A stretch of DNA of 36,435 nt from Burkholderiaceae bacterium (GTDB lineage: Bacteria > Pseudomonadota > Gammaproteobacteria > Burkholderiales > Burkholderiaceae_E): positions 1-36,435 of the forward strand of contig JAHDXY010000004.1 in assembly GCA_023384005.1 (NCBI GenBank). The letters run 5' to 3'. Both the position numbers and the translations under genes were made by a program. The notes beneath the pieces were generated by a model. That model saw only the letters and a program-made list of their open reading frames with translations, was not told the origin of the DNA and made no database searches. Each line of letters starts with the position of its first letter. The stretch's first letter is position 1. Of this stretch, positions 1 to 36,435 are shown in pieces.

Positions 1-444
1 TGTAACAATACGTATATGGGTATGGTGCGGCAATGGCAAGAACTGATCCACGGCAACCGAATCAGTGAAAGCTGGAACGCCGCATTACCCGATTTCGGTG
101 CCTTGGCACGCGCTTTTGGTTGGGGTGGCAGGCGTGTCGATTTGCCGGGAGAGCTGGCTGATGGGCTGGCGGAGTGTCTGGCTGATCCTGGTCCGTTCTT
201 TCTCGACGTACGTGTGGTGCCGCACGAGAACTGTTTCCCCATGATCCCGCCGGAAATGATACTCGGCGGGCAGCGCTGGTACGGACGCGGCGAGGTGCGT
301 TTGGCGTCGGCTTGTCGGCCCGATGAGAACAACACCCGGGAAACGGGTTTGACCACCGCCAACCCGGATGAGGAGGCGGCGATCCCGCTGTCCGGATCGA
401 CTGGGGATGAAGTTGCGAACCCGATTGCGGATCGTTCGGGGTAG
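1..444 (+). CDS. Acetolactate synthase-like ThDP enzyme, C-terminal fragment
   Basis: The reading frame is open from base 1, so the start lies outside the window. The first residues, CNNTYMGMVRQWQEL, match the end of the ThDP/Mg-binding motif and the following helix of acetolactate synthase large subunits (IlvB/IlvI/IlvG). ALPDFGALARAFG, FFLDVRV and ENCFPMIP follow in the usual order. Family members normally finish soon after a PMIPxGxGHxE-type segment. Here that segment is shortened (PMIPPEMIL) and is followed by about 55 unrelated polar residues, so the tail is either a lineage-specific extension or the product of a frameshift. Known role of the family: condensation of pyruvate with pyruvate or 2-oxobutyrate in branched-chain amino acid synthesis. 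Base composition is less GC-rich here than downstream. Catabolic or sulfoacetaldehyde-acetyltransferase-like relatives cannot be excluded from the fragment. Confidence 0.75.
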   Translation, partial: CNNTYMGMVRQWQELIHGNRISESWNAALPDFGALARAFGWGGRRVDLPGELADGLAECLADPGPFFLDVRVVPHENCFPMIPPEMILGGQRWYGRGEVRLASACRPDENNTRETGLTTANPDEEAAIPLSGSTGDEVANPIADRSG

Positions 445-591
445 TCTCAGATCGGTCTTCGTACGAACTCTTCCAGAGCCTGCTCGCCGGTCATCGCGGC
501 ATCCAAGGTTTGTCCGCCGCCACTTACGTACCCGCTTGCTCGATGACAGGCCGCATCTCAGTGAGCGTCGCTTTGGAACCGTTTGCTGCTA

Positions 592-616
592 ACATCCATC
601 ATAACGTTGATGATGT
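592..616. promoter_or_regulatory. Candidate TetR operator upstream of the 648 regulator
   Basis: A short imperfect dyad lies 32 bases before the TetR start: ACATC at 592-596 pairs with GATGT at 612-616, and CATCA at 597-601 pairs with TGATG at 608-612. A weak -35/-10 pair (TTGGAA at 573-578, CATCAT at 597-602, 18-base spacer) overlaps it. This is the only dyad I see in the 203-base gap between the acetolactate-synthase-like stop and the TetR gene. Its use as an autoregulatory operator is inference. Confidence 0.3.
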
Positions 617-647
617 ATTCGTTCTCGTCACGCGCCTCGGAGATGCA

Positions 648-1280
648 ATGCCGGCGTCACAGATGACCCAGGCCGAACGCTCGGAGCAGACGCGCCATCA
701 GTTGCTGGCGGCGACGATCGACCTGATCATGGAACGCGGCCTGGCCGGTGCGACCGTGAACGACATCTGCCGGCGCGCGGGCGTCACGACCGGCGCCCTG
801 CAGCACCAGTTCGGCGCCAAGAGCGAGCTGATGGCGGCGACCGTGGCCGAGTTGTTCGCGCCCTTCGCCGAGGCGTTTCCCGCGAGCGACAACCCGGCCG
901 ATACCCAACTCGGCGCGAGGATCGAACGGCTCGTGACCCGCTACGCGAAAATCTACGCCGACCCCCGCTATACCGCGGTGATCGAGATCCTGAGCGCAAC
1001 GCGCCACGACCGCGCGCTCGAAGCGGCGGTGAACCAGTATCGCGACACCCAGGTCGAGAACCTCGCGAATCACCTGCGCACCGAGTTCCCGGACGTGGAC
1101 ATGCCTCTGGAGCGCATGCTCGAGTGCACGCACCTGGTCGTGGACCTGATGCGCGGCGGCGCGATCCGGATGATGTTCGACCGCAGCCGCGAAGCCGAAG
1201 ACGGAATCCTCAAGGGCGCCTGCCAGATCCTGCTCGCCAGGTTCTCCGCCCATCACGACGCGAATCGAGGCCGGAAATGA
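648..1280 (+). CDS. TetR/AcrR family transcriptional regulator
   Basis: A 210-residue DNA-binding repressor of the TetR family. The N-terminal three-helix domain is clear: TRHQLLAATIDLIMERG, then the helix-turn-helix ATVNDICRRAGVTTGALQHQFGAKSEL. The C-terminal ligand/dimer domain is not recognisable to a substrate class. The start at ATG 648 is chosen because GGAG sits five bases upstream; the in-frame ATG at 663 is an alternative, and the frame stays open further upstream without a good ribosome site. The stop overlaps the next gene's ATG (ATGA at 1277-1280), so it is cotranscribed with the M19/TRAP/sarcosine-oxidase genes and is most likely their local substrate-responsive regulator. That assignment is inferred from position only. 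Confidence 0.85.
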   Translation: MPASQMTQAERSEQTRHQLLAATIDLIMERGLAGATVNDICRRAGVTTGALQHQFGAKSELMAATVAELFAPFAEAFPASDNPADTQLGARIERLVTRYAKIYADPRYTAVIEILSATRHDRALEAAVNQYRDTQVENLANHLRTEFPDVDMPLERMLECTHLVVDLMRGGAIRMMFDRSREAEDGILKGACQILLARFSAHHDANRGRK

Positions 1281-2299
1281 CCGACGCTGCGAAACAGGCA
1301 ACCGACGCCGCCAGGCTCCACGCCGACGCCCTGGTCTGGGACCAGACCTTTCCCGCGACCCCCACCTGCGGCTCCTGGACGTCGCACTACGGCGCGCTCG
1401 AGCGGATGAAAGCGAGCGGGTACGACGCGGTGTCGATCACCGTGGCGAGCGACCCCGACGACGCGCTGGGCGCGATCCGCAGGATCTCGATGTGGCGTCG
1501 TTTCATCAACGAGAATTCCGACCGCTACACCTTGCTCGCGAGCGCGCGCGACGCCGAGGCGGCGAAGAAGGCCGGCAAGCTCGCGCTCGGTTTCAGCTTC
1601 CAGGGAACGACCCCGTTCGAGCGCGACATCGGCCTGGTCGAGGTGTTCTACAAACTCGGCGTGCGTCACGCGCTGATCGCCTACAACCAGAAGAACCACG
1701 TTGGCGACGGTTGTCACGAGCGCACCGATTGCGGGCTGTCGCGCTTCGGCGTCGAACTGGTGCGCGAGATGCAACGCGTGGGCATGCTGGTCGACTGCAC
1801 CCACACCGGGCGGCGAACCTCGCTCGACGTGTTCGAAATGGCCAGCGCGCCGGTGATCTATTCGCACTGCAACGCCGCGGCGCTCAAAGCGCACGAGCGC
1901 AACATCGACGACCAGATGGCGAAGGCCTGTGCCGCGACCGGAGGGGTGATCGGCGTCAACGGCATCGGGATCTTCCTGGGCGACAACGACGACTCGACCG
2001 ACGCGCTGTTCGCGCACCTCGATCACTGGGTTGAACTGCTCGGCGCGAAGCACGTCGGGATCGGGCTCGACAGCGTGTCGGACCCGGCGACGCTGACCGC
2101 CACCGTGCAACGGCAGTCGGACAAGTATCCGGCAGGCCAGGGCTACGAAACGACGATGTTGCGCGTGTCCACGCCGGAGCAGATTCCGCAGCTCACCGAA
2201 CGCATGCTTCGCGCGCGATACAGCGAGGCCGACATCCGCGCAGTCCTCGGCGGGAACTGGCTGCGGCTCGCGCGCGAGGTCTGGAAGGAGATCGCGTGA
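1277..2299 (+). CDS. Peptidase family M19 (renal dipeptidase-like) protein with degenerate metal site
   Basis: A 340-residue protein with the M19 membrane-dipeptidase TIM-barrel pattern: LGVRHALIAYNQKN, a VDCTH segment with H176, an IYSHCN segment with H197, an RN pair at 208-209, and a GIGLD strand near the end. M19 enzymes normally hydrolyse dipeptides with a binuclear zinc site built from an N-terminal HxD, a bridging Glu and two later His. Here the HxD position reads WDQTFP (21-26) with no His, and the bridging Glu position is Q109 (SFQGT). H176 and H197 are kept. So it may be a mononuclear or non-peptidase member acting on an amide or lactone. It overlaps the TetR gene upstream and dctQ downstream by four bases each, which ties it to uptake and sarcosine oxidation. 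Fold assignment is firm, activity is open. Confidence 0.8.
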   Translation: MTDAAKQATDAARLHADALVWDQTFPATPTCGSWTSHYGALERMKASGYDAVSITVASDPDDALGAIRRISMWRRFINENSDRYTLLASARDAEAAKKAGKLALGFSFQGTTPFERDIGLVEVFYKLGVRHALIAYNQKNHVGDGCHERTDCGLSRFGVELVREMQRVGMLVDCTHTGRRTSLDVFEMASAPVIYSHCNAAALKAHERNIDDQMAKACAATGGVIGVNGIGIFLGDNDDSTDALFAHLDHWVELLGAKHVGIGLDSVSDPATLTATVQRQSDKYPAGQGYETTMLRVSTPEQIPQLTERMLRARYSEADIRAVLGGNWLRLAREVWKEIA

Positions 2300-2847
2300 G
2301 CGCGCTGCGGCCCCTGGTCGAACACGCCGACGCGTGGTCGCTGCGGCTTGCCCGCGCGATGACCGCCTTGTCCGCGATCGCGGTGGCGTTGATCGTTGTC
2401 GTGCTCGTGTTCGCGAGCCTGCAGCGCTACGTCCTGTCCAGCCCGATCCCGGCCACCGAGGAAATCGCCGGCTACCTGTTCGTGGCGATGTCGTTCCTCG
2501 CGATGGTCGGCGGCATGGTGGAGCGGCGCCACATTCGCGTGCTGATCGTCTGGCGGCTGCTGCCGGTGCGCTTGCAGGCCTGGACGATGCTGGCCGGCCA
2601 CCTGGGGGCGATCGTCGTGCTGGGCATCCTGTTCTGGCAGACCTTCGGCTTCGCCCGATCGAGTTTTCAGTTCGGCGCTCGCAGCTACGTGGCCGACCTT
2701 CTCGAATGGCCCTGGATGATGCTGATCCCGGTGTCGCTCGCCCTGCTCGCGCTGGCGGTGGCGGTGCGTTCGCTGGCCGATCTCGATCGCGCGCTCGACG
2801 GCGAACCCACGCCCGAAGCCACGGCAGCCGACGAAGGCGCGGCCTGA
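2296..2847 (+). CDS. dctQ: TRAP transporter small permease (DctQ family)
   Basis: A 183-residue inner-membrane protein with four hydrophobic segments (about 20-45, 58-75, 92-115 and 138-160) and the DctQ hallmarks FASLQRYVLSSPIPATEEI and the GGMVERRHIRV loop. In tripartite ATP-independent periplasmic transporters this subunit pairs with the large permease and docks the solute-binding protein; transport is driven by a sodium or proton gradient. The GTG start at 2296 overlaps the M19 stop (GTGA) and follows a strong GGAAGGAG at 2283-2290. The acidic C-terminal tail (PTPEATAADEGAA) is outside the conserved region. dctM follows after three bases. Family assignment is confident; the transported solute is not evident from this subunit. 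Confidence 0.92.
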   Translation: MSALRPLVEHADAWSLRLARAMTALSAIAVALIVVVLVFASLQRYVLSSPIPATEEIAGYLFVAMSFLAMVGGMVERRHIRVLIVWRLLPVRLQAWTMLAGHLGAIVVLGILFWQTFGFARSSFQFGARSYVADLLEWPWMMLIPVSLALLALAVAVRSLADLDRALDGEPTPEATAADEGAA

Positions 2848-2850
2848 GCG

Positions 2851-4146
2851 ATGCTCACCGCAACGCTCGTCGCGATCATCGCGTTCGCGCTGCTCACCGG
2901 TTCGATGCTCGGCATCGTGATCGGCGCGACCGGGCTCGCGGTGCTGCATTTCGCCTTCGGCGCAAACTTCAGCGTGCTGGGAAACGCCACCTGGAACGTG
3001 TTCAACAGCTTCACGTTCACCGCGGTGCCAACCTTCATCCTGCTGGGCGAAATCCTCGGTCAGTCGGGTCTGGCCAAGCGCATCTACAGCGCGATCTCGC
3101 CCACCTTCGAGCGCCTCCCGGGCCAGCTGCTGCAAACCAACATCGGCGCGTGCACGGTGTTCAGCGCGATCAGCGGATCTTCCACCGCGACCGCTGCGGT
3201 GGTCGGCGCGATCGCCTACGACGAGCTCAAGTCGCGCGGCTACTCGCGCCGGGCGACCATCGGCACCATCGCCGCGGGCGGCACGCTGGGCATCCTGATT
3301 CCGCCCTCGATCGCTCTGATCATCTACGGCGCCTGGCAGGAAGTCTCGGTGGGCGCGCTGTTCATCGCGGGAATCGTCCCCGGGCTGCTGCTGGCCGGCC
3401 TGTTCATGGTCTACATCGGCATCATGGCGCGCCTGCGCCCCGGAGTCGCGCCGCCGGTGGGCGCGCTGATGCCGCTCGGGCGCGCGCTGGCCAAGTCGGC
3501 CGAAGCCTGGCCCTTCGTCATCCTGGTGTTCGCGATCCTGGGCACGATCTTCCTGGGGCTGGCCACGCCGACCGAGGCGGCGGCGCTGGGCGTCGCGACC
3601 GCGATGGTGCTGGCGATGCTCTATCGCGAACTGAGCCTAGCGCGCGTGTGGACTGCGCTGACGGCGACGGTGCGCACCTTCTCCACCCTGACGCTGGTTC
3701 TGGTGGGCGCGCTGGTTCTGAGCCAGGCCGTCGCGCTGACCGGCTTGCCGCGCCTGCTGATCGGGATGGTCTCCGAGGCCGGCCTGTCGCCGCCAGTGGT
3801 CATCACGCTGATCTTCGCGATGTACCTGGTGCTCGGCTGCTTCTTCGGGCCGATCGAGATGCTGCTGATCACCTTGCCCTTCGTGTTTCCGGTCGTCACC
3901 GGGCTGGGTTTCGACCCGGTGTGGTTCGGCATCGCGCTGGTGATCGTGATCGAGATCGGTCTGCTGACTCCGCCGCTGGGCATCAATCTGTTCGTGGTGA
4001 TGGCCGTCAGTCGCAACGAGGTCTCGCTCGGCGAGGCGGCGATCGCCTGCCTGCCGTACTGGCTGTTGATGCTCGCGCTGCTGGCGGTGATCACCGTCTT
4101 TCCGCAGATCGCGCTGTTCCTGCCGCGCATTTCCGGGTTCGGGTAG
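2851..4146 (+). CDS. dctM: TRAP transporter large permease (DctM family)
   Basis: A 431-residue, almost entirely hydrophobic protein of normal DctM length. Signature stretches are AVPTFILLGEILGQSGL, the SGSSTATAAVVGAIA loop, TLGILIPPSIALIIYGA, the PTEAAALGV segment, and a C-terminal PPLGINLFVV. It forms the ion-coupled translocation channel of the TRAP system together with the preceding DctQ. Only three bases separate it from dctQ. The following dctP is separated by a 58-base gap holding a GC-rich stem-loop, which may let the binding protein be made in different amounts from the permeases. No frameshift or missing segment is visible. Confidence 0.95.
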   Translation: MLTATLVAIIAFALLTGSMLGIVIGATGLAVLHFAFGANFSVLGNATWNVFNSFTFTAVPTFILLGEILGQSGLAKRIYSAISPTFERLPGQLLQTNIGACTVFSAISGSSTATAAVVGAIAYDELKSRGYSRRATIGTIAAGGTLGILIPPSIALIIYGAWQEVSVGALFIAGIVPGLLLAGLFMVYIGIMARLRPGVAPPVGALMPLGRALAKSAEAWPFVILVFAILGTIFLGLATPTEAAALGVATAMVLAMLYRELSLARVWTALTATVRTFSTLTLVLVGALVLSQAVALTGLPRLLIGMVSEAGLSPPVVITLIFAMYLVLGCFFGPIEMLLITLPFVFPVVTGLGFDPVWFGIALVIVIEIGLLTPPLGINLFVVMAVSRNEVSLGEAAIACLPYWLLMLALLAVITVFPQIALFLPRISGFG

Positions 4147-4167
4147 CCGCCTCCAGGCAAAGGCGGC
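4146..4167 (+). other. Intra-operon stem-loop between dctM and dctP
   Basis: GCCGCCT at 4146-4152 pairs perfectly with AGGCGGC at 4161-4167 around an eight-base loop, beginning at the last base of the dctM stop codon. There is no T-run, so it is unlikely to stop transcription fully. Such hairpins commonly protect or separate mRNA of differing abundance in transporter operons, which is an inference here. Confidence 0.55.
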
Positions 4168-4204
4168 GGATTTCGATGGGTTGTTCAATCAAGAGGAGAG
4201 TCGC

Positions 4205-5233
4205 ATGAAACTCAAGTCGTTACTCGCGGTGCTGGCCACCGCGGTCGTGAGCACCGGCCTCGCGCAGGCGGCCGATGTCAACTGGCGTCTGGGCAGCTCG
4301 GTGGGCCCGAAGGACCCCACGACGATCAACCTGCAGGAGCTCGCCAAGCGCGTCGACACGAAATCGGGCGGTCGCTTCAAGATCGAGGTCGTCCCGATCG
4401 AGACGATCGGATTCAAGAACGTCGATTCGTTGCGCGTTCTCAAGCAAGGCGTGCTCGAGGCGATGAACATCGTGCCCTACTACGTGGTGCGCGACGAGCC
4501 GCTGATGGGCGTGTTCGCACCCCACGGCGTGCTGATCGACGCCGAACAGAACCTGAAGATCGTCGACGAGCAGTACAAGATCGGCGCGGAGATCCTGGCA
4601 TCGAGCAAGTGGGGGATCGTCCAGGTCGCACGCTCGCCGTTCGGGGCGCTGCGCGACCTGGTGATCATGTCCAAGGATCCGGTCAATACGCTCGAAGGCC
4701 TGCGCAAGATCAAGTTCCGCCACTTCACCAAGGACGGCCTGCAGGCGTTCAACGCGCTTGGCGTATCGACCCAGGTCGTGCCGTCTTCGGAGCTGTACAT
4801 GGCGCTCAAGACCGGCGTGGTCGACGGCTCGGTCTATGGTCCGACCTACGGGCAGTCGCAGTCGATCTACGAGGTCACCTGCTGCATCAGCTACCTTTCC
4901 GCGTTCTCGATGGCCTACCCCTTCTCGATCGGCGTGAACAAGGATGTCTGGGCGAAAGTGCCACCGAACCTGCAGAAGATCCTGGTCGACGAGTCGAATG
5001 CGATGTGGCGCGAGTCGCTCGAATCCTGGAAACAGGGCGCGGCCGAGAAAACGGCCTACGAGTGGCTCACCACCAAGGGCGGAATGAAGATGCTCGACCC
5101 GGTGCCGCTGGCGGATCGCAAGCTGATCCAGGCCGAGCTGCTCAAGATCTGGCGCGCGCAGTCGGAGAAAATCAGCCCCGTCGCGCTCGCATACTTCGAG
5201 CGCATCAACAAGGCGCTGAACGACGGCAAGTAA
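4205..5233 (+). CDS. dctP: TRAP transporter solute-binding protein (DctP family)
   Basis: A 342-residue periplasmic binding protein. The start at ATG 4205 is set by AGAGGAGA just upstream and gives a classical signal peptide (MKLKSLLAVLATAVVSTGLAQA) with cleavage near residue 22. The mature part shows the DctP pattern: an ELAKRVDTKSGGRFKIEVVP strand-helix, then LRKIKFRH carrying the Arg that usually pairs with a substrate carboxylate, then SELYMALKTGVVDGSVYG. Two adjacent Cys (EVTCCISYL) are unusual for this family. It delivers the solute to DctQM. The downstream sarcosine oxidase suggests an organic acid carrying an N-methylglycine unit, but the substrate cannot be read from the sequence. 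Confidence 0.93.
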   Translation: MKLKSLLAVLATAVVSTGLAQAADVNWRLGSSVGPKDPTTINLQELAKRVDTKSGGRFKIEVVPIETIGFKNVDSLRVLKQGVLEAMNIVPYYVVRDEPLMGVFAPHGVLIDAEQNLKIVDEQYKIGAEILASSKWGIVQVARSPFGALRDLVIMSKDPVNTLEGLRKIKFRHFTKDGLQAFNALGVSTQVVPSSELYMALKTGVVDGSVYGPTYGQSQSIYEVTCCISYLSAFSMAYPFSIGVNKDVWAKVPPNLQKILVDESNAMWRESLESWKQGAAEKTAYEWLTTKGGMKMLDPVPLADRKLIQAELLKIWRAQSEKISPVALAYFERINKALNDGK

Positions 5234-5258
5234 GCGCAGGCCACCGAGGATCGAAACG

Positions 5259-6503
5259 ATGATCGTATTCAGCAACGCACAGGTCTTCGACGGCCTGAAC
5301 GACCGCCTCAGCGCGGCCAACGTCGTGGTCGACGGCGAGCGCATCAAGTCGGTTTCCGATGCGCCGCCGCCGCCCGGCGCCGAGGTGATCGATTGCGGCG
5401 GCCGGGTGCTGATGCCCGGCCTGATCGACGCGCACATTCACGCGTACTTCTACGACATGAACGTCAACCGGCTGCAGCGCCTGCCGGTGACGATGTACGC
5501 GCACCACGCGGCGAACATGCTGCGCGACATGCTCGATCGCGGATTCACCTCGGTGCGCGATACCGGCGGCGCCGACTACGGGCTGTGGCTGGCCATCCAG
5601 AAGGGGCTGATCACCGCCCCGCGTCTTTACTACTGCGAGAAGGCTCTCACCCCGACCGGCGGGCACGCCGACACGCGCCACCATCACGACTACCACGTCC
5701 ACGACGATCACGTCACGATGTGCGGTTGCTGCTTCGTCAATCCGTTGGGCGTCGTGGTCGACGGCGTCGACGCGGTGCGCAGGGTCGTTCGCGAGCAGCT
5801 TCGCCGCGGCGCCTCGTTCATCAAGTTCATGGGCTCGGGCGGGGTGGCCTCGGTGTCCGACCCGCTCGAAGGAATCCAGTTCGGCAAGGACGAGGTTCGC
5901 GCGATCGTCGAGGAAGTGGAGAACCACCTGGTCTACTGCACCGCCCACATCCACCCGGACCGGGCGCTCAAGCGCGCCATCGCGCTCGGGGTGCACTGCA
6001 TCGAACACGGCACGCTGATCGAAGCCGACACCGCGAACATGGCGGCCGACAAGGGGGTGAGCATCGTGCCGACACTGGCGGTGATCGCCGGGCTGGCCGA
6101 GCGCGGCGAGGAGTTCGGCCTGCCGCGCGAATCGCTCGACAAGCTCGACAACATCAAGGACGAGGCGGTCGAGCGGCTGCGTCACATGAAACGCGCGGGC
6201 GTCAGGGTGGGCTTCGGCACCGACCTGATCGGCGCCATCCAGCCGATGCAGTCGACCGAGTTCGCCTTGCGCTCGCCGGTGTTCTCGAACTTCGAGATCC
6301 TCAACCAGGCCACCGGCGTGAACGCAGAGATCATCCGCGCCAAGGGCCAGATCGGCGAGATCTCGCCCGGAGCCTACGCCGACATCCTGGTCGTCGACGG
6401 CAACCCGCTGAAGAAGCTGGAGTTGATGGCCGACGACGGCGCCCACATCCCGATCGTGATGAAGGGCGGCAAGTTCCACCGCAATCGCCTGCCAGCCAAT
6501 TGA
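5259..6503 (+). CDS. Metal-dependent amidohydrolase (COG1228, imidazolonepropionase/prolidase-like)
   Basis: A 414-residue amidohydrolase-superfamily enzyme. Metal ligands are all visible: H59 and H61 in PGLIDAHIHA, K189 in FIKFMGSGGVAS (the carboxylated Lys), H230 in YCTAHIH, H250 in IEHGT, and an Asp in VGFGTDLIG. Known members hydrolyse C-N bonds in cyclic amides or dipeptides (imidazolonepropionase, Xaa-Lys/Arg and Xaa-Pro peptidases). An odd His/Asp/Cys-rich stretch at about 136-158 (HADTRHHHDYHVHDD, then MCGCC) replaces the usual GGHGD loop and might bind extra metal. No signal peptide, so cytoplasmic. A GAGGA ribosome site precedes ATG 5259, and its stop overlaps the TTG start of soxB. 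Inferred role: release of sarcosine from an imported amide, peptide or hydantoin-like compound. Confidence 0.88.
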   Translation: MIVFSNAQVFDGLNDRLSAANVVVDGERIKSVSDAPPPPGAEVIDCGGRVLMPGLIDAHIHAYFYDMNVNRLQRLPVTMYAHHAANMLRDMLDRGFTSVRDTGGADYGLWLAIQKGLITAPRLYYCEKALTPTGGHADTRHHHDYHVHDDHVTMCGCCFVNPLGVVVDGVDAVRRVVREQLRRGASFIKFMGSGGVASVSDPLEGIQFGKDEVRAIVEEVENHLVYCTAHIHPDRALKRAIALGVHCIEHGTLIEADTANMAADKGVSIVPTLAVIAGLAERGEEFGLPRESLDKLDNIKDEAVERLRHMKRAGVRVGFGTDLIGAIQPMQSTEFALRSPVFSNFEILNQATGVNAEIIRAKGQIGEISPGAYADILVVDGNPLKKLELMADDGAHIPIVMKGGKFHRNRLPAN

Positions 6504-7753
6504 CGCGACGTTACTCGGCTTTTTCGCTGTTCAGGGAAGGCCGCGCCGGCCAACGCGGCTGGCGCCCGGCGTGGCGTTCGCCCGAACCTCAACCGGCCTA
6601 CGAGGTGATCGTGATCGGTGGCGGCGGCCATGGACTGGCCACCGCGTACTACCTCGCGAAGACCCACGGCATCAGGCGCGTCGCGCTGCTCGAACGCGGC
6701 TGGATCGGCGGCGGCAACACCGGGCGCAACACCACGGTGATTCGCTCGAACTATTTCTACCCCGAGAGCGCGGCGCTTTACGACCTGTCGGTGCGCCTGT
6801 ACGAAGGCCTGTCGCGCGAGCTGAACTACAACATCATGTTCTCGCAGCGCGGGATGCTGATGCTCGCGCACAGTGAGATCGAGATGGAACTCGCGGCGCG
6901 CAGCGTCAACGCGATGCTGATCAACGGCGTGGACGCCGAACTGCTTGGCCGGGAACAGGTGCGCGCGCTGGCGCCAATCCTGAAATTCGATCGCGACGCG
7001 CGCTTTCCGATTCTCGGCGCGACCAACCAGCGCCGCGGCGGCCCCGCACGACACGACGCGGTCGCCTGGGCCTACGCGCGCGGCGCCGACGCGCTCGGCG
7101 TCGACATCATCCAGAACTGCGAAGTCACCGGTTTCGCGCGCGAGGCCGGCCGGGTGGTGGGCGTCGAAACCACGCGCGGCGAGATCCGCGGCGAACGGAT
7201 CGGCGTCGCGGTGGCCGGGTCTTCGTCGGTGCTGGCCGCGTTGGGCGGATACGAGCTGCCGATCAACACCTACACGCTGCAGGCCTTCGTCAGCGAGCCG
7301 GTGAAGCCGATGATGGACACGGTCGCGCTGTCGCCCGGCACCGGCGTGTACTTCAGTCAATCGGACAAGGGCGAGATGGTGTTCGGCGGCGGGCTCGATC
7401 GAGTGCCCTCGTACGCCCAGCGCGGCAACCCGCCGATGCAGGAAGCCGTGCTCTCGGGGCTGCTGGAAATGGCCCCGGCGCTGGGCCAGCTGCGGCTGAT
7501 GCGGCAGTGGGGCGGCGCGGTCGACGTGACCTCCGATTCATCGCCGATCCTGGGCCCGGTCGGCGTACCCGGGATCTACGTGAATTGCGGCTGGGGCACG
7601 GGCGGCTTCAAGGCGATCCCGGCCGGGGGCACGCTGCTCGCTCACATCCTCGCGACCGGCGAACATCACGAACTGAGCCGCCCGTTCGCGCTGTCGCGTT
7701 TCGCCACCGGCGCGCTGATCGACGAAGGCGCCGCCGCCGGAATCGCACACTGA
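6500..7753 (+). CDS. soxB: Sarcosine oxidase beta subunit
   Basis: A 417-residue FAD/FMN subunit matching heterotetrameric sarcosine oxidase SoxB in length and throughout: RRYSAFSLFR at the N-terminus, the FAD dinucleotide fold YEVIVIGGGGHGLATAYYLA, ERGWIGGGNTGRNTTVIRSN, and the C-terminal NCGWGTGGFKAIPAGG. His185 in ARHDAVAW aligns with the His that carries covalent FMN in characterised enzymes. The start is TTG at 6500, overlapping the amidohydrolase stop (TTGA); the frame extends far upstream but only as a shadow of the amidohydrolase gene. With SoxA, SoxD and SoxG it oxidises sarcosine to glycine, passing the methyl group to tetrahydrofolate and electrons to oxygen. Nine bases separate it from soxD. 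Confidence 0.95.
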   Translation: MTRRYSAFSLFREGRAGQRGWRPAWRSPEPQPAYEVIVIGGGGHGLATAYYLAKTHGIRRVALLERGWIGGGNTGRNTTVIRSNYFYPESAALYDLSVRLYEGLSRELNYNIMFSQRGMLMLAHSEIEMELAARSVNAMLINGVDAELLGREQVRALAPILKFDRDARFPILGATNQRRGGPARHDAVAWAYARGADALGVDIIQNCEVTGFAREAGRVVGVETTRGEIRGERIGVAVAGSSSVLAALGGYELPINTYTLQAFVSEPVKPMMDTVALSPGTGVYFSQSDKGEMVFGGGLDRVPSYAQRGNPPMQEAVLSGLLEMAPALGQLRLMRQWGGAVDVTSDSSPILGPVGVPGIYVNCGWGTGGFKAIPAGGTLLAHILATGEHHELSRPFALSRFATGALIDEGAAAGIAH

Positions 7754-7762
7754 GCACAGGCG

Positions 7763-8029
7763 ATGCAGATCTTCGATTGCCCCTTCTGCGGCGAGCGCAA
7801 CGAGACGGAGTTCCACTTCGTCGCCGAAGCCGGAAAGGTCCGCCCCGAACCGGCGCGCGAGGTGACGCCCGAGCTCTGGGCCTCGTACCTGCACACGAAG
7901 AACAACCCCAGAGGCACGAGCCGCGAGATCTGGCGCCACCTCGGTTGCGGCGAACTGTTCGCGATGCGCCGCGACACGGTGAGCATGGCCGTGATCGCGG
8001 TCGAGTCGCTCGGAGGAAACGAGCGATGA
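7763..8029 (+). CDS. soxD: Sarcosine oxidase delta subunit
   Basis: An 88-residue zinc-binding subunit of the heterotetrameric oxidase. CPFCGERNETEF supplies Cys6 and Cys9; WRHLGC supplies His59 and Cys62. As I recall the family, the last two ligands are normally HxxxC, so the HxxC here looks one residue shorter. The TKNNPRGTSREIW stretch corresponds to the conserved YxRxNPxGxxxExW region. It has a structural role near the FMN/FAD subunit interface. Its stop overlaps the soxA ATG (ATGA at 8026-8029), and a GGAGGAAAC ribosome site for soxA lies inside its 3' end. Confidence 0.93.
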   Translation: MQIFDCPFCGERNETEFHFVAEAGKVRPEPAREVTPELWASYLHTKNNPRGTSREIWRHLGCGELFAMRRDTVSMAVIAVESLGGNER

Positions 8030-10875
8030 GTTCGCGCCGGCTCGACAGCGGCGGCGCGATCGATCGCACTGTCGAGCTTGGTTTTTCCTTCGATGGCAGC
8101 AGGTACACCGGGCATCCGGGCGACACGCTCGCCTCTGCATTGCTCGCCGCCGGCGTGCGCACCGTCGGTCGCAGCGTCAAGTACCACCGCCCGCGCGGCG
8201 TCTGGGGCGCGTGGGTCGAGGAACCCAACGCGATCTTCGACCTGGTGCAAGCCGGCGTGCGCACGCCGAACTGCCGGGCGACCACGACCCCGCTCGCCGC
8301 CGAGGTCCAGGCGTTCAGCGTAATCGCCAGCCCGAGCGCCGAACGCGATCGCCATGCGTGGATCGACCGCTTCGCGCGTTTCATTCCGGCGGCGTTCTAC
8401 TACAAGACCTTCATGTGGCCGAACTGGCACTGGTTCGAGCCGCGGATCCGGGAGATGGCCGGGCTCGGCCGGGCCGATCCGGATTTCCGCCCGGAGGCGA
8501 TCGCGCGTCAACGCCACGCAAAGTGCGAGCTGCTGGTGGTGGGCGCCGGCGTTGCCGGCCTCGCCTGCGCGCGCGCCGCCGCCGAGCGCGGACACGACGT
8601 GCTGCTGGTCGACGACCGCGCGTCGCCCGGCGGCATGCTCGGCGACACCGGCGAAACGGTCGAAGGCGTCGCGGGCGCGCAATGGGCGCGCGACTCGGCC
8701 GCCGCGTTCTCCGCCGCCGGGGGGCGGTATCTCGCGAGCACGACCGCGTTCGGCATCTACGACCACAACCTGGTGCTGTGCAACCAGATCGATCCGCTGC
8801 GCGGGCCCGACAGCTTGTGGCGCGTTCGGGCGAAACGGATCGTGCTCGCCACCGGAGCGATCGAGCGACCGCTGACCTTTCCCGACAACGATCGCCCCGG
8901 TGTGATGTCGGCGCACGCCGCACTCGCCTACCTGAATCGCTACGGCGTGCTGGTCGGCGATCGCATCGTCGTCGCGACCAACAACAGCTCGACCACCGAG
9001 GTGGCCCGATCGCTGATCGCGGCCGGCGCCGAGGTCACGCTGCTCGACAGCAGGGAGGAGCCCGACACCGCACGCGTTCCCGCGCGCGGCAAGTCGCGGG
9101 TTCGCGGACTCGACTGGCGCGACGGCCTGCGCAGCGTGCACACCGATCGCGGCGAATCGATCGACGCCGACGCCCTGCTGGTCTCGGGCGGCTGGACGCC
9201 GAGCGTGCACCTGCATTGCCAGGCCGGCGGCAAGCTCGACTGGCGCGACGACCTGCTCGCCTTCGTGCCGCGTCCCGGCATCGCCCGGATCGATACCGTC
9301 GGTGCCGCGGCGGGCGAGTTCACTGTCGACGAGGCGCTGGCGTCGGGTGCGGGGGCGGGTTCAGGTGCAGGCACCGCGACGCCCGCTTCGCGGCGAGCCT
9401 ACGACGTGCAACCGGCCTGGCCCCGGCCGGGCGCCGAAGGACGCCAGTGGGTCGACTTCCAGAGCGACGTGACGACCGGTGACATCGAACTCGCCGCGCG
9501 CGAAAACTTCGTTTCGATCGAACACCTGAAGCGCTACACCACGCTCGGCATGGCGACCGACCAGGGCAAAACCTCCGGCATCGTCGGCCTGGCGACGATG
9601 GCGGCGATCAGCGGCCGGCCGATCGCTTCGGTGGGTACCACCACCTATAGACCGCCCTTCGTCCCGGTGCCGCTGTCGAGCTTTGCCGGAACACGACGTG
9701 GCGAGTGCTTCGCGCCGATCAAGCGCCTGCCGCTGGAAAGCGCGCATCGCGCCGACGGCGCGGTGTTTCGCGAGTACGGCGGCTGGCTGCGCCCCGCCTA
9801 CTACGGCACCGACGGCGACGGCACCGACAGCGCCGTGGTCGCGATCCAGCGCGAAGCCCGTGCCGCGAGGGAAGGCGTCGCGCTGTTCGACGCTTCGCCG
9901 CTCGGAAAGATCGAGGTCTTCGGCCCCGATGCCGAACGATTCATCGACTTCGTCTACTACAACACGATGGCGACGTTGAAGCCGGGCCGCATCCGCTACG
10001 GCTTCATGCTGAACGAGAGCGGCTCGATCCTCGACGACGGGGTGCTGTGCAGGATCGCCGCGAACCACTTCGTCGTTTCGTGTTCGTCCTCGCACGTCGA
10101 AGCGGTCGCCGCGATGCTCGACACCTGGCGCCAGGACCAGTTCGATGCCCGCCGGATCTTCATCCAGGATTCGACCGCGCAGTGGGCGACGCTGACGCTG
10201 ACCGGGCCGAAATCGAGGCAGTTGCTCGCACGCCTGCATCCCGAACTCGACCTGGACGACGAGTCGTTCGCGCACATGAGTTTCGTCGAACGCGATTCGA
10301 CGCGAATCTCGCGCGTCTCGTTCACCGGCGATCGAAGCTACGAGATCACGGTCGCGTGTTCGCAGGCCGCGACGCTTTGGGCGCGACTGAAAGCGGCCGG
10401 AGCTGAACTCGGCGCCAGCTTGCTGGGCCTCGAGGGCCTGTCGATCCTGCGCGCCGAGAAAGGCCTGATCATCATCGGCAAGGACACCGACGGCCAGACG
10501 ATGCCGCACGATCTCGGGTTCGCCGGGCCGCGCGAGAAGAAGGCCGGCGAGTTCATCGGCAAGCGCGGCCTGTTCACCGAAGAAGCGTCGCGCTCCGACA
10601 GGCACGTTCTGGTGGGCCTGGAAACCGACGGCGAAGCGCTCGCCGCCGGCGCGCACATCGTGCACGGCGACGGTCCGCGGCGAAGCAGCCAGGGATTCGT
10701 CACCTCGAGTTACGTGAGCCCCAATCTCGGGCGGCCGATCGCGCTCGCACTGCTGCGCAATGGCCGCGCGCGCGTCGGCGAAGCGGTATCGGTGTTTCAC
10801 CTGGGAAAGACGCGCGCGGCCAGGGTCGCGCCACCCTGCGCCTTCGATCCGCGAGGAGAGCGCATCAATGCCTGA
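8026..10875 (+). CDS. soxA: Sarcosine oxidase alpha subunit
   Basis: A 949-residue alpha subunit, slightly short for the family. Order of domains: an N-terminal ferredoxin-fold segment without cluster Cys (FDGSRYTGHPGDTLASALLA, VKYHRPRGVWG); a nucleotide-binding domain from about 166 with GAGVAG at 173-178 and ATGAIERPLTFPDNDRPGV; the KRYTTLGMATDQGK segment; and a C-terminal aminomethyltransferase (GCV_T) domain from about 565 that binds tetrahydrofolate and accepts the methyl group as methylene-THF. A Gly/Ala/Ser linker (about 438-455, SGAGAGSGAGTATPAS) interrupts the junction before the GCV_T half and is not typical. ATG 8026 overlaps soxD, and the stop overlaps soxG by eight bases. Confidence 0.94.
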   Translation: MSSRRLDSGGAIDRTVELGFSFDGSRYTGHPGDTLASALLAAGVRTVGRSVKYHRPRGVWGAWVEEPNAIFDLVQAGVRTPNCRATTTPLAAEVQAFSVIASPSAERDRHAWIDRFARFIPAAFYYKTFMWPNWHWFEPRIREMAGLGRADPDFRPEAIARQRHAKCELLVVGAGVAGLACARAAAERGHDVLLVDDRASPGGMLGDTGETVEGVAGAQWARDSAAAFSAAGGRYLASTTAFGIYDHNLVLCNQIDPLRGPDSLWRVRAKRIVLATGAIERPLTFPDNDRPGVMSAHAALAYLNRYGVLVGDRIVVATNNSSTTEVARSLIAAGAEVTLLDSREEPDTARVPARGKSRVRGLDWRDGLRSVHTDRGESIDADALLVSGGWTPSVHLHCQAGGKLDWRDDLLAFVPRPGIARIDTVGAAAGEFTVDEALASGAGAGSGAGTATPASRRAYDVQPAWPRPGAEGRQWVDFQSDVTTGDIELAARENFVSIEHLKRYTTLGMATDQGKTSGIVGLATMAAISGRPIASVGTTTYRPPFVPVPLSSFAGTRRGECFAPIKRLPLESAHRADGAVFREYGGWLRPAYYGTDGDGTDSAVVAIQREARAAREGVALFDASPLGKIEVFGPDAERFIDFVYYNTMATLKPGRIRYGFMLNESGSILDDGVLCRIAANHFVVSCSSSHVEAVAAMLDTWRQDQFDARRIFIQDSTAQWATLTLTGPKSRQLLARLHPELDLDDESFAHMSFVERDSTRISRVSFTGDRSYEITVACSQAATLWARLKAAGAELGASLLGLEGLSILRAEKGLIIIGKDTDGQTMPHDLGFAGPREKKAGEFIGKRGLFTEEASRSDRHVLVGLETDGEALAAGAHIVHGDGPRRSSQGFVTSSYVSPNLGRPIALALLRNGRARVGEAVSVFHLGKTRAARVAPPCAFDPRGERINA

Positions 10876-11425
10876 ACCGCGTCGTCACGGTGCGGCTGCG
10901 GTCGCGAGCCCCGGCTACGACTTCGCCTCGAACTGGTCGCCGCTGCCCGATTGGGATTCGGTCCGAATCGAAGGATCGGATGTCGCTATCGCGACCTGCC
11001 GCCCGGGCGCGATGGTCGTGGTGAACGGCGACCTGAAGGCGGCGTTGGAACTGGCGGGCGTCGAGTCCGCCCCGGTCGGCTGGCCTGAAGTCGCCCGCGG
11101 AGATTGCTATGCGGTGCGCCTCGCGCGCGATCGCGCCCTGATCGTCGGCGGCGCGGCCTTGCCAGCCGGATGGCACGAGAAGGGGTTCGCCGTCTCGCGC
11201 AGCGAAGACGCCACCATCGTGTTCGCGATCTCTGGGCAGGGAACCGGGGATCTCCTCTCGTTCGGCGCCGAGGTCTTCTTCGACCAGGCGTCGGCGTCCG
11301 CGGTGCGCCTGCTCGCAGGACTCGCGGTGATCCTCTATCGATACGGCGACGAGCAGGGCGTGCGGGTGCACGTCGCGCGCCCCAGGGCGGCGGCGTTGCT
11401 CGAATGGCTGCAGATTGCGCGCTGA
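10868..11425 (+). CDS. soxG: Sarcosine oxidase gamma subunit
   Basis: A 185-residue protein in the invariant fourth position of a soxBDAG cluster. GCVT-like beta strands are recognisable, including the late LAGLAVILYRYG and VRVHVARPRAAALLEWL segments that match the family's conserved C-terminus. Its role is structural, packing against the folate domain of SoxA. ATG 10868 follows GAGGAGAG in the soxA 3' end and overlaps soxA by eight bases. It is the last gene of the unit; no glyA, folD or purU gene follows to process glycine or methylene-THF. The N-terminal 20 residues are weakly conserved, so a later start is possible but lacks a ribosome site. Confidence 0.88.
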   Translation: MPEPRRHGAAAVASPGYDFASNWSPLPDWDSVRIEGSDVAIATCRPGAMVVVNGDLKAALELAGVESAPVGWPEVARGDCYAVRLARDRALIVGGAALPAGWHEKGFAVSRSEDATIVFAISGQGTGDLLSFGAEVFFDQASASAVRLLAGLAVILYRYGDEQGVRVHVARPRAAALLEWLQIAR

Positions 11426-11437
11426 GCCAGTCGAAAC

Positions 11438-11455
11438 CCGGCGCAGCCGGCGCAG
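11438..11455 (+). repeat. Nine-base tandem repeat in the soxG / lpxR convergent gap
   Basis: CCGGCGCAG occurs twice in direct succession in the 69-base gap between the ends of soxG and the lpxR homologue. No T-run or long stem was found, so a classical terminator is not visible here. Probably a replication-slippage duplication. Confidence 0.6.
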
Positions 11456-11494
11456 GGCCACTAATCGGCCGGGCCGCTACCTACCACCCACTCC

Positions 11495-12700
11495 TCAGAA
11501 CTCGACGCTCAGGGCGATCGACCCGTAAGCGTGGTTCGATCTCTGCTCGCTGAACTCGCGGGTACGAAAGACGCGCATCACCGCCAGCTTCATCCAGCGC
11601 CCGGCAACGCGCGCCTGCGCGCTCAGTCCCACGGCCGCCTGCGCGACCCAGGGCCGGCGGTCGACCCGGTGGCTCGATCGAAACAGGTTTCCGTCGAGCG
11701 AGAAATCGTGCGCGACGAGCTTCGCTTCCAGCGTGCCGAACAGGTGAACGCCTGGGCGCGGTACGGCGAGCGTTGCATCGCCCGGATCTCCCCGAATCGA
11801 CGACGGCGAAGGCGGGCGGTTCTCGGCGCCCGGCCGGATCGGATAGGTGCCGAAGTCGTTCGGCAGGTTCCAGCCGATCCGACCTTCGACACCGAGCGCG
11901 ACCGAAGTCTCGATGTTGCCCAGTCGCAGCCCGATCGAGCGGATCGAATCGGCGGAGAACCCAGGCACGATCACGCCGGCTCCGCGATGGCTCCTGTACT
12001 TGCGGTCGGCCGCCAGTTGCAGCGCGGGTTCGTTGCGCAGCTGGTGGTCCCAGCCGAGGAACCGCTCGCTGCCGATCGCGTCGTGAATCAGGTTCTGTGC
12101 CTGTCGCGCAAGCGACCCCGGTCCGATGACGCCTACGGTGACTTCGCGCGTATCGAGCATCTCGGTATCGCCCGGCGGCTCGCGCGTGCGGCGGTTCCAG
12201 GACATGCCCAGGTACAAAAGGCCGGCATAGGGGCGATCGTCCGGGATCAAGTCGGTTCGCAGCGAATCGCCGGGCGTGTAGATGGCCTGGCCGAATTTGA
12301 CGACGACGTTCTGCGTATGCCTAGGGCTCCCCGGATCCGACCAGAAGCCGGGATTCACGAACTTGATCAGTTCGGCGTGCAATCGCACCGGCGCCGGCAG
12401 GCACCGCATCTGAAGCACGCCGGCGATGTCGTGCGAAGCCGCCACGAACGCCACGCCATTGGTGTAATTTCGATCGGTATTGGCGAACAGGTCGTTCTCC
12501 AGCCGCGCGGTCAAGCCCCTGAAGCGCACGGTCTGCGAGGCGTCGCAATCCTCCGGGGCCTTCGAACCGCCGTCACCGGCTTGCGCGATGGCGGGCGCGA
12601 TCGGCACGATCAGCGCGAGCGCCAGCGCGCTGCCGGCCAGCCAGCGCCTGGACGGCGTCCGGATGGGAGCATGAACAAGGCAGGCGATCGCCCGGGTCAT
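11495..12700 (-). CDS. LpxR-type lipid A 3'-O-deacylase (DUF2219 family outer-membrane protein)
   Basis: A 401-residue exported beta-barrel. From ATG 12700 a long signal region (SRRWLAGSALALALIVPIAPAIAQA) ends near residue 41. The mature N-terminus carries LENDLFANTDRNYTNGV, the LpxR hallmark whose Asn-Asp pair forms part of the catalytic site in Salmonella LpxR. DDRPYAGLLYLG and a final Phe (IALSVEF) also fit the family and outer-membrane barrels. Known members remove the 3'-acyloxyacyl chain from lipid A at the cell surface. A GTG at 12745 would add 15 residues; neither start has a strong ribosome site. It lies 55 bases after the tetraspan gene at 12756 on the same strand, so it may share the FNR-class promoter. 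Deacylase activity is family inference. Confidence 0.82.
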   Translation of the reverse strand: MTRAIACLVHAPIRTPSRRWLAGSALALALIVPIAPAIAQAGDGGSKAPEDCDASQTVRFRGLTARLENDLFANTDRNYTNGVAFVAASHDIAGVLQMRCLPAPVRLHAELIKFVNPGFWSDPGSPRHTQNVVVKFGQAIYTPGDSLRTDLIPDDRPYAGLLYLGMSWNRRTREPPGDTEMLDTREVTVGVIGPGSLARQAQNLIHDAIGSERFLGWDHQLRNEPALQLAADRKYRSHRGAGVIVPGFSADSIRSIGLRLGNIETSVALGVEGRIGWNLPNDFGTYPIRPGAENRPPSPSSIRGDPGDATLAVPRPGVHLFGTLEAKLVAHDFSLDGNLFRSSHRVDRRPWVAQAAVGLSAQARVAGRWMKLAVMRVFRTREFSEQRSNHAYGSIALSVEF

Positions 12701-12755
12701 CGCGGCCGATTCGTACCTGCGAAGTGCGTCGCCGCCCCCAGACACGCGCGCGCGC

Positions 12756-13190
12756 TCACCGCGGCCGCACCTGTTCGGGCAGGCGCAGCCTGAGCGCGGC
12801 CACGCCGAACCAGACCATCGCGGCGACCATGCTGATCCCGCCCACGATCACCAGCAGCGGGGGCACGCCGAACAACACCTCGGAAAGGATTCCGAGCGGC
12901 ATCAGCATGCCGGCGAGCGTCAGCCGCGAGATGCCCTTGGCGGCGAACGCCCCAACGGGAAGTCGCAACAACAGGTAGCCCACGACGACGTTGATGAAGG
13001 CGAACAGGTTGCCGTGAACGTGCGCCAGGCGCGACTCGAAGTGCTTGCCGGTCGAATAGTCCGCGATCCAGGACTCCTTGCCCGGCGCGAAGTCGCGCAG
13101 GTAGATCAGCACGAAACCGTAGATCATGAACGCGGCAAGGAACAGGAAGCCCGCCGCGATGTTGTTCTTGCCCTGCAAAGTGACGTTCAT
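12756..13190 (-). CDS. Small tetraspan membrane protein with HxHGN motif, unknown function
   Basis: A 144-residue inner-membrane protein that I do not recognise as a named family. Four hydrophobic segments sit at about 10-31, 59-80, 88-108 and 112-136. The first loop and second segment hold H50, H57, H59, N61 and N67 (RLAHVHGNLFAFIN), a clustering that could bind heme or metal. The layout faintly recalls small four-helix heme membrane enzymes such as styrene oxide isomerase, but that is only a resemblance. ATG 13190 is fixed by GGAGG, which overlaps the stop of the preceding gene four bases away, so the two are translationally coupled. Together they sit behind the FNR-type site at 13760, which suggests a role under low oxygen or NO. 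Confidence 0.72.
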   Translation of the reverse strand: MNVTLQGKNNIAAGFLFLAAFMIYGFVLIYLRDFAPGKESWIADYSTGKHFESRLAHVHGNLFAFINVVVGYLLLRLPVGAFAAKGISRLTLAGMLMPLGILSEVLFGVPPLLVIVGGISMVAAMVWFGVAALRLRLPEQVRPR

Positions 13191-13194
13191 CGCT

Positions 13195-13638
13195 TTACCT
13201 CCGTTCACGCACCAGTTGGCGCCACGCATAGGCCGCGATCGCTCCCCAGACCGCCAGGCGCAGCACCATCGCGACCACCGTGCGCTGCTCGTAGACCCCG
13301 CCGGCTGCCACGTGCGCCCCCAGAGCCGCGAACACCAGCGCCGTTGCGGCGGCGATCGCCACGGCAAGCCAGGCCGCCCAGCGCCGTCGCCACCACAACC
13401 CCAGGCCGGCAACGACGTAAGCGAAGCCCGCGACGAAGTTGAACCAGAGCACGAAGGCGACGTAGTTGCCCGCCGCGACGACCGCAGCGGCGTCGCCGCT
13501 CAAGGTCGTCCCGCCCGCCTTGATCGTCAACAGACCAAAGCCGATCGCGACGATCGAGATCGCCCGCATCCGCAGCTCGCGTCTCGGTGGGTGGGCACTG
13601 GCGCGATCGCCGCGCGGGTCCATTGCGTCGGAAGCCAT
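13195..13638 (-). CDS. Small tetraspan membrane protein, unknown function
   Basis: A 147-residue protein with a charged N-terminal 22 residues and four predicted membrane segments (about 24-42, 52-80, 85-108, 120-140), one ending in WWRRRWAAW. No catalytic motif or named family is recognised. AGGAG seven bases upstream supports ATG 13638. Its stop overlaps the ribosome site of the next membrane protein, so the pair probably acts together. It is the first gene after the FNR-class box and -10 element, with a leader of roughly 87 bases. No signal peptide cleavage site is apparent. Confidence 0.7.
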   Translation of the reverse strand: MASDAMDPRGDRASAHPPRRELRMRAISIVAIGFGLLTIKAGGTTLSGDAAAVVAAGNYVAFVLWFNFVAGFAYVVAGLGLWWRRRWAAWLAVAIAAATALVFAALGAHVAAGGVYEQRTVVAMVLRLAVWGAIAAYAWRQLVRERR

Positions 13639-13731
13639 GTCCAGTCTCCTGTACGTCGTGACTGCGCCGGTCGCGCTTCGCGTCCGAGACGAATCCGCGG
13701 CCGGAAACAGAGTTCATCAAGCAATAAAGTG

Positions 13732-13773
13732 AGTATCTGATTACTTACTTCAAGCTACATTGACGCATGTCAA
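13732..13773 (-). promoter_or_regulatory. FNR-class (class II) promoter: TTGAC-N4-GTCAA box with spaced -10
   Basis: TTGACGCATGTCAA at 13760-13773 has perfect five-base arms and fits the FNR/FixK/DNR consensus (TTGAT-N4-ATCAA) with one change per arm. On the - strand, GATACT (13737-13732; four of six to TATAAT) is centred 32 bases from the box centre, exactly the spacing that puts the box at -41.5, the class II activator position. It points at the two tetraspan genes. The surrounding 13700-13760 is notably AT-rich for this window. Confidence 0.7.
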
Positions 13774-13784
13774 CGATGGTGCCC

Positions 13785-14453
13785 CTACAACTGCGAGAAC
13801 TCCAGCAACGACTTCGGCTCGAGCACGGTCACCCGCTCGCGCTCCAGCGAGACCCAGCCGCGTTCCTCGAATCCGCGCAGCAGGCGGCTCACGAACACGC
13901 GCACGCTGCCCAGCTCGTCGGCCAGGCTCTGGTGGGTGGCGCTGATCACCGGGCCGCGCTGGACCAGCAGCCGGGCGAGCCGCGTGTCGAGCCGGCGAAA
14001 CGCCACCTCCTCGAGCAGTTCCATCACCTCGGCGAGCCTCGAGCCGTACATGTCGAAGACGAAGTGGCGAAACGCCGGAACCTGCACGATCAGGTCCTGG
14101 AACTGCGCGGCGGGGATCGTCAGCAGCGTGACTTCGGTCTCGGCGAGTCCGCGTGCCGAGTAGTCGCTGCGTCCGAGCAGGCAGCCGCCCGACAGGATGC
14201 ATCCTTCCCCGGGACTCACCCGGTAGAGAACGATCTCGCGCCCGCTCTGCGAGGTCTTGACCACCTTGACGCTTCCTTCGAGCACGAGCGGAAAACCCTC
14301 GCAGCGCATGTCGGGTTCGAAGAGCACGCTGCCCGCCGGCACGCGGCGCAGCGGCGCGGCGCCCAGCAGTTCGTCGAGCCGCACCTCGGGCACGCCGGCG
14401 AACACCGGAAAACGCGCCAGCAAGAGCGCTCGCGTGGCTCGTGCGTCGTTCAT
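13785..14453 (-). CDS. Crp/Fnr family transcriptional regulator with altered recognition helix
   Basis: A 222-residue regulator: cyclic-nucleotide-binding-type beta barrel (PAGSVLFEPDMRCEGFPLVLEGSV, VLYRVSPGEGC), a long dimer helix, and a C-terminal winged helix (ATHQSLADELGSVRVFVSRLL). It lacks the N-terminal Cys group of FNR, so no [4Fe-4S] site of that type is expected. C-terminal to the barrel the pattern GCILSGGC leaves two Cys. In the recognition helix the usual ExxSR reads VFVSR, so the Glu that reads the TTGA/TGTGA core is replaced by Val. The start at 14453 is chosen to begin the conserved domain; no good ribosome site is visible. It is divergent from a DUF2892 gene, a pairing common for this regulator type. 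Confidence 0.85.
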   Translation of the reverse strand: MNDARATRALLLARFPVFAGVPEVRLDELLGAAPLRRVPAGSVLFEPDMRCEGFPLVLEGSVKVVKTSQSGREIVLYRVSPGEGCILSGGCLLGRSDYSARGLAETEVTLLTIPAAQFQDLIVQVPAFRHFVFDMYGSRLAEVMELLEEVAFRRLDTRLARLLVQRGPVISATHQSLADELGSVRVFVSRLLRGFEERGWVSLERERVTVLEPKSLLEFSQL

Positions 14454-14506
14454 CGGGGCCTCGCGCCATCGCGACCGGCGGCGAGAACGCGCTCGCTCGC
14501 GAAGGC

Positions 14507-14551
14507 GGCGCCGCGCACTGTGCAACCCACGTGGCAGACACGCGCGGCGCC
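14507..14551. promoter_or_regulatory. Nested inverted repeats between crp-like and DUF2892 genes
   Basis: GGCGCCGCGC at 14507-14516 is an exact inverted copy of GCGCGGCGCC at 14542-14551. Near the middle of the 25-base interval lies the eight-base palindrome CCACGTGG (14527-14534). The arrangement sits in the 149-base divergent gap, so it is a candidate operator for the adjacent Crp/Fnr-type regulator, whose changed recognition helix would call for a non-FNR site. It could equally form a transcript hairpin. Confidence 0.45.
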
Positions 14552-14602
14552 AGCGTTCAAGCTCGGGACTGCTTCCATGCCAATCCAGTCAAGGAGTCTT
14601 CA

Positions 14603-14827
14603 ATGAACATCGAAAACGTCATCCGCATGTTCGCGGGCACCGTGATCCTCGTCTCGCTCGCACTGGGGGTCGCTGCGAGCCCGGTGTTCCATTCGCCCAA
14701 CTGGCTCTGGTTGACCGCCTTCGTCGGCGCCAACCTGTTGCAGAGCGCGTTCACGCGACTGTGCCCCCTGGAGACCATCCTGCGCAAACTCGGTCTGAGG
14801 AACAGCGGGGCGGCCTGCGGCACCTGA
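14603..14827 (+). CDS. DUF2892 (YgaP-like) small membrane protein
   Basis: A 74-residue protein with MNIENVIRMFAGTVILVS, SPNWLWLTAFVGANLLQSAF and TRLCPLETILRKLGL, which is the complete DUF2892 pattern: two membrane helices and the conserved CPLE/CPxx motif (here Cys57 by count from the start). AAGGAG lies seven bases before ATG 14603. The family occurs fused to rhodanese in YgaP or as stand-alone proteins, and often next to Crp/Fnr or ArsR regulators and sulfur or persulfide genes. Function in persulfide or sulfur handling is suggested by family context only. The extra C-terminal Cys (AACGT) is outside the conserved domain. Confidence 0.85.
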   Translation: MNIENVIRMFAGTVILVSLALGVAASPVFHSPNWLWLTAFVGANLLQSAFTRLCPLETILRKLGLRNSGAACGT

Positions 14828-14879
14828 AGAACCGGCGGACTGTCCCCGGCGGCGGCCGCGCGGCACGCTGCCCCACCGA

Positions 14880-15587
14880 TCAGGAGGGCCGGCGCAGTAC
14901 TCGCACGTGCATCGGCCGGGTGAAGTCCGCCCCCGCGGCGCCACGGTGCGGCTCGAAGGCGGCACGCGCCGCGTCGAGCACGGTGTCGTCGATGCGGTGA
15001 TCGGCGTAGGTCGGGCGCATCATCCGCCGTTCGAAATCGGCGAAGTCCGCGAAGTGCACCGGCATCTGGAATCGGCGTTCGGCGAGCTGCTCCAGCACGC
15101 CCGCGCGCAGTGCCTCGTCCAGCGCGGCCTGCGCCGCCGCGCGCACCACGCCTTCGTCGTTGTAGATGCGAATCAATTCGTTCAAAGCACCGTCGTAGAT
15201 CGGCTCCGACACGTAGAGGTGCCCGCCCGGGCGCAGCACGCGGGCGGCTTCGCGCAGCGCGCGCGCCATCGACGGCAGCGGCACGTGGTGCAGCGACTTG
15301 AGCATCAGCGCGAGGTCGAAGCGCGCGTCGGGAAAAGGGATCGACTGCGCCACACCGGTAACGAAACTCAGGCCCGGCCGCGGCGCGGCGGCGTTCTTCG
15401 CCTGCTGGCGCTGGTCGACTTCAAGGGCGGTGACGCGGCTGTCGGGATGACGCTCGAGCAGCGCGCGCGCGAGCGCGGCGGCGCCACAACCGAGTTCGAC
15501 GATTTCCTGCGCGGCGAGCGGCACCATGTCGGCCAGTACGTCGAGTTCGTCGTCGATCGGCGGGAGTTTCTCCGGTGCGGGGCTCAT
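14880..15587 (-). CDS. Class I SAM-dependent methyltransferase
   Basis: A 235-residue Rossmann-fold methyltransferase (Methyltransf_11 type). Motif I is IVELGCGAAALARALLE (ELGCG at 31-35), the acidic residue of motif II lies in VTALEVDQ, and FPDARFDLALMLKSLHHV followed by ARVLRPGGHLYVSEP gives the post-I and motif IV/V pattern. The methyl acceptor is not predictable. ATG 15587 lies 25 bases after the metallophosphoesterase stop, so it appears to be the third gene of an nsrR-led unit on the - strand. Its 3' end converges with the DUF2892 gene; the 52-base gap between them shows no clear terminator. Confidence 0.88.
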   Translation of the reverse strand: MSPAPEKLPPIDDELDVLADMVPLAAQEIVELGCGAAALARALLERHPDSRVTALEVDQRQQAKNAAAPRPGLSFVTGVAQSIPFPDARFDLALMLKSLHHVPLPSMARALREAARVLRPGGHLYVSEPIYDGALNELIRIYNDEGVVRAAAQAALDEALRAGVLEQLAERRFQMPVHFADFADFERRMMRPTYADHRIDDTVLDAARAAFEPHRGAAGADFTRPMHVRVLRRPS

Positions 15588-15612
15588 GGCGTCCTGGGCT
15601 TGGGCGGCGTCT

Positions 15613-16395
15613 TCAGGCGCGCAGCGCGCCCTCGTCGAGCTCGACGATGAAGTCCGGATCGAACAGCGGGTTCTCGTTCACGCCCTCGCGCGAGTACCCG
15701 CGCGGGTTGCACACGACCCGGGTGCCGTTGACCTGGTAGTCGAAGCTGTCGTGCGTGTGCCCGTGGATCCACAGCGACGCGCGGTGCGCGCCGAGCAGGT
15801 GCTCGGCGTCGGAGACGAAGCTCGCGTTGAGCAGCGAGCCGGCGTAGCGCGGGTGCACGCTCATCGGCGAGGGCGCGTGGTGCGTGATCACCACCGTGGG
15901 GCCGCGATGCGGCGCACGCAGGCTCGAATCGAGCCAGCGCGCGTCGCGCCTGAACAGCGACACCGAGTCGGCCGGAGTGAACAGGTCGCTTGCCGCGCCG
16001 CTCAGCCTGATGCGGCTGAAGTCGCGCGACAGGCGCAGCGCCTGCTCGATCGCCTGGGCGCGCGATTGCGCCTCGGCGAACAATTCGAAGTCGGTCCACA
16101 GCGTCGCTCCGACGAAGCGCACGTTCGCGAGCACGACCTCGCTGCCGTCGAGCAGGTGGACGTGGGTGCCTGCGCACAGCGCTCTCAGCTCTTCGATGGT
16201 GCCGTCGATGCTGCCGCCGTAGAACTCGTGGTTGCCGGGCACGTAGAGCACCGGCTTGTCGAATCCGAGCGCCCACTCCACGGCCTGGCGCGGACGCGAG
16301 ATGTCGCCCGCCAGCACGACCACGTCGGCGTCGTTCGCCGGCCTGTCGAGCACCCCGACGCTCAGGTGCAGGTCCGACAGGACGTTGATCTTCAC
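15613..16395 (-). CDS. Calcineurin-like metallophosphoesterase
   Basis: A 260-residue cytoplasmic protein with the full dimetal phosphoesterase motif set: D8 and H10 in SDLHLS, D31 in LAGDIS, GNHEFY at 54-59, ITHHAPS, and GHTHDSFDY near the C-terminus. The family hydrolyses phosphomono- or diesters; no substrate is evident. Ten bases separate it from nsrR and 25 from the methyltransferase, all on the - strand, so nsrR, this gene and the methyltransferase probably share a transcript. The length is usual for the subfamily that carries a helical insert after the GNHE motif. Confidence 0.9.
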   Translation of the reverse strand: MKINVLSDLHLSVGVLDRPANDADVVVLAGDISRPRQAVEWALGFDKPVLYVPGNHEFYGGSIDGTIEELRALCAGTHVHLLDGSEVVLANVRFVGATLWTDFELFAEAQSRAQAIEQALRLSRDFSRIRLSGAASDLFTPADSVSLFRRDARWLDSSLRAPHRGPTVVITHHAPSPMSVHPRYAGSLLNASFVSDAEHLLGAHRASLWIHGHTHDSFDYQVNGTRVVCNPRGYSREGVNENPLFDPDFIVELDEGALRA

Positions 16396-16405
16396 GCCCG
16401 CACGC

Positions 16406-16831
16406 TCAGCTTTGAAGCCGCGCTCTGTTGCGCGGGCCGGCGATGTCGGCCAGTGTCGTCGCGTCGAGCTCCCTGAAGTAGGCCTGCAGCGCCGAGTCGA
16501 GCACGCCCTTCAGCCTGCAGGTCGGGGTCAGCGAGCACATGTTGGTGCGCTTGTCGAAGCACTCGGCGAGACGGAAGTCGGTCTCGGTGGCGCGAACCAC
16601 GTCGCCGATCCGGATGCCGGCGGCGTCCTTGAGCAGCTGAACGCCGCCGCCCCGCCCGCGCGTGGTCTTGAGCAGACCCCGGTTGGCGAGATCGTTGACG
16701 ATCTTCATCAGGTGGTTCTTCGACACGCCCAGGCGCTCGGCCATTTCGCCGATCGTGACCTGCTCCTGGGGGCGGGCCGCGCAGTACATCAGCACCCTGA
16801 GCGCGTAGTCGGAGTACTCAGCGAGGCGCAT
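16406..16831 (-). CDS. nsrR: NsrR, Rrf2-family nitric-oxide-sensing [Fe-S] repressor
   Basis: A 141-residue winged-helix regulator. The start MRLAEYSDYALRVLMY at 16831 is the family's own N-terminus and follows AGGAAAA; the frame is open a little further upstream. Recognition helix VSKNHLMKIVNDL and wing RGRGGGVQL are typical of NsrR. Three cluster Cys are present: C91 (AECF), C99 and C105 (CSLTPTC). Known role: the [Fe-S] cluster is destroyed by NO, which releases repression of NO-detoxification and repair genes. It is divergent from nnrS, a standard NsrR target, with a candidate operator between them. IscR-type or SufR-type function is less likely because the Cys spacing and NHLMK helix match NsrR. 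Confidence 0.92.
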   Translation of the reverse strand: MRLAEYSDYALRVLMYCAARPQEQVTIGEMAERLGVSKNHLMKIVNDLANRGLLKTTRGRGGGVQLLKDAAGIRIGDVVRATETDFRLAECFDKRTNMCSLTPTCRLKGVLDSALQAYFRELDATTLADIAGPRNRARLQS

Positions 16832-16853
16832 CGATTTTCCTAAACATGCACAC

Positions 16854-16859
16854 AGTATA
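16854..16859 (-). promoter_or_regulatory. Candidate -10 element of nsrR
   Basis: On the - strand TATACT (five of six to TATAAT) ends 22 bases before the nsrR ATG, leaving a short leader with the AGGAAAA ribosome site. No good -35 is seen at the matching distance, so it may need an activator or be weak. Confidence 0.4.
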
Positions 16860-16888
16860 TTGCTTTTAGCGCGATCCAGCATTAAGAT
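16860..16888 (+). promoter_or_regulatory. nnrS: Candidate nnrS promoter
   Basis: TTGCTT (16860-16865) and TAAGAT (16883-16888) are separated by exactly 17 bases and point toward nnrS, with an expected start near 16895. The -10 hexamer overlaps the left end of the NsrR-type dyad. Both boxes are imperfect matches. Confidence 0.45.
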
Positions 16889-16906
16889 TCACGAACAATA
16901 CATCTT
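16884..16906. promoter_or_regulatory. NsrR-type operator upstream of nnrS
   Basis: A 23-base dyad in the 11-1-11 format of NsrR sites. The right arm read on the - strand is AAGATGTATTG, ten of eleven to the published consensus AAGATGYATTT. The left arm AAGATTCACGA keeps the outer AAGAT. It overlaps the -10 and start region of the candidate nnrS promoter, the expected position for repression. Confidence 0.65.
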
Positions 16907-16954
16907 ATCGTCGAAACAGAGCCGCACAGTCGGCGCTCTCACCCTGGTGTCGTG

Positions 16955-18175
16955 ATGTCCGCGCAACCCGTCTTGCCCGCCGCCCCGTCGAAAGCTTCGC
17001 CCGGCGGCCCGAGTTCCCCCTCGACCCGCGGCTGGCCGTTCCTGCGCCTTGGGTTCCGCCCCTTCTACCTCGGCGCCGCGGTGTTCGCGCTGCTCGCACT
17101 GCCGCTTTGGATCGCGCTGTTCCTCGGGCAGACGACGATCGAACCCGCGGCCCCGGCGATGCTGTGGCACGGCCACGAAATGCTGTTCGGCTTCGCGGCG
17201 GCAGTGATCGCCGGATTCCTGCTCACCGCCGGCAAGGCCTGGACCGGGTTGGCGACGCCGCGCGGCGCGTGGCTGGGCGCGCTGGCGGCGCTGTGGCTCG
17301 CGGCGCGCGTCGCCGCGGTCACCGGACCCTATGCGCTGTACGCGGTGCTCGACCTCGTGCTGCTTCCGGCGGTGGCCGCCGTGCTGGTCGCCGTGCTGCT
17401 GCGCGCGGGCAACCGCCGCAACCTGCCGCTGGCATCGATCCTGGTCCTGCTGTCGATCGCCAACCTGGCGTTTCACCTCGCGGTGATCGGCGCGATCGAC
17501 CTGCCCGCACTCGGCGCCCTGCACGCCGCGCTCGCGCTGATCGTGATGATCGAGTGCGTGATGGCCGCGCGCGTGGTGCCGGCGTTCACGATGAGCGCGA
17601 CCCCCGGCCTGAGGCTGCGCATCTCCGCCCGGCTCGGCGTGGCGACGATCGCTGCCAGCGCGCTCGCGCTCGCGCTGTGGGTGTTCGCGCCACCCGGAGC
17701 GCTCACGCTCGCGGCGTTCGCGCTGGCGAGCGCGCTGCACGTCTGGCGCCAGTGGCAGTGGCAGCCCTGGGTGACGCGCACGCGGCCGATCCTGTGGATC
17801 CTGCACGCCGCCTACGCCTGGATCGCCGTCGGCTTCGCGCTGCTCGCGCTGGCTCAGACCGGCTGGATCGGCGAGTCGGCCGGATTGCACGCGCTGGCCG
17901 TCGGCGCGACCGGCGGGCTGATCATCGGAATGATCACGCGCACGGCGCGCGGTCACACCGGCAGGCCGCTGGCGGTATCGCGCGCCGAGGTGCTGGCCTA
18001 TGCGCTGGTGATGGCCGCCGCGACGCTGCGCGTGCTGGTGCCGCTGGTGGCGCCGCAGTGGCTGGTGCCGGCACTGGTGGCCGCGACGCTCGCGTGGTGC
18101 GCGGCCTTCGCGATCTACCTCTTCGTCTACACGCCCTGGCTGTTGAAGACGCGCTTCGACGGCAAGGACGGATGA
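16955..18175 (+). CDS. nnrS: NnrS family heme/copper membrane protein
   Basis: A 406-residue protein with about twelve membrane helices. WPFLRLGFRPFYLGAAVFA at the N-terminus, MLWHGHEMLFGFAAAVIAGFLLTA, and GLIIGMITRTARGHTGRPL are the NnrS signature stretches; the WHGHEM His pair is the presumed metal-binding site. NnrS proteins are induced by NO and protect against nitrosative stress, including damage to iron-sulfur enzymes. A GTG at 16952 is an alternative start; neither has a strong ribosome site. Upstream lies an NsrR-type operator shared with divergent nsrR. Downstream, a 125-base gap with two GC-rich hairpins leads to the DUF2249 gene. Confidence 0.95.
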   Translation: MSAQPVLPAAPSKASPGGPSSPSTRGWPFLRLGFRPFYLGAAVFALLALPLWIALFLGQTTIEPAAPAMLWHGHEMLFGFAAAVIAGFLLTAGKAWTGLATPRGAWLGALAALWLAARVAAVTGPYALYAVLDLVLLPAVAAVLVAVLLRAGNRRNLPLASILVLLSIANLAFHLAVIGAIDLPALGALHAALALIVMIECVMAARVVPAFTMSATPGLRLRISARLGVATIAASALALALWVFAPPGALTLAAFALASALHVWRQWQWQPWVTRTRPILWILHAAYAWIAVGFALLALAQTGWIGESAGLHALAVGATGGLIIGMITRTARGHTGRPLAVSRAEVLAYALVMAAATLRVLVPLVAPQWLVPALVAATLAWCAAFAIYLFVYTPWLLKTRFDGKDG

Positions 18176-18222
18176 CGCCGGCGGTGATCGGCGACGCCAC
18201 CGGCACGATGATTTCCCTCCCG

Positions 18223-18265
18223 CCCGCGCCACGGCGCGGGTCTGCTTCCACCCGCAGTCCGCGGG
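18223..18265 (+). terminator. Twin GC-rich hairpins after nnrS
   Basis: CCCGCGCC (18223-18230) pairs with GGCGCGGG (18233-18240), and CCCGC (18251-18255) pairs with GCGGG (18261-18265). The first is followed by a pyrimidine-rich stretch but no true T-run. They may attenuate or stabilise the transcript before the DUF2249 gene. Nothing else is seen in the 18176-18300 gap. Confidence 0.4.
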
Positions 18266-18300
18266 CTCACTTCAACCAGCTGTCAGGACAAGGACGATTC

Positions 18301-18600
18301 ATGACTGCCACCGTTACCTCCACGCTCGACGTTCGCCAGATCGCACCGCGCGAGCGTCACTCGACCATCTTCGCGTGCTTCGACTCGCTGCAACCCGGGC
18401 AGGCGATGCGACTGGTCAACGACCACGACCCGCGGCCGTTGCGCTACCAGCTCGACGAGCGCTCGCCAGGGCAGTTCGAATGGGCCTATCTCGAGGCGGG
18501 TCCGGAACTCTGGCGCGTGCAGATCGACAAGCTCGAAGCAAGCGCCGCGAAGAAGGCGGGCGGCGACTCGTGCTGCTCTGGAGGAGCCTGCGCGGGCTGA
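18301..18600 (+). CDS. DUF2249 domain protein with C-terminal Cys cluster
   Basis: A 99-residue protein whose core (TLDVRQIAPRERHSTIFACFDSL, LVNDHDPRPLRYQL, WAYLEAGPELWRVQI) is the DUF2249 domain. The family is small, cytoplasmic, often found beside NnrS, Ric/YtfE-type di-iron repair proteins or hemerythrin domains, and has no established biochemistry. After the domain comes a short tail GGDSCCSGGACAG with three Cys in a CCxxxxC arrangement that looks able to bind a metal or cluster; this is not part of the domain. The ATG 18301 start is supported by AGGACGA upstream. Being cotranscribed with nnrS suggests an NO-stress role. A 57-base gap with a strong stem separates it from convergent sufT. 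Confidence 0.88.
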   Translation: MTATVTSTLDVRQIAPRERHSTIFACFDSLQPGQAMRLVNDHDPRPLRYQLDERSPGQFEWAYLEAGPELWRVQIDKLEASAAKKAGGDSCCSGGACAG

Positions 18601-18601
18601 G

Positions 18602-18628
18602 CCGGAGCCGGCGCGCGGCCGGCTCCGG
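18602..18628. terminator. Strong bidirectional hairpin between DUF2249 gene and sufT
   Basis: CCGGAGCCGGC (18602-18612) and GCCGGCTCCGG (18618-18628) form a perfect 11-base stem with a five-base loop, starting one base after the DUF2249 stop and lying between two convergent genes. There is no T-tract, so any termination would be by a non-canonical intrinsic or Rho-assisted route. Confidence 0.65.
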
Positions 18629-18657
18629 TCGATCCCGCGCCTCTCCGGCGCCGGATC

Positions 18658-19203
18658 TCAGAGACCGAGGGCCAGCTGCGCCGCTTCGGACATCATCGAG
18701 CGGTCCCAGGGAGGGTCGAACACGCTCTCGACCGAAACCTCGGCCACGCGCGGAAGCGACTTGAGCTTCTCGCGCACCTCGTCGGCGATCACCTCGCCCA
18801 TTCCGCAACCGGGCGCGGTGAGCGTCATCTTGATCGATATGCGGAACTTCCCGTCGTCGATCGGAAACACGTCGCAGACGTAGATCAGCCCGAGCTCGAC
18901 GATGTTCACCGGGATCTCCGGGTCGTAGCAGGTCTTGAGCGTCTTCCACACCAGCTCGCGCAACTCGTCGGGCCCGACGTAGGCGGGCACCGCGGGCGCG
19001 ACCGGCACCGGCTTGCCGATCGCGTCGGCGTCGGCGCCCCTGAGGCGCATCAGCTGTCCGTCGACCAGCAGCGTGAACGACGCGCCGAGCGCCTGCGTGA
19101 TCTGCGCCGGGAATCCCTCGGGCAACTCGAAAGGCGTGCCGTCGGGAATGCACTCGACGCGCACCGGGCGCGTGGTGACCACCGATTCGCGTTGCGGCAT
19201 CAT
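18658..19203 (-). CDS. sufT: SufT, Fe-S assembly maturation factor (MIP18/DUF59 family)
   Basis: A 181-residue protein. The C-terminal two thirds is a DUF59 domain with LKTCYDPEIPVNIVELGLIYV and the conserved TLTAPGCGMGEVIADEV (active-site-like Cys) and SVESVFDPPWDRSMMS. The N-terminal about 70 residues match the SufT extension (FELPEGFPAQITQALGASFTLLVDGQLMRL). SufT helps transfer Fe-S clusters to high-demand enzymes. The ATG at 19203 overlaps the sufU stop (TGATG), with a second ATG three bases later; either could be used. It is the last gene of the suf operon and converges on the hairpin at 18602-18628. Confidence 0.93.
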   Translation of the reverse strand: MMPQRESVVTTRPVRVECIPDGTPFELPEGFPAQITQALGASFTLLVDGQLMRLRGADADAIGKPVPVAPAVPAYVGPDELRELVWKTLKTCYDPEIPVNIVELGLIYVCDVFPIDDGKFRISIKMTLTAPGCGMGEVIADEVREKLKSLPRVAEVSVESVFDPPWDRSMMSEAAQLALGL

Positions 19204-19685
19204 GACTTCGTCTCCGGCGGGTCGTTCTCGGTGGAGGTGACCGGGTCGTGCGAGCCCGAGAGCGCGTGCGACATCGCGTGCCAGCCGAGCAGCGCGCACT
19301 TGATCCGGCTCGGATAGCGCCGCACGCCGGCCAGGCTGATCAGCTTGCCCAGTTGCGCTCCCTCGGGTTCGCGCTGTCCGGTGAGCACCTCGCGAAAGCG
19401 CTGCTGCATCTGCTCGGCGGTTGCGACGTCGCGACCGCGAATCGCCTCGGTCATCATCGACGCCGAGGCGATGCAGATCGCGCAGCCCTGGCCGGAGAAG
19501 CGCACGTCGTTCACCTTGCCCTCGGCCACGTCGAGCGTGACCTGCAGGTCGTCGCCGCACTGCGGGTTGTGCCCGCGCGCCTGGTGCGTCGGCGCGGGTA
19601 GCGTCCCGAAGTTGCGCGGCGTGCGCTTGTGCTCCATGACCACGTCCTGGTAGAGCGCGTTTTCGGCCGATGTCGGCTCGCTCAT
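19200..19685 (-). CDS. sufU: SufU-type zinc sulfurtransferase / IscU-like protein
   Basis: A 161-residue IscU-fold protein. Zinc ligands match SufU: C43 and D45 (NPQCGDD), C68 (GQGCAIC) and C130 (RIKCALL). An insert between the second and third ligand regions (roughly 84-108) is the feature separating SufU from IscU. The C-terminal tail after ALSGSHD is polar and unconserved. SufU receives persulfide sulfur from SufS by zinc-ligand exchange and passes it to SufB. Its start overlaps the sufS stop by four bases and its stop overlaps sufT. Presence of SufU rather than SufE is usual in Gram-positives and in part of the proteobacteria. Confidence 0.94.
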   Translation of the reverse strand: MSEPTSAENALYQDVVMEHKRTPRNFGTLPAPTHQARGHNPQCGDDLQVTLDVAEGKVNDVRFSGQGCAICIASASMMTEAIRGRDVATAEQMQQRFREVLTGQREPEGAQLGKLISLAGVRRYPSRIKCALLGWHAMSHALSGSHDPVTSTENDPPETKS

Positions 19686-20938
19686 CGCAGCACCTCCATC
19701 GCGCGAGCGACGCCGGCGAGCAGGCGTTCGACCTCATCGTGCGTGTTGTACAGCGCGAACGAGGCGCGCGTCGTCGGCCCCAGCCCGAGGTGATCGATCA
19801 GAGGTTGCGCGCAGTGGTGGCCGGTGCGCACGGCGACGCCCTGTTCGTCGAGCAGCGTGCCGATGTCGTGCGGATGCGCGCCCTGCGCGACGAAGGAGAC
19901 GATCGCCGAGGCGCTGGCCTCGGGCGACAGCACCGTGACGCCCTCGATCGCCGCGAGTCCGGCGGCCGCGTTGGCGCGAAGCGCGCGCACGTGCGCGTCG
20001 ATCTCCCCGCGCCCTACCTTGTCGATGAATGCCGCCGCGGCGGCGAGGCCCACCGCCCCGGCCACGTTCGGCGTGCCGCCTTCGAGCCGCGCGGGCAGTT
20101 CGGCGAAGCTGGCCCCGGTCTGCGTGACCCACTGCACCATGTCGCCGCCAAAGCGCAGCGGCACCAGGCGCTCGAGCGCGGCGCGCCGCCCGACAAGCAC
20201 TCCAGTGCCCATCGGCCCGTACATCTTGTGGCCCGAGAACGCCATGAAGTCGCACGCCAGCGCGTCGATCGCCGGCACCTCGTGCGACACCGCCTGCGCG
20301 GCGTCGAGCACGGTAAGCGCGCCGGCCTCGGCGGCGAGCGCGAGCATCTCCTCGAAGGGCGGGCGCTCGCCGGTGGCGTTGGCGCAGGCCGTGACCGCGA
20401 AGACCCGCGTGCGCGGCGACAGGAGCCGCGCGAGATCGCGCGCGTCGAGCCGGCCCTGCGCGTCGGGCTGCAGGATCGAGAGCGTCGCCCCGCTGCGCCT
20501 GGCCGCCTGTTGCCAGGGCACCAGGTTGGCGTGGTGCTCGATGCCGCTCACGATGATCTGGTCGCCGGGCTCGATCACCGGGGGGCGCTCGCCGCCGATG
20601 GACAGCCCCAGCGCGACCATGTTCAGCGCGTCGGTCGTGCCCGAAGTGAACACCAGCTCGTGCGACGGGCCGGCGCCGACATAACGCTTGAGGTCCTCGC
20701 GCGCGCGCTCGAAGGCGTCGGTCGCGCGCTGGCTCAAGGTGTGCACGCCACGGTGGATGTTCGCCCGGTCGCGATGCTCGAATCCGCGCATCGCGTCGAG
20801 CACCGGCTGCGCGATCTGCGTCGTGGCCGCGTTGTCCAGGTAGGCGAGCGGCGCGCCGTTGATTGTCTGCTCGAGCACCGGAAAGAGCTCGCGCAAGGCG
20901 CGCAGGCCGGTCGGGTTCGGTTGACTGGTGTCATCCAT
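19682..20938 (-). CDS. sufS: SufS cysteine desulfurase (class II)
   Basis: A 418-residue PLP enzyme that removes sulfur from cysteine for cluster assembly. LAYLDNAATTQIAQPVLDAM opens the catalytic fold, SGIEHHANLVPW holds the PLP-stacking His, K238 in SGHKMYGPMG is the Schiff-base lysine, and C376 in VRTGHHCAQPL is the persulfide Cys in the short class II loop. The ATG at 20938 overlaps the sufD stop by eight bases and the stop overlaps the sufU start. Complete, with no sign of decay. Confidence 0.96.
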   Translation of the reverse strand: MDDTSQPNPTGLRALRELFPVLEQTINGAPLAYLDNAATTQIAQPVLDAMRGFEHRDRANIHRGVHTLSQRATDAFERAREDLKRYVGAGPSHELVFTSGTTDALNMVALGLSIGGERPPVIEPGDQIIVSGIEHHANLVPWQQAARRSGATLSILQPDAQGRLDARDLARLLSPRTRVFAVTACANATGERPPFEEMLALAAEAGALTVLDAAQAVSHEVPAIDALACDFMAFSGHKMYGPMGTGVLVGRRAALERLVPLRFGGDMVQWVTQTGASFAELPARLEGGTPNVAGAVGLAAAAAFIDKVGRGEIDAHVRALRANAAAGLAAIEGVTVLSPEASASAIVSFVAQGAHPHDIGTLLDEQGVAVRTGHHCAQPLIDHLGLGPTTRASFALYNTHDEVERLLAGVARAMEVLR

Positions 20939-22310
20939 GTCGCACCTCCAGCGCGGCGTGGGCGCCGTCGAACTGACTGCCCGCCACGCGGCGCAGCAGC
21001 GCGTCGACCTCCAGCGCCTGCACGAGTTCGGGTTCGCCCAGGCTGCGTTGCAGCAGCGCGCTGGCCATCCCCTCGATGATCAGCGCGCGCGCGTGCTGTT
21101 CGTCCAGGCCGCGCTGGCGCGCGTAGAACAGCGCGTCTTCGGGCACCGCGCCCCAGGTCGCGCCGTGCGCCGCCTGCACGTTGTCGTGGTGGATCTCCAG
21201 GTGCGGGCGCAGCACCAGCCGTGGCTGGCCACCGGTCGGGATGCCGCTCAGGCGTTGCCGTACCTGCGATTCGTCGGCACCCGGGGCTATTCGCGTGTGC
21301 GCGTTGACCACCGCGCGCGCGGCGCCGCTGGCGAGCACCAGCGCCTCGACGTCGCTCGACGTGTGCGTGCCCTCGTGCTCGACCCTCACCTGCTGCTCGA
21401 TCGCCGAACCGGGCGCGAACAGCACCCCCGCGAGGCTCGCGCTCGCGCGTTCGCCCTGCAGGTCGATCCGGTTGCGCTGCAGGTGATAGCCGCTGCCCGA
21501 AGCGATCAGCGCCTGGACGTAGCGCGCGCCGCGATCGAGCCTGGCGTGCAGGTGGTGCGCGACGCTGTCGCGCGCGCCCGGCGCGGCGATGCGAAGGTGG
21601 TGCAGCGTGGCGCCCTCGCCCAGTCGCAGGTGGACCTGCAGGTTCTGTACCTGCGCCGCCTGCGCTTCGCTGCCCGGTTCGACCTGCGCGTCGCCCGGAT
21701 CGCGCTGCGCGTCGGCCGGCCCTGCATCGTGCGATTCGACCAGCACGCAGCGCACGCCCGCGGCCACTTCGAGCACCAGCAGCGGCGCCTCGACCGACTC
21801 GCGCGATTCGTGGCGCAGTCGCAGCCACACCGGCTCGGCCGAAGACGGCGCGTCGCCGACGCTGCGCTGGTCGGCGCCGCTACTGGCGTCGGCGGCGATG
21901 TCCGCGTTGCCGCCGCCGGCTCCGTCGCCGCTGCCATCGCCACCTACGCGCAGGCGCAGGCCGTCGCGGCACAGCGCGCGGTGCGCCCAGCCGAAGGGCG
22001 CGGCGTCGGCGTCGTCGCCGGGCAGCGGCAGGCCGTCGAACAACTCGGCGCGCTGCTTCGGATCGCCAGCGTCCAGCCAGCGGGCTTCGACCACGCCCTG
22101 CGGCGTTTGCCCTACGGGATCCAGCGTCCAGCCGGGGCTGGCGATCGGAGCGCTTTCGGGCTGCGCCGCCAGCGCTCCCGCTTCACCGCCCAGCCACACT
22201 TCGGCCGCCGGCGGGGGCAGGTGACGAAAGGCTTCGGCGCTGCGCGCTATCCAGCCCTGCGTCGCGATCTGCTCGCGCGCTGCGAGTGCGTCGGCTCGGG
22301 CAGTGTTCAT
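20931..22310 (-). CDS. sufD: SufD, Fe-S scaffold complex subunit
   Basis: A 459-residue SufBD-family protein. The C-terminal beta-helix core is conserved (SDVEALVLASGAARAVVNAHTRIAPGADESQVRQRL, then EIHHDNVQAAHGATWGAVPEDALFYARQRGL). With SufB and SufC it forms the SufBC2D scaffold and helps load iron. Residues about 118-145 form a Gly/Asp/Ser-rich insertion (GGDGSGDGAGGG and following) that is not part of the usual fold and probably forms a disordered loop. Four bases separate it from sufC; its stop overlaps the sufS start. The N-terminal region is poorly conserved, as is normal for SufD. Confidence 0.93.
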   Translation of the reverse strand: MNTARADALAAREQIATQGWIARSAEAFRHLPPPAAEVWLGGEAGALAAQPESAPIASPGWTLDPVGQTPQGVVEARWLDAGDPKQRAELFDGLPLPGDDADAAPFGWAHRALCRDGLRLRVGGDGSGDGAGGGNADIAADASSGADQRSVGDAPSSAEPVWLRLRHESRESVEAPLLVLEVAAGVRCVLVESHDAGPADAQRDPGDAQVEPGSEAQAAQVQNLQVHLRLGEGATLHHLRIAAPGARDSVAHHLHARLDRGARYVQALIASGSGYHLQRNRIDLQGERASASLAGVLFAPGSAIEQQVRVEHEGTHTSSDVEALVLASGAARAVVNAHTRIAPGADESQVRQRLSGIPTGGQPRLVLRPHLEIHHDNVQAAHGATWGAVPEDALFYARQRGLDEQHARALIIEGMASALLQRSLGEPELVQALEVDALLRRVAGSQFDGAHAALEVRHG

Positions 22311-22314
22311 GGCC

Positions 22315-23085
22315 TCAAGCCTCCTCGGGTTCGGCCGCGCGCACGAATCCGCTGCGCGCGATCTCGCGCGCCAGCGCCAGGCCGCCGGTCTCGGCGATCG
22401 TCCCGCGGTCGAGCCGCAGCACCTGGTCCGGGCCCAGAAGCTCGATCAGTTGCAGGTAGTGCGAAACCACGACGAACGCGGTGCCCTTCTCGCGCAGGCC
22501 TTGCACCAGTTTCACCACCGCGCGCACGCCGTCCACGTCCATGCCCGAATCGATCTCGTCGAGCAGCGCGAGCCGCGGCTCGAGCAGCGCGAGCTGCAGC
22601 AGTTCGTTGCGCTTGCGCTCGCCGCCGGAGAAGCCGTCGTTCACCGGACGCGCCAGCATCGCCTCGGGCAGGCCGAGTCGCGCTGCCGCCTCGCGCGCGC
22701 CTTCGAGGAAGTCGAAGGCGTCGAGCGGGGATTCGCCGCGCGACTGGCGCACCGCGTTCAACGCGGTGCGGATGAACAGGTTGTTCTTCACGCCCGGAAT
22801 CTCGGGCGGCGCCTGGAACGACACGAAGAGCCCCGCGCGGGCACGCTCTTCGGCGCTGAGCGCGAGCAGGTCCTTGCCGTCGAAGCGCGCCTGTCCCCCG
22901 GCGACGCGATAGCGCGGATGGCCCGCGAGCGTGAGTCCGAGCGTGCTCTTGCCGCTGCCGTTGGCGCCCATCAGCACCACCAGCGCGCCGGCGGGCACGT
23001 CGAGCGAGACCGATTCGAGCACCCGGCGTTCGCCGACGTCGACGCACAGTTCACGGACCTGCAGCAGCGATTCGGTGGAAGTCAT
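22315..23085 (-). CDS. sufC: SufC, ABC-type ATPase of the Fe-S scaffold
   Basis: A 256-residue ABC ATPase without membrane partners, as expected for SufC. Walker A is GANGSGKST at 40-48, the Q-loop lies in FVSFQAPPEIPGVKN (a SufC-specific sequence), the signature is FSGGERKRNE, and Walker B with D-loop is LALLDEIDSGMD. It drives conformational change in SufBC2D. AAGGAAC precedes ATG 23085, 33 bases after the sufB stop. Confidence 0.97.
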   Translation of the reverse strand: MTSTESLLQVRELCVDVGERRVLESVSLDVPAGALVVLMGANGSGKSTLGLTLAGHPRYRVAGGQARFDGKDLLALSAEERARAGLFVSFQAPPEIPGVKNNLFIRTALNAVRQSRGESPLDAFDFLEGAREAAARLGLPEAMLARPVNDGFSGGERKRNELLQLALLEPRLALLDEIDSGMDVDGVRAVVKLVQGLREKGTAFVVVSHYLQLIELLGPDQVLRLDRGTIAETGGLALAREIARSGFVRAAEPEEA

Positions 23086-23118
23086 GCTTGTTCCTTTGCG
23101 ATGTCCAGGTTCGCGCGA

Positions 23119-24559
<1,441 letters not shown>

Positions 24560-24570
<11 letters not shown>

Positions 24571-24670
24571 TTCTTTGCTCCCTGTCGATGCCGCAGGCGA
24601 TGCCGCCGGCGCGTCGCCCGCGCGGCGCACCGGCTGCGCTTGCGCGTGCGATCGGCTTGGCGATGGTCAT
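24560..24670 (-). other. Possible 36-codon leader ORF overlapping the sufB start
   Basis: On the - strand an ATG at 24670, about 17 bases after the predicted suf transcription start, opens a frame of 36 Arg/Ala-rich codons ending in TGA inside the first codons of sufB (overlap 11 bases, different frame). Translation could couple to sufB. The upstream ribosome match is weak (GAGAAG) and the peptide has no recognisable motif, so chance is quite possible in GC-rich DNA. Confidence 0.25.
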
Positions 24671-24685
24671 CGCTGCGCTTCTCAT

Positions 24686-24706
24686 AGATGCATATTATAT
24701 GCATCT
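24686..24706. promoter_or_regulatory. Perfect Rrf2/NsrR-like palindrome over the suf -10 box
   Basis: AGATGCATAT (24686-24695) and ATATGCATCT (24697-24706) are exact inverted copies around one central T. Extending to the 11-1-11 format, the right arm read on the - strand is AAGATGCATAT, ten of eleven to the NsrR consensus AAGATGYATTT. It contains the suf -10 hexamer at its centre, so binding would block polymerase. Confidence 0.75.
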
Positions 24707-24722
24707 TTGTAAGGCGATACAA
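24694..24722 (-). promoter_or_regulatory. suf operon promoter
   Basis: On the - strand TTGTAT (24722-24717) and a perfect TATAAT (24699-24694) are separated by exactly 17 bases. The expected start is near 24687, giving a leader of about 117 bases before sufB. It is one of the best sigma-70 type promoters visible in the window. Confidence 0.75.
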
Positions 24723-24780
24723 GGCCGACCCTGACGGGCGCAGGGCCAGCCTGCGACCGGGGTGCGACCGGCGTTGCGCC

Positions 24781-24828
24781 CCGGGTCCGACCTCAGTTTC
24801 CGCTCCGGGTCCGGCCTCAGTTCCCGCG
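24781..24828. repeat. 24-base tandem duplication spanning the MBL gene stop
   Basis: Two adjacent 24-base units (24781-24804 and 24805-24828) differ at three positions. The second unit contains the last codons and stop of the metallo-beta-lactamase-fold gene, the first is a copy lying in the 3' untranslated region. Looks like a slippage duplication of the gene's 3' end. Confidence 0.7.
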
Positions 24829-25731
24829 CCGGTTCGCGTTCACCAGCCGGTGCATGCCGTCGATGTTCAACTGGAACATCTCCTTGTACGAGGCCCAGTT
24901 CTCGTACTTCGGCATCTTGATCGTCTCGCGCATCGTGGCGAGCGGCATTCCCTGGCGCGAGAGCTTGACCACCTCGTCGCGCAGCTCTTCCATGTAGTTG
25001 CGAAACGCCGTCACGTGCGTCTTGTTTCCGAGCGGGCCGTGGCCGGGCGCGAGCACGTCGAAGTCCATCGCCTCGACCGGGCGCAGCGACTCGAGCCAGT
25101 CGGCGAGATAGGCGTCGGGGAAATCGCGAAACGCGACCGAGTTCACCGGAATGAAGTCCACAGCGAAGGCGACGCGCTCCTTCGGAAAGCGGATCACGAT
25201 CGAGTTGTCCGAGTGGTTGCGCCCGACGTACGAGAGCTCGACCGCGGTGCCGCCCAGCTCGATCGTCATCTGGTCGCTGAAGGTCAGCTGCGGAACGGCC
25301 GTACGCCGCCCCTCGCCGATGATCGCCGTCTTCGCATTGGCGTGCGCGATCACGACCGCGGTGTCGGCGAACACCTCGCCCCCGCTGACGTGGTCGGCGT
25401 GGTCGTGGCTGTAGACAAGGTACTTCACCGGCTTGTCGAAACGCGACTTCAGTTCGGCCTTGAGCCAGCGCGCGGCGTCGGCGTTGATCGGGTCGGTCGC
25501 GATGATGCCCTCGGGCGTCACGGCGAATACCGAGTAGTGGAAGTTGTTGCGAAAGCGATAGACCTCGCCGGCGATCTTCGTGATCTCGCGTACCGGCGCG
25601 GGCTGCGCCTGCTGGGCGTGGGCCTGCCCGAGGCCGAAACGCGGCGCGTCGACGACGGCGAACGACACCGCCGCGGCGATCGCCGCGCCGGCAATTACCA
25701 CGGGGACTGCGTTCCTGAGTGCAACGATCAT
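24817..25731 (-). CDS. Exported metallo-beta-lactamase-fold hydrolase
   Basis: A 304-residue protein with an N-terminal export signal (VPVVIAGAAIAAAVSFAVV, probable cleavage near AHAQQ at about 38-40). The MBL zinc motif is intact: YSHDHADHVSGG (HxHxDH), followed by GRNHSDNSIV and VDFIPVN with the later His/Asp ligands, and a final APGHGPLG. A strong AGGAGG lies six bases before ATG 25731. The NFHYSVFAVTPEGIIATDPI opening resembles MBL hydrolases near quinoprotein or alkylsulfatase-like systems, but there is no evidence for antibiotic resistance. It stands 112 bases after the GNAT gene on the same strand, likely with its own promoter. Substrate unknown. Confidence 0.85.
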   Translation of the reverse strand: MIVALRNAVPVVIAGAAIAAAVSFAVVDAPRFGLGQAHAQQAQPAPVREITKIAGEVYRFRNNFHYSVFAVTPEGIIATDPINADAARWLKAELKSRFDKPVKYLVYSHDHADHVSGGEVFADTAVVIAHANAKTAIIGEGRRTAVPQLTFSDQMTIELGGTAVELSYVGRNHSDNSIVIRFPKERVAFAVDFIPVNSVAFRDFPDAYLADWLESLRPVEAMDFDVLAPGHGPLGNKTHVTAFRNYMEELRDEVVKLSRQGMPLATMRETIKMPKYENWASYKEMFQLNIDGMHRLVNANRRGN

Positions 25732-25743
25732 GTCGATCCTCCT

Positions 25744-25763
25744 GTGCGTTGTTGTGCGTTGTT
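25744..25763. repeat. Ten-base tandem repeat before the MBL gene
   Basis: GTGCGTTGTT occurs twice head to tail immediately upstream of the ribosome site of the MBL-fold gene, followed by a partial third copy. It could be slippage or part of a promoter; no consensus boxes are recognisable with confidence. The remaining bases to 25843 show only a short CGCGG/CCGCG stem. Confidence 0.5.
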
Positions 25764-25843
25764 GCGCGACAAGTCTGTCGCACGGCGCCGTGCGAAATCA
25801 AGTGCGACGATGGCGTAGCTGTCGCGGGACCGCGCGGCGATGT

Positions 25844-26491
25844 TCAGTCGCGCACGAGCCTGCGCCGCACCACTACGGCATTGCCGCCCTCGGGCGAGTA
25901 GTGCGGCGTGAACTTGAGCCTGCGCGCGAGCGCGAGCATCGCGACGTTTTCCGCCGACACCAGCCCTTCGATCGTCGTGTAGCCGTCGCGCCGCGCACGA
26001 TCGACCAGGCTCGCGAGCAGCCGGCGCGCGAGCCCGCTTCCGCGCCAGTCTTCGGCCACCGTGATCGCGAACTCGCACGACGCGGGGCGGGCGTCGTTCG
26101 CGACGCCCTCCTCGCCCCTCGCGTCTTCGCCCGGGGGCCGATCCTGCTCGCCGGCCACGCCCAGCGGCTGATACTGCGCGGCGCCGACGATGTCGATTCC
26201 ATCGTCGGCCGGAACGGTCGCCACCAGCACGAACGAGTAGCCGGGCCGCGGTCGCACGCCGCGCTCGACCATCTCGGCGCTCAGCGACTTCTTGTGATGC
26301 AGGAAGCGGGTCAGACGCGACGCCGGTGAGAGCCGCTCGAAAGCCTGGTGGATCTCGCTGGCATCGGACACGCGCACCGCGCGCAAGGTCAGCTCGCGAC
26401 CGTCGGCCAGCTTCACGCGACGCGGTCGACGGGGTCCCGGGATCTTCCGGGACCCCGTCGAATCCTGAGACCGCGGCGGCTCGTCGCTCAT
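25844..26491 (-). CDS. GNAT family N-acetyltransferase
   Basis: A 215-residue protein with the GNAT fold: an N-terminal strand LTLRAVRVSDASEIHQAFERLSP, SFVLVATV, and the acetyl-CoA pyrophosphate loop EDWRGSGLARRLLASLVDRA (the Q/RxxGxG/A motif), then ENVAMLALARRLKF. An Arg/Glu/Asp-rich insertion (about 125-145) separates strand 4 from the acetyl-CoA loop region. It resembles the C-terminal acetyltransferase unit of protein-lysine acetyltransferases (RLSPASRLTRFLHHKKSL), though it lacks the CoA-ligase-like half. ATG 26491 has no good ribosome site; GTG 26416 is an alternative that would place the long inverted repeat at 26426-26461 in the leader instead of the coding region. It lies 78 bases after tusA. 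Confidence 0.83.
   Translation of the reverse strand: MSDEPPRSQDSTGSRKIPGPRRPRRVKLADGRELTLRAVRVSDASEIHQAFERLSPASRLTRFLHHKKSLSAEMVERGVRPRPGYSFVLVATVPADDGIDIVGAAQYQPLGVAGEQDRPPGEDARGEEGVANDARPASCEFAITVAEDWRGSGLARRLLASLVDRARRDGYTTIEGLVSAENVAMLALARRLKFTPHYSPEGGNAVVVRRRLVRD
26426..26461. repeat. Perfect 15-base inverted repeat at the 5' end of the GNAT gene
   Basis: TCGACGGGGTCCCGG (26426-26440) and CCGGGACCCCGTCGA (26447-26461) are exact inverted copies with a six-base loop. It lies within the first codons of the GNAT gene if ATG 26491 is used, or ten bases before an alternative GTG start at 26416. No T-run follows on either strand. A role in translation control, or a small mobile palindromic element, is possible. 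Confidence 0.7.
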
Positions 26492-26569
26492 GTGCACAGT
26501 ATGCGGCCGCGGCGCGCGATCGTGCACCGCGGCCGGTGACGCCAGCCGCTGGAGCGTTGCTGGCGCGGC

Positions 26570-26809
26570 TCAGCGATCCTTGCGCACGTAGTAGCGCAGC
26601 GTCTTGTCGCTTTCGCTCGAGGTCAGCAGAGTTTGCCCGGTGCGCTCGCACCACGAGGGGATGTCCGTGCGCGTCGCGATGTCGGTGGCGATGATCTCCA
26701 GCACGTCTCCGACCGCCAGTTCCCTGATCGCCCGGTTGGTCTCGACCATCGGCATCGGGCAGCACTTCCCGCTGGTGTCGAGCGTTGTAGTCACTCGGAT
26801 CTCGTCCAT
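26570..26809 (-). CDS. TusA family sulfurtransferase
   Basis: A 79-residue TusA/SirA-like protein with the defining CPMPMVE motif (Cys17 is the persulfide-carrying residue; Cys16 is adjacent) at the start of helix 1, then LAVGDVLEIIATD and the C-terminal YYVRKDR strand. GAGGGG precedes ATG 26809. TusA proteins pass sulfane sulfur between partners for thiomodification, molybdenum cofactor or sulfur oxidation. It follows the DsrE-like gene by 11 bases, a pairing typical of sulfur-relay modules (DsrE-TusA with rhodanese), so trafficking of persulfide sulfur is the best inference. Confidence 0.92.
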   Translation of the reverse strand: MDEIRVTTTLDTSGKCCPMPMVETNRAIRELAVGDVLEIIATDIATRTDIPSWCERTGQTLLTSSESDKTLRYYVRKDR

Positions 26810-26820
26810 CGTCGCCCCTC

Positions 26821-27240
26821 TCAGAAGTATTGGTAGTGATCGGCCTTGGCCGCCTTGTCGTTGAGGAACCACGAAGCCCCTACGATTCCCTCGGCCTCGG
26901 GAATCAGGTTCTTCTCGTCGACGCCGAAGATCGACGCGGCCAGGCTGCAGGCGTAGAGGTTCACCGTGCCGGTCGACTTGAGCGCCTTGATCACCTCGTA
27001 GATGTCGGTGGGAAGCCCTGCCCTTGCGACACCTTCGCGTACCTTTTCCTCGTCGGCCGCGTGTCTGCCGTCGATCTTCAGATTGGCCGCGCCCTCCGCG
27101 GTGAGGGCCTTGACCGCCCAGTTCACGAACAGCATGTCGACCTGCGTGCCCTCGGACGCCGTCAGGTAGGCGAATGCGAGCGGGGTGAGGATCTTGTCGT
27201 ACGAATCGTCGCGCACCACGATGGCCAGGCTCTTCATCAT
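26821..27240 (-). CDS. DsrE family sulfur-relay protein
   Basis: A 139-residue (or 138) DsrE/DsrF-like protein: KSLAIVVRDDSYDKILTPLAFAYLTASEGTQVDMLFVNWAVKAL, the conserved Cys in VNLYACSLAASIFG, and a C-terminal SWFLNDKAAKADHYQYF. This subfamily (DsrE2-like or peroxiredoxin-like) is usually cytoplasmic or peripheral to the membrane and carries persulfide. Two ATGs in tandem (27240, 27237) follow TAGGAG. The upstream 50 bases hold a TetR-type dyad and the terminator of the preceding tetR gene, so it starts a new transcript with tusA. Its exact sulfur donor is not evident. Confidence 0.88.
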   Translation of the reverse strand: MMKSLAIVVRDDSYDKILTPLAFAYLTASEGTQVDMLFVNWAVKALTAEGAANLKIDGRHAADEEKVREGVARAGLPTDIYEVIKALKSTGTVNLYACSLAASIFGVDEKNLIPEAEGIVGASWFLNDKAAKADHYQYF

Positions 27241-27248
27241 CAGTCTCC

Positions 27249-27268
27249 TAGAATGAGCGCTCGTTCTA
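27249..27268. promoter_or_regulatory. TetR-type operator before dsrE-tusA
   Basis: TAGAATGAGC (27249-27258) and GCTCGTTCTA (27259-27268) form a 20-base dyad with one mismatched pair. It directly overlaps the dsrE ribosome-site region. The same outer arms TAGAA/TTCTA recur at 27894-27909 before the tetR gene itself, which links both to the regulator encoded at 27291-27884. Confidence 0.7.
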
Positions 27269-27277
27269 AGACGAGCG

Positions 27278-27301
27278 AAAAAAAACCACCCTAACGGGCG
27301 G
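27278..27301 (-). terminator. Intrinsic terminator of the tetR gene at 27291
   Basis: Read on the - strand, CCGCCC-GTTA-GGGTGG forms a six-pair stem (one G-T) whose loop contains the tetR stop codon, followed immediately by eight T residues (27285-27278). This is a textbook Rho-independent terminator and isolates tetR from dsrE-tusA. Confidence 0.75.
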
Positions 27302-27884
27302 CAACCGACCTCCAGGCGCACTCCCACACTTCGTCGAGGTGACGGGACAAGGGCACCTGCAGCACTGCGTCGAGGCGGGCCACGATCATCCGGATCGGCC
27401 CGCCGAACAGGCTCGTGGACGCCACCATCACGTCCATGCGGCGAATTTCACCCGACTCCATCCCGGCGGCCACGATCGTTCGCATCAGCTCGAATGGCCG
27501 GGACGAGCAGATCGGTTTCTCCTCCGGGAGGAAATCCTTGTGCTTGGCATACAGCATGAAGTCCATCACCAGCGGCTCGCGTTCCGTCATCTCGAACAGC
27601 GTTTCGACGATGCCGCGGCACTGATCGTGAACGCTCGCGTGGCGCGCGCTGATCCACGAGATCCGGCTGCTCATCCGGTCGGAGAGCGCCTGGTAGAGCG
27701 CGCGCGCGATGCCTTCCTTGTCGCCGAAGTGGTGATAGATCGACCCGACACTCACCGCCGACTCGCGGCTGATGTCCTGGATCGAGGTCGCGAAGTAGCC
27801 GCGCTCGGCGAACAACGCGAGCACCGCGTCGAGAACCTGCTGACGCGTGTCATCGACACGCCGCACCGCCGCCGACCGCGCCAT
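27291..27884 (-). CDS. TetR/AcrR family regulator of the dsrE-tusA region
   Basis: A 197-residue regulator. N-terminal DNA-binding domain: DTRQQVLDAVLALFAERGYFATSIQDISRESAVSVGSIYHHFGDKEGIARALY, a near-consensus TetR helix-turn-helix. The C-terminal ligand domain has no specific signature. AGGAGG five bases upstream fixes ATG 27884. The gene ends in a clear terminator. Related dyads before its own start and before dsrE suggest it represses itself and the sulfur-relay pair. It is divergent from the CMD/AhpD-like gene, 184 bases away, which may be a third target. Ligand unknown; fatty-acyl or sulfur/persulfide signals are both possible. Confidence 0.92.
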   Translation of the reverse strand: MARSAAVRRVDDTRQQVLDAVLALFAERGYFATSIQDISRESAVSVGSIYHHFGDKEGIARALYQALSDRMSSRISWISARHASVHDQCRGIVETLFEMTEREPLVMDFMLYAKHKDFLPEEKPICSSRPFELMRTIVAAGMESGEIRRMDVMVASTSLFGGPIRMIVARLDAVLQVPLSRHLDEVWECAWRSVAAR

Positions 27885-27893
27885 CGACCCTCC

Positions 27894-27909
27894 TAGAATG
27901 GATGTTCTA
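27894..27909. promoter_or_regulatory. TetR-type operator before the tetR gene at 27884
   Basis: TAGAA (27894-27898) and TTCTA (27905-27909) flank a six-base core. The arms are the same as in the 20-base dyad before dsrE but four bases closer. It overlaps the ribosome-site side of the tetR leader, consistent with autoregulation. Spacing differs between the two sites, so one of them may not bind. Confidence 0.5.
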
Positions 27910-27925
27910 ATAGTGCCGCCTAGCT

Positions 27926-27963
27926 GTCGAAAACGCAAGAGGCGGTCGAATACCCAAGAGGCG
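27926..27963. repeat. 19-base tandem direct repeat between tetR and the CMD-like gene
   Basis: Two adjacent 19-base units beginning GTCGAA and ending CAAGAGGCG (27926-27944, 27945-27963) match at 17 of 19 positions. The 19-base period is close to two helical turns, so a protein could bind both copies on one face. It lies in the divergent gap; the rest of the gap to 28068 shows no other clear element. Confidence 0.65.
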
Positions 27964-28068
27964 CCGGCACCGGGCGAGAGCGGCCGCTGCCGCCAGCGCG
28001 GGGCAAGGAGTTCGCCGGCGGCGCGACGAACTGATCCCTGCCCACCAAGCGAACAGGATGTTGAACGA

Positions 28069-28656
28069 ATGAGAGTCCGTCCCGCGAGTGTCCGGTCCAC
28101 GCCCTGGTACCTGCGCCCGTTTTTCTGGAACCAGCGCCGCAAGTACGGACGCGTACTCGAGGCCGGACTTCTTTGGGCGCGATCGCCACGGTTGTTCCTC
28201 GGCGTGGCCGCGCTGTACGGAGCGCTCGACCGCGGCGCCTCGCCGATCGAACCGGCACTGCGCTCGCTGGTGACGGTGCGCGTGTCGCAGGTCAACTGGT
28301 GCGCCTTCTGCGTCGACATCAACGCCGCGACGCTGGTGCGCCGAGGCGTGGCCGAGGAAAAGGTCGAAGCGCTGTCGGGATGGCGCGAGAGCGCGCTGTT
28401 CACTCCGCGCGAACGTGCCGCGCTCGACTACGCCGAGGCGGTCACGCGCTCCGACGTGCAGGTGCAGGAGCAGCACTTCACGGCATTGCGCGAGCATTTC
28501 GACGACGACGCGATCGTCGAACTCACCGGTCTGATCGGATTCCAGAACCTTTCGAGCAAGTTCAACAACGCGCTCGACGTGGCACCGCAGGGATTCTGCA
28601 GCCTGCCAGTGCGAATCGACGCGCCGCGCGGCGCGCCCGCGCGCGAGCGCGGGTGA
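28069..28656 (+). CDS. Carboxymuconolactone decarboxylase / AhpD-like protein
   Basis: A 195-residue all-helical protein of the CMD superfamily. The core LRSLVTVRVSQVNWCAFCVDINAATLVRRGV carries the redox CxxC (CAFC) and the following conserved His/Asp region, then ALDYAEAVTRSD and a late NLSSKFNNAL. AhpD-type members reduce peroxiredoxins or act as peroxidases; others are uncharacterised. The N-terminal 45 residues (WYLRPFFWNQRRKYG) extend beyond AhpD and resemble the longer CMD proteins. ATG 28069 has only a weak AGGA at a long distance. Its C-terminal tail is low-complexity. It is divergent from tetR 27291 and may be its target; role in peroxide or nitrosative stress is inference. Confidence 0.83.
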   Translation: MRVRPASVRSTPWYLRPFFWNQRRKYGRVLEAGLLWARSPRLFLGVAALYGALDRGASPIEPALRSLVTVRVSQVNWCAFCVDINAATLVRRGVAEEKVEALSGWRESALFTPRERAALDYAEAVTRSDVQVQEQHFTALREHFDDDAIVELTGLIGFQNLSSKFNNALDVAPQGFCSLPVRIDAPRGAPARERG

Positions 28657-28665
28657 CGCCCGCGC
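28647..28665. terminator. Hairpin between convergent CMD-like and SPL-like genes
   Basis: GCGCGGG (28647-28653) pairs with CCCGCGC (28659-28665) around a five-base loop containing the CMD-like gene's stop codon. It fills the 12-base gap between two convergent genes. No T-run, so it is a plausible bidirectional but non-classical terminator. Confidence 0.45.
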
Positions 28666-28668
28666 GCC

Positions 28669-30177
28669 CTACCTGCGCGGCGTGTTCCGGCGCCGCTTCC
28701 ACTGCGCGTAGCGCAACGCGAGGCCTTCGACCCACGCGCCCGCGCCGCTTGGCCGCCCCGACGCGCCGCTTTGCCTCGACCGGTCGCCCGCACCCGACGC
28801 AGCGCCCGGCGAGGACCCTTCGTGCGCGCCGCCGAGCGCCAGCGGCGCGCCGTCGCGCGCGTACTGGCGCGCGAACATCTCGAGAACGCGCTGGCGCACC
28901 ATGCCGCGCAGCGGCACGTTGGCCAGCATGCCGTAGGTGGCGGCGCTGCCCTTCGATGCGAGCGTCGGGTCGACCTTTACCGCCGCCACCGCCTCGCGCA
29001 GGTCGGCGAGGTAGCGTTCGACCACGTCGAGGTGCTGCGCGGTGACCATCGCGTGCAGGCCCTCGGGAAACTGCACGCGATTGACGCTCCAGCCGCGCGC
29101 GCCCATCTGGTCGCCCACCGCGTAGATCGCCACCTCCGGATCGCGCGACCCGTAGGCCAGCAGCGGCCCGCTGGGATCGCCCAGCACGCGCAGCTCGGGC
29201 ATCGCACGCACGCCGTCGCGGATGCGCGCGAAAGCTTCGATCGCGCGTCGCGCAAGTTCGCGATAGCCCGACACGCCGTGGTACTGCATCGCCGCCCACG
29301 CCGCGGCGTAGGCGCCGCCCGGGCGCGTGCCGAGCAAGGCGGGCGACGCGAACACGCCGCCCGGCCAGTCCTGGCAGACGAACATCTGGTGCTCGAGCAG
29401 TTCGAGGTTGCGATAGGTGATCGTCGAGGCGCCCTTGGCGGCGTAGCCGTACTTGTGCACGTCGGCCGAGATCGAGGTGACGCCCTTCACGCGGTAGTCC
29501 CAGGGCGGTAACGCGTGCCCGTTCATCTCCATGAACGGAAGGATGAATCCGCCCACGCAGGCGTCGACGTGCATCGGCACGCCGCGGCGCGCCGCGATCT
29601 CGCCCATCGCCTCGATCGGGTCGATCGTCCCGTGCGGATAACCGGGCGCCGAGCCGAGGATCATCACGGTGCGCCGGTTGACCATCGCCTCGAGGCGCGC
29701 GACGTCGGCGCGCAGGTCCTGGTCGAGCGCGAGCAGTTTCGGCTCGACCCTGAAGTACTCGGCGGCCTTGAACCAGGCCACGTGCGCGCTTCGTGGCAGG
29801 ATCATCTGCGGGCGCTTCACGCCGCGCGTTGCGCGCGCGAGGTCGCGGTAGGTCTTGGCGGCGAGCAGGCAGCTCTCGGTGCCGCCCGAGGTGACGACGC
29901 CGCACACCTCGTCGTCGCCCCCGAGCAGCGTGGCCACCGAGGCGATGACCTCGCTCTCGAGCCGCTTGAGGCTCTTGAACGCGCCCGGATTCAGGCCGTT
30001 GGCCGACGAGAAACCCTGGTACGCGGCGCCGAGAAAGCGGTCGTAGTCCTCGTCGAGCCAGTAGACCAGGCTCCACAGTCGTCCGTGGCGGTAGTCGGGG
30101 TCCTGCGTGCCGAACTGCTGCAATGCGCGCAGCACCTCGTCGGCGGGACGTCCCTCGAGCGGCAATGGTTCAGTCAT
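28669..30177 (-). CDS. Sphingosine-1-phosphate lyase-like PLP-dependent enzyme
   Basis: A 502-residue group II PLP decarboxylase-fold enzyme. VVTSGGTESCLLAAKTYRDLAR, HVDACVGGFILPF and SADVHKYGYAAKGASTITYRN match the sphingosine-1-phosphate lyase (Dpl1) branch, with K242 as the Schiff-base lysine. Known members cleave phosphorylated long-chain bases to an aldehyde and phosphoethanolamine; related bacterial enzymes decarboxylate glutamate or aromatic amino acids, so the substrate is unproven. A 55-residue low-complexity Ser/Gly/Ala tail (from about 446) precedes a basic C-terminus. No N-terminal membrane helix, unlike eukaryotic SPL. ATG 30177 is 74 bases after the DUF819 gene, same strand. The frame upstream of 30177 is only a shadow of the DUF819 gene. 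Confidence 0.85.
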   Translation of the reverse strand: MTEPLPLEGRPADEVLRALQQFGTQDPDYRHGRLWSLVYWLDEDYDRFLGAAYQGFSSANGLNPGAFKSLKRLESEVIASVATLLGGDDEVCGVVTSGGTESCLLAAKTYRDLARATRGVKRPQMILPRSAHVAWFKAAEYFRVEPKLLALDQDLRADVARLEAMVNRRTVMILGSAPGYPHGTIDPIEAMGEIAARRGVPMHVDACVGGFILPFMEMNGHALPPWDYRVKGVTSISADVHKYGYAAKGASTITYRNLELLEHQMFVCQDWPGGVFASPALLGTRPGGAYAAAWAAMQYHGVSGYRELARRAIEAFARIRDGVRAMPELRVLGDPSGPLLAYGSRDPEVAIYAVGDQMGARGWSVNRVQFPEGLHAMVTAQHLDVVERYLADLREAVAAVKVDPTLASKGSAATYGMLANVPLRGMVRQRVLEMFARQYARDGAPLALGGAHEGSSPGAASGAGDRSRQSGASGRPSGAGAWVEGLALRYAQWKRRRNTPRR

Positions 30178-30251
30178 GTCTGGACGATGGGCGGGGTTTC
30201 GGGGCGCAGTCGCGCGATGCGGTTCGGGTGGCGATCGATCGGCGCATCGGC

Positions 30252-31514
30252 TCAGGCGAAGTTTCGCAGCAGCAGCGCGACCGCGATCCCGAGCTGGGTG
30301 CCGATCGCGTAGCCGATGATGCCGGTGCCGATTCCCGAGACGAGCATCGTGCGCTCGCCGAGCTGGCGTGCGACCATCGGCACGAAGGCCGGCGAGCAGA
30401 TCGCCGAGACCGAAGTCACGAGGAAGGTGTCGACGTCGACTCCGGCGACGCGACAAAGAAGCGCGTGCAGCGCGAAGCTCGCGAACACCGCCGCCGCGAC
30501 GAAACCGAACAGCGCCATGTCCGAGGCCTGCACGGTGTCCAGGCGCGCGGTCGACGCGACCGTGAAGCTGAACACGTAGATCAGGTACATGCCCAGCTTG
30601 TACGACTCGGCGAGCCTGCGCACCGCGGGCACCAGCGACGCTGCCAGCCCGAGGCTCGCGAGCAGTGCGATCACGACCGCCGTCGCGTCGCCGCCTCCGA
30701 TCGCCTCGCCTGCCACGACCGCGATGCCGACGACCAGCGCCGCCGCGAACAGCGACTGCAACGCGCGCCACGCGCCACGGCGCTCTAGCAGCGACGCGTA
30801 GCGTTCGTCGAAGAGGTCGGAGCCCGCATTCGCTTCGCGCTCTCTGTGCCGAGCCGAAGCGGGTTGCGGGCGTGCCTCGCGCGACGCGCCCGACGGCGGC
30901 GACGCCGGACTTCCGGGCGACGCACCCGACGGCGCCAGCGCAGGACTTCCGGCCGGCACGAGCGCGACGCTCGAGGGCAGCCAGCGCGCGGCGAGCGTGC
31001 GCGCGCCCGACATCATCAGCATCAGGTAGGCCGCGCTCACCACGGTGTCGAAAGCGTTGAACAGCACGAAGCGCGCGTCGTCCACGCCGAGCGCGGCCTT
31101 GATCGCGGCCAGGTTCGGCGTGCCGCCCGTGTACACGCCCACCGCGAGGCCGGCGAGTTCGTGCGGCGCCGGCGTGTCGAGCGCCCGATAGAGCGCGAAC
31201 AGCACGACCGCGACGACCAGGATCGACACCGTCGCCAGCGCCATCGACAACAGCGCCTTGCCCGCGATGCGCGACCAGGCGCGCACGTCGACGGTGAACA
31301 GGATCATCGGCAGGCCGAGCGCGATCGTCGCCTCGGACAATGTCTTCTGCACGCCCGCGGCGGCCTCGGGCAGCACGCCGAGGTTGCCCACCAGCAACCC
31401 GGCGGCATAGCACAGCACGATCGTGCCCAGTCGCGCGGCCCAGCCGTAACGGTGCACCAGCACGAGCGCCAGCGCGGGCACCGCGAGGAAGGCCACGAAC
31501 AGCGCCGCGCTCAT
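30252..31514 (-). CDS. DUF819 family membrane protein (putative transporter)
   Basis: A 420-residue protein with about ten membrane helices. VGNLGVLP, ATIALGLPMILFTVDVRAW, GLAVGVYTGGTPNLAAIKAALG and the C-terminal GIGTGIIGYAIGTQLGIAVA match DUF819 (YjcL-like), a family of secondary-transporter fold with no established substrate. A cytoplasmic loop at about 185-238 is a Pro/Ser/Ala-rich low-complexity insertion. ATG 31514 follows the MFS stop with one base between them, so the two are translationally coupled. Position before the SPL-like enzyme suggests it moves that enzyme's substrate or product; this is inference. Confidence 0.88.
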   Translation of the reverse strand: MSAALFVAFLAVPALALVLVHRYGWAARLGTIVLCYAAGLLVGNLGVLPEAAAGVQKTLSEATIALGLPMILFTVDVRAWSRIAGKALLSMALATVSILVVAVVLFALYRALDTPAPHELAGLAVGVYTGGTPNLAAIKAALGVDDARFVLFNAFDTVVSAAYLMLMMSGARTLAARWLPSSVALVPAGSPALAPSGASPGSPASPPSGASREARPQPASARHREREANAGSDLFDERYASLLERRGAWRALQSLFAAALVVGIAVVAGEAIGGGDATAVVIALLASLGLAASLVPAVRRLAESYKLGMYLIYVFSFTVASTARLDTVQASDMALFGFVAAAVFASFALHALLCRVAGVDVDTFLVTSVSAICSPAFVPMVARQLGERTMLVSGIGTGIIGYAIGTQLGIAVALLLRNFA

Positions 31515-31515
31515 C

Positions 31516-32733
31516 TCAGCGCGGCCCGATGCCGCCACCGGGCGACGATCCGGCGGGCGCCGGTCGCTTTACGCCCACCCATCGCCAGAGCAGCGCGGCA
31601 GCCGACAACGCGCAGGCCGCGGAGAAAGCGAACGCCGTCAGAGGCGAGAACTCCTGGTAGAGCCACCCGAACACCACCGACGCGGGCAGCAGCAAGGCAC
31701 CCGCGGTCAGGTTGAACCACCCGAAGGCCGTTCCCTGTCGCGCCGCCGGTGCGAGGTCGGCCACCAGCGCCTTCTCGACGCCCTCGGTGGCGGCCACGAA
31801 CAATCCGTAGAAGGCGAACAGCGCGAACAGCATGATTCCGTCCTGGGCGATCAATCCCATGCCGAGGTAGAACAGTCCGTAGGACGCATATCCTGCCACC
31901 AGCAGGTGCACGCGCCCCAGCCGATCCGATAGCGCGGACAGCGGCGCGGCGAAGAGCATCGCCACCGCCGACACCGAGGCCCACAGCAACGGGATGCGCG
32001 CGTCGGCGACACCGAGTTCACCGGCGCGCAGCAAGAGGAACATGTTCGACGAGTTGCCCAGCGTGAACAGCGCCACCACGAGCAGGTAGCGCCGAAACGA
32101 CGGCGGCATGTCGCCCAGCCTCCAGTCGAATCGCGCCGGCTGTCGCACCGGTGCGGCGCGGCGCGGCTCGCGGATCATCAAGGCCATCGCGAGGCACAGC
32201 GCCGCGGGCAGCGCCGACCACAGGAAGATCTCCCTGAGCGGCACCTGCGCGGCGAGCAGCGCCGCGGCGACCAGCGGACCGACCACCGCGCCGGCGTTGT
32301 CCATCGCGCGGTGCACGCCGAAGGCGAGCCCGCGCCGCTCGGGCTCGACGCTCTGCGCGAGCAGCGCGTCGCGCGGCGAGCTGCGCAGGCCCTTGCCGAC
32401 GCGGTCGGCGAAGCGGATCGCGAGCAGCCAGGGCCAGCTCGCGACGAAGGCGATCAGCGGCCGGCCGAATCCGGCCAGTCCGTAGCCGAACACGATCCAC
32501 GGCCTGGCGCGGCCGGTGCGATCGACGATCACCCCCGAGAACAGCTTGAGAAGGCTCGACGTGGCCTCGGCGATGCCCTCGATGATCCCGAGCGCGCGCG
32601 GCCCCGCCATCAGGACCGTCGACAGGTACAGCGGAATCAGCGGATAGAGCATGTCGCTCGCGCTGTCGTTGACCAGGCTGATCAGCCCGATCAGCCAGAC
32701 CGTGCGCGGCAGTGCGAAGAGGGCCTTGAACAT
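31516..32733 (-). CDS. Major facilitator superfamily transporter
   Basis: A 405-residue, twelve-helix transporter. WLIGLISLVNDSASDMLYPLIPLYL, the loop DRTGRARPWIVFGY, and RVGKGLRSSPRDALLA form the signature of the MFS group that includes multidrug and sugar/organophosphate carriers with the SxSxDxxYPL opening. The second half repeats the D-R-xGR loop (SDRLGRVHLL). ATG 32733 starts at the conserved FKALFALPRTVWL region; the frame is open further but is Arg-rich and unlike protein. First gene of the MFS-DUF819-SPL unit. Substrate unknown. Confidence 0.9.
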   Translation of the reverse strand: MFKALFALPRTVWLIGLISLVNDSASDMLYPLIPLYLSTVLMAGPRALGIIEGIAEATSSLLKLFSGVIVDRTGRARPWIVFGYGLAGFGRPLIAFVASWPWLLAIRFADRVGKGLRSSPRDALLAQSVEPERRGLAFGVHRAMDNAGAVVGPLVAAALLAAQVPLREIFLWSALPAALCLAMALMIREPRRAAPVRQPARFDWRLGDMPPSFRRYLLVVALFTLGNSSNMFLLLRAGELGVADARIPLLWASVSAVAMLFAAPLSALSDRLGRVHLLVAGYASYGLFYLGMGLIAQDGIMLFALFAFYGLFVAATEGVEKALVADLAPAARQGTAFGWFNLTAGALLLPASVVFGWLYQEFSPLTAFAFSAACALSAAALLWRWVGVKRPAPAGSSPGGGIGPR

Positions 32734-32795
32734 CGCGCGTGCGACCTTTCGTCGTTCGGTTCGTTCTTCGGTGCGTGCTGCCCTTCGTTCCACGT

Positions 32796-32830
32796 TTCGT
32801 CGTGCGCGTCCGCGCTTCATCGTGCGCGTC
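32796..32830. repeat. 15-base direct repeats upstream of the MFS gene
   Basis: TTCGTCGTGCGCGTC (32796-32810) and TTCATCGTGCGCGTC (32816-32830) recur with a 20-base period, 14 of 15 identical. They lie 63-97 bases before the MFS start in a 274-base divergent gap, a usual position for an activator's direct-repeat site. No other clear element is seen between 32734 and 32940 apart from loosely repeated TTCGTTC-like words. Confidence 0.5.
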
Positions 32831-32945
32831 GAATCCGCTAGGGTACCCGCGTCGGCCCGCGTCGGACGCGCCAGCGGCCCTCGCCCGGACCTCGCGTCCG
32901 CCTTGGGGCCAAACGCCGCACGCCTGCCCTGTCGCGCACCTGCCC

Positions 32946-32974
32946 TTGACAACCCCTGCCATCGCCCATAAGAT
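32946..32974 (+). promoter_or_regulatory. Promoter of the tetR-devBCA-type operon
   Basis: A perfect TTGACA (32946-32951) and TAAGAT (32969-32974; four of six) are separated by exactly 17 bases and point toward the TetR gene at 33008. The expected start lies near 32981, inside the operator dyad. Confidence 0.75.
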
Positions 32975-32993
32975 AGTAATCAATTACTTTCTT
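32970..32993. promoter_or_regulatory. TetR-type operator overlapping the -10 and start of 33008 operon
   Basis: A 24-base dyad, AAGATAGTAATC followed by AATTACTTTCTT, pairs at ten of twelve positions with GTAAT/ATTAC as the inner core. It covers the -10 box and presumed start, so the encoded TetR protein would repress its own operon. Locally AT-rich against a GC-rich background. Confidence 0.75.
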
Positions 32994-33007
32994 ATGGAGG
33001 GGCTCCG

Positions 33008-33616
33008 ATGAGCGCCCATGCCAAGCACCTTCCCGCCGAAGAACGGCGCGCGGTCACCGTGGAAGCGGTGATCGAGCTCGCCGGCGAGAAGAACCCGAGC
33101 GAGATCACCACCGCGGCGATCGCCAAGCAGATGAACCTGACGCAGGGCGCGCTGTTTCGCCACTTCCCGAGCAAGGACGCGATCTGGCAGGCGGTGATGG
33201 AGTGGGTCGCCGAGCGCCTGCTCGCGCGCATCGACCGCGCAGCGAAGGACATCGATTCCCCGCTCGATGCAATGCAGGCGATGTTCATGACGCACGTGGA
33301 GTTCGTCGCCGAACACCCCGGCGTGCCGCGGATGATGTTCGGCGAGCTGCAGCGCGCCGAGCTCACGCCGGCCAAGCGCATGGTGCAGACGCTCCTGCGC
33401 GGCTACGGCGAGCGGCTGCACTTCCTGATCGACAAGGGCAAGGCGCGCGGCGAGCTCTCCGCCACGCTCGACACCGAAGCCGCCGCGCTGCTGTTCGTCG
33501 GCACGATCCAGGGGCTGATCATGCAATCGATGCTGGCCGGCGACATTCGCCGGATGCGCCGCGACGCGCCGCGCGTGTTCGCGATCTACCGCCGCGGCAT
33601 CGGGAGCACGACGTGA
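33008..33616 (+). CDS. TetR/AcrR family regulator of the ABC exporter
   Basis: A 202-residue regulator with a TetR helix-turn-helix (EITTAAIAKQMNLTQGALFRHFPSKDAIWQAVM) and an AcrR-like C-terminal domain ending in ALLFVGTIQGLIMQSMLAGD, typical of the subgroup that controls HlyD/ABC exporters. GGAGGGG sits about seven bases before ATG 33008. The gene overlaps the next gene's GTG (GTGA at 33613-33616), so it is the first gene of the exporter operon. A clear promoter with an overlapping dyad lies just upstream, consistent with autorepression relieved by an exported compound. Confidence 0.93.
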   Translation: MSAHAKHLPAEERRAVTVEAVIELAGEKNPSEITTAAIAKQMNLTQGALFRHFPSKDAIWQAVMEWVAERLLARIDRAAKDIDSPLDAMQAMFMTHVEFVAEHPGVPRMMFGELQRAELTPAKRMVQTLLRGYGERLHFLIDKGKARGELSATLDTEAAALLFVGTIQGLIMQSMLAGDIRRMRRDAPRVFAIYRRGIGSTT

Positions 33617-34764
33617 AACGCCTGCCCGTCCAGGGCCGCACGCTGGCGCTGATCGCGGTGCTCGTGCCGCTCGTCGCGCTGCTCGCCTGGGTCGCACTGC
33701 GCTCCGGACCGCTCGCTCCGGTTTCGATCACGGTGGCCACCGTGCAGGCCGAATCGGTCACGCCCTCGCTGTTCGGAGTCGGCACCGTGCAGGCGCGCTA
33801 CCGCTACAGGATCGGTCCGGTGTTCTCCGGCCGCCTCGCACGCCTGGACGTGCAGGTGGGCGATCGCGTCAGGCGCGGCCAGACGCTGGGCGAAATGGAC
33901 CCGGTCGACCTCGACGCGCGCGTCGCCTCGCAGGACGCCACGATCAAGCGCGTGCAGGCGGCGATCCGTGTAGCGCAGGCGCGCCATGCCCACGCGCAGT
34001 CGCAGGCGCGCCGCTACGAGCAGCTGTTCGCCGCGCGCTCGACCAGCGAGGAGAGCGTCGCGATCCGCCAGCAGGAGCTGCGCATCGCCGAGGCCGCGCT
34101 CGACTCGGTGCGCGAGGAGCTGGTGCGCGCGCGCTCGGATCGCGACGCGCTGCTCGCGCAGCGTCGCAACCTGCGGCTGCTCTCCCCGGTGAACGGTCTG
34201 GTCGCGCTGCGCGCGGCCGATCCGGGTACCACCGTGGTCGCCGGACAGGCCGTGGTCGAGCTGATCGACCCGGCGAGCCTGTGGATCGACACGCGACTCG
34301 ACCAGTCGAGCGCGACCGGACTCGCGGCGGGACTGCCGGCGCGCATCGTGCTGCGCTCGCGCAGCGGCGAGACTTTCGCGGGCCGCGTGCTGCGCGTCGA
34401 GCCGATCGCCGACGCGGTCACCGAGGAAACGCTCGCCAAGGTGGTGTTCGACAAGCCTCCGGGCACGCTGCCGCCGATCGGCGAGCTGGCCGAAGTGACG
34501 GTGTCGCTGCCCGCGCTGCCGGCCGCGCCGGTGATTCCGAACGCGGCGATCCGCCGCGAAAGCGGCGAGGTCGGCGTCTGGAAGCTCGGCGACGGCGAGC
34601 TGGCGTTCACGCCGGTGAAGCTGGGCGCGAGCGACCTCGACGGGCGCGTGCAGGTGCGCGGCAACGTCGAGCAGGGCGACCAGGTGGTGCTCTACAGCGA
34701 GAGCGCGCTCGGTGCGCGCAGCCGCATCCGGGTGGTCGAGCGGATCGAAGGAGTCGCGAAGTGA
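33613..34764 (+). CDS. HlyD-family membrane fusion protein (DevB-like)
   Basis: A 383-residue periplasmic adaptor anchored by one N-terminal helix (LALIAVLVPLVALLAWVAL). The split biotinyl-lipoyl domain (GRLARLDVQVGDRVRRGQTLGEMD and NLRLLSPVNGLVALRAADPGTTVVAGQ) surrounds an alpha-helical hairpin (about 100-175, heptad-like and Gln/Arg/Ala-rich), followed by beta-barrel and membrane-proximal domains (VIPNAAIRRESGEVGVWKL). It bridges the inner-membrane ABC permease to an outer-membrane channel. GTG 33613 overlaps tetR; the stop overlaps the permease start. DevB-type pumps export glycolipids or small molecules; the substrate is not evident. Confidence 0.93.
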   Translation: MKRLPVQGRTLALIAVLVPLVALLAWVALRSGPLAPVSITVATVQAESVTPSLFGVGTVQARYRYRIGPVFSGRLARLDVQVGDRVRRGQTLGEMDPVDLDARVASQDATIKRVQAAIRVAQARHAHAQSQARRYEQLFAARSTSEESVAIRQQELRIAEAALDSVREELVRARSDRDALLAQRRNLRLLSPVNGLVALRAADPGTTVVAGQAVVELIDPASLWIDTRLDQSSATGLAAGLPARIVLRSRSGETFAGRVLRVEPIADAVTEETLAKVVFDKPPGTLPPIGELAEVTVSLPALPAAPVIPNAAIRRESGEVGVWKLGDGELAFTPVKLGASDLDGRVQVRGNVEQGDQVVLYSESALGARSRIRVVERIEGVAK

Positions 34765-35963
34765 TCAGCCTCGCCGGCCGCGACATCCTGCACTCGTGGG
34801 GCAAGTTCGTCTTCACCGGTGTGGGGCTCGGACTGCTGATCGGCGTGACGCTGATCATGGCCGGGGTCTATCGCGGCATGATCGACGACGGCAAGGCGCT
34901 GCTCGACAACAGCGGCGCCGAGCTCTGGGTGGTGCAGCAGGACACGCTGGGCCCCTACGCCGAATCGTCGAGCATCAACGACGACGTCTACCGGCGCATC
35001 CTCGCCGTGCCGGGCGTCGCGCAGGCCGCCAACGTGACCTACCTGACGATGCAGGTGCGCAAGGACGAAGCCGACGTGCGCGCGATGGTGGTCGGGATCG
35101 CCAACGGCGCGCCCGGCACGCTCGGCTGGCCGCCCTACCTGGTGTCCGGGCGGCAGATCACGCGCGGGCACTACGAGGCGGTGGCGGACATCGCGAGCGG
35201 CTTCAGGCTGGGCGACCGGCTCGGCATCCGGCGCAACGAGTACACGGTCGTCGGGCTCACGCGGCGCATGGTCTCGTCGGGCGGCGACCCGATGGTGTTC
35301 ATTCCGCTGAAAGACGCGCAGGCCGCGCAGTTCCTCAAGGACAACGACGCGATCTTGCAGGCGCGCCGGCGCACCGAGGCGAACCCGGCGTTCAACCGCC
35401 CCTCCGTGCCCGGCCTGCTCGACGCGGTGATCGCCTCGCAGAGCACCAACGTGTCGGTAAACGCGGTGCTGGTCACGATCAGGCCAGGCCACCAGCCCGA
35501 GGACGTGGCCGAATCGATCCGCCGCTGGCAGCGGCTGACCGCGCACACGCGCACCGAGATGGAATCGATCCTGGTCGGCAAGCTGATCGCGACCTCTGCC
35601 AGGCAGATCGGGATGTTCCTGGCGATCCTCGCGATCGTGAGCGCGGCGATCGTCGCGTTCATCATCTACACGCTCACGATGGACAAGATCCGCGAGATCG
35701 CGGTGCTCAAGCTGATCGGCACGCGCAACCGCACGATCGCCGCGATGATCATGCAGCAGGCGGTGGCGCTCGGGCTGATCGGCTTCGCGGTGGGCAAGAT
35801 CAGCGCGAGCTTCGCCGCGCCGTTGTTCCCGAAACACACGCTGCTGATGCCGCTGGACTCGCTGATGGGATTTCTCGCGGTGATCGCGATCTGCATGATG
35901 GCCAGCGTGGTCGCGATCCGCATGGCGCTCAAGGTCGACCCGGCCGAAGCGATCGGAGGCTGA
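34761..35963 (+). CDS. ABC transporter permease (DevC/FtsX-MacB type)
   Basis: A 400-residue permease with four membrane helices: one near the N-terminus (FVFTGVGLGLLIGVTLIMAGV), a large periplasmic domain (about 45-265), then three at the C-terminus including LAILAIVSAAIVAFIIYTLTM and LMGFLAVIAICMMASVVAI. EIAVLKLIGTRNRTIAAMI is the FtsX coupling loop and KVDPAEAIGG the typical end. GAAGGAG lies eight bases before GTG 34761, which overlaps the HlyD-type gene's stop. Order adaptor-permease-ATPase and a single FtsX-type permease match DevBCA rather than MacAB, where permease and ATPase are fused. Confidence 0.94.
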   Translation: MISLAGRDILHSWGKFVFTGVGLGLLIGVTLIMAGVYRGMIDDGKALLDNSGAELWVVQQDTLGPYAESSSINDDVYRRILAVPGVAQAANVTYLTMQVRKDEADVRAMVVGIANGAPGTLGWPPYLVSGRQITRGHYEAVADIASGFRLGDRLGIRRNEYTVVGLTRRMVSSGGDPMVFIPLKDAQAAQFLKDNDAILQARRRTEANPAFNRPSVPGLLDAVIASQSTNVSVNAVLVTIRPGHQPEDVAESIRRWQRLTAHTRTEMESILVGKLIATSARQIGMFLAILAIVSAAIVAFIIYTLTMDKIREIAVLKLIGTRNRTIAAMIMQQAVALGLIGFAVGKISASFAAPLFPKHTLLMPLDSLMGFLAVIAICMMASVVAIRMALKVDPAEAIGG

Positions 35964-35964
35964 G

Positions 35965-36435
35965 ATGAGCGCCAAGGGCATTTGCATCGAAGGACTGCGC
36001 AAGCGCTACGGCCAGGGCGACACCGCGGTCGACGCGTTGAAGAAGGTGGACATGCACGTCGCGCCGGGCGAAGTCGTCGGGCTGATCGGTCCGTCGGGTT
36101 CGGGCAAGAGCACGCTGCTCAAGTGCCTGGGCGCGGTGATCGACCCGAGCGCGGGGCGCATGACGCTGGGCGACGAGGTGATCTACGACGACGCCTGGAA
36201 GGTGCGCGACCTGCGCGCGCTGCGCCGCGACCGGATCGGCTTCGTGTTCCAGGCGCCGTACCTGATTCCCTTTCTCGACGTGACCGACAACGTGGCGCTG
36301 TTGCCGATGCTCGCGGGCGCGCCCAACGCCGAGGCGCGCGCACGCGCGCTCGAGCTCTTCACCGCGCTCGACGTGCAGCACCGCGCGCGCGCGATGCCCT
36401 CGCAACTCTCGGGCGGCGAGCAGCAGCGAGTGGCG
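35965..36435 (+). CDS. ABC transporter ATPase (DevA/LolD-MacB type), 3' truncated
   Basis: The first 157 codons of an ABC ATPase; the window ends within the gene. Walker A is GPSGSGKST at 42-50, the Q-loop lies in FVFQAPYLIPFLDVTDNV, and the signature LSGGEQQRVA is the last thing visible, so Walker B and the H-loop are outside. The Q-loop and short N-terminus match the LolD/MacB/DevA subfamily that powers mechanotransmission pumps. ATG 35965 is one base after the permease stop, with GGAGG just upstream in the permease 3' end. It completes a DevB-DevC-DevA type exporter. Confidence 0.95.
   Translation, partial: MSAKGICIEGLRKRYGQGDTAVDALKKVDMHVAPGEVVGLIGPSGSGKSTLLKCLGAVIDPSAGRMTLGDEVIYDDAWKVRDLRALRRDRIGFVFQAPYLIPFLDVTDNVALLPMLAGAPNAEARARALELFTALDVQHRARAMPSQLSGGEQQRVA

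Follow-up and report, generated by a model that had tools for sequence, protein, structure and literature searches.

What compound does a bacterium import and degrade with a gene run that places a TRAP transporter and two putative hydrolases directly ahead of the four subunits of a sarcosine oxidase? The question is raised by the window, the whole stretch of 36,435 nucleotides analysed here, from a contig of a Burkholderiaceae bacterium whose genome assembly is 90.63% complete and lies in 507 contigs. Ten co-directional genes occupy positions 648-11425 on the + strand, in the order tetR-M19-dctQMP-COG1228 amidohydrolase (AH)-soxBDAG:

648..1280, + strand: regulator of the TetR family, at the head of the unit (PF00440, 4.5e-12)
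1277..2299, + strand: M19 protein, 340 aa (PF01244, Peptidase_M19, 7.4e-79; best PDB match 2i5g)
2296..2847, + strand: TRAP small permease DctQ (PF04290, 2.8e-22)
2851..4146, + strand: TRAP large permease DctM (PF06808, 2.2e-83; TIGR00786 over cut-off)
4205..5233, + strand: TRAP solute-binding protein DctP, with Arg172 (PF03480, 5.9e-29; NF037995 over cut-off)
5259..6503, + strand: COG1228-type AH, prolidase-like, with His232 (PF01979, Amidohydro_1, 4e-40; 3mkv, 4.4e-106)
6500..7753, + strand: SoxB, TTG start, DAO domain, with His185 (TIGR01373, 661.9 bits, cut-off 529)
7763..8029, + strand: SoxD (PF04267, 3.4e-24; TIGR01374 below cut-off)
8026..10875, + strand: SoxA, Fer2_4, SO_alpha_A3 and GCV_T domains (PF01571, 2.5e-60; PF17806, 1.1e-31; TIGR01372, 1106 of 1164 bits)
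10868..11425, + strand: SoxG, without HMM match (structure model matches 2gag_C and 1vrq_C)

Pfam matches were obtained for nine of the ten gene products, the exception being SoxG. The spacings, in gene order, are -4, -4, +3, +58, +25, -4, +9, -4 and -8 bases, so that neighbouring genes overlap by 4-8 bases at five junctions and are at most 58 bases apart at the other four; the first-pass annotation had described ten genes on one strand with overlaps of four to eight bases or gaps under 60, and this layout is confirmed at nearly the same coordinates. The stop of the AH gene overlaps the TTG start of soxB by four bases, and this overlap, together with the single-strand run, argues for co-expression, so the gene arrangement suggests that the unit is transcribed as a whole. 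A search for promoters and terminators gave no signal above shuffled sequence. Upstream of tetR lies the end of a thiamine-pyrophosphate enzyme gene at the contig edge, and downstream of soxG, on the opposite strand, an LpxR-family gene. The unit is probably a catabolic operon under its own TetR regulator. Orthology of this regulator to the TetR of the Sox clade was considered and rejected, as a search of the 12 nearest Sox loci at E 1e-5 found nothing that matches it; the Shinella TetR, by contrast, matches a TetR in ten of these 12 loci.

The identity of the oxidase is central to the question. SoxB passes the NCBI sarcosine oxidase cut-off (661.9 vs 529 bits); SoxA (1106 vs 1164 bits) and SoxD (85.8 vs 116.5 bits) both score below theirs. 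For SoxG, neither Pfam nor NCBIfam gave a family match at E 0.001; it is predicted to fold like the sarcosine oxidase gamma subunit, the best fold matches of its AlphaFold model (pLDDT 88) being the gamma chains 2gag_C and 1vrq_C; plasmid proteins annotated as SoxG align with it. The four subunits B, D, A and G are encoded together, and the likeness to the solved sarcosine oxidase (TSOX; 2gag, 1vrq) comprises the B-D-A-G order, the FMN-linking histidine, the GCV_T domain and the SoxG fold. His185 of SoxB and an Arg and a Lys align with TSOX residues; we take His185 to be the histidine that links FMN covalently, and the aligned Arg and Lys to belong to the substrate pocket. In a SoxB tree of 28 rows, however, five canonical rows split from 23 others, the window included, with support of 100/100, and the window SoxB falls inside a 19-row group (support 97/98) rather than with canonical TSOX. 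Three fixed differences, W101Y, T373I and G375A, separate the five canonical from the 23 other rows without exception, while the 19-row group has Gly in place of His282, with one exception at most. Operons that house TSOX have the form glyA-soxBDAG-purU, as a passage of PMC3691474 describes; neither glyA nor purU is among the window proteins scanned. The earlier identification as a heterotetrameric sarcosine oxidase stands for the B-D-A-G set and the FMN histidine, but the set belongs to a separate, non-canonical clade, and for this reason sarcosine as its substrate is an assumption and not a safe one. More generally, the sequences define a well-separated clade of SoxBDAG enzymes whose annotation reads sarcosine oxidase and whose substrate is only presumed.

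The distribution of SoxA bears on the origin of this clade. Among 398 genomes of the phylum, the window's own genome counted and up to two candidates scored per genome, 91 have a match at E 1e-160. The 12 best relatives apart from the window share 51-58% identity with it, and each of those 12 genomes carries a second soxA at 41-45%; in the window's own genome the window copy is the single one. At E 1e-60, a match is found in 19 of 74 genomes of its own family, where the top-scoring SoxA besides that of the window reaches 44% identity and shorter pieces up to 48%; the closest matches are found in genomes of another class. In the class of one SoxA relative, six of 337 genomes match at E 1e-230, three of the six already seen. 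The window Sox thus belongs to a distinct clade that was probably acquired by transfer. Around its 12 nearest relatives (L155-L166), eight loci have a DAO+GCV_T fusion similar to dimethylglycine dehydrogenase (DMGDH), defined by the Pfam domains of one example, and two more have a fragment; an MTTB gene occurs in six, and dctM within the stretch in three. Neither M19 nor AH was found in these 12 loci or in ten further non-canonical Sox loci (L172-L174, L177-L179, L184-L187).

The amidohydrolase offers a first indication of the chemistry that precedes oxidation. Its nearest PDB entries are 3mkv (4.4e-106) and 3feq (4e-98), presumably the COG1228 prolidases Sgx9260b/c, which act on the tertiary amides Xaa-Pro and N-acyl-proline. 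The AH belongs to the same sequence family as these prolidases, with the metal ligands complete (His59, His61, Lys189, His230, His250 and Asp322) and the GGH histidine kept. Where the prolidases have Tyr, however, the window protein has His232; of 99 other aligned rows, 96 have Tyr and one has Ser, while L064 and L075 share the His. We take this position to be that of the prolidases' Tyr-231, the residue that holds the carboxylate of proline; the beta-7 loop that follows it reads AVIAGL in the AH and VTYDAL in the prolidases. The name prolidase was rejected for the AH on these changes to the carboxylate-binding Tyr and the loop. The three His232 proteins group together, at a weak support of 64. 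L064 is the nearest relative at 50% identity, within a scan of named genomes that took the best 80 of 364 confirmed relatives, so that a closer one may exist, and its neighbours are unrelated; in L075, M19, AH and an NCS1-family permease, whose single PDB match is a cytosine permease, lie side by side. Counted within the fetched flanks of 93 AH loci, some on short contigs, the neighbours include HyuA/HyuB in 10, DctM in nine, DAO in eight, M24 in three, and M19 and amidase in one each. None of the 93 carries soxBDAG; L071, L081 and L113 have merely SoxB/SoxA-like matches at 23-29% identity. M19 beside AH in one locus of 93 is, by our guess, close to chance, and the pairing is kept as a hint because that locus, L075, carries another His232 protein.

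The M19 protein had been called degenerate, correctly so: it lacks the HxD first metal motif, has Gln109 in place of the bridging Glu and has Tyr136 at the position of an active-site His. The full binuclear site presumably consists, in human numbering, of His20, Asp22, Glu125, His198, His219 and Asp288; the window protein keeps a half site of His176, His197 and Asp265. These three and Arg208 are invariant in 13 of 13 M19 rows. The same losses recur in seven of 20 other rows (2i5g, L154, L147, L153, L170, L171 and L152), the bridging Glu being present in the other 13, and the idea of a decayed gene was rejected on this recurrence and on the four invariant residues. In the tree, the seven metal-poor rows are spread over more than one clade. 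Three M19 proteins, 2i5g, L154 and that of Azospirillum brasilense, make up a clade with support of 100/100, and the window protein sits outside it on a long branch.

The neighbourhood of the L154 protein links this family to N-methylglycine. There, M19 lies among DUF3483, FMN-oxidoreductase, DUF5943 and Rieske family genes, about 12 kb from soxA, which on family content is read as a dgcAB-gbcA arrangement. A passage of PMC12093977 places a predicted dipeptidase gene, pepD, before dgcAB in V. natriegens and in the same position in P. aeruginosa, and a gene list in PMC8079746 has the entry 'Membrane dipeptidase, dgc operon'. These passages do not name M19, and that both dipeptidases are M19 proteins is our equation. 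A dipeptidase gene beside N-methylglycine demethylation is, on these passages, already published for Pseudomonas and Vibrio, in a setting without an amide substrate. The M19 of the dgc-gbc clusters (2i5g type, L154) resembles that of the window in family, in its incomplete metal site and in adjacent N-methylglycine demethylation genes, but the window protein lies outside the 2i5g clade and its operon has no dgcAB. Elsewhere M19 adjoins HyuAB (L146) or lies near dctM-dctP (L152).

The transporter, with DctP, DctQ and DctM encoded together, constrains what enters the cell. The window DctP shares 26-35% identity with the eight own-clade DctPs of L189-L196, 22% with that of P. denitrificans and 15-16% with two Sox-linked DctPs; a search of 60 relatives at E 1e-28 returned no match to it. 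Its Arg172 is invariant in six of six rows and aligns with an Arg of 4nn3, which suggests that it is the carboxylate-type equivalent of SiaP Arg-147; the structure model of DctP has a pLDDT of 65. According to a passage of PMC4646407, 96.8% of the TRAP solute-binding family keep this carboxylate-selecting Arg, and because the window DctP keeps it too, neutral substrates such as creatinine, N-methylhydantoin and diketopiperazines fit poorly.

Relatives of this transporter lie near amide hydrolases in seven of 12 loci, compared with two of 20 control DctM loci (L206 and L218; Fisher p 0.006), a comparison in which the hydrolase panel, drawn partly from the target loci, favours targets over controls, and the flanks reach about 7 kb on each side of controls and up to 9 kb for targets, with L202, L206 and L220 ending at contig ends. 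The targets comprise all five DctP matches and seven of 15 plasmid records (one per genus); the controls were hand-picked as roughly every seventh row among the DctM matches listed. Five of the eight own-clade DctPs are near hydrolases. The neighbours are M19 and an FAD oxidoreductase in L189, M24 in L190, hydantoinase B in L193-L195, dihydropyrimidinase and an amidohydrolase in L197, and an amidase in L200; L191, L192, L196, L198 and L199 have none of the panel families. Because one of the three rows behind the HyuA model is probably HyuB, HyuB and the Pfam/NCBIfam names were relied on instead. FAD oxidases lie near TRAP genes in four of 12 targets vs three of 20 controls with weak scores, a less clear enrichment. 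The p3 cluster of A. brasilense, dctPQM-M19-FAD oxidoreductase, has a related TRAP (dctM 47%) and an M19 with 35% identity to that of the window; it differs in having a single-subunit FAD oxidoreductase, nearest to D-amino-acid dehydrogenase models and below their cut-offs, then eutBC, and no AH.

Taken together, two sets of clues emerge. For an amide there are the AH-soxB overlap, the family of the AH and the clade of the TRAP system; for N-methyl amino acids there are SoxBDAG and, by way of the dgc clusters, M19. Both would be accommodated by an amide that bears a carboxylate and is built on an N-methyl amino acid. The reading that we tentatively prefer, as possible and short of likely, is therefore import of an N-acylated N-methyl amino acid, its hydrolysis by the AH and oxidative demethylation by SoxBDAG. 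Here, the TRAP system would import a small carboxylate in which the nitrogen of an N-methylated amino acid, or of one with another N-alkyl group, forms an amide; N-carbamoylsarcosine, N-acyl-sarcosine and Xaa-sarcosine dipeptides are candidates. The AH, prolidase-like, would then cut the tertiary amide in the cytoplasm, and SoxBDAG would oxidise the released secondary amino acid, passing the methyl carbon to tetrahydrofolate. For M19, the most likely role would be to assist as a further hydrolase on substrates of this family. By analogy, N-acyl-sarcosine may be seen as the open-chain counterpart of N-acyl-proline, which prolidase-like chemistry would fit. We infer the substrate, the order of steps and the role of M19 from these lines jointly. 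Counted as support are the metal ligands and GGH histidine kept in the AH, the FMN histidine and pocket Arg/Lys kept in SoxB, the carboxylate-type Arg of DctP, the hydrolases near related TRAP genes, the dctPQM-M19-FAD oxidoreductase cluster of A. brasilense, and the M19 and NCS1-family permease genes that adjoin L075, one of the two other His232 proteins. Counted against it are the changed prolidase Tyr and loop, the occurrence of the whole set in none of the other loci examined, the near-chance rate of M19 beside AH, the bias of the hydrolase panel towards target loci, the less clear enrichment of FAD oxidases, the unrelated neighbours of L064 (the nearest AH among the best 80 of 364 relatives), and the company of the closest Sox relatives, with DMGDH-like genes in 8/12, MTTB in 6/12 and AH or M19 in 0/12. 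The first-pass proposal of amide import, hydrolysis and demethylation is plausible in this slightly narrowed form, partly supported and not proven: the AH-soxB overlap, the prolidase-like AH and the hydrolases beside related TRAP genes agree with it, but the Sox is non-canonical and the set so far unique. Among the substrates it named, the neutral compounds fit poorly.

The main rival dispenses with the amide. The Roseovarius W115 plasmid carries dctP-dctQ-dctM-soxB-soxD-soxA (split)-soxG-tetR without hydrolases, and TRAP genes lie near non-canonical Sox in L161 and L162, loci that make TRAP with Sox and no hydrolases a real pattern; three Shinella plasmids carry tetR-soxBDAG and a solute-binding gene. 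The window TRAP could likewise import an N-methylated amino acid or betaine directly for demethylation by SoxBDAG, the two hydrolases having another purpose or being passengers. We regard this as doubtful. The DMGDH-like and MTTB genes beside the Sox clade speak for it, as does M19 in the dgc-gbc cluster of L154, a type of cluster for which the passages of PMC12093977 and PMC8079746 cited above describe a dipeptidase. However, the genes of glycine betaine demethylation clusters (gbcAB, dgcAB, MTTB, DMGDH) are missing among the window proteins scanned, where no GCV_T-fused DAO, Rieske or dgc-type gene was found, and the window DctP is closer to its own clade, so often near hydrolases, than to the Sox-linked DctPs. 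The AH gene, moreover, overlaps soxB. That overlap, with the single-strand run, also bears on a reading that we hold to be quite unlikely, a chimeric operon in which a peptide or amide module (tetR-M19-TRAP-AH) and a horizontally gained sox module work independently; the closest SoxA matches in another class, the 44% of the best-scoring other SoxA among 74 own-family genomes and the lack of a DctP match at E 1e-28 in 60 relatives are what would be in its favour, but the arrangement favours co-expression.

A route from hydantoin or creatinine would share the last step with the preferred reading: N-methylhydantoin or N-carbamoylsarcosine would be imported, the AH and/or M19 would cleave the ring or take off the carbamoyl group, and the resulting sarcosine would be oxidised. 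Hydantoinase B adjoins the TRAP relatives L193-L195, occurs near AH relatives in 10/93 loci and lies next to M19 in L146; L075 combines AH, M19 and an NCS1-family permease, and in P. denitrificans hydA, a racemase, TRAP genes and an amidohydrolase are found together. The creatinine route had been reported absent, which applies to the window, where no creatininase family was found among the proteins scanned, but, as far as the creatininase family is concerned, not to the genome, which has two creatininase-family and seven hydantoinase-B (HyuB) proteins outside the window and by which hydantoin-type substrates become possible. Yet the operon has no hydantoinase, all seven HyuB being elsewhere, the carboxylate-type Arg of DctP argues against a neutral hydantoin, and HyuAB neighbours do not single out hydantoins because oxoprolinase and caprolactamase share the family. 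This route we judge unlikely.

The N-acylated N-methyl amino acid reading has a stronger form, which we hold to be rather doubtful: a dedicated route for natural or man-made compounds of this kind, with a new AH subtype (His232, VI loop), a non-canonical SoxBDAG clade for an N-methyl amino acid other than or besides sarcosine, and a metal-poor M19 as second hydrolase. If this is true, the role of SoxBDAG would extend beyond the ends of the betaine and creatine routes to the breakdown of N-methylated amides, the substrate of the whole SoxBDAG clade annotated as sarcosine oxidase would need to be retested, and three groups that are now orphans, namely the metal-poor M19 proteins, the amidohydrolases with His232 and this TRAP clade, would gain substrates.

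The first-pass annotation had proposed to look for co-occurrence of M19, DctP, AH and SoxBDAG across genomes and had counted a neighbourhood confined to this genome against its own idea; so far, within the loci searched, the whole set is unique to this genome, which weakens that proposal. The complete ten genes occur in 0/93 AH loci, 0/12 nearest and 0/10 further non-canonical Sox loci, and in the openly licensed PMC literature no title or abstract describing the gene set was found. In the loci examined it is pairs of modules, not the whole set, that recur elsewhere, and the unit is a new combination of ordinary parts of known kinds.

HyuA/HyuB, which are hydantoinase-type proteins, are encoded near COG1228-type amidohydrolases in 10 of the 93 neighbourhoods collected for relatives of the window's amidohydrolase (L071, L077, L079, L095, L099, L127, L133, L135, L136, and L143), a proximity suggestive of a single route that combines opening of a ring with cleavage of an amide. 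One of these neighbourhoods, L127, contains a TRAP importer as well. At L197, a TRAP-relative locus on plasmid 1 of P. denitrificans PD1222, an unlisted open frame (11791-12174) with a partial M19 match (3e-33) lies downstream of both a TRAP system and a hydantoinase/racemase cluster, flanked by an amidohydrolase on one side and an Lrp gene on the other.

A second, non-canonical SoxBDAG clade is represented by the loci with the nearest Sox relatives (L155-L166) together with L172-L174, L177-L179, and L184-L186, where the hosts are alphaproteobacterial wherever they are named. The clade is annotated as sarcosine oxidase, and many of its loci carry MTTB-type methyltransferase and dimethylglycine-dehydrogenase-like genes. 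In each of L172 and L174 (plasmids of Roseovarius W115 and Methylovirgula 4M-Z18), soxA is divided between two annotated genes. A further Sox variant is found on a Paracoccus seriniphilus plasmid (L187, 10849-19246), with a gene row of a mandelate-racemase-like gene, soxBDAG, glycine C-acetyltransferase, and threonine dehydrogenase.

Other genes in the window are as follows, with the first pointing at the end of the operon:

11495-12745: a gene on the minus strand for an outer membrane protein of the LpxR family (PF09982, 1.5e-84)
16409-24630: genes for a regulator of the Rrf2 family, for NnrS, and for a SUF-like set comprising two SUFBD_core proteins, an ABC ATPase, a class V aminotransferase, and NifU_N
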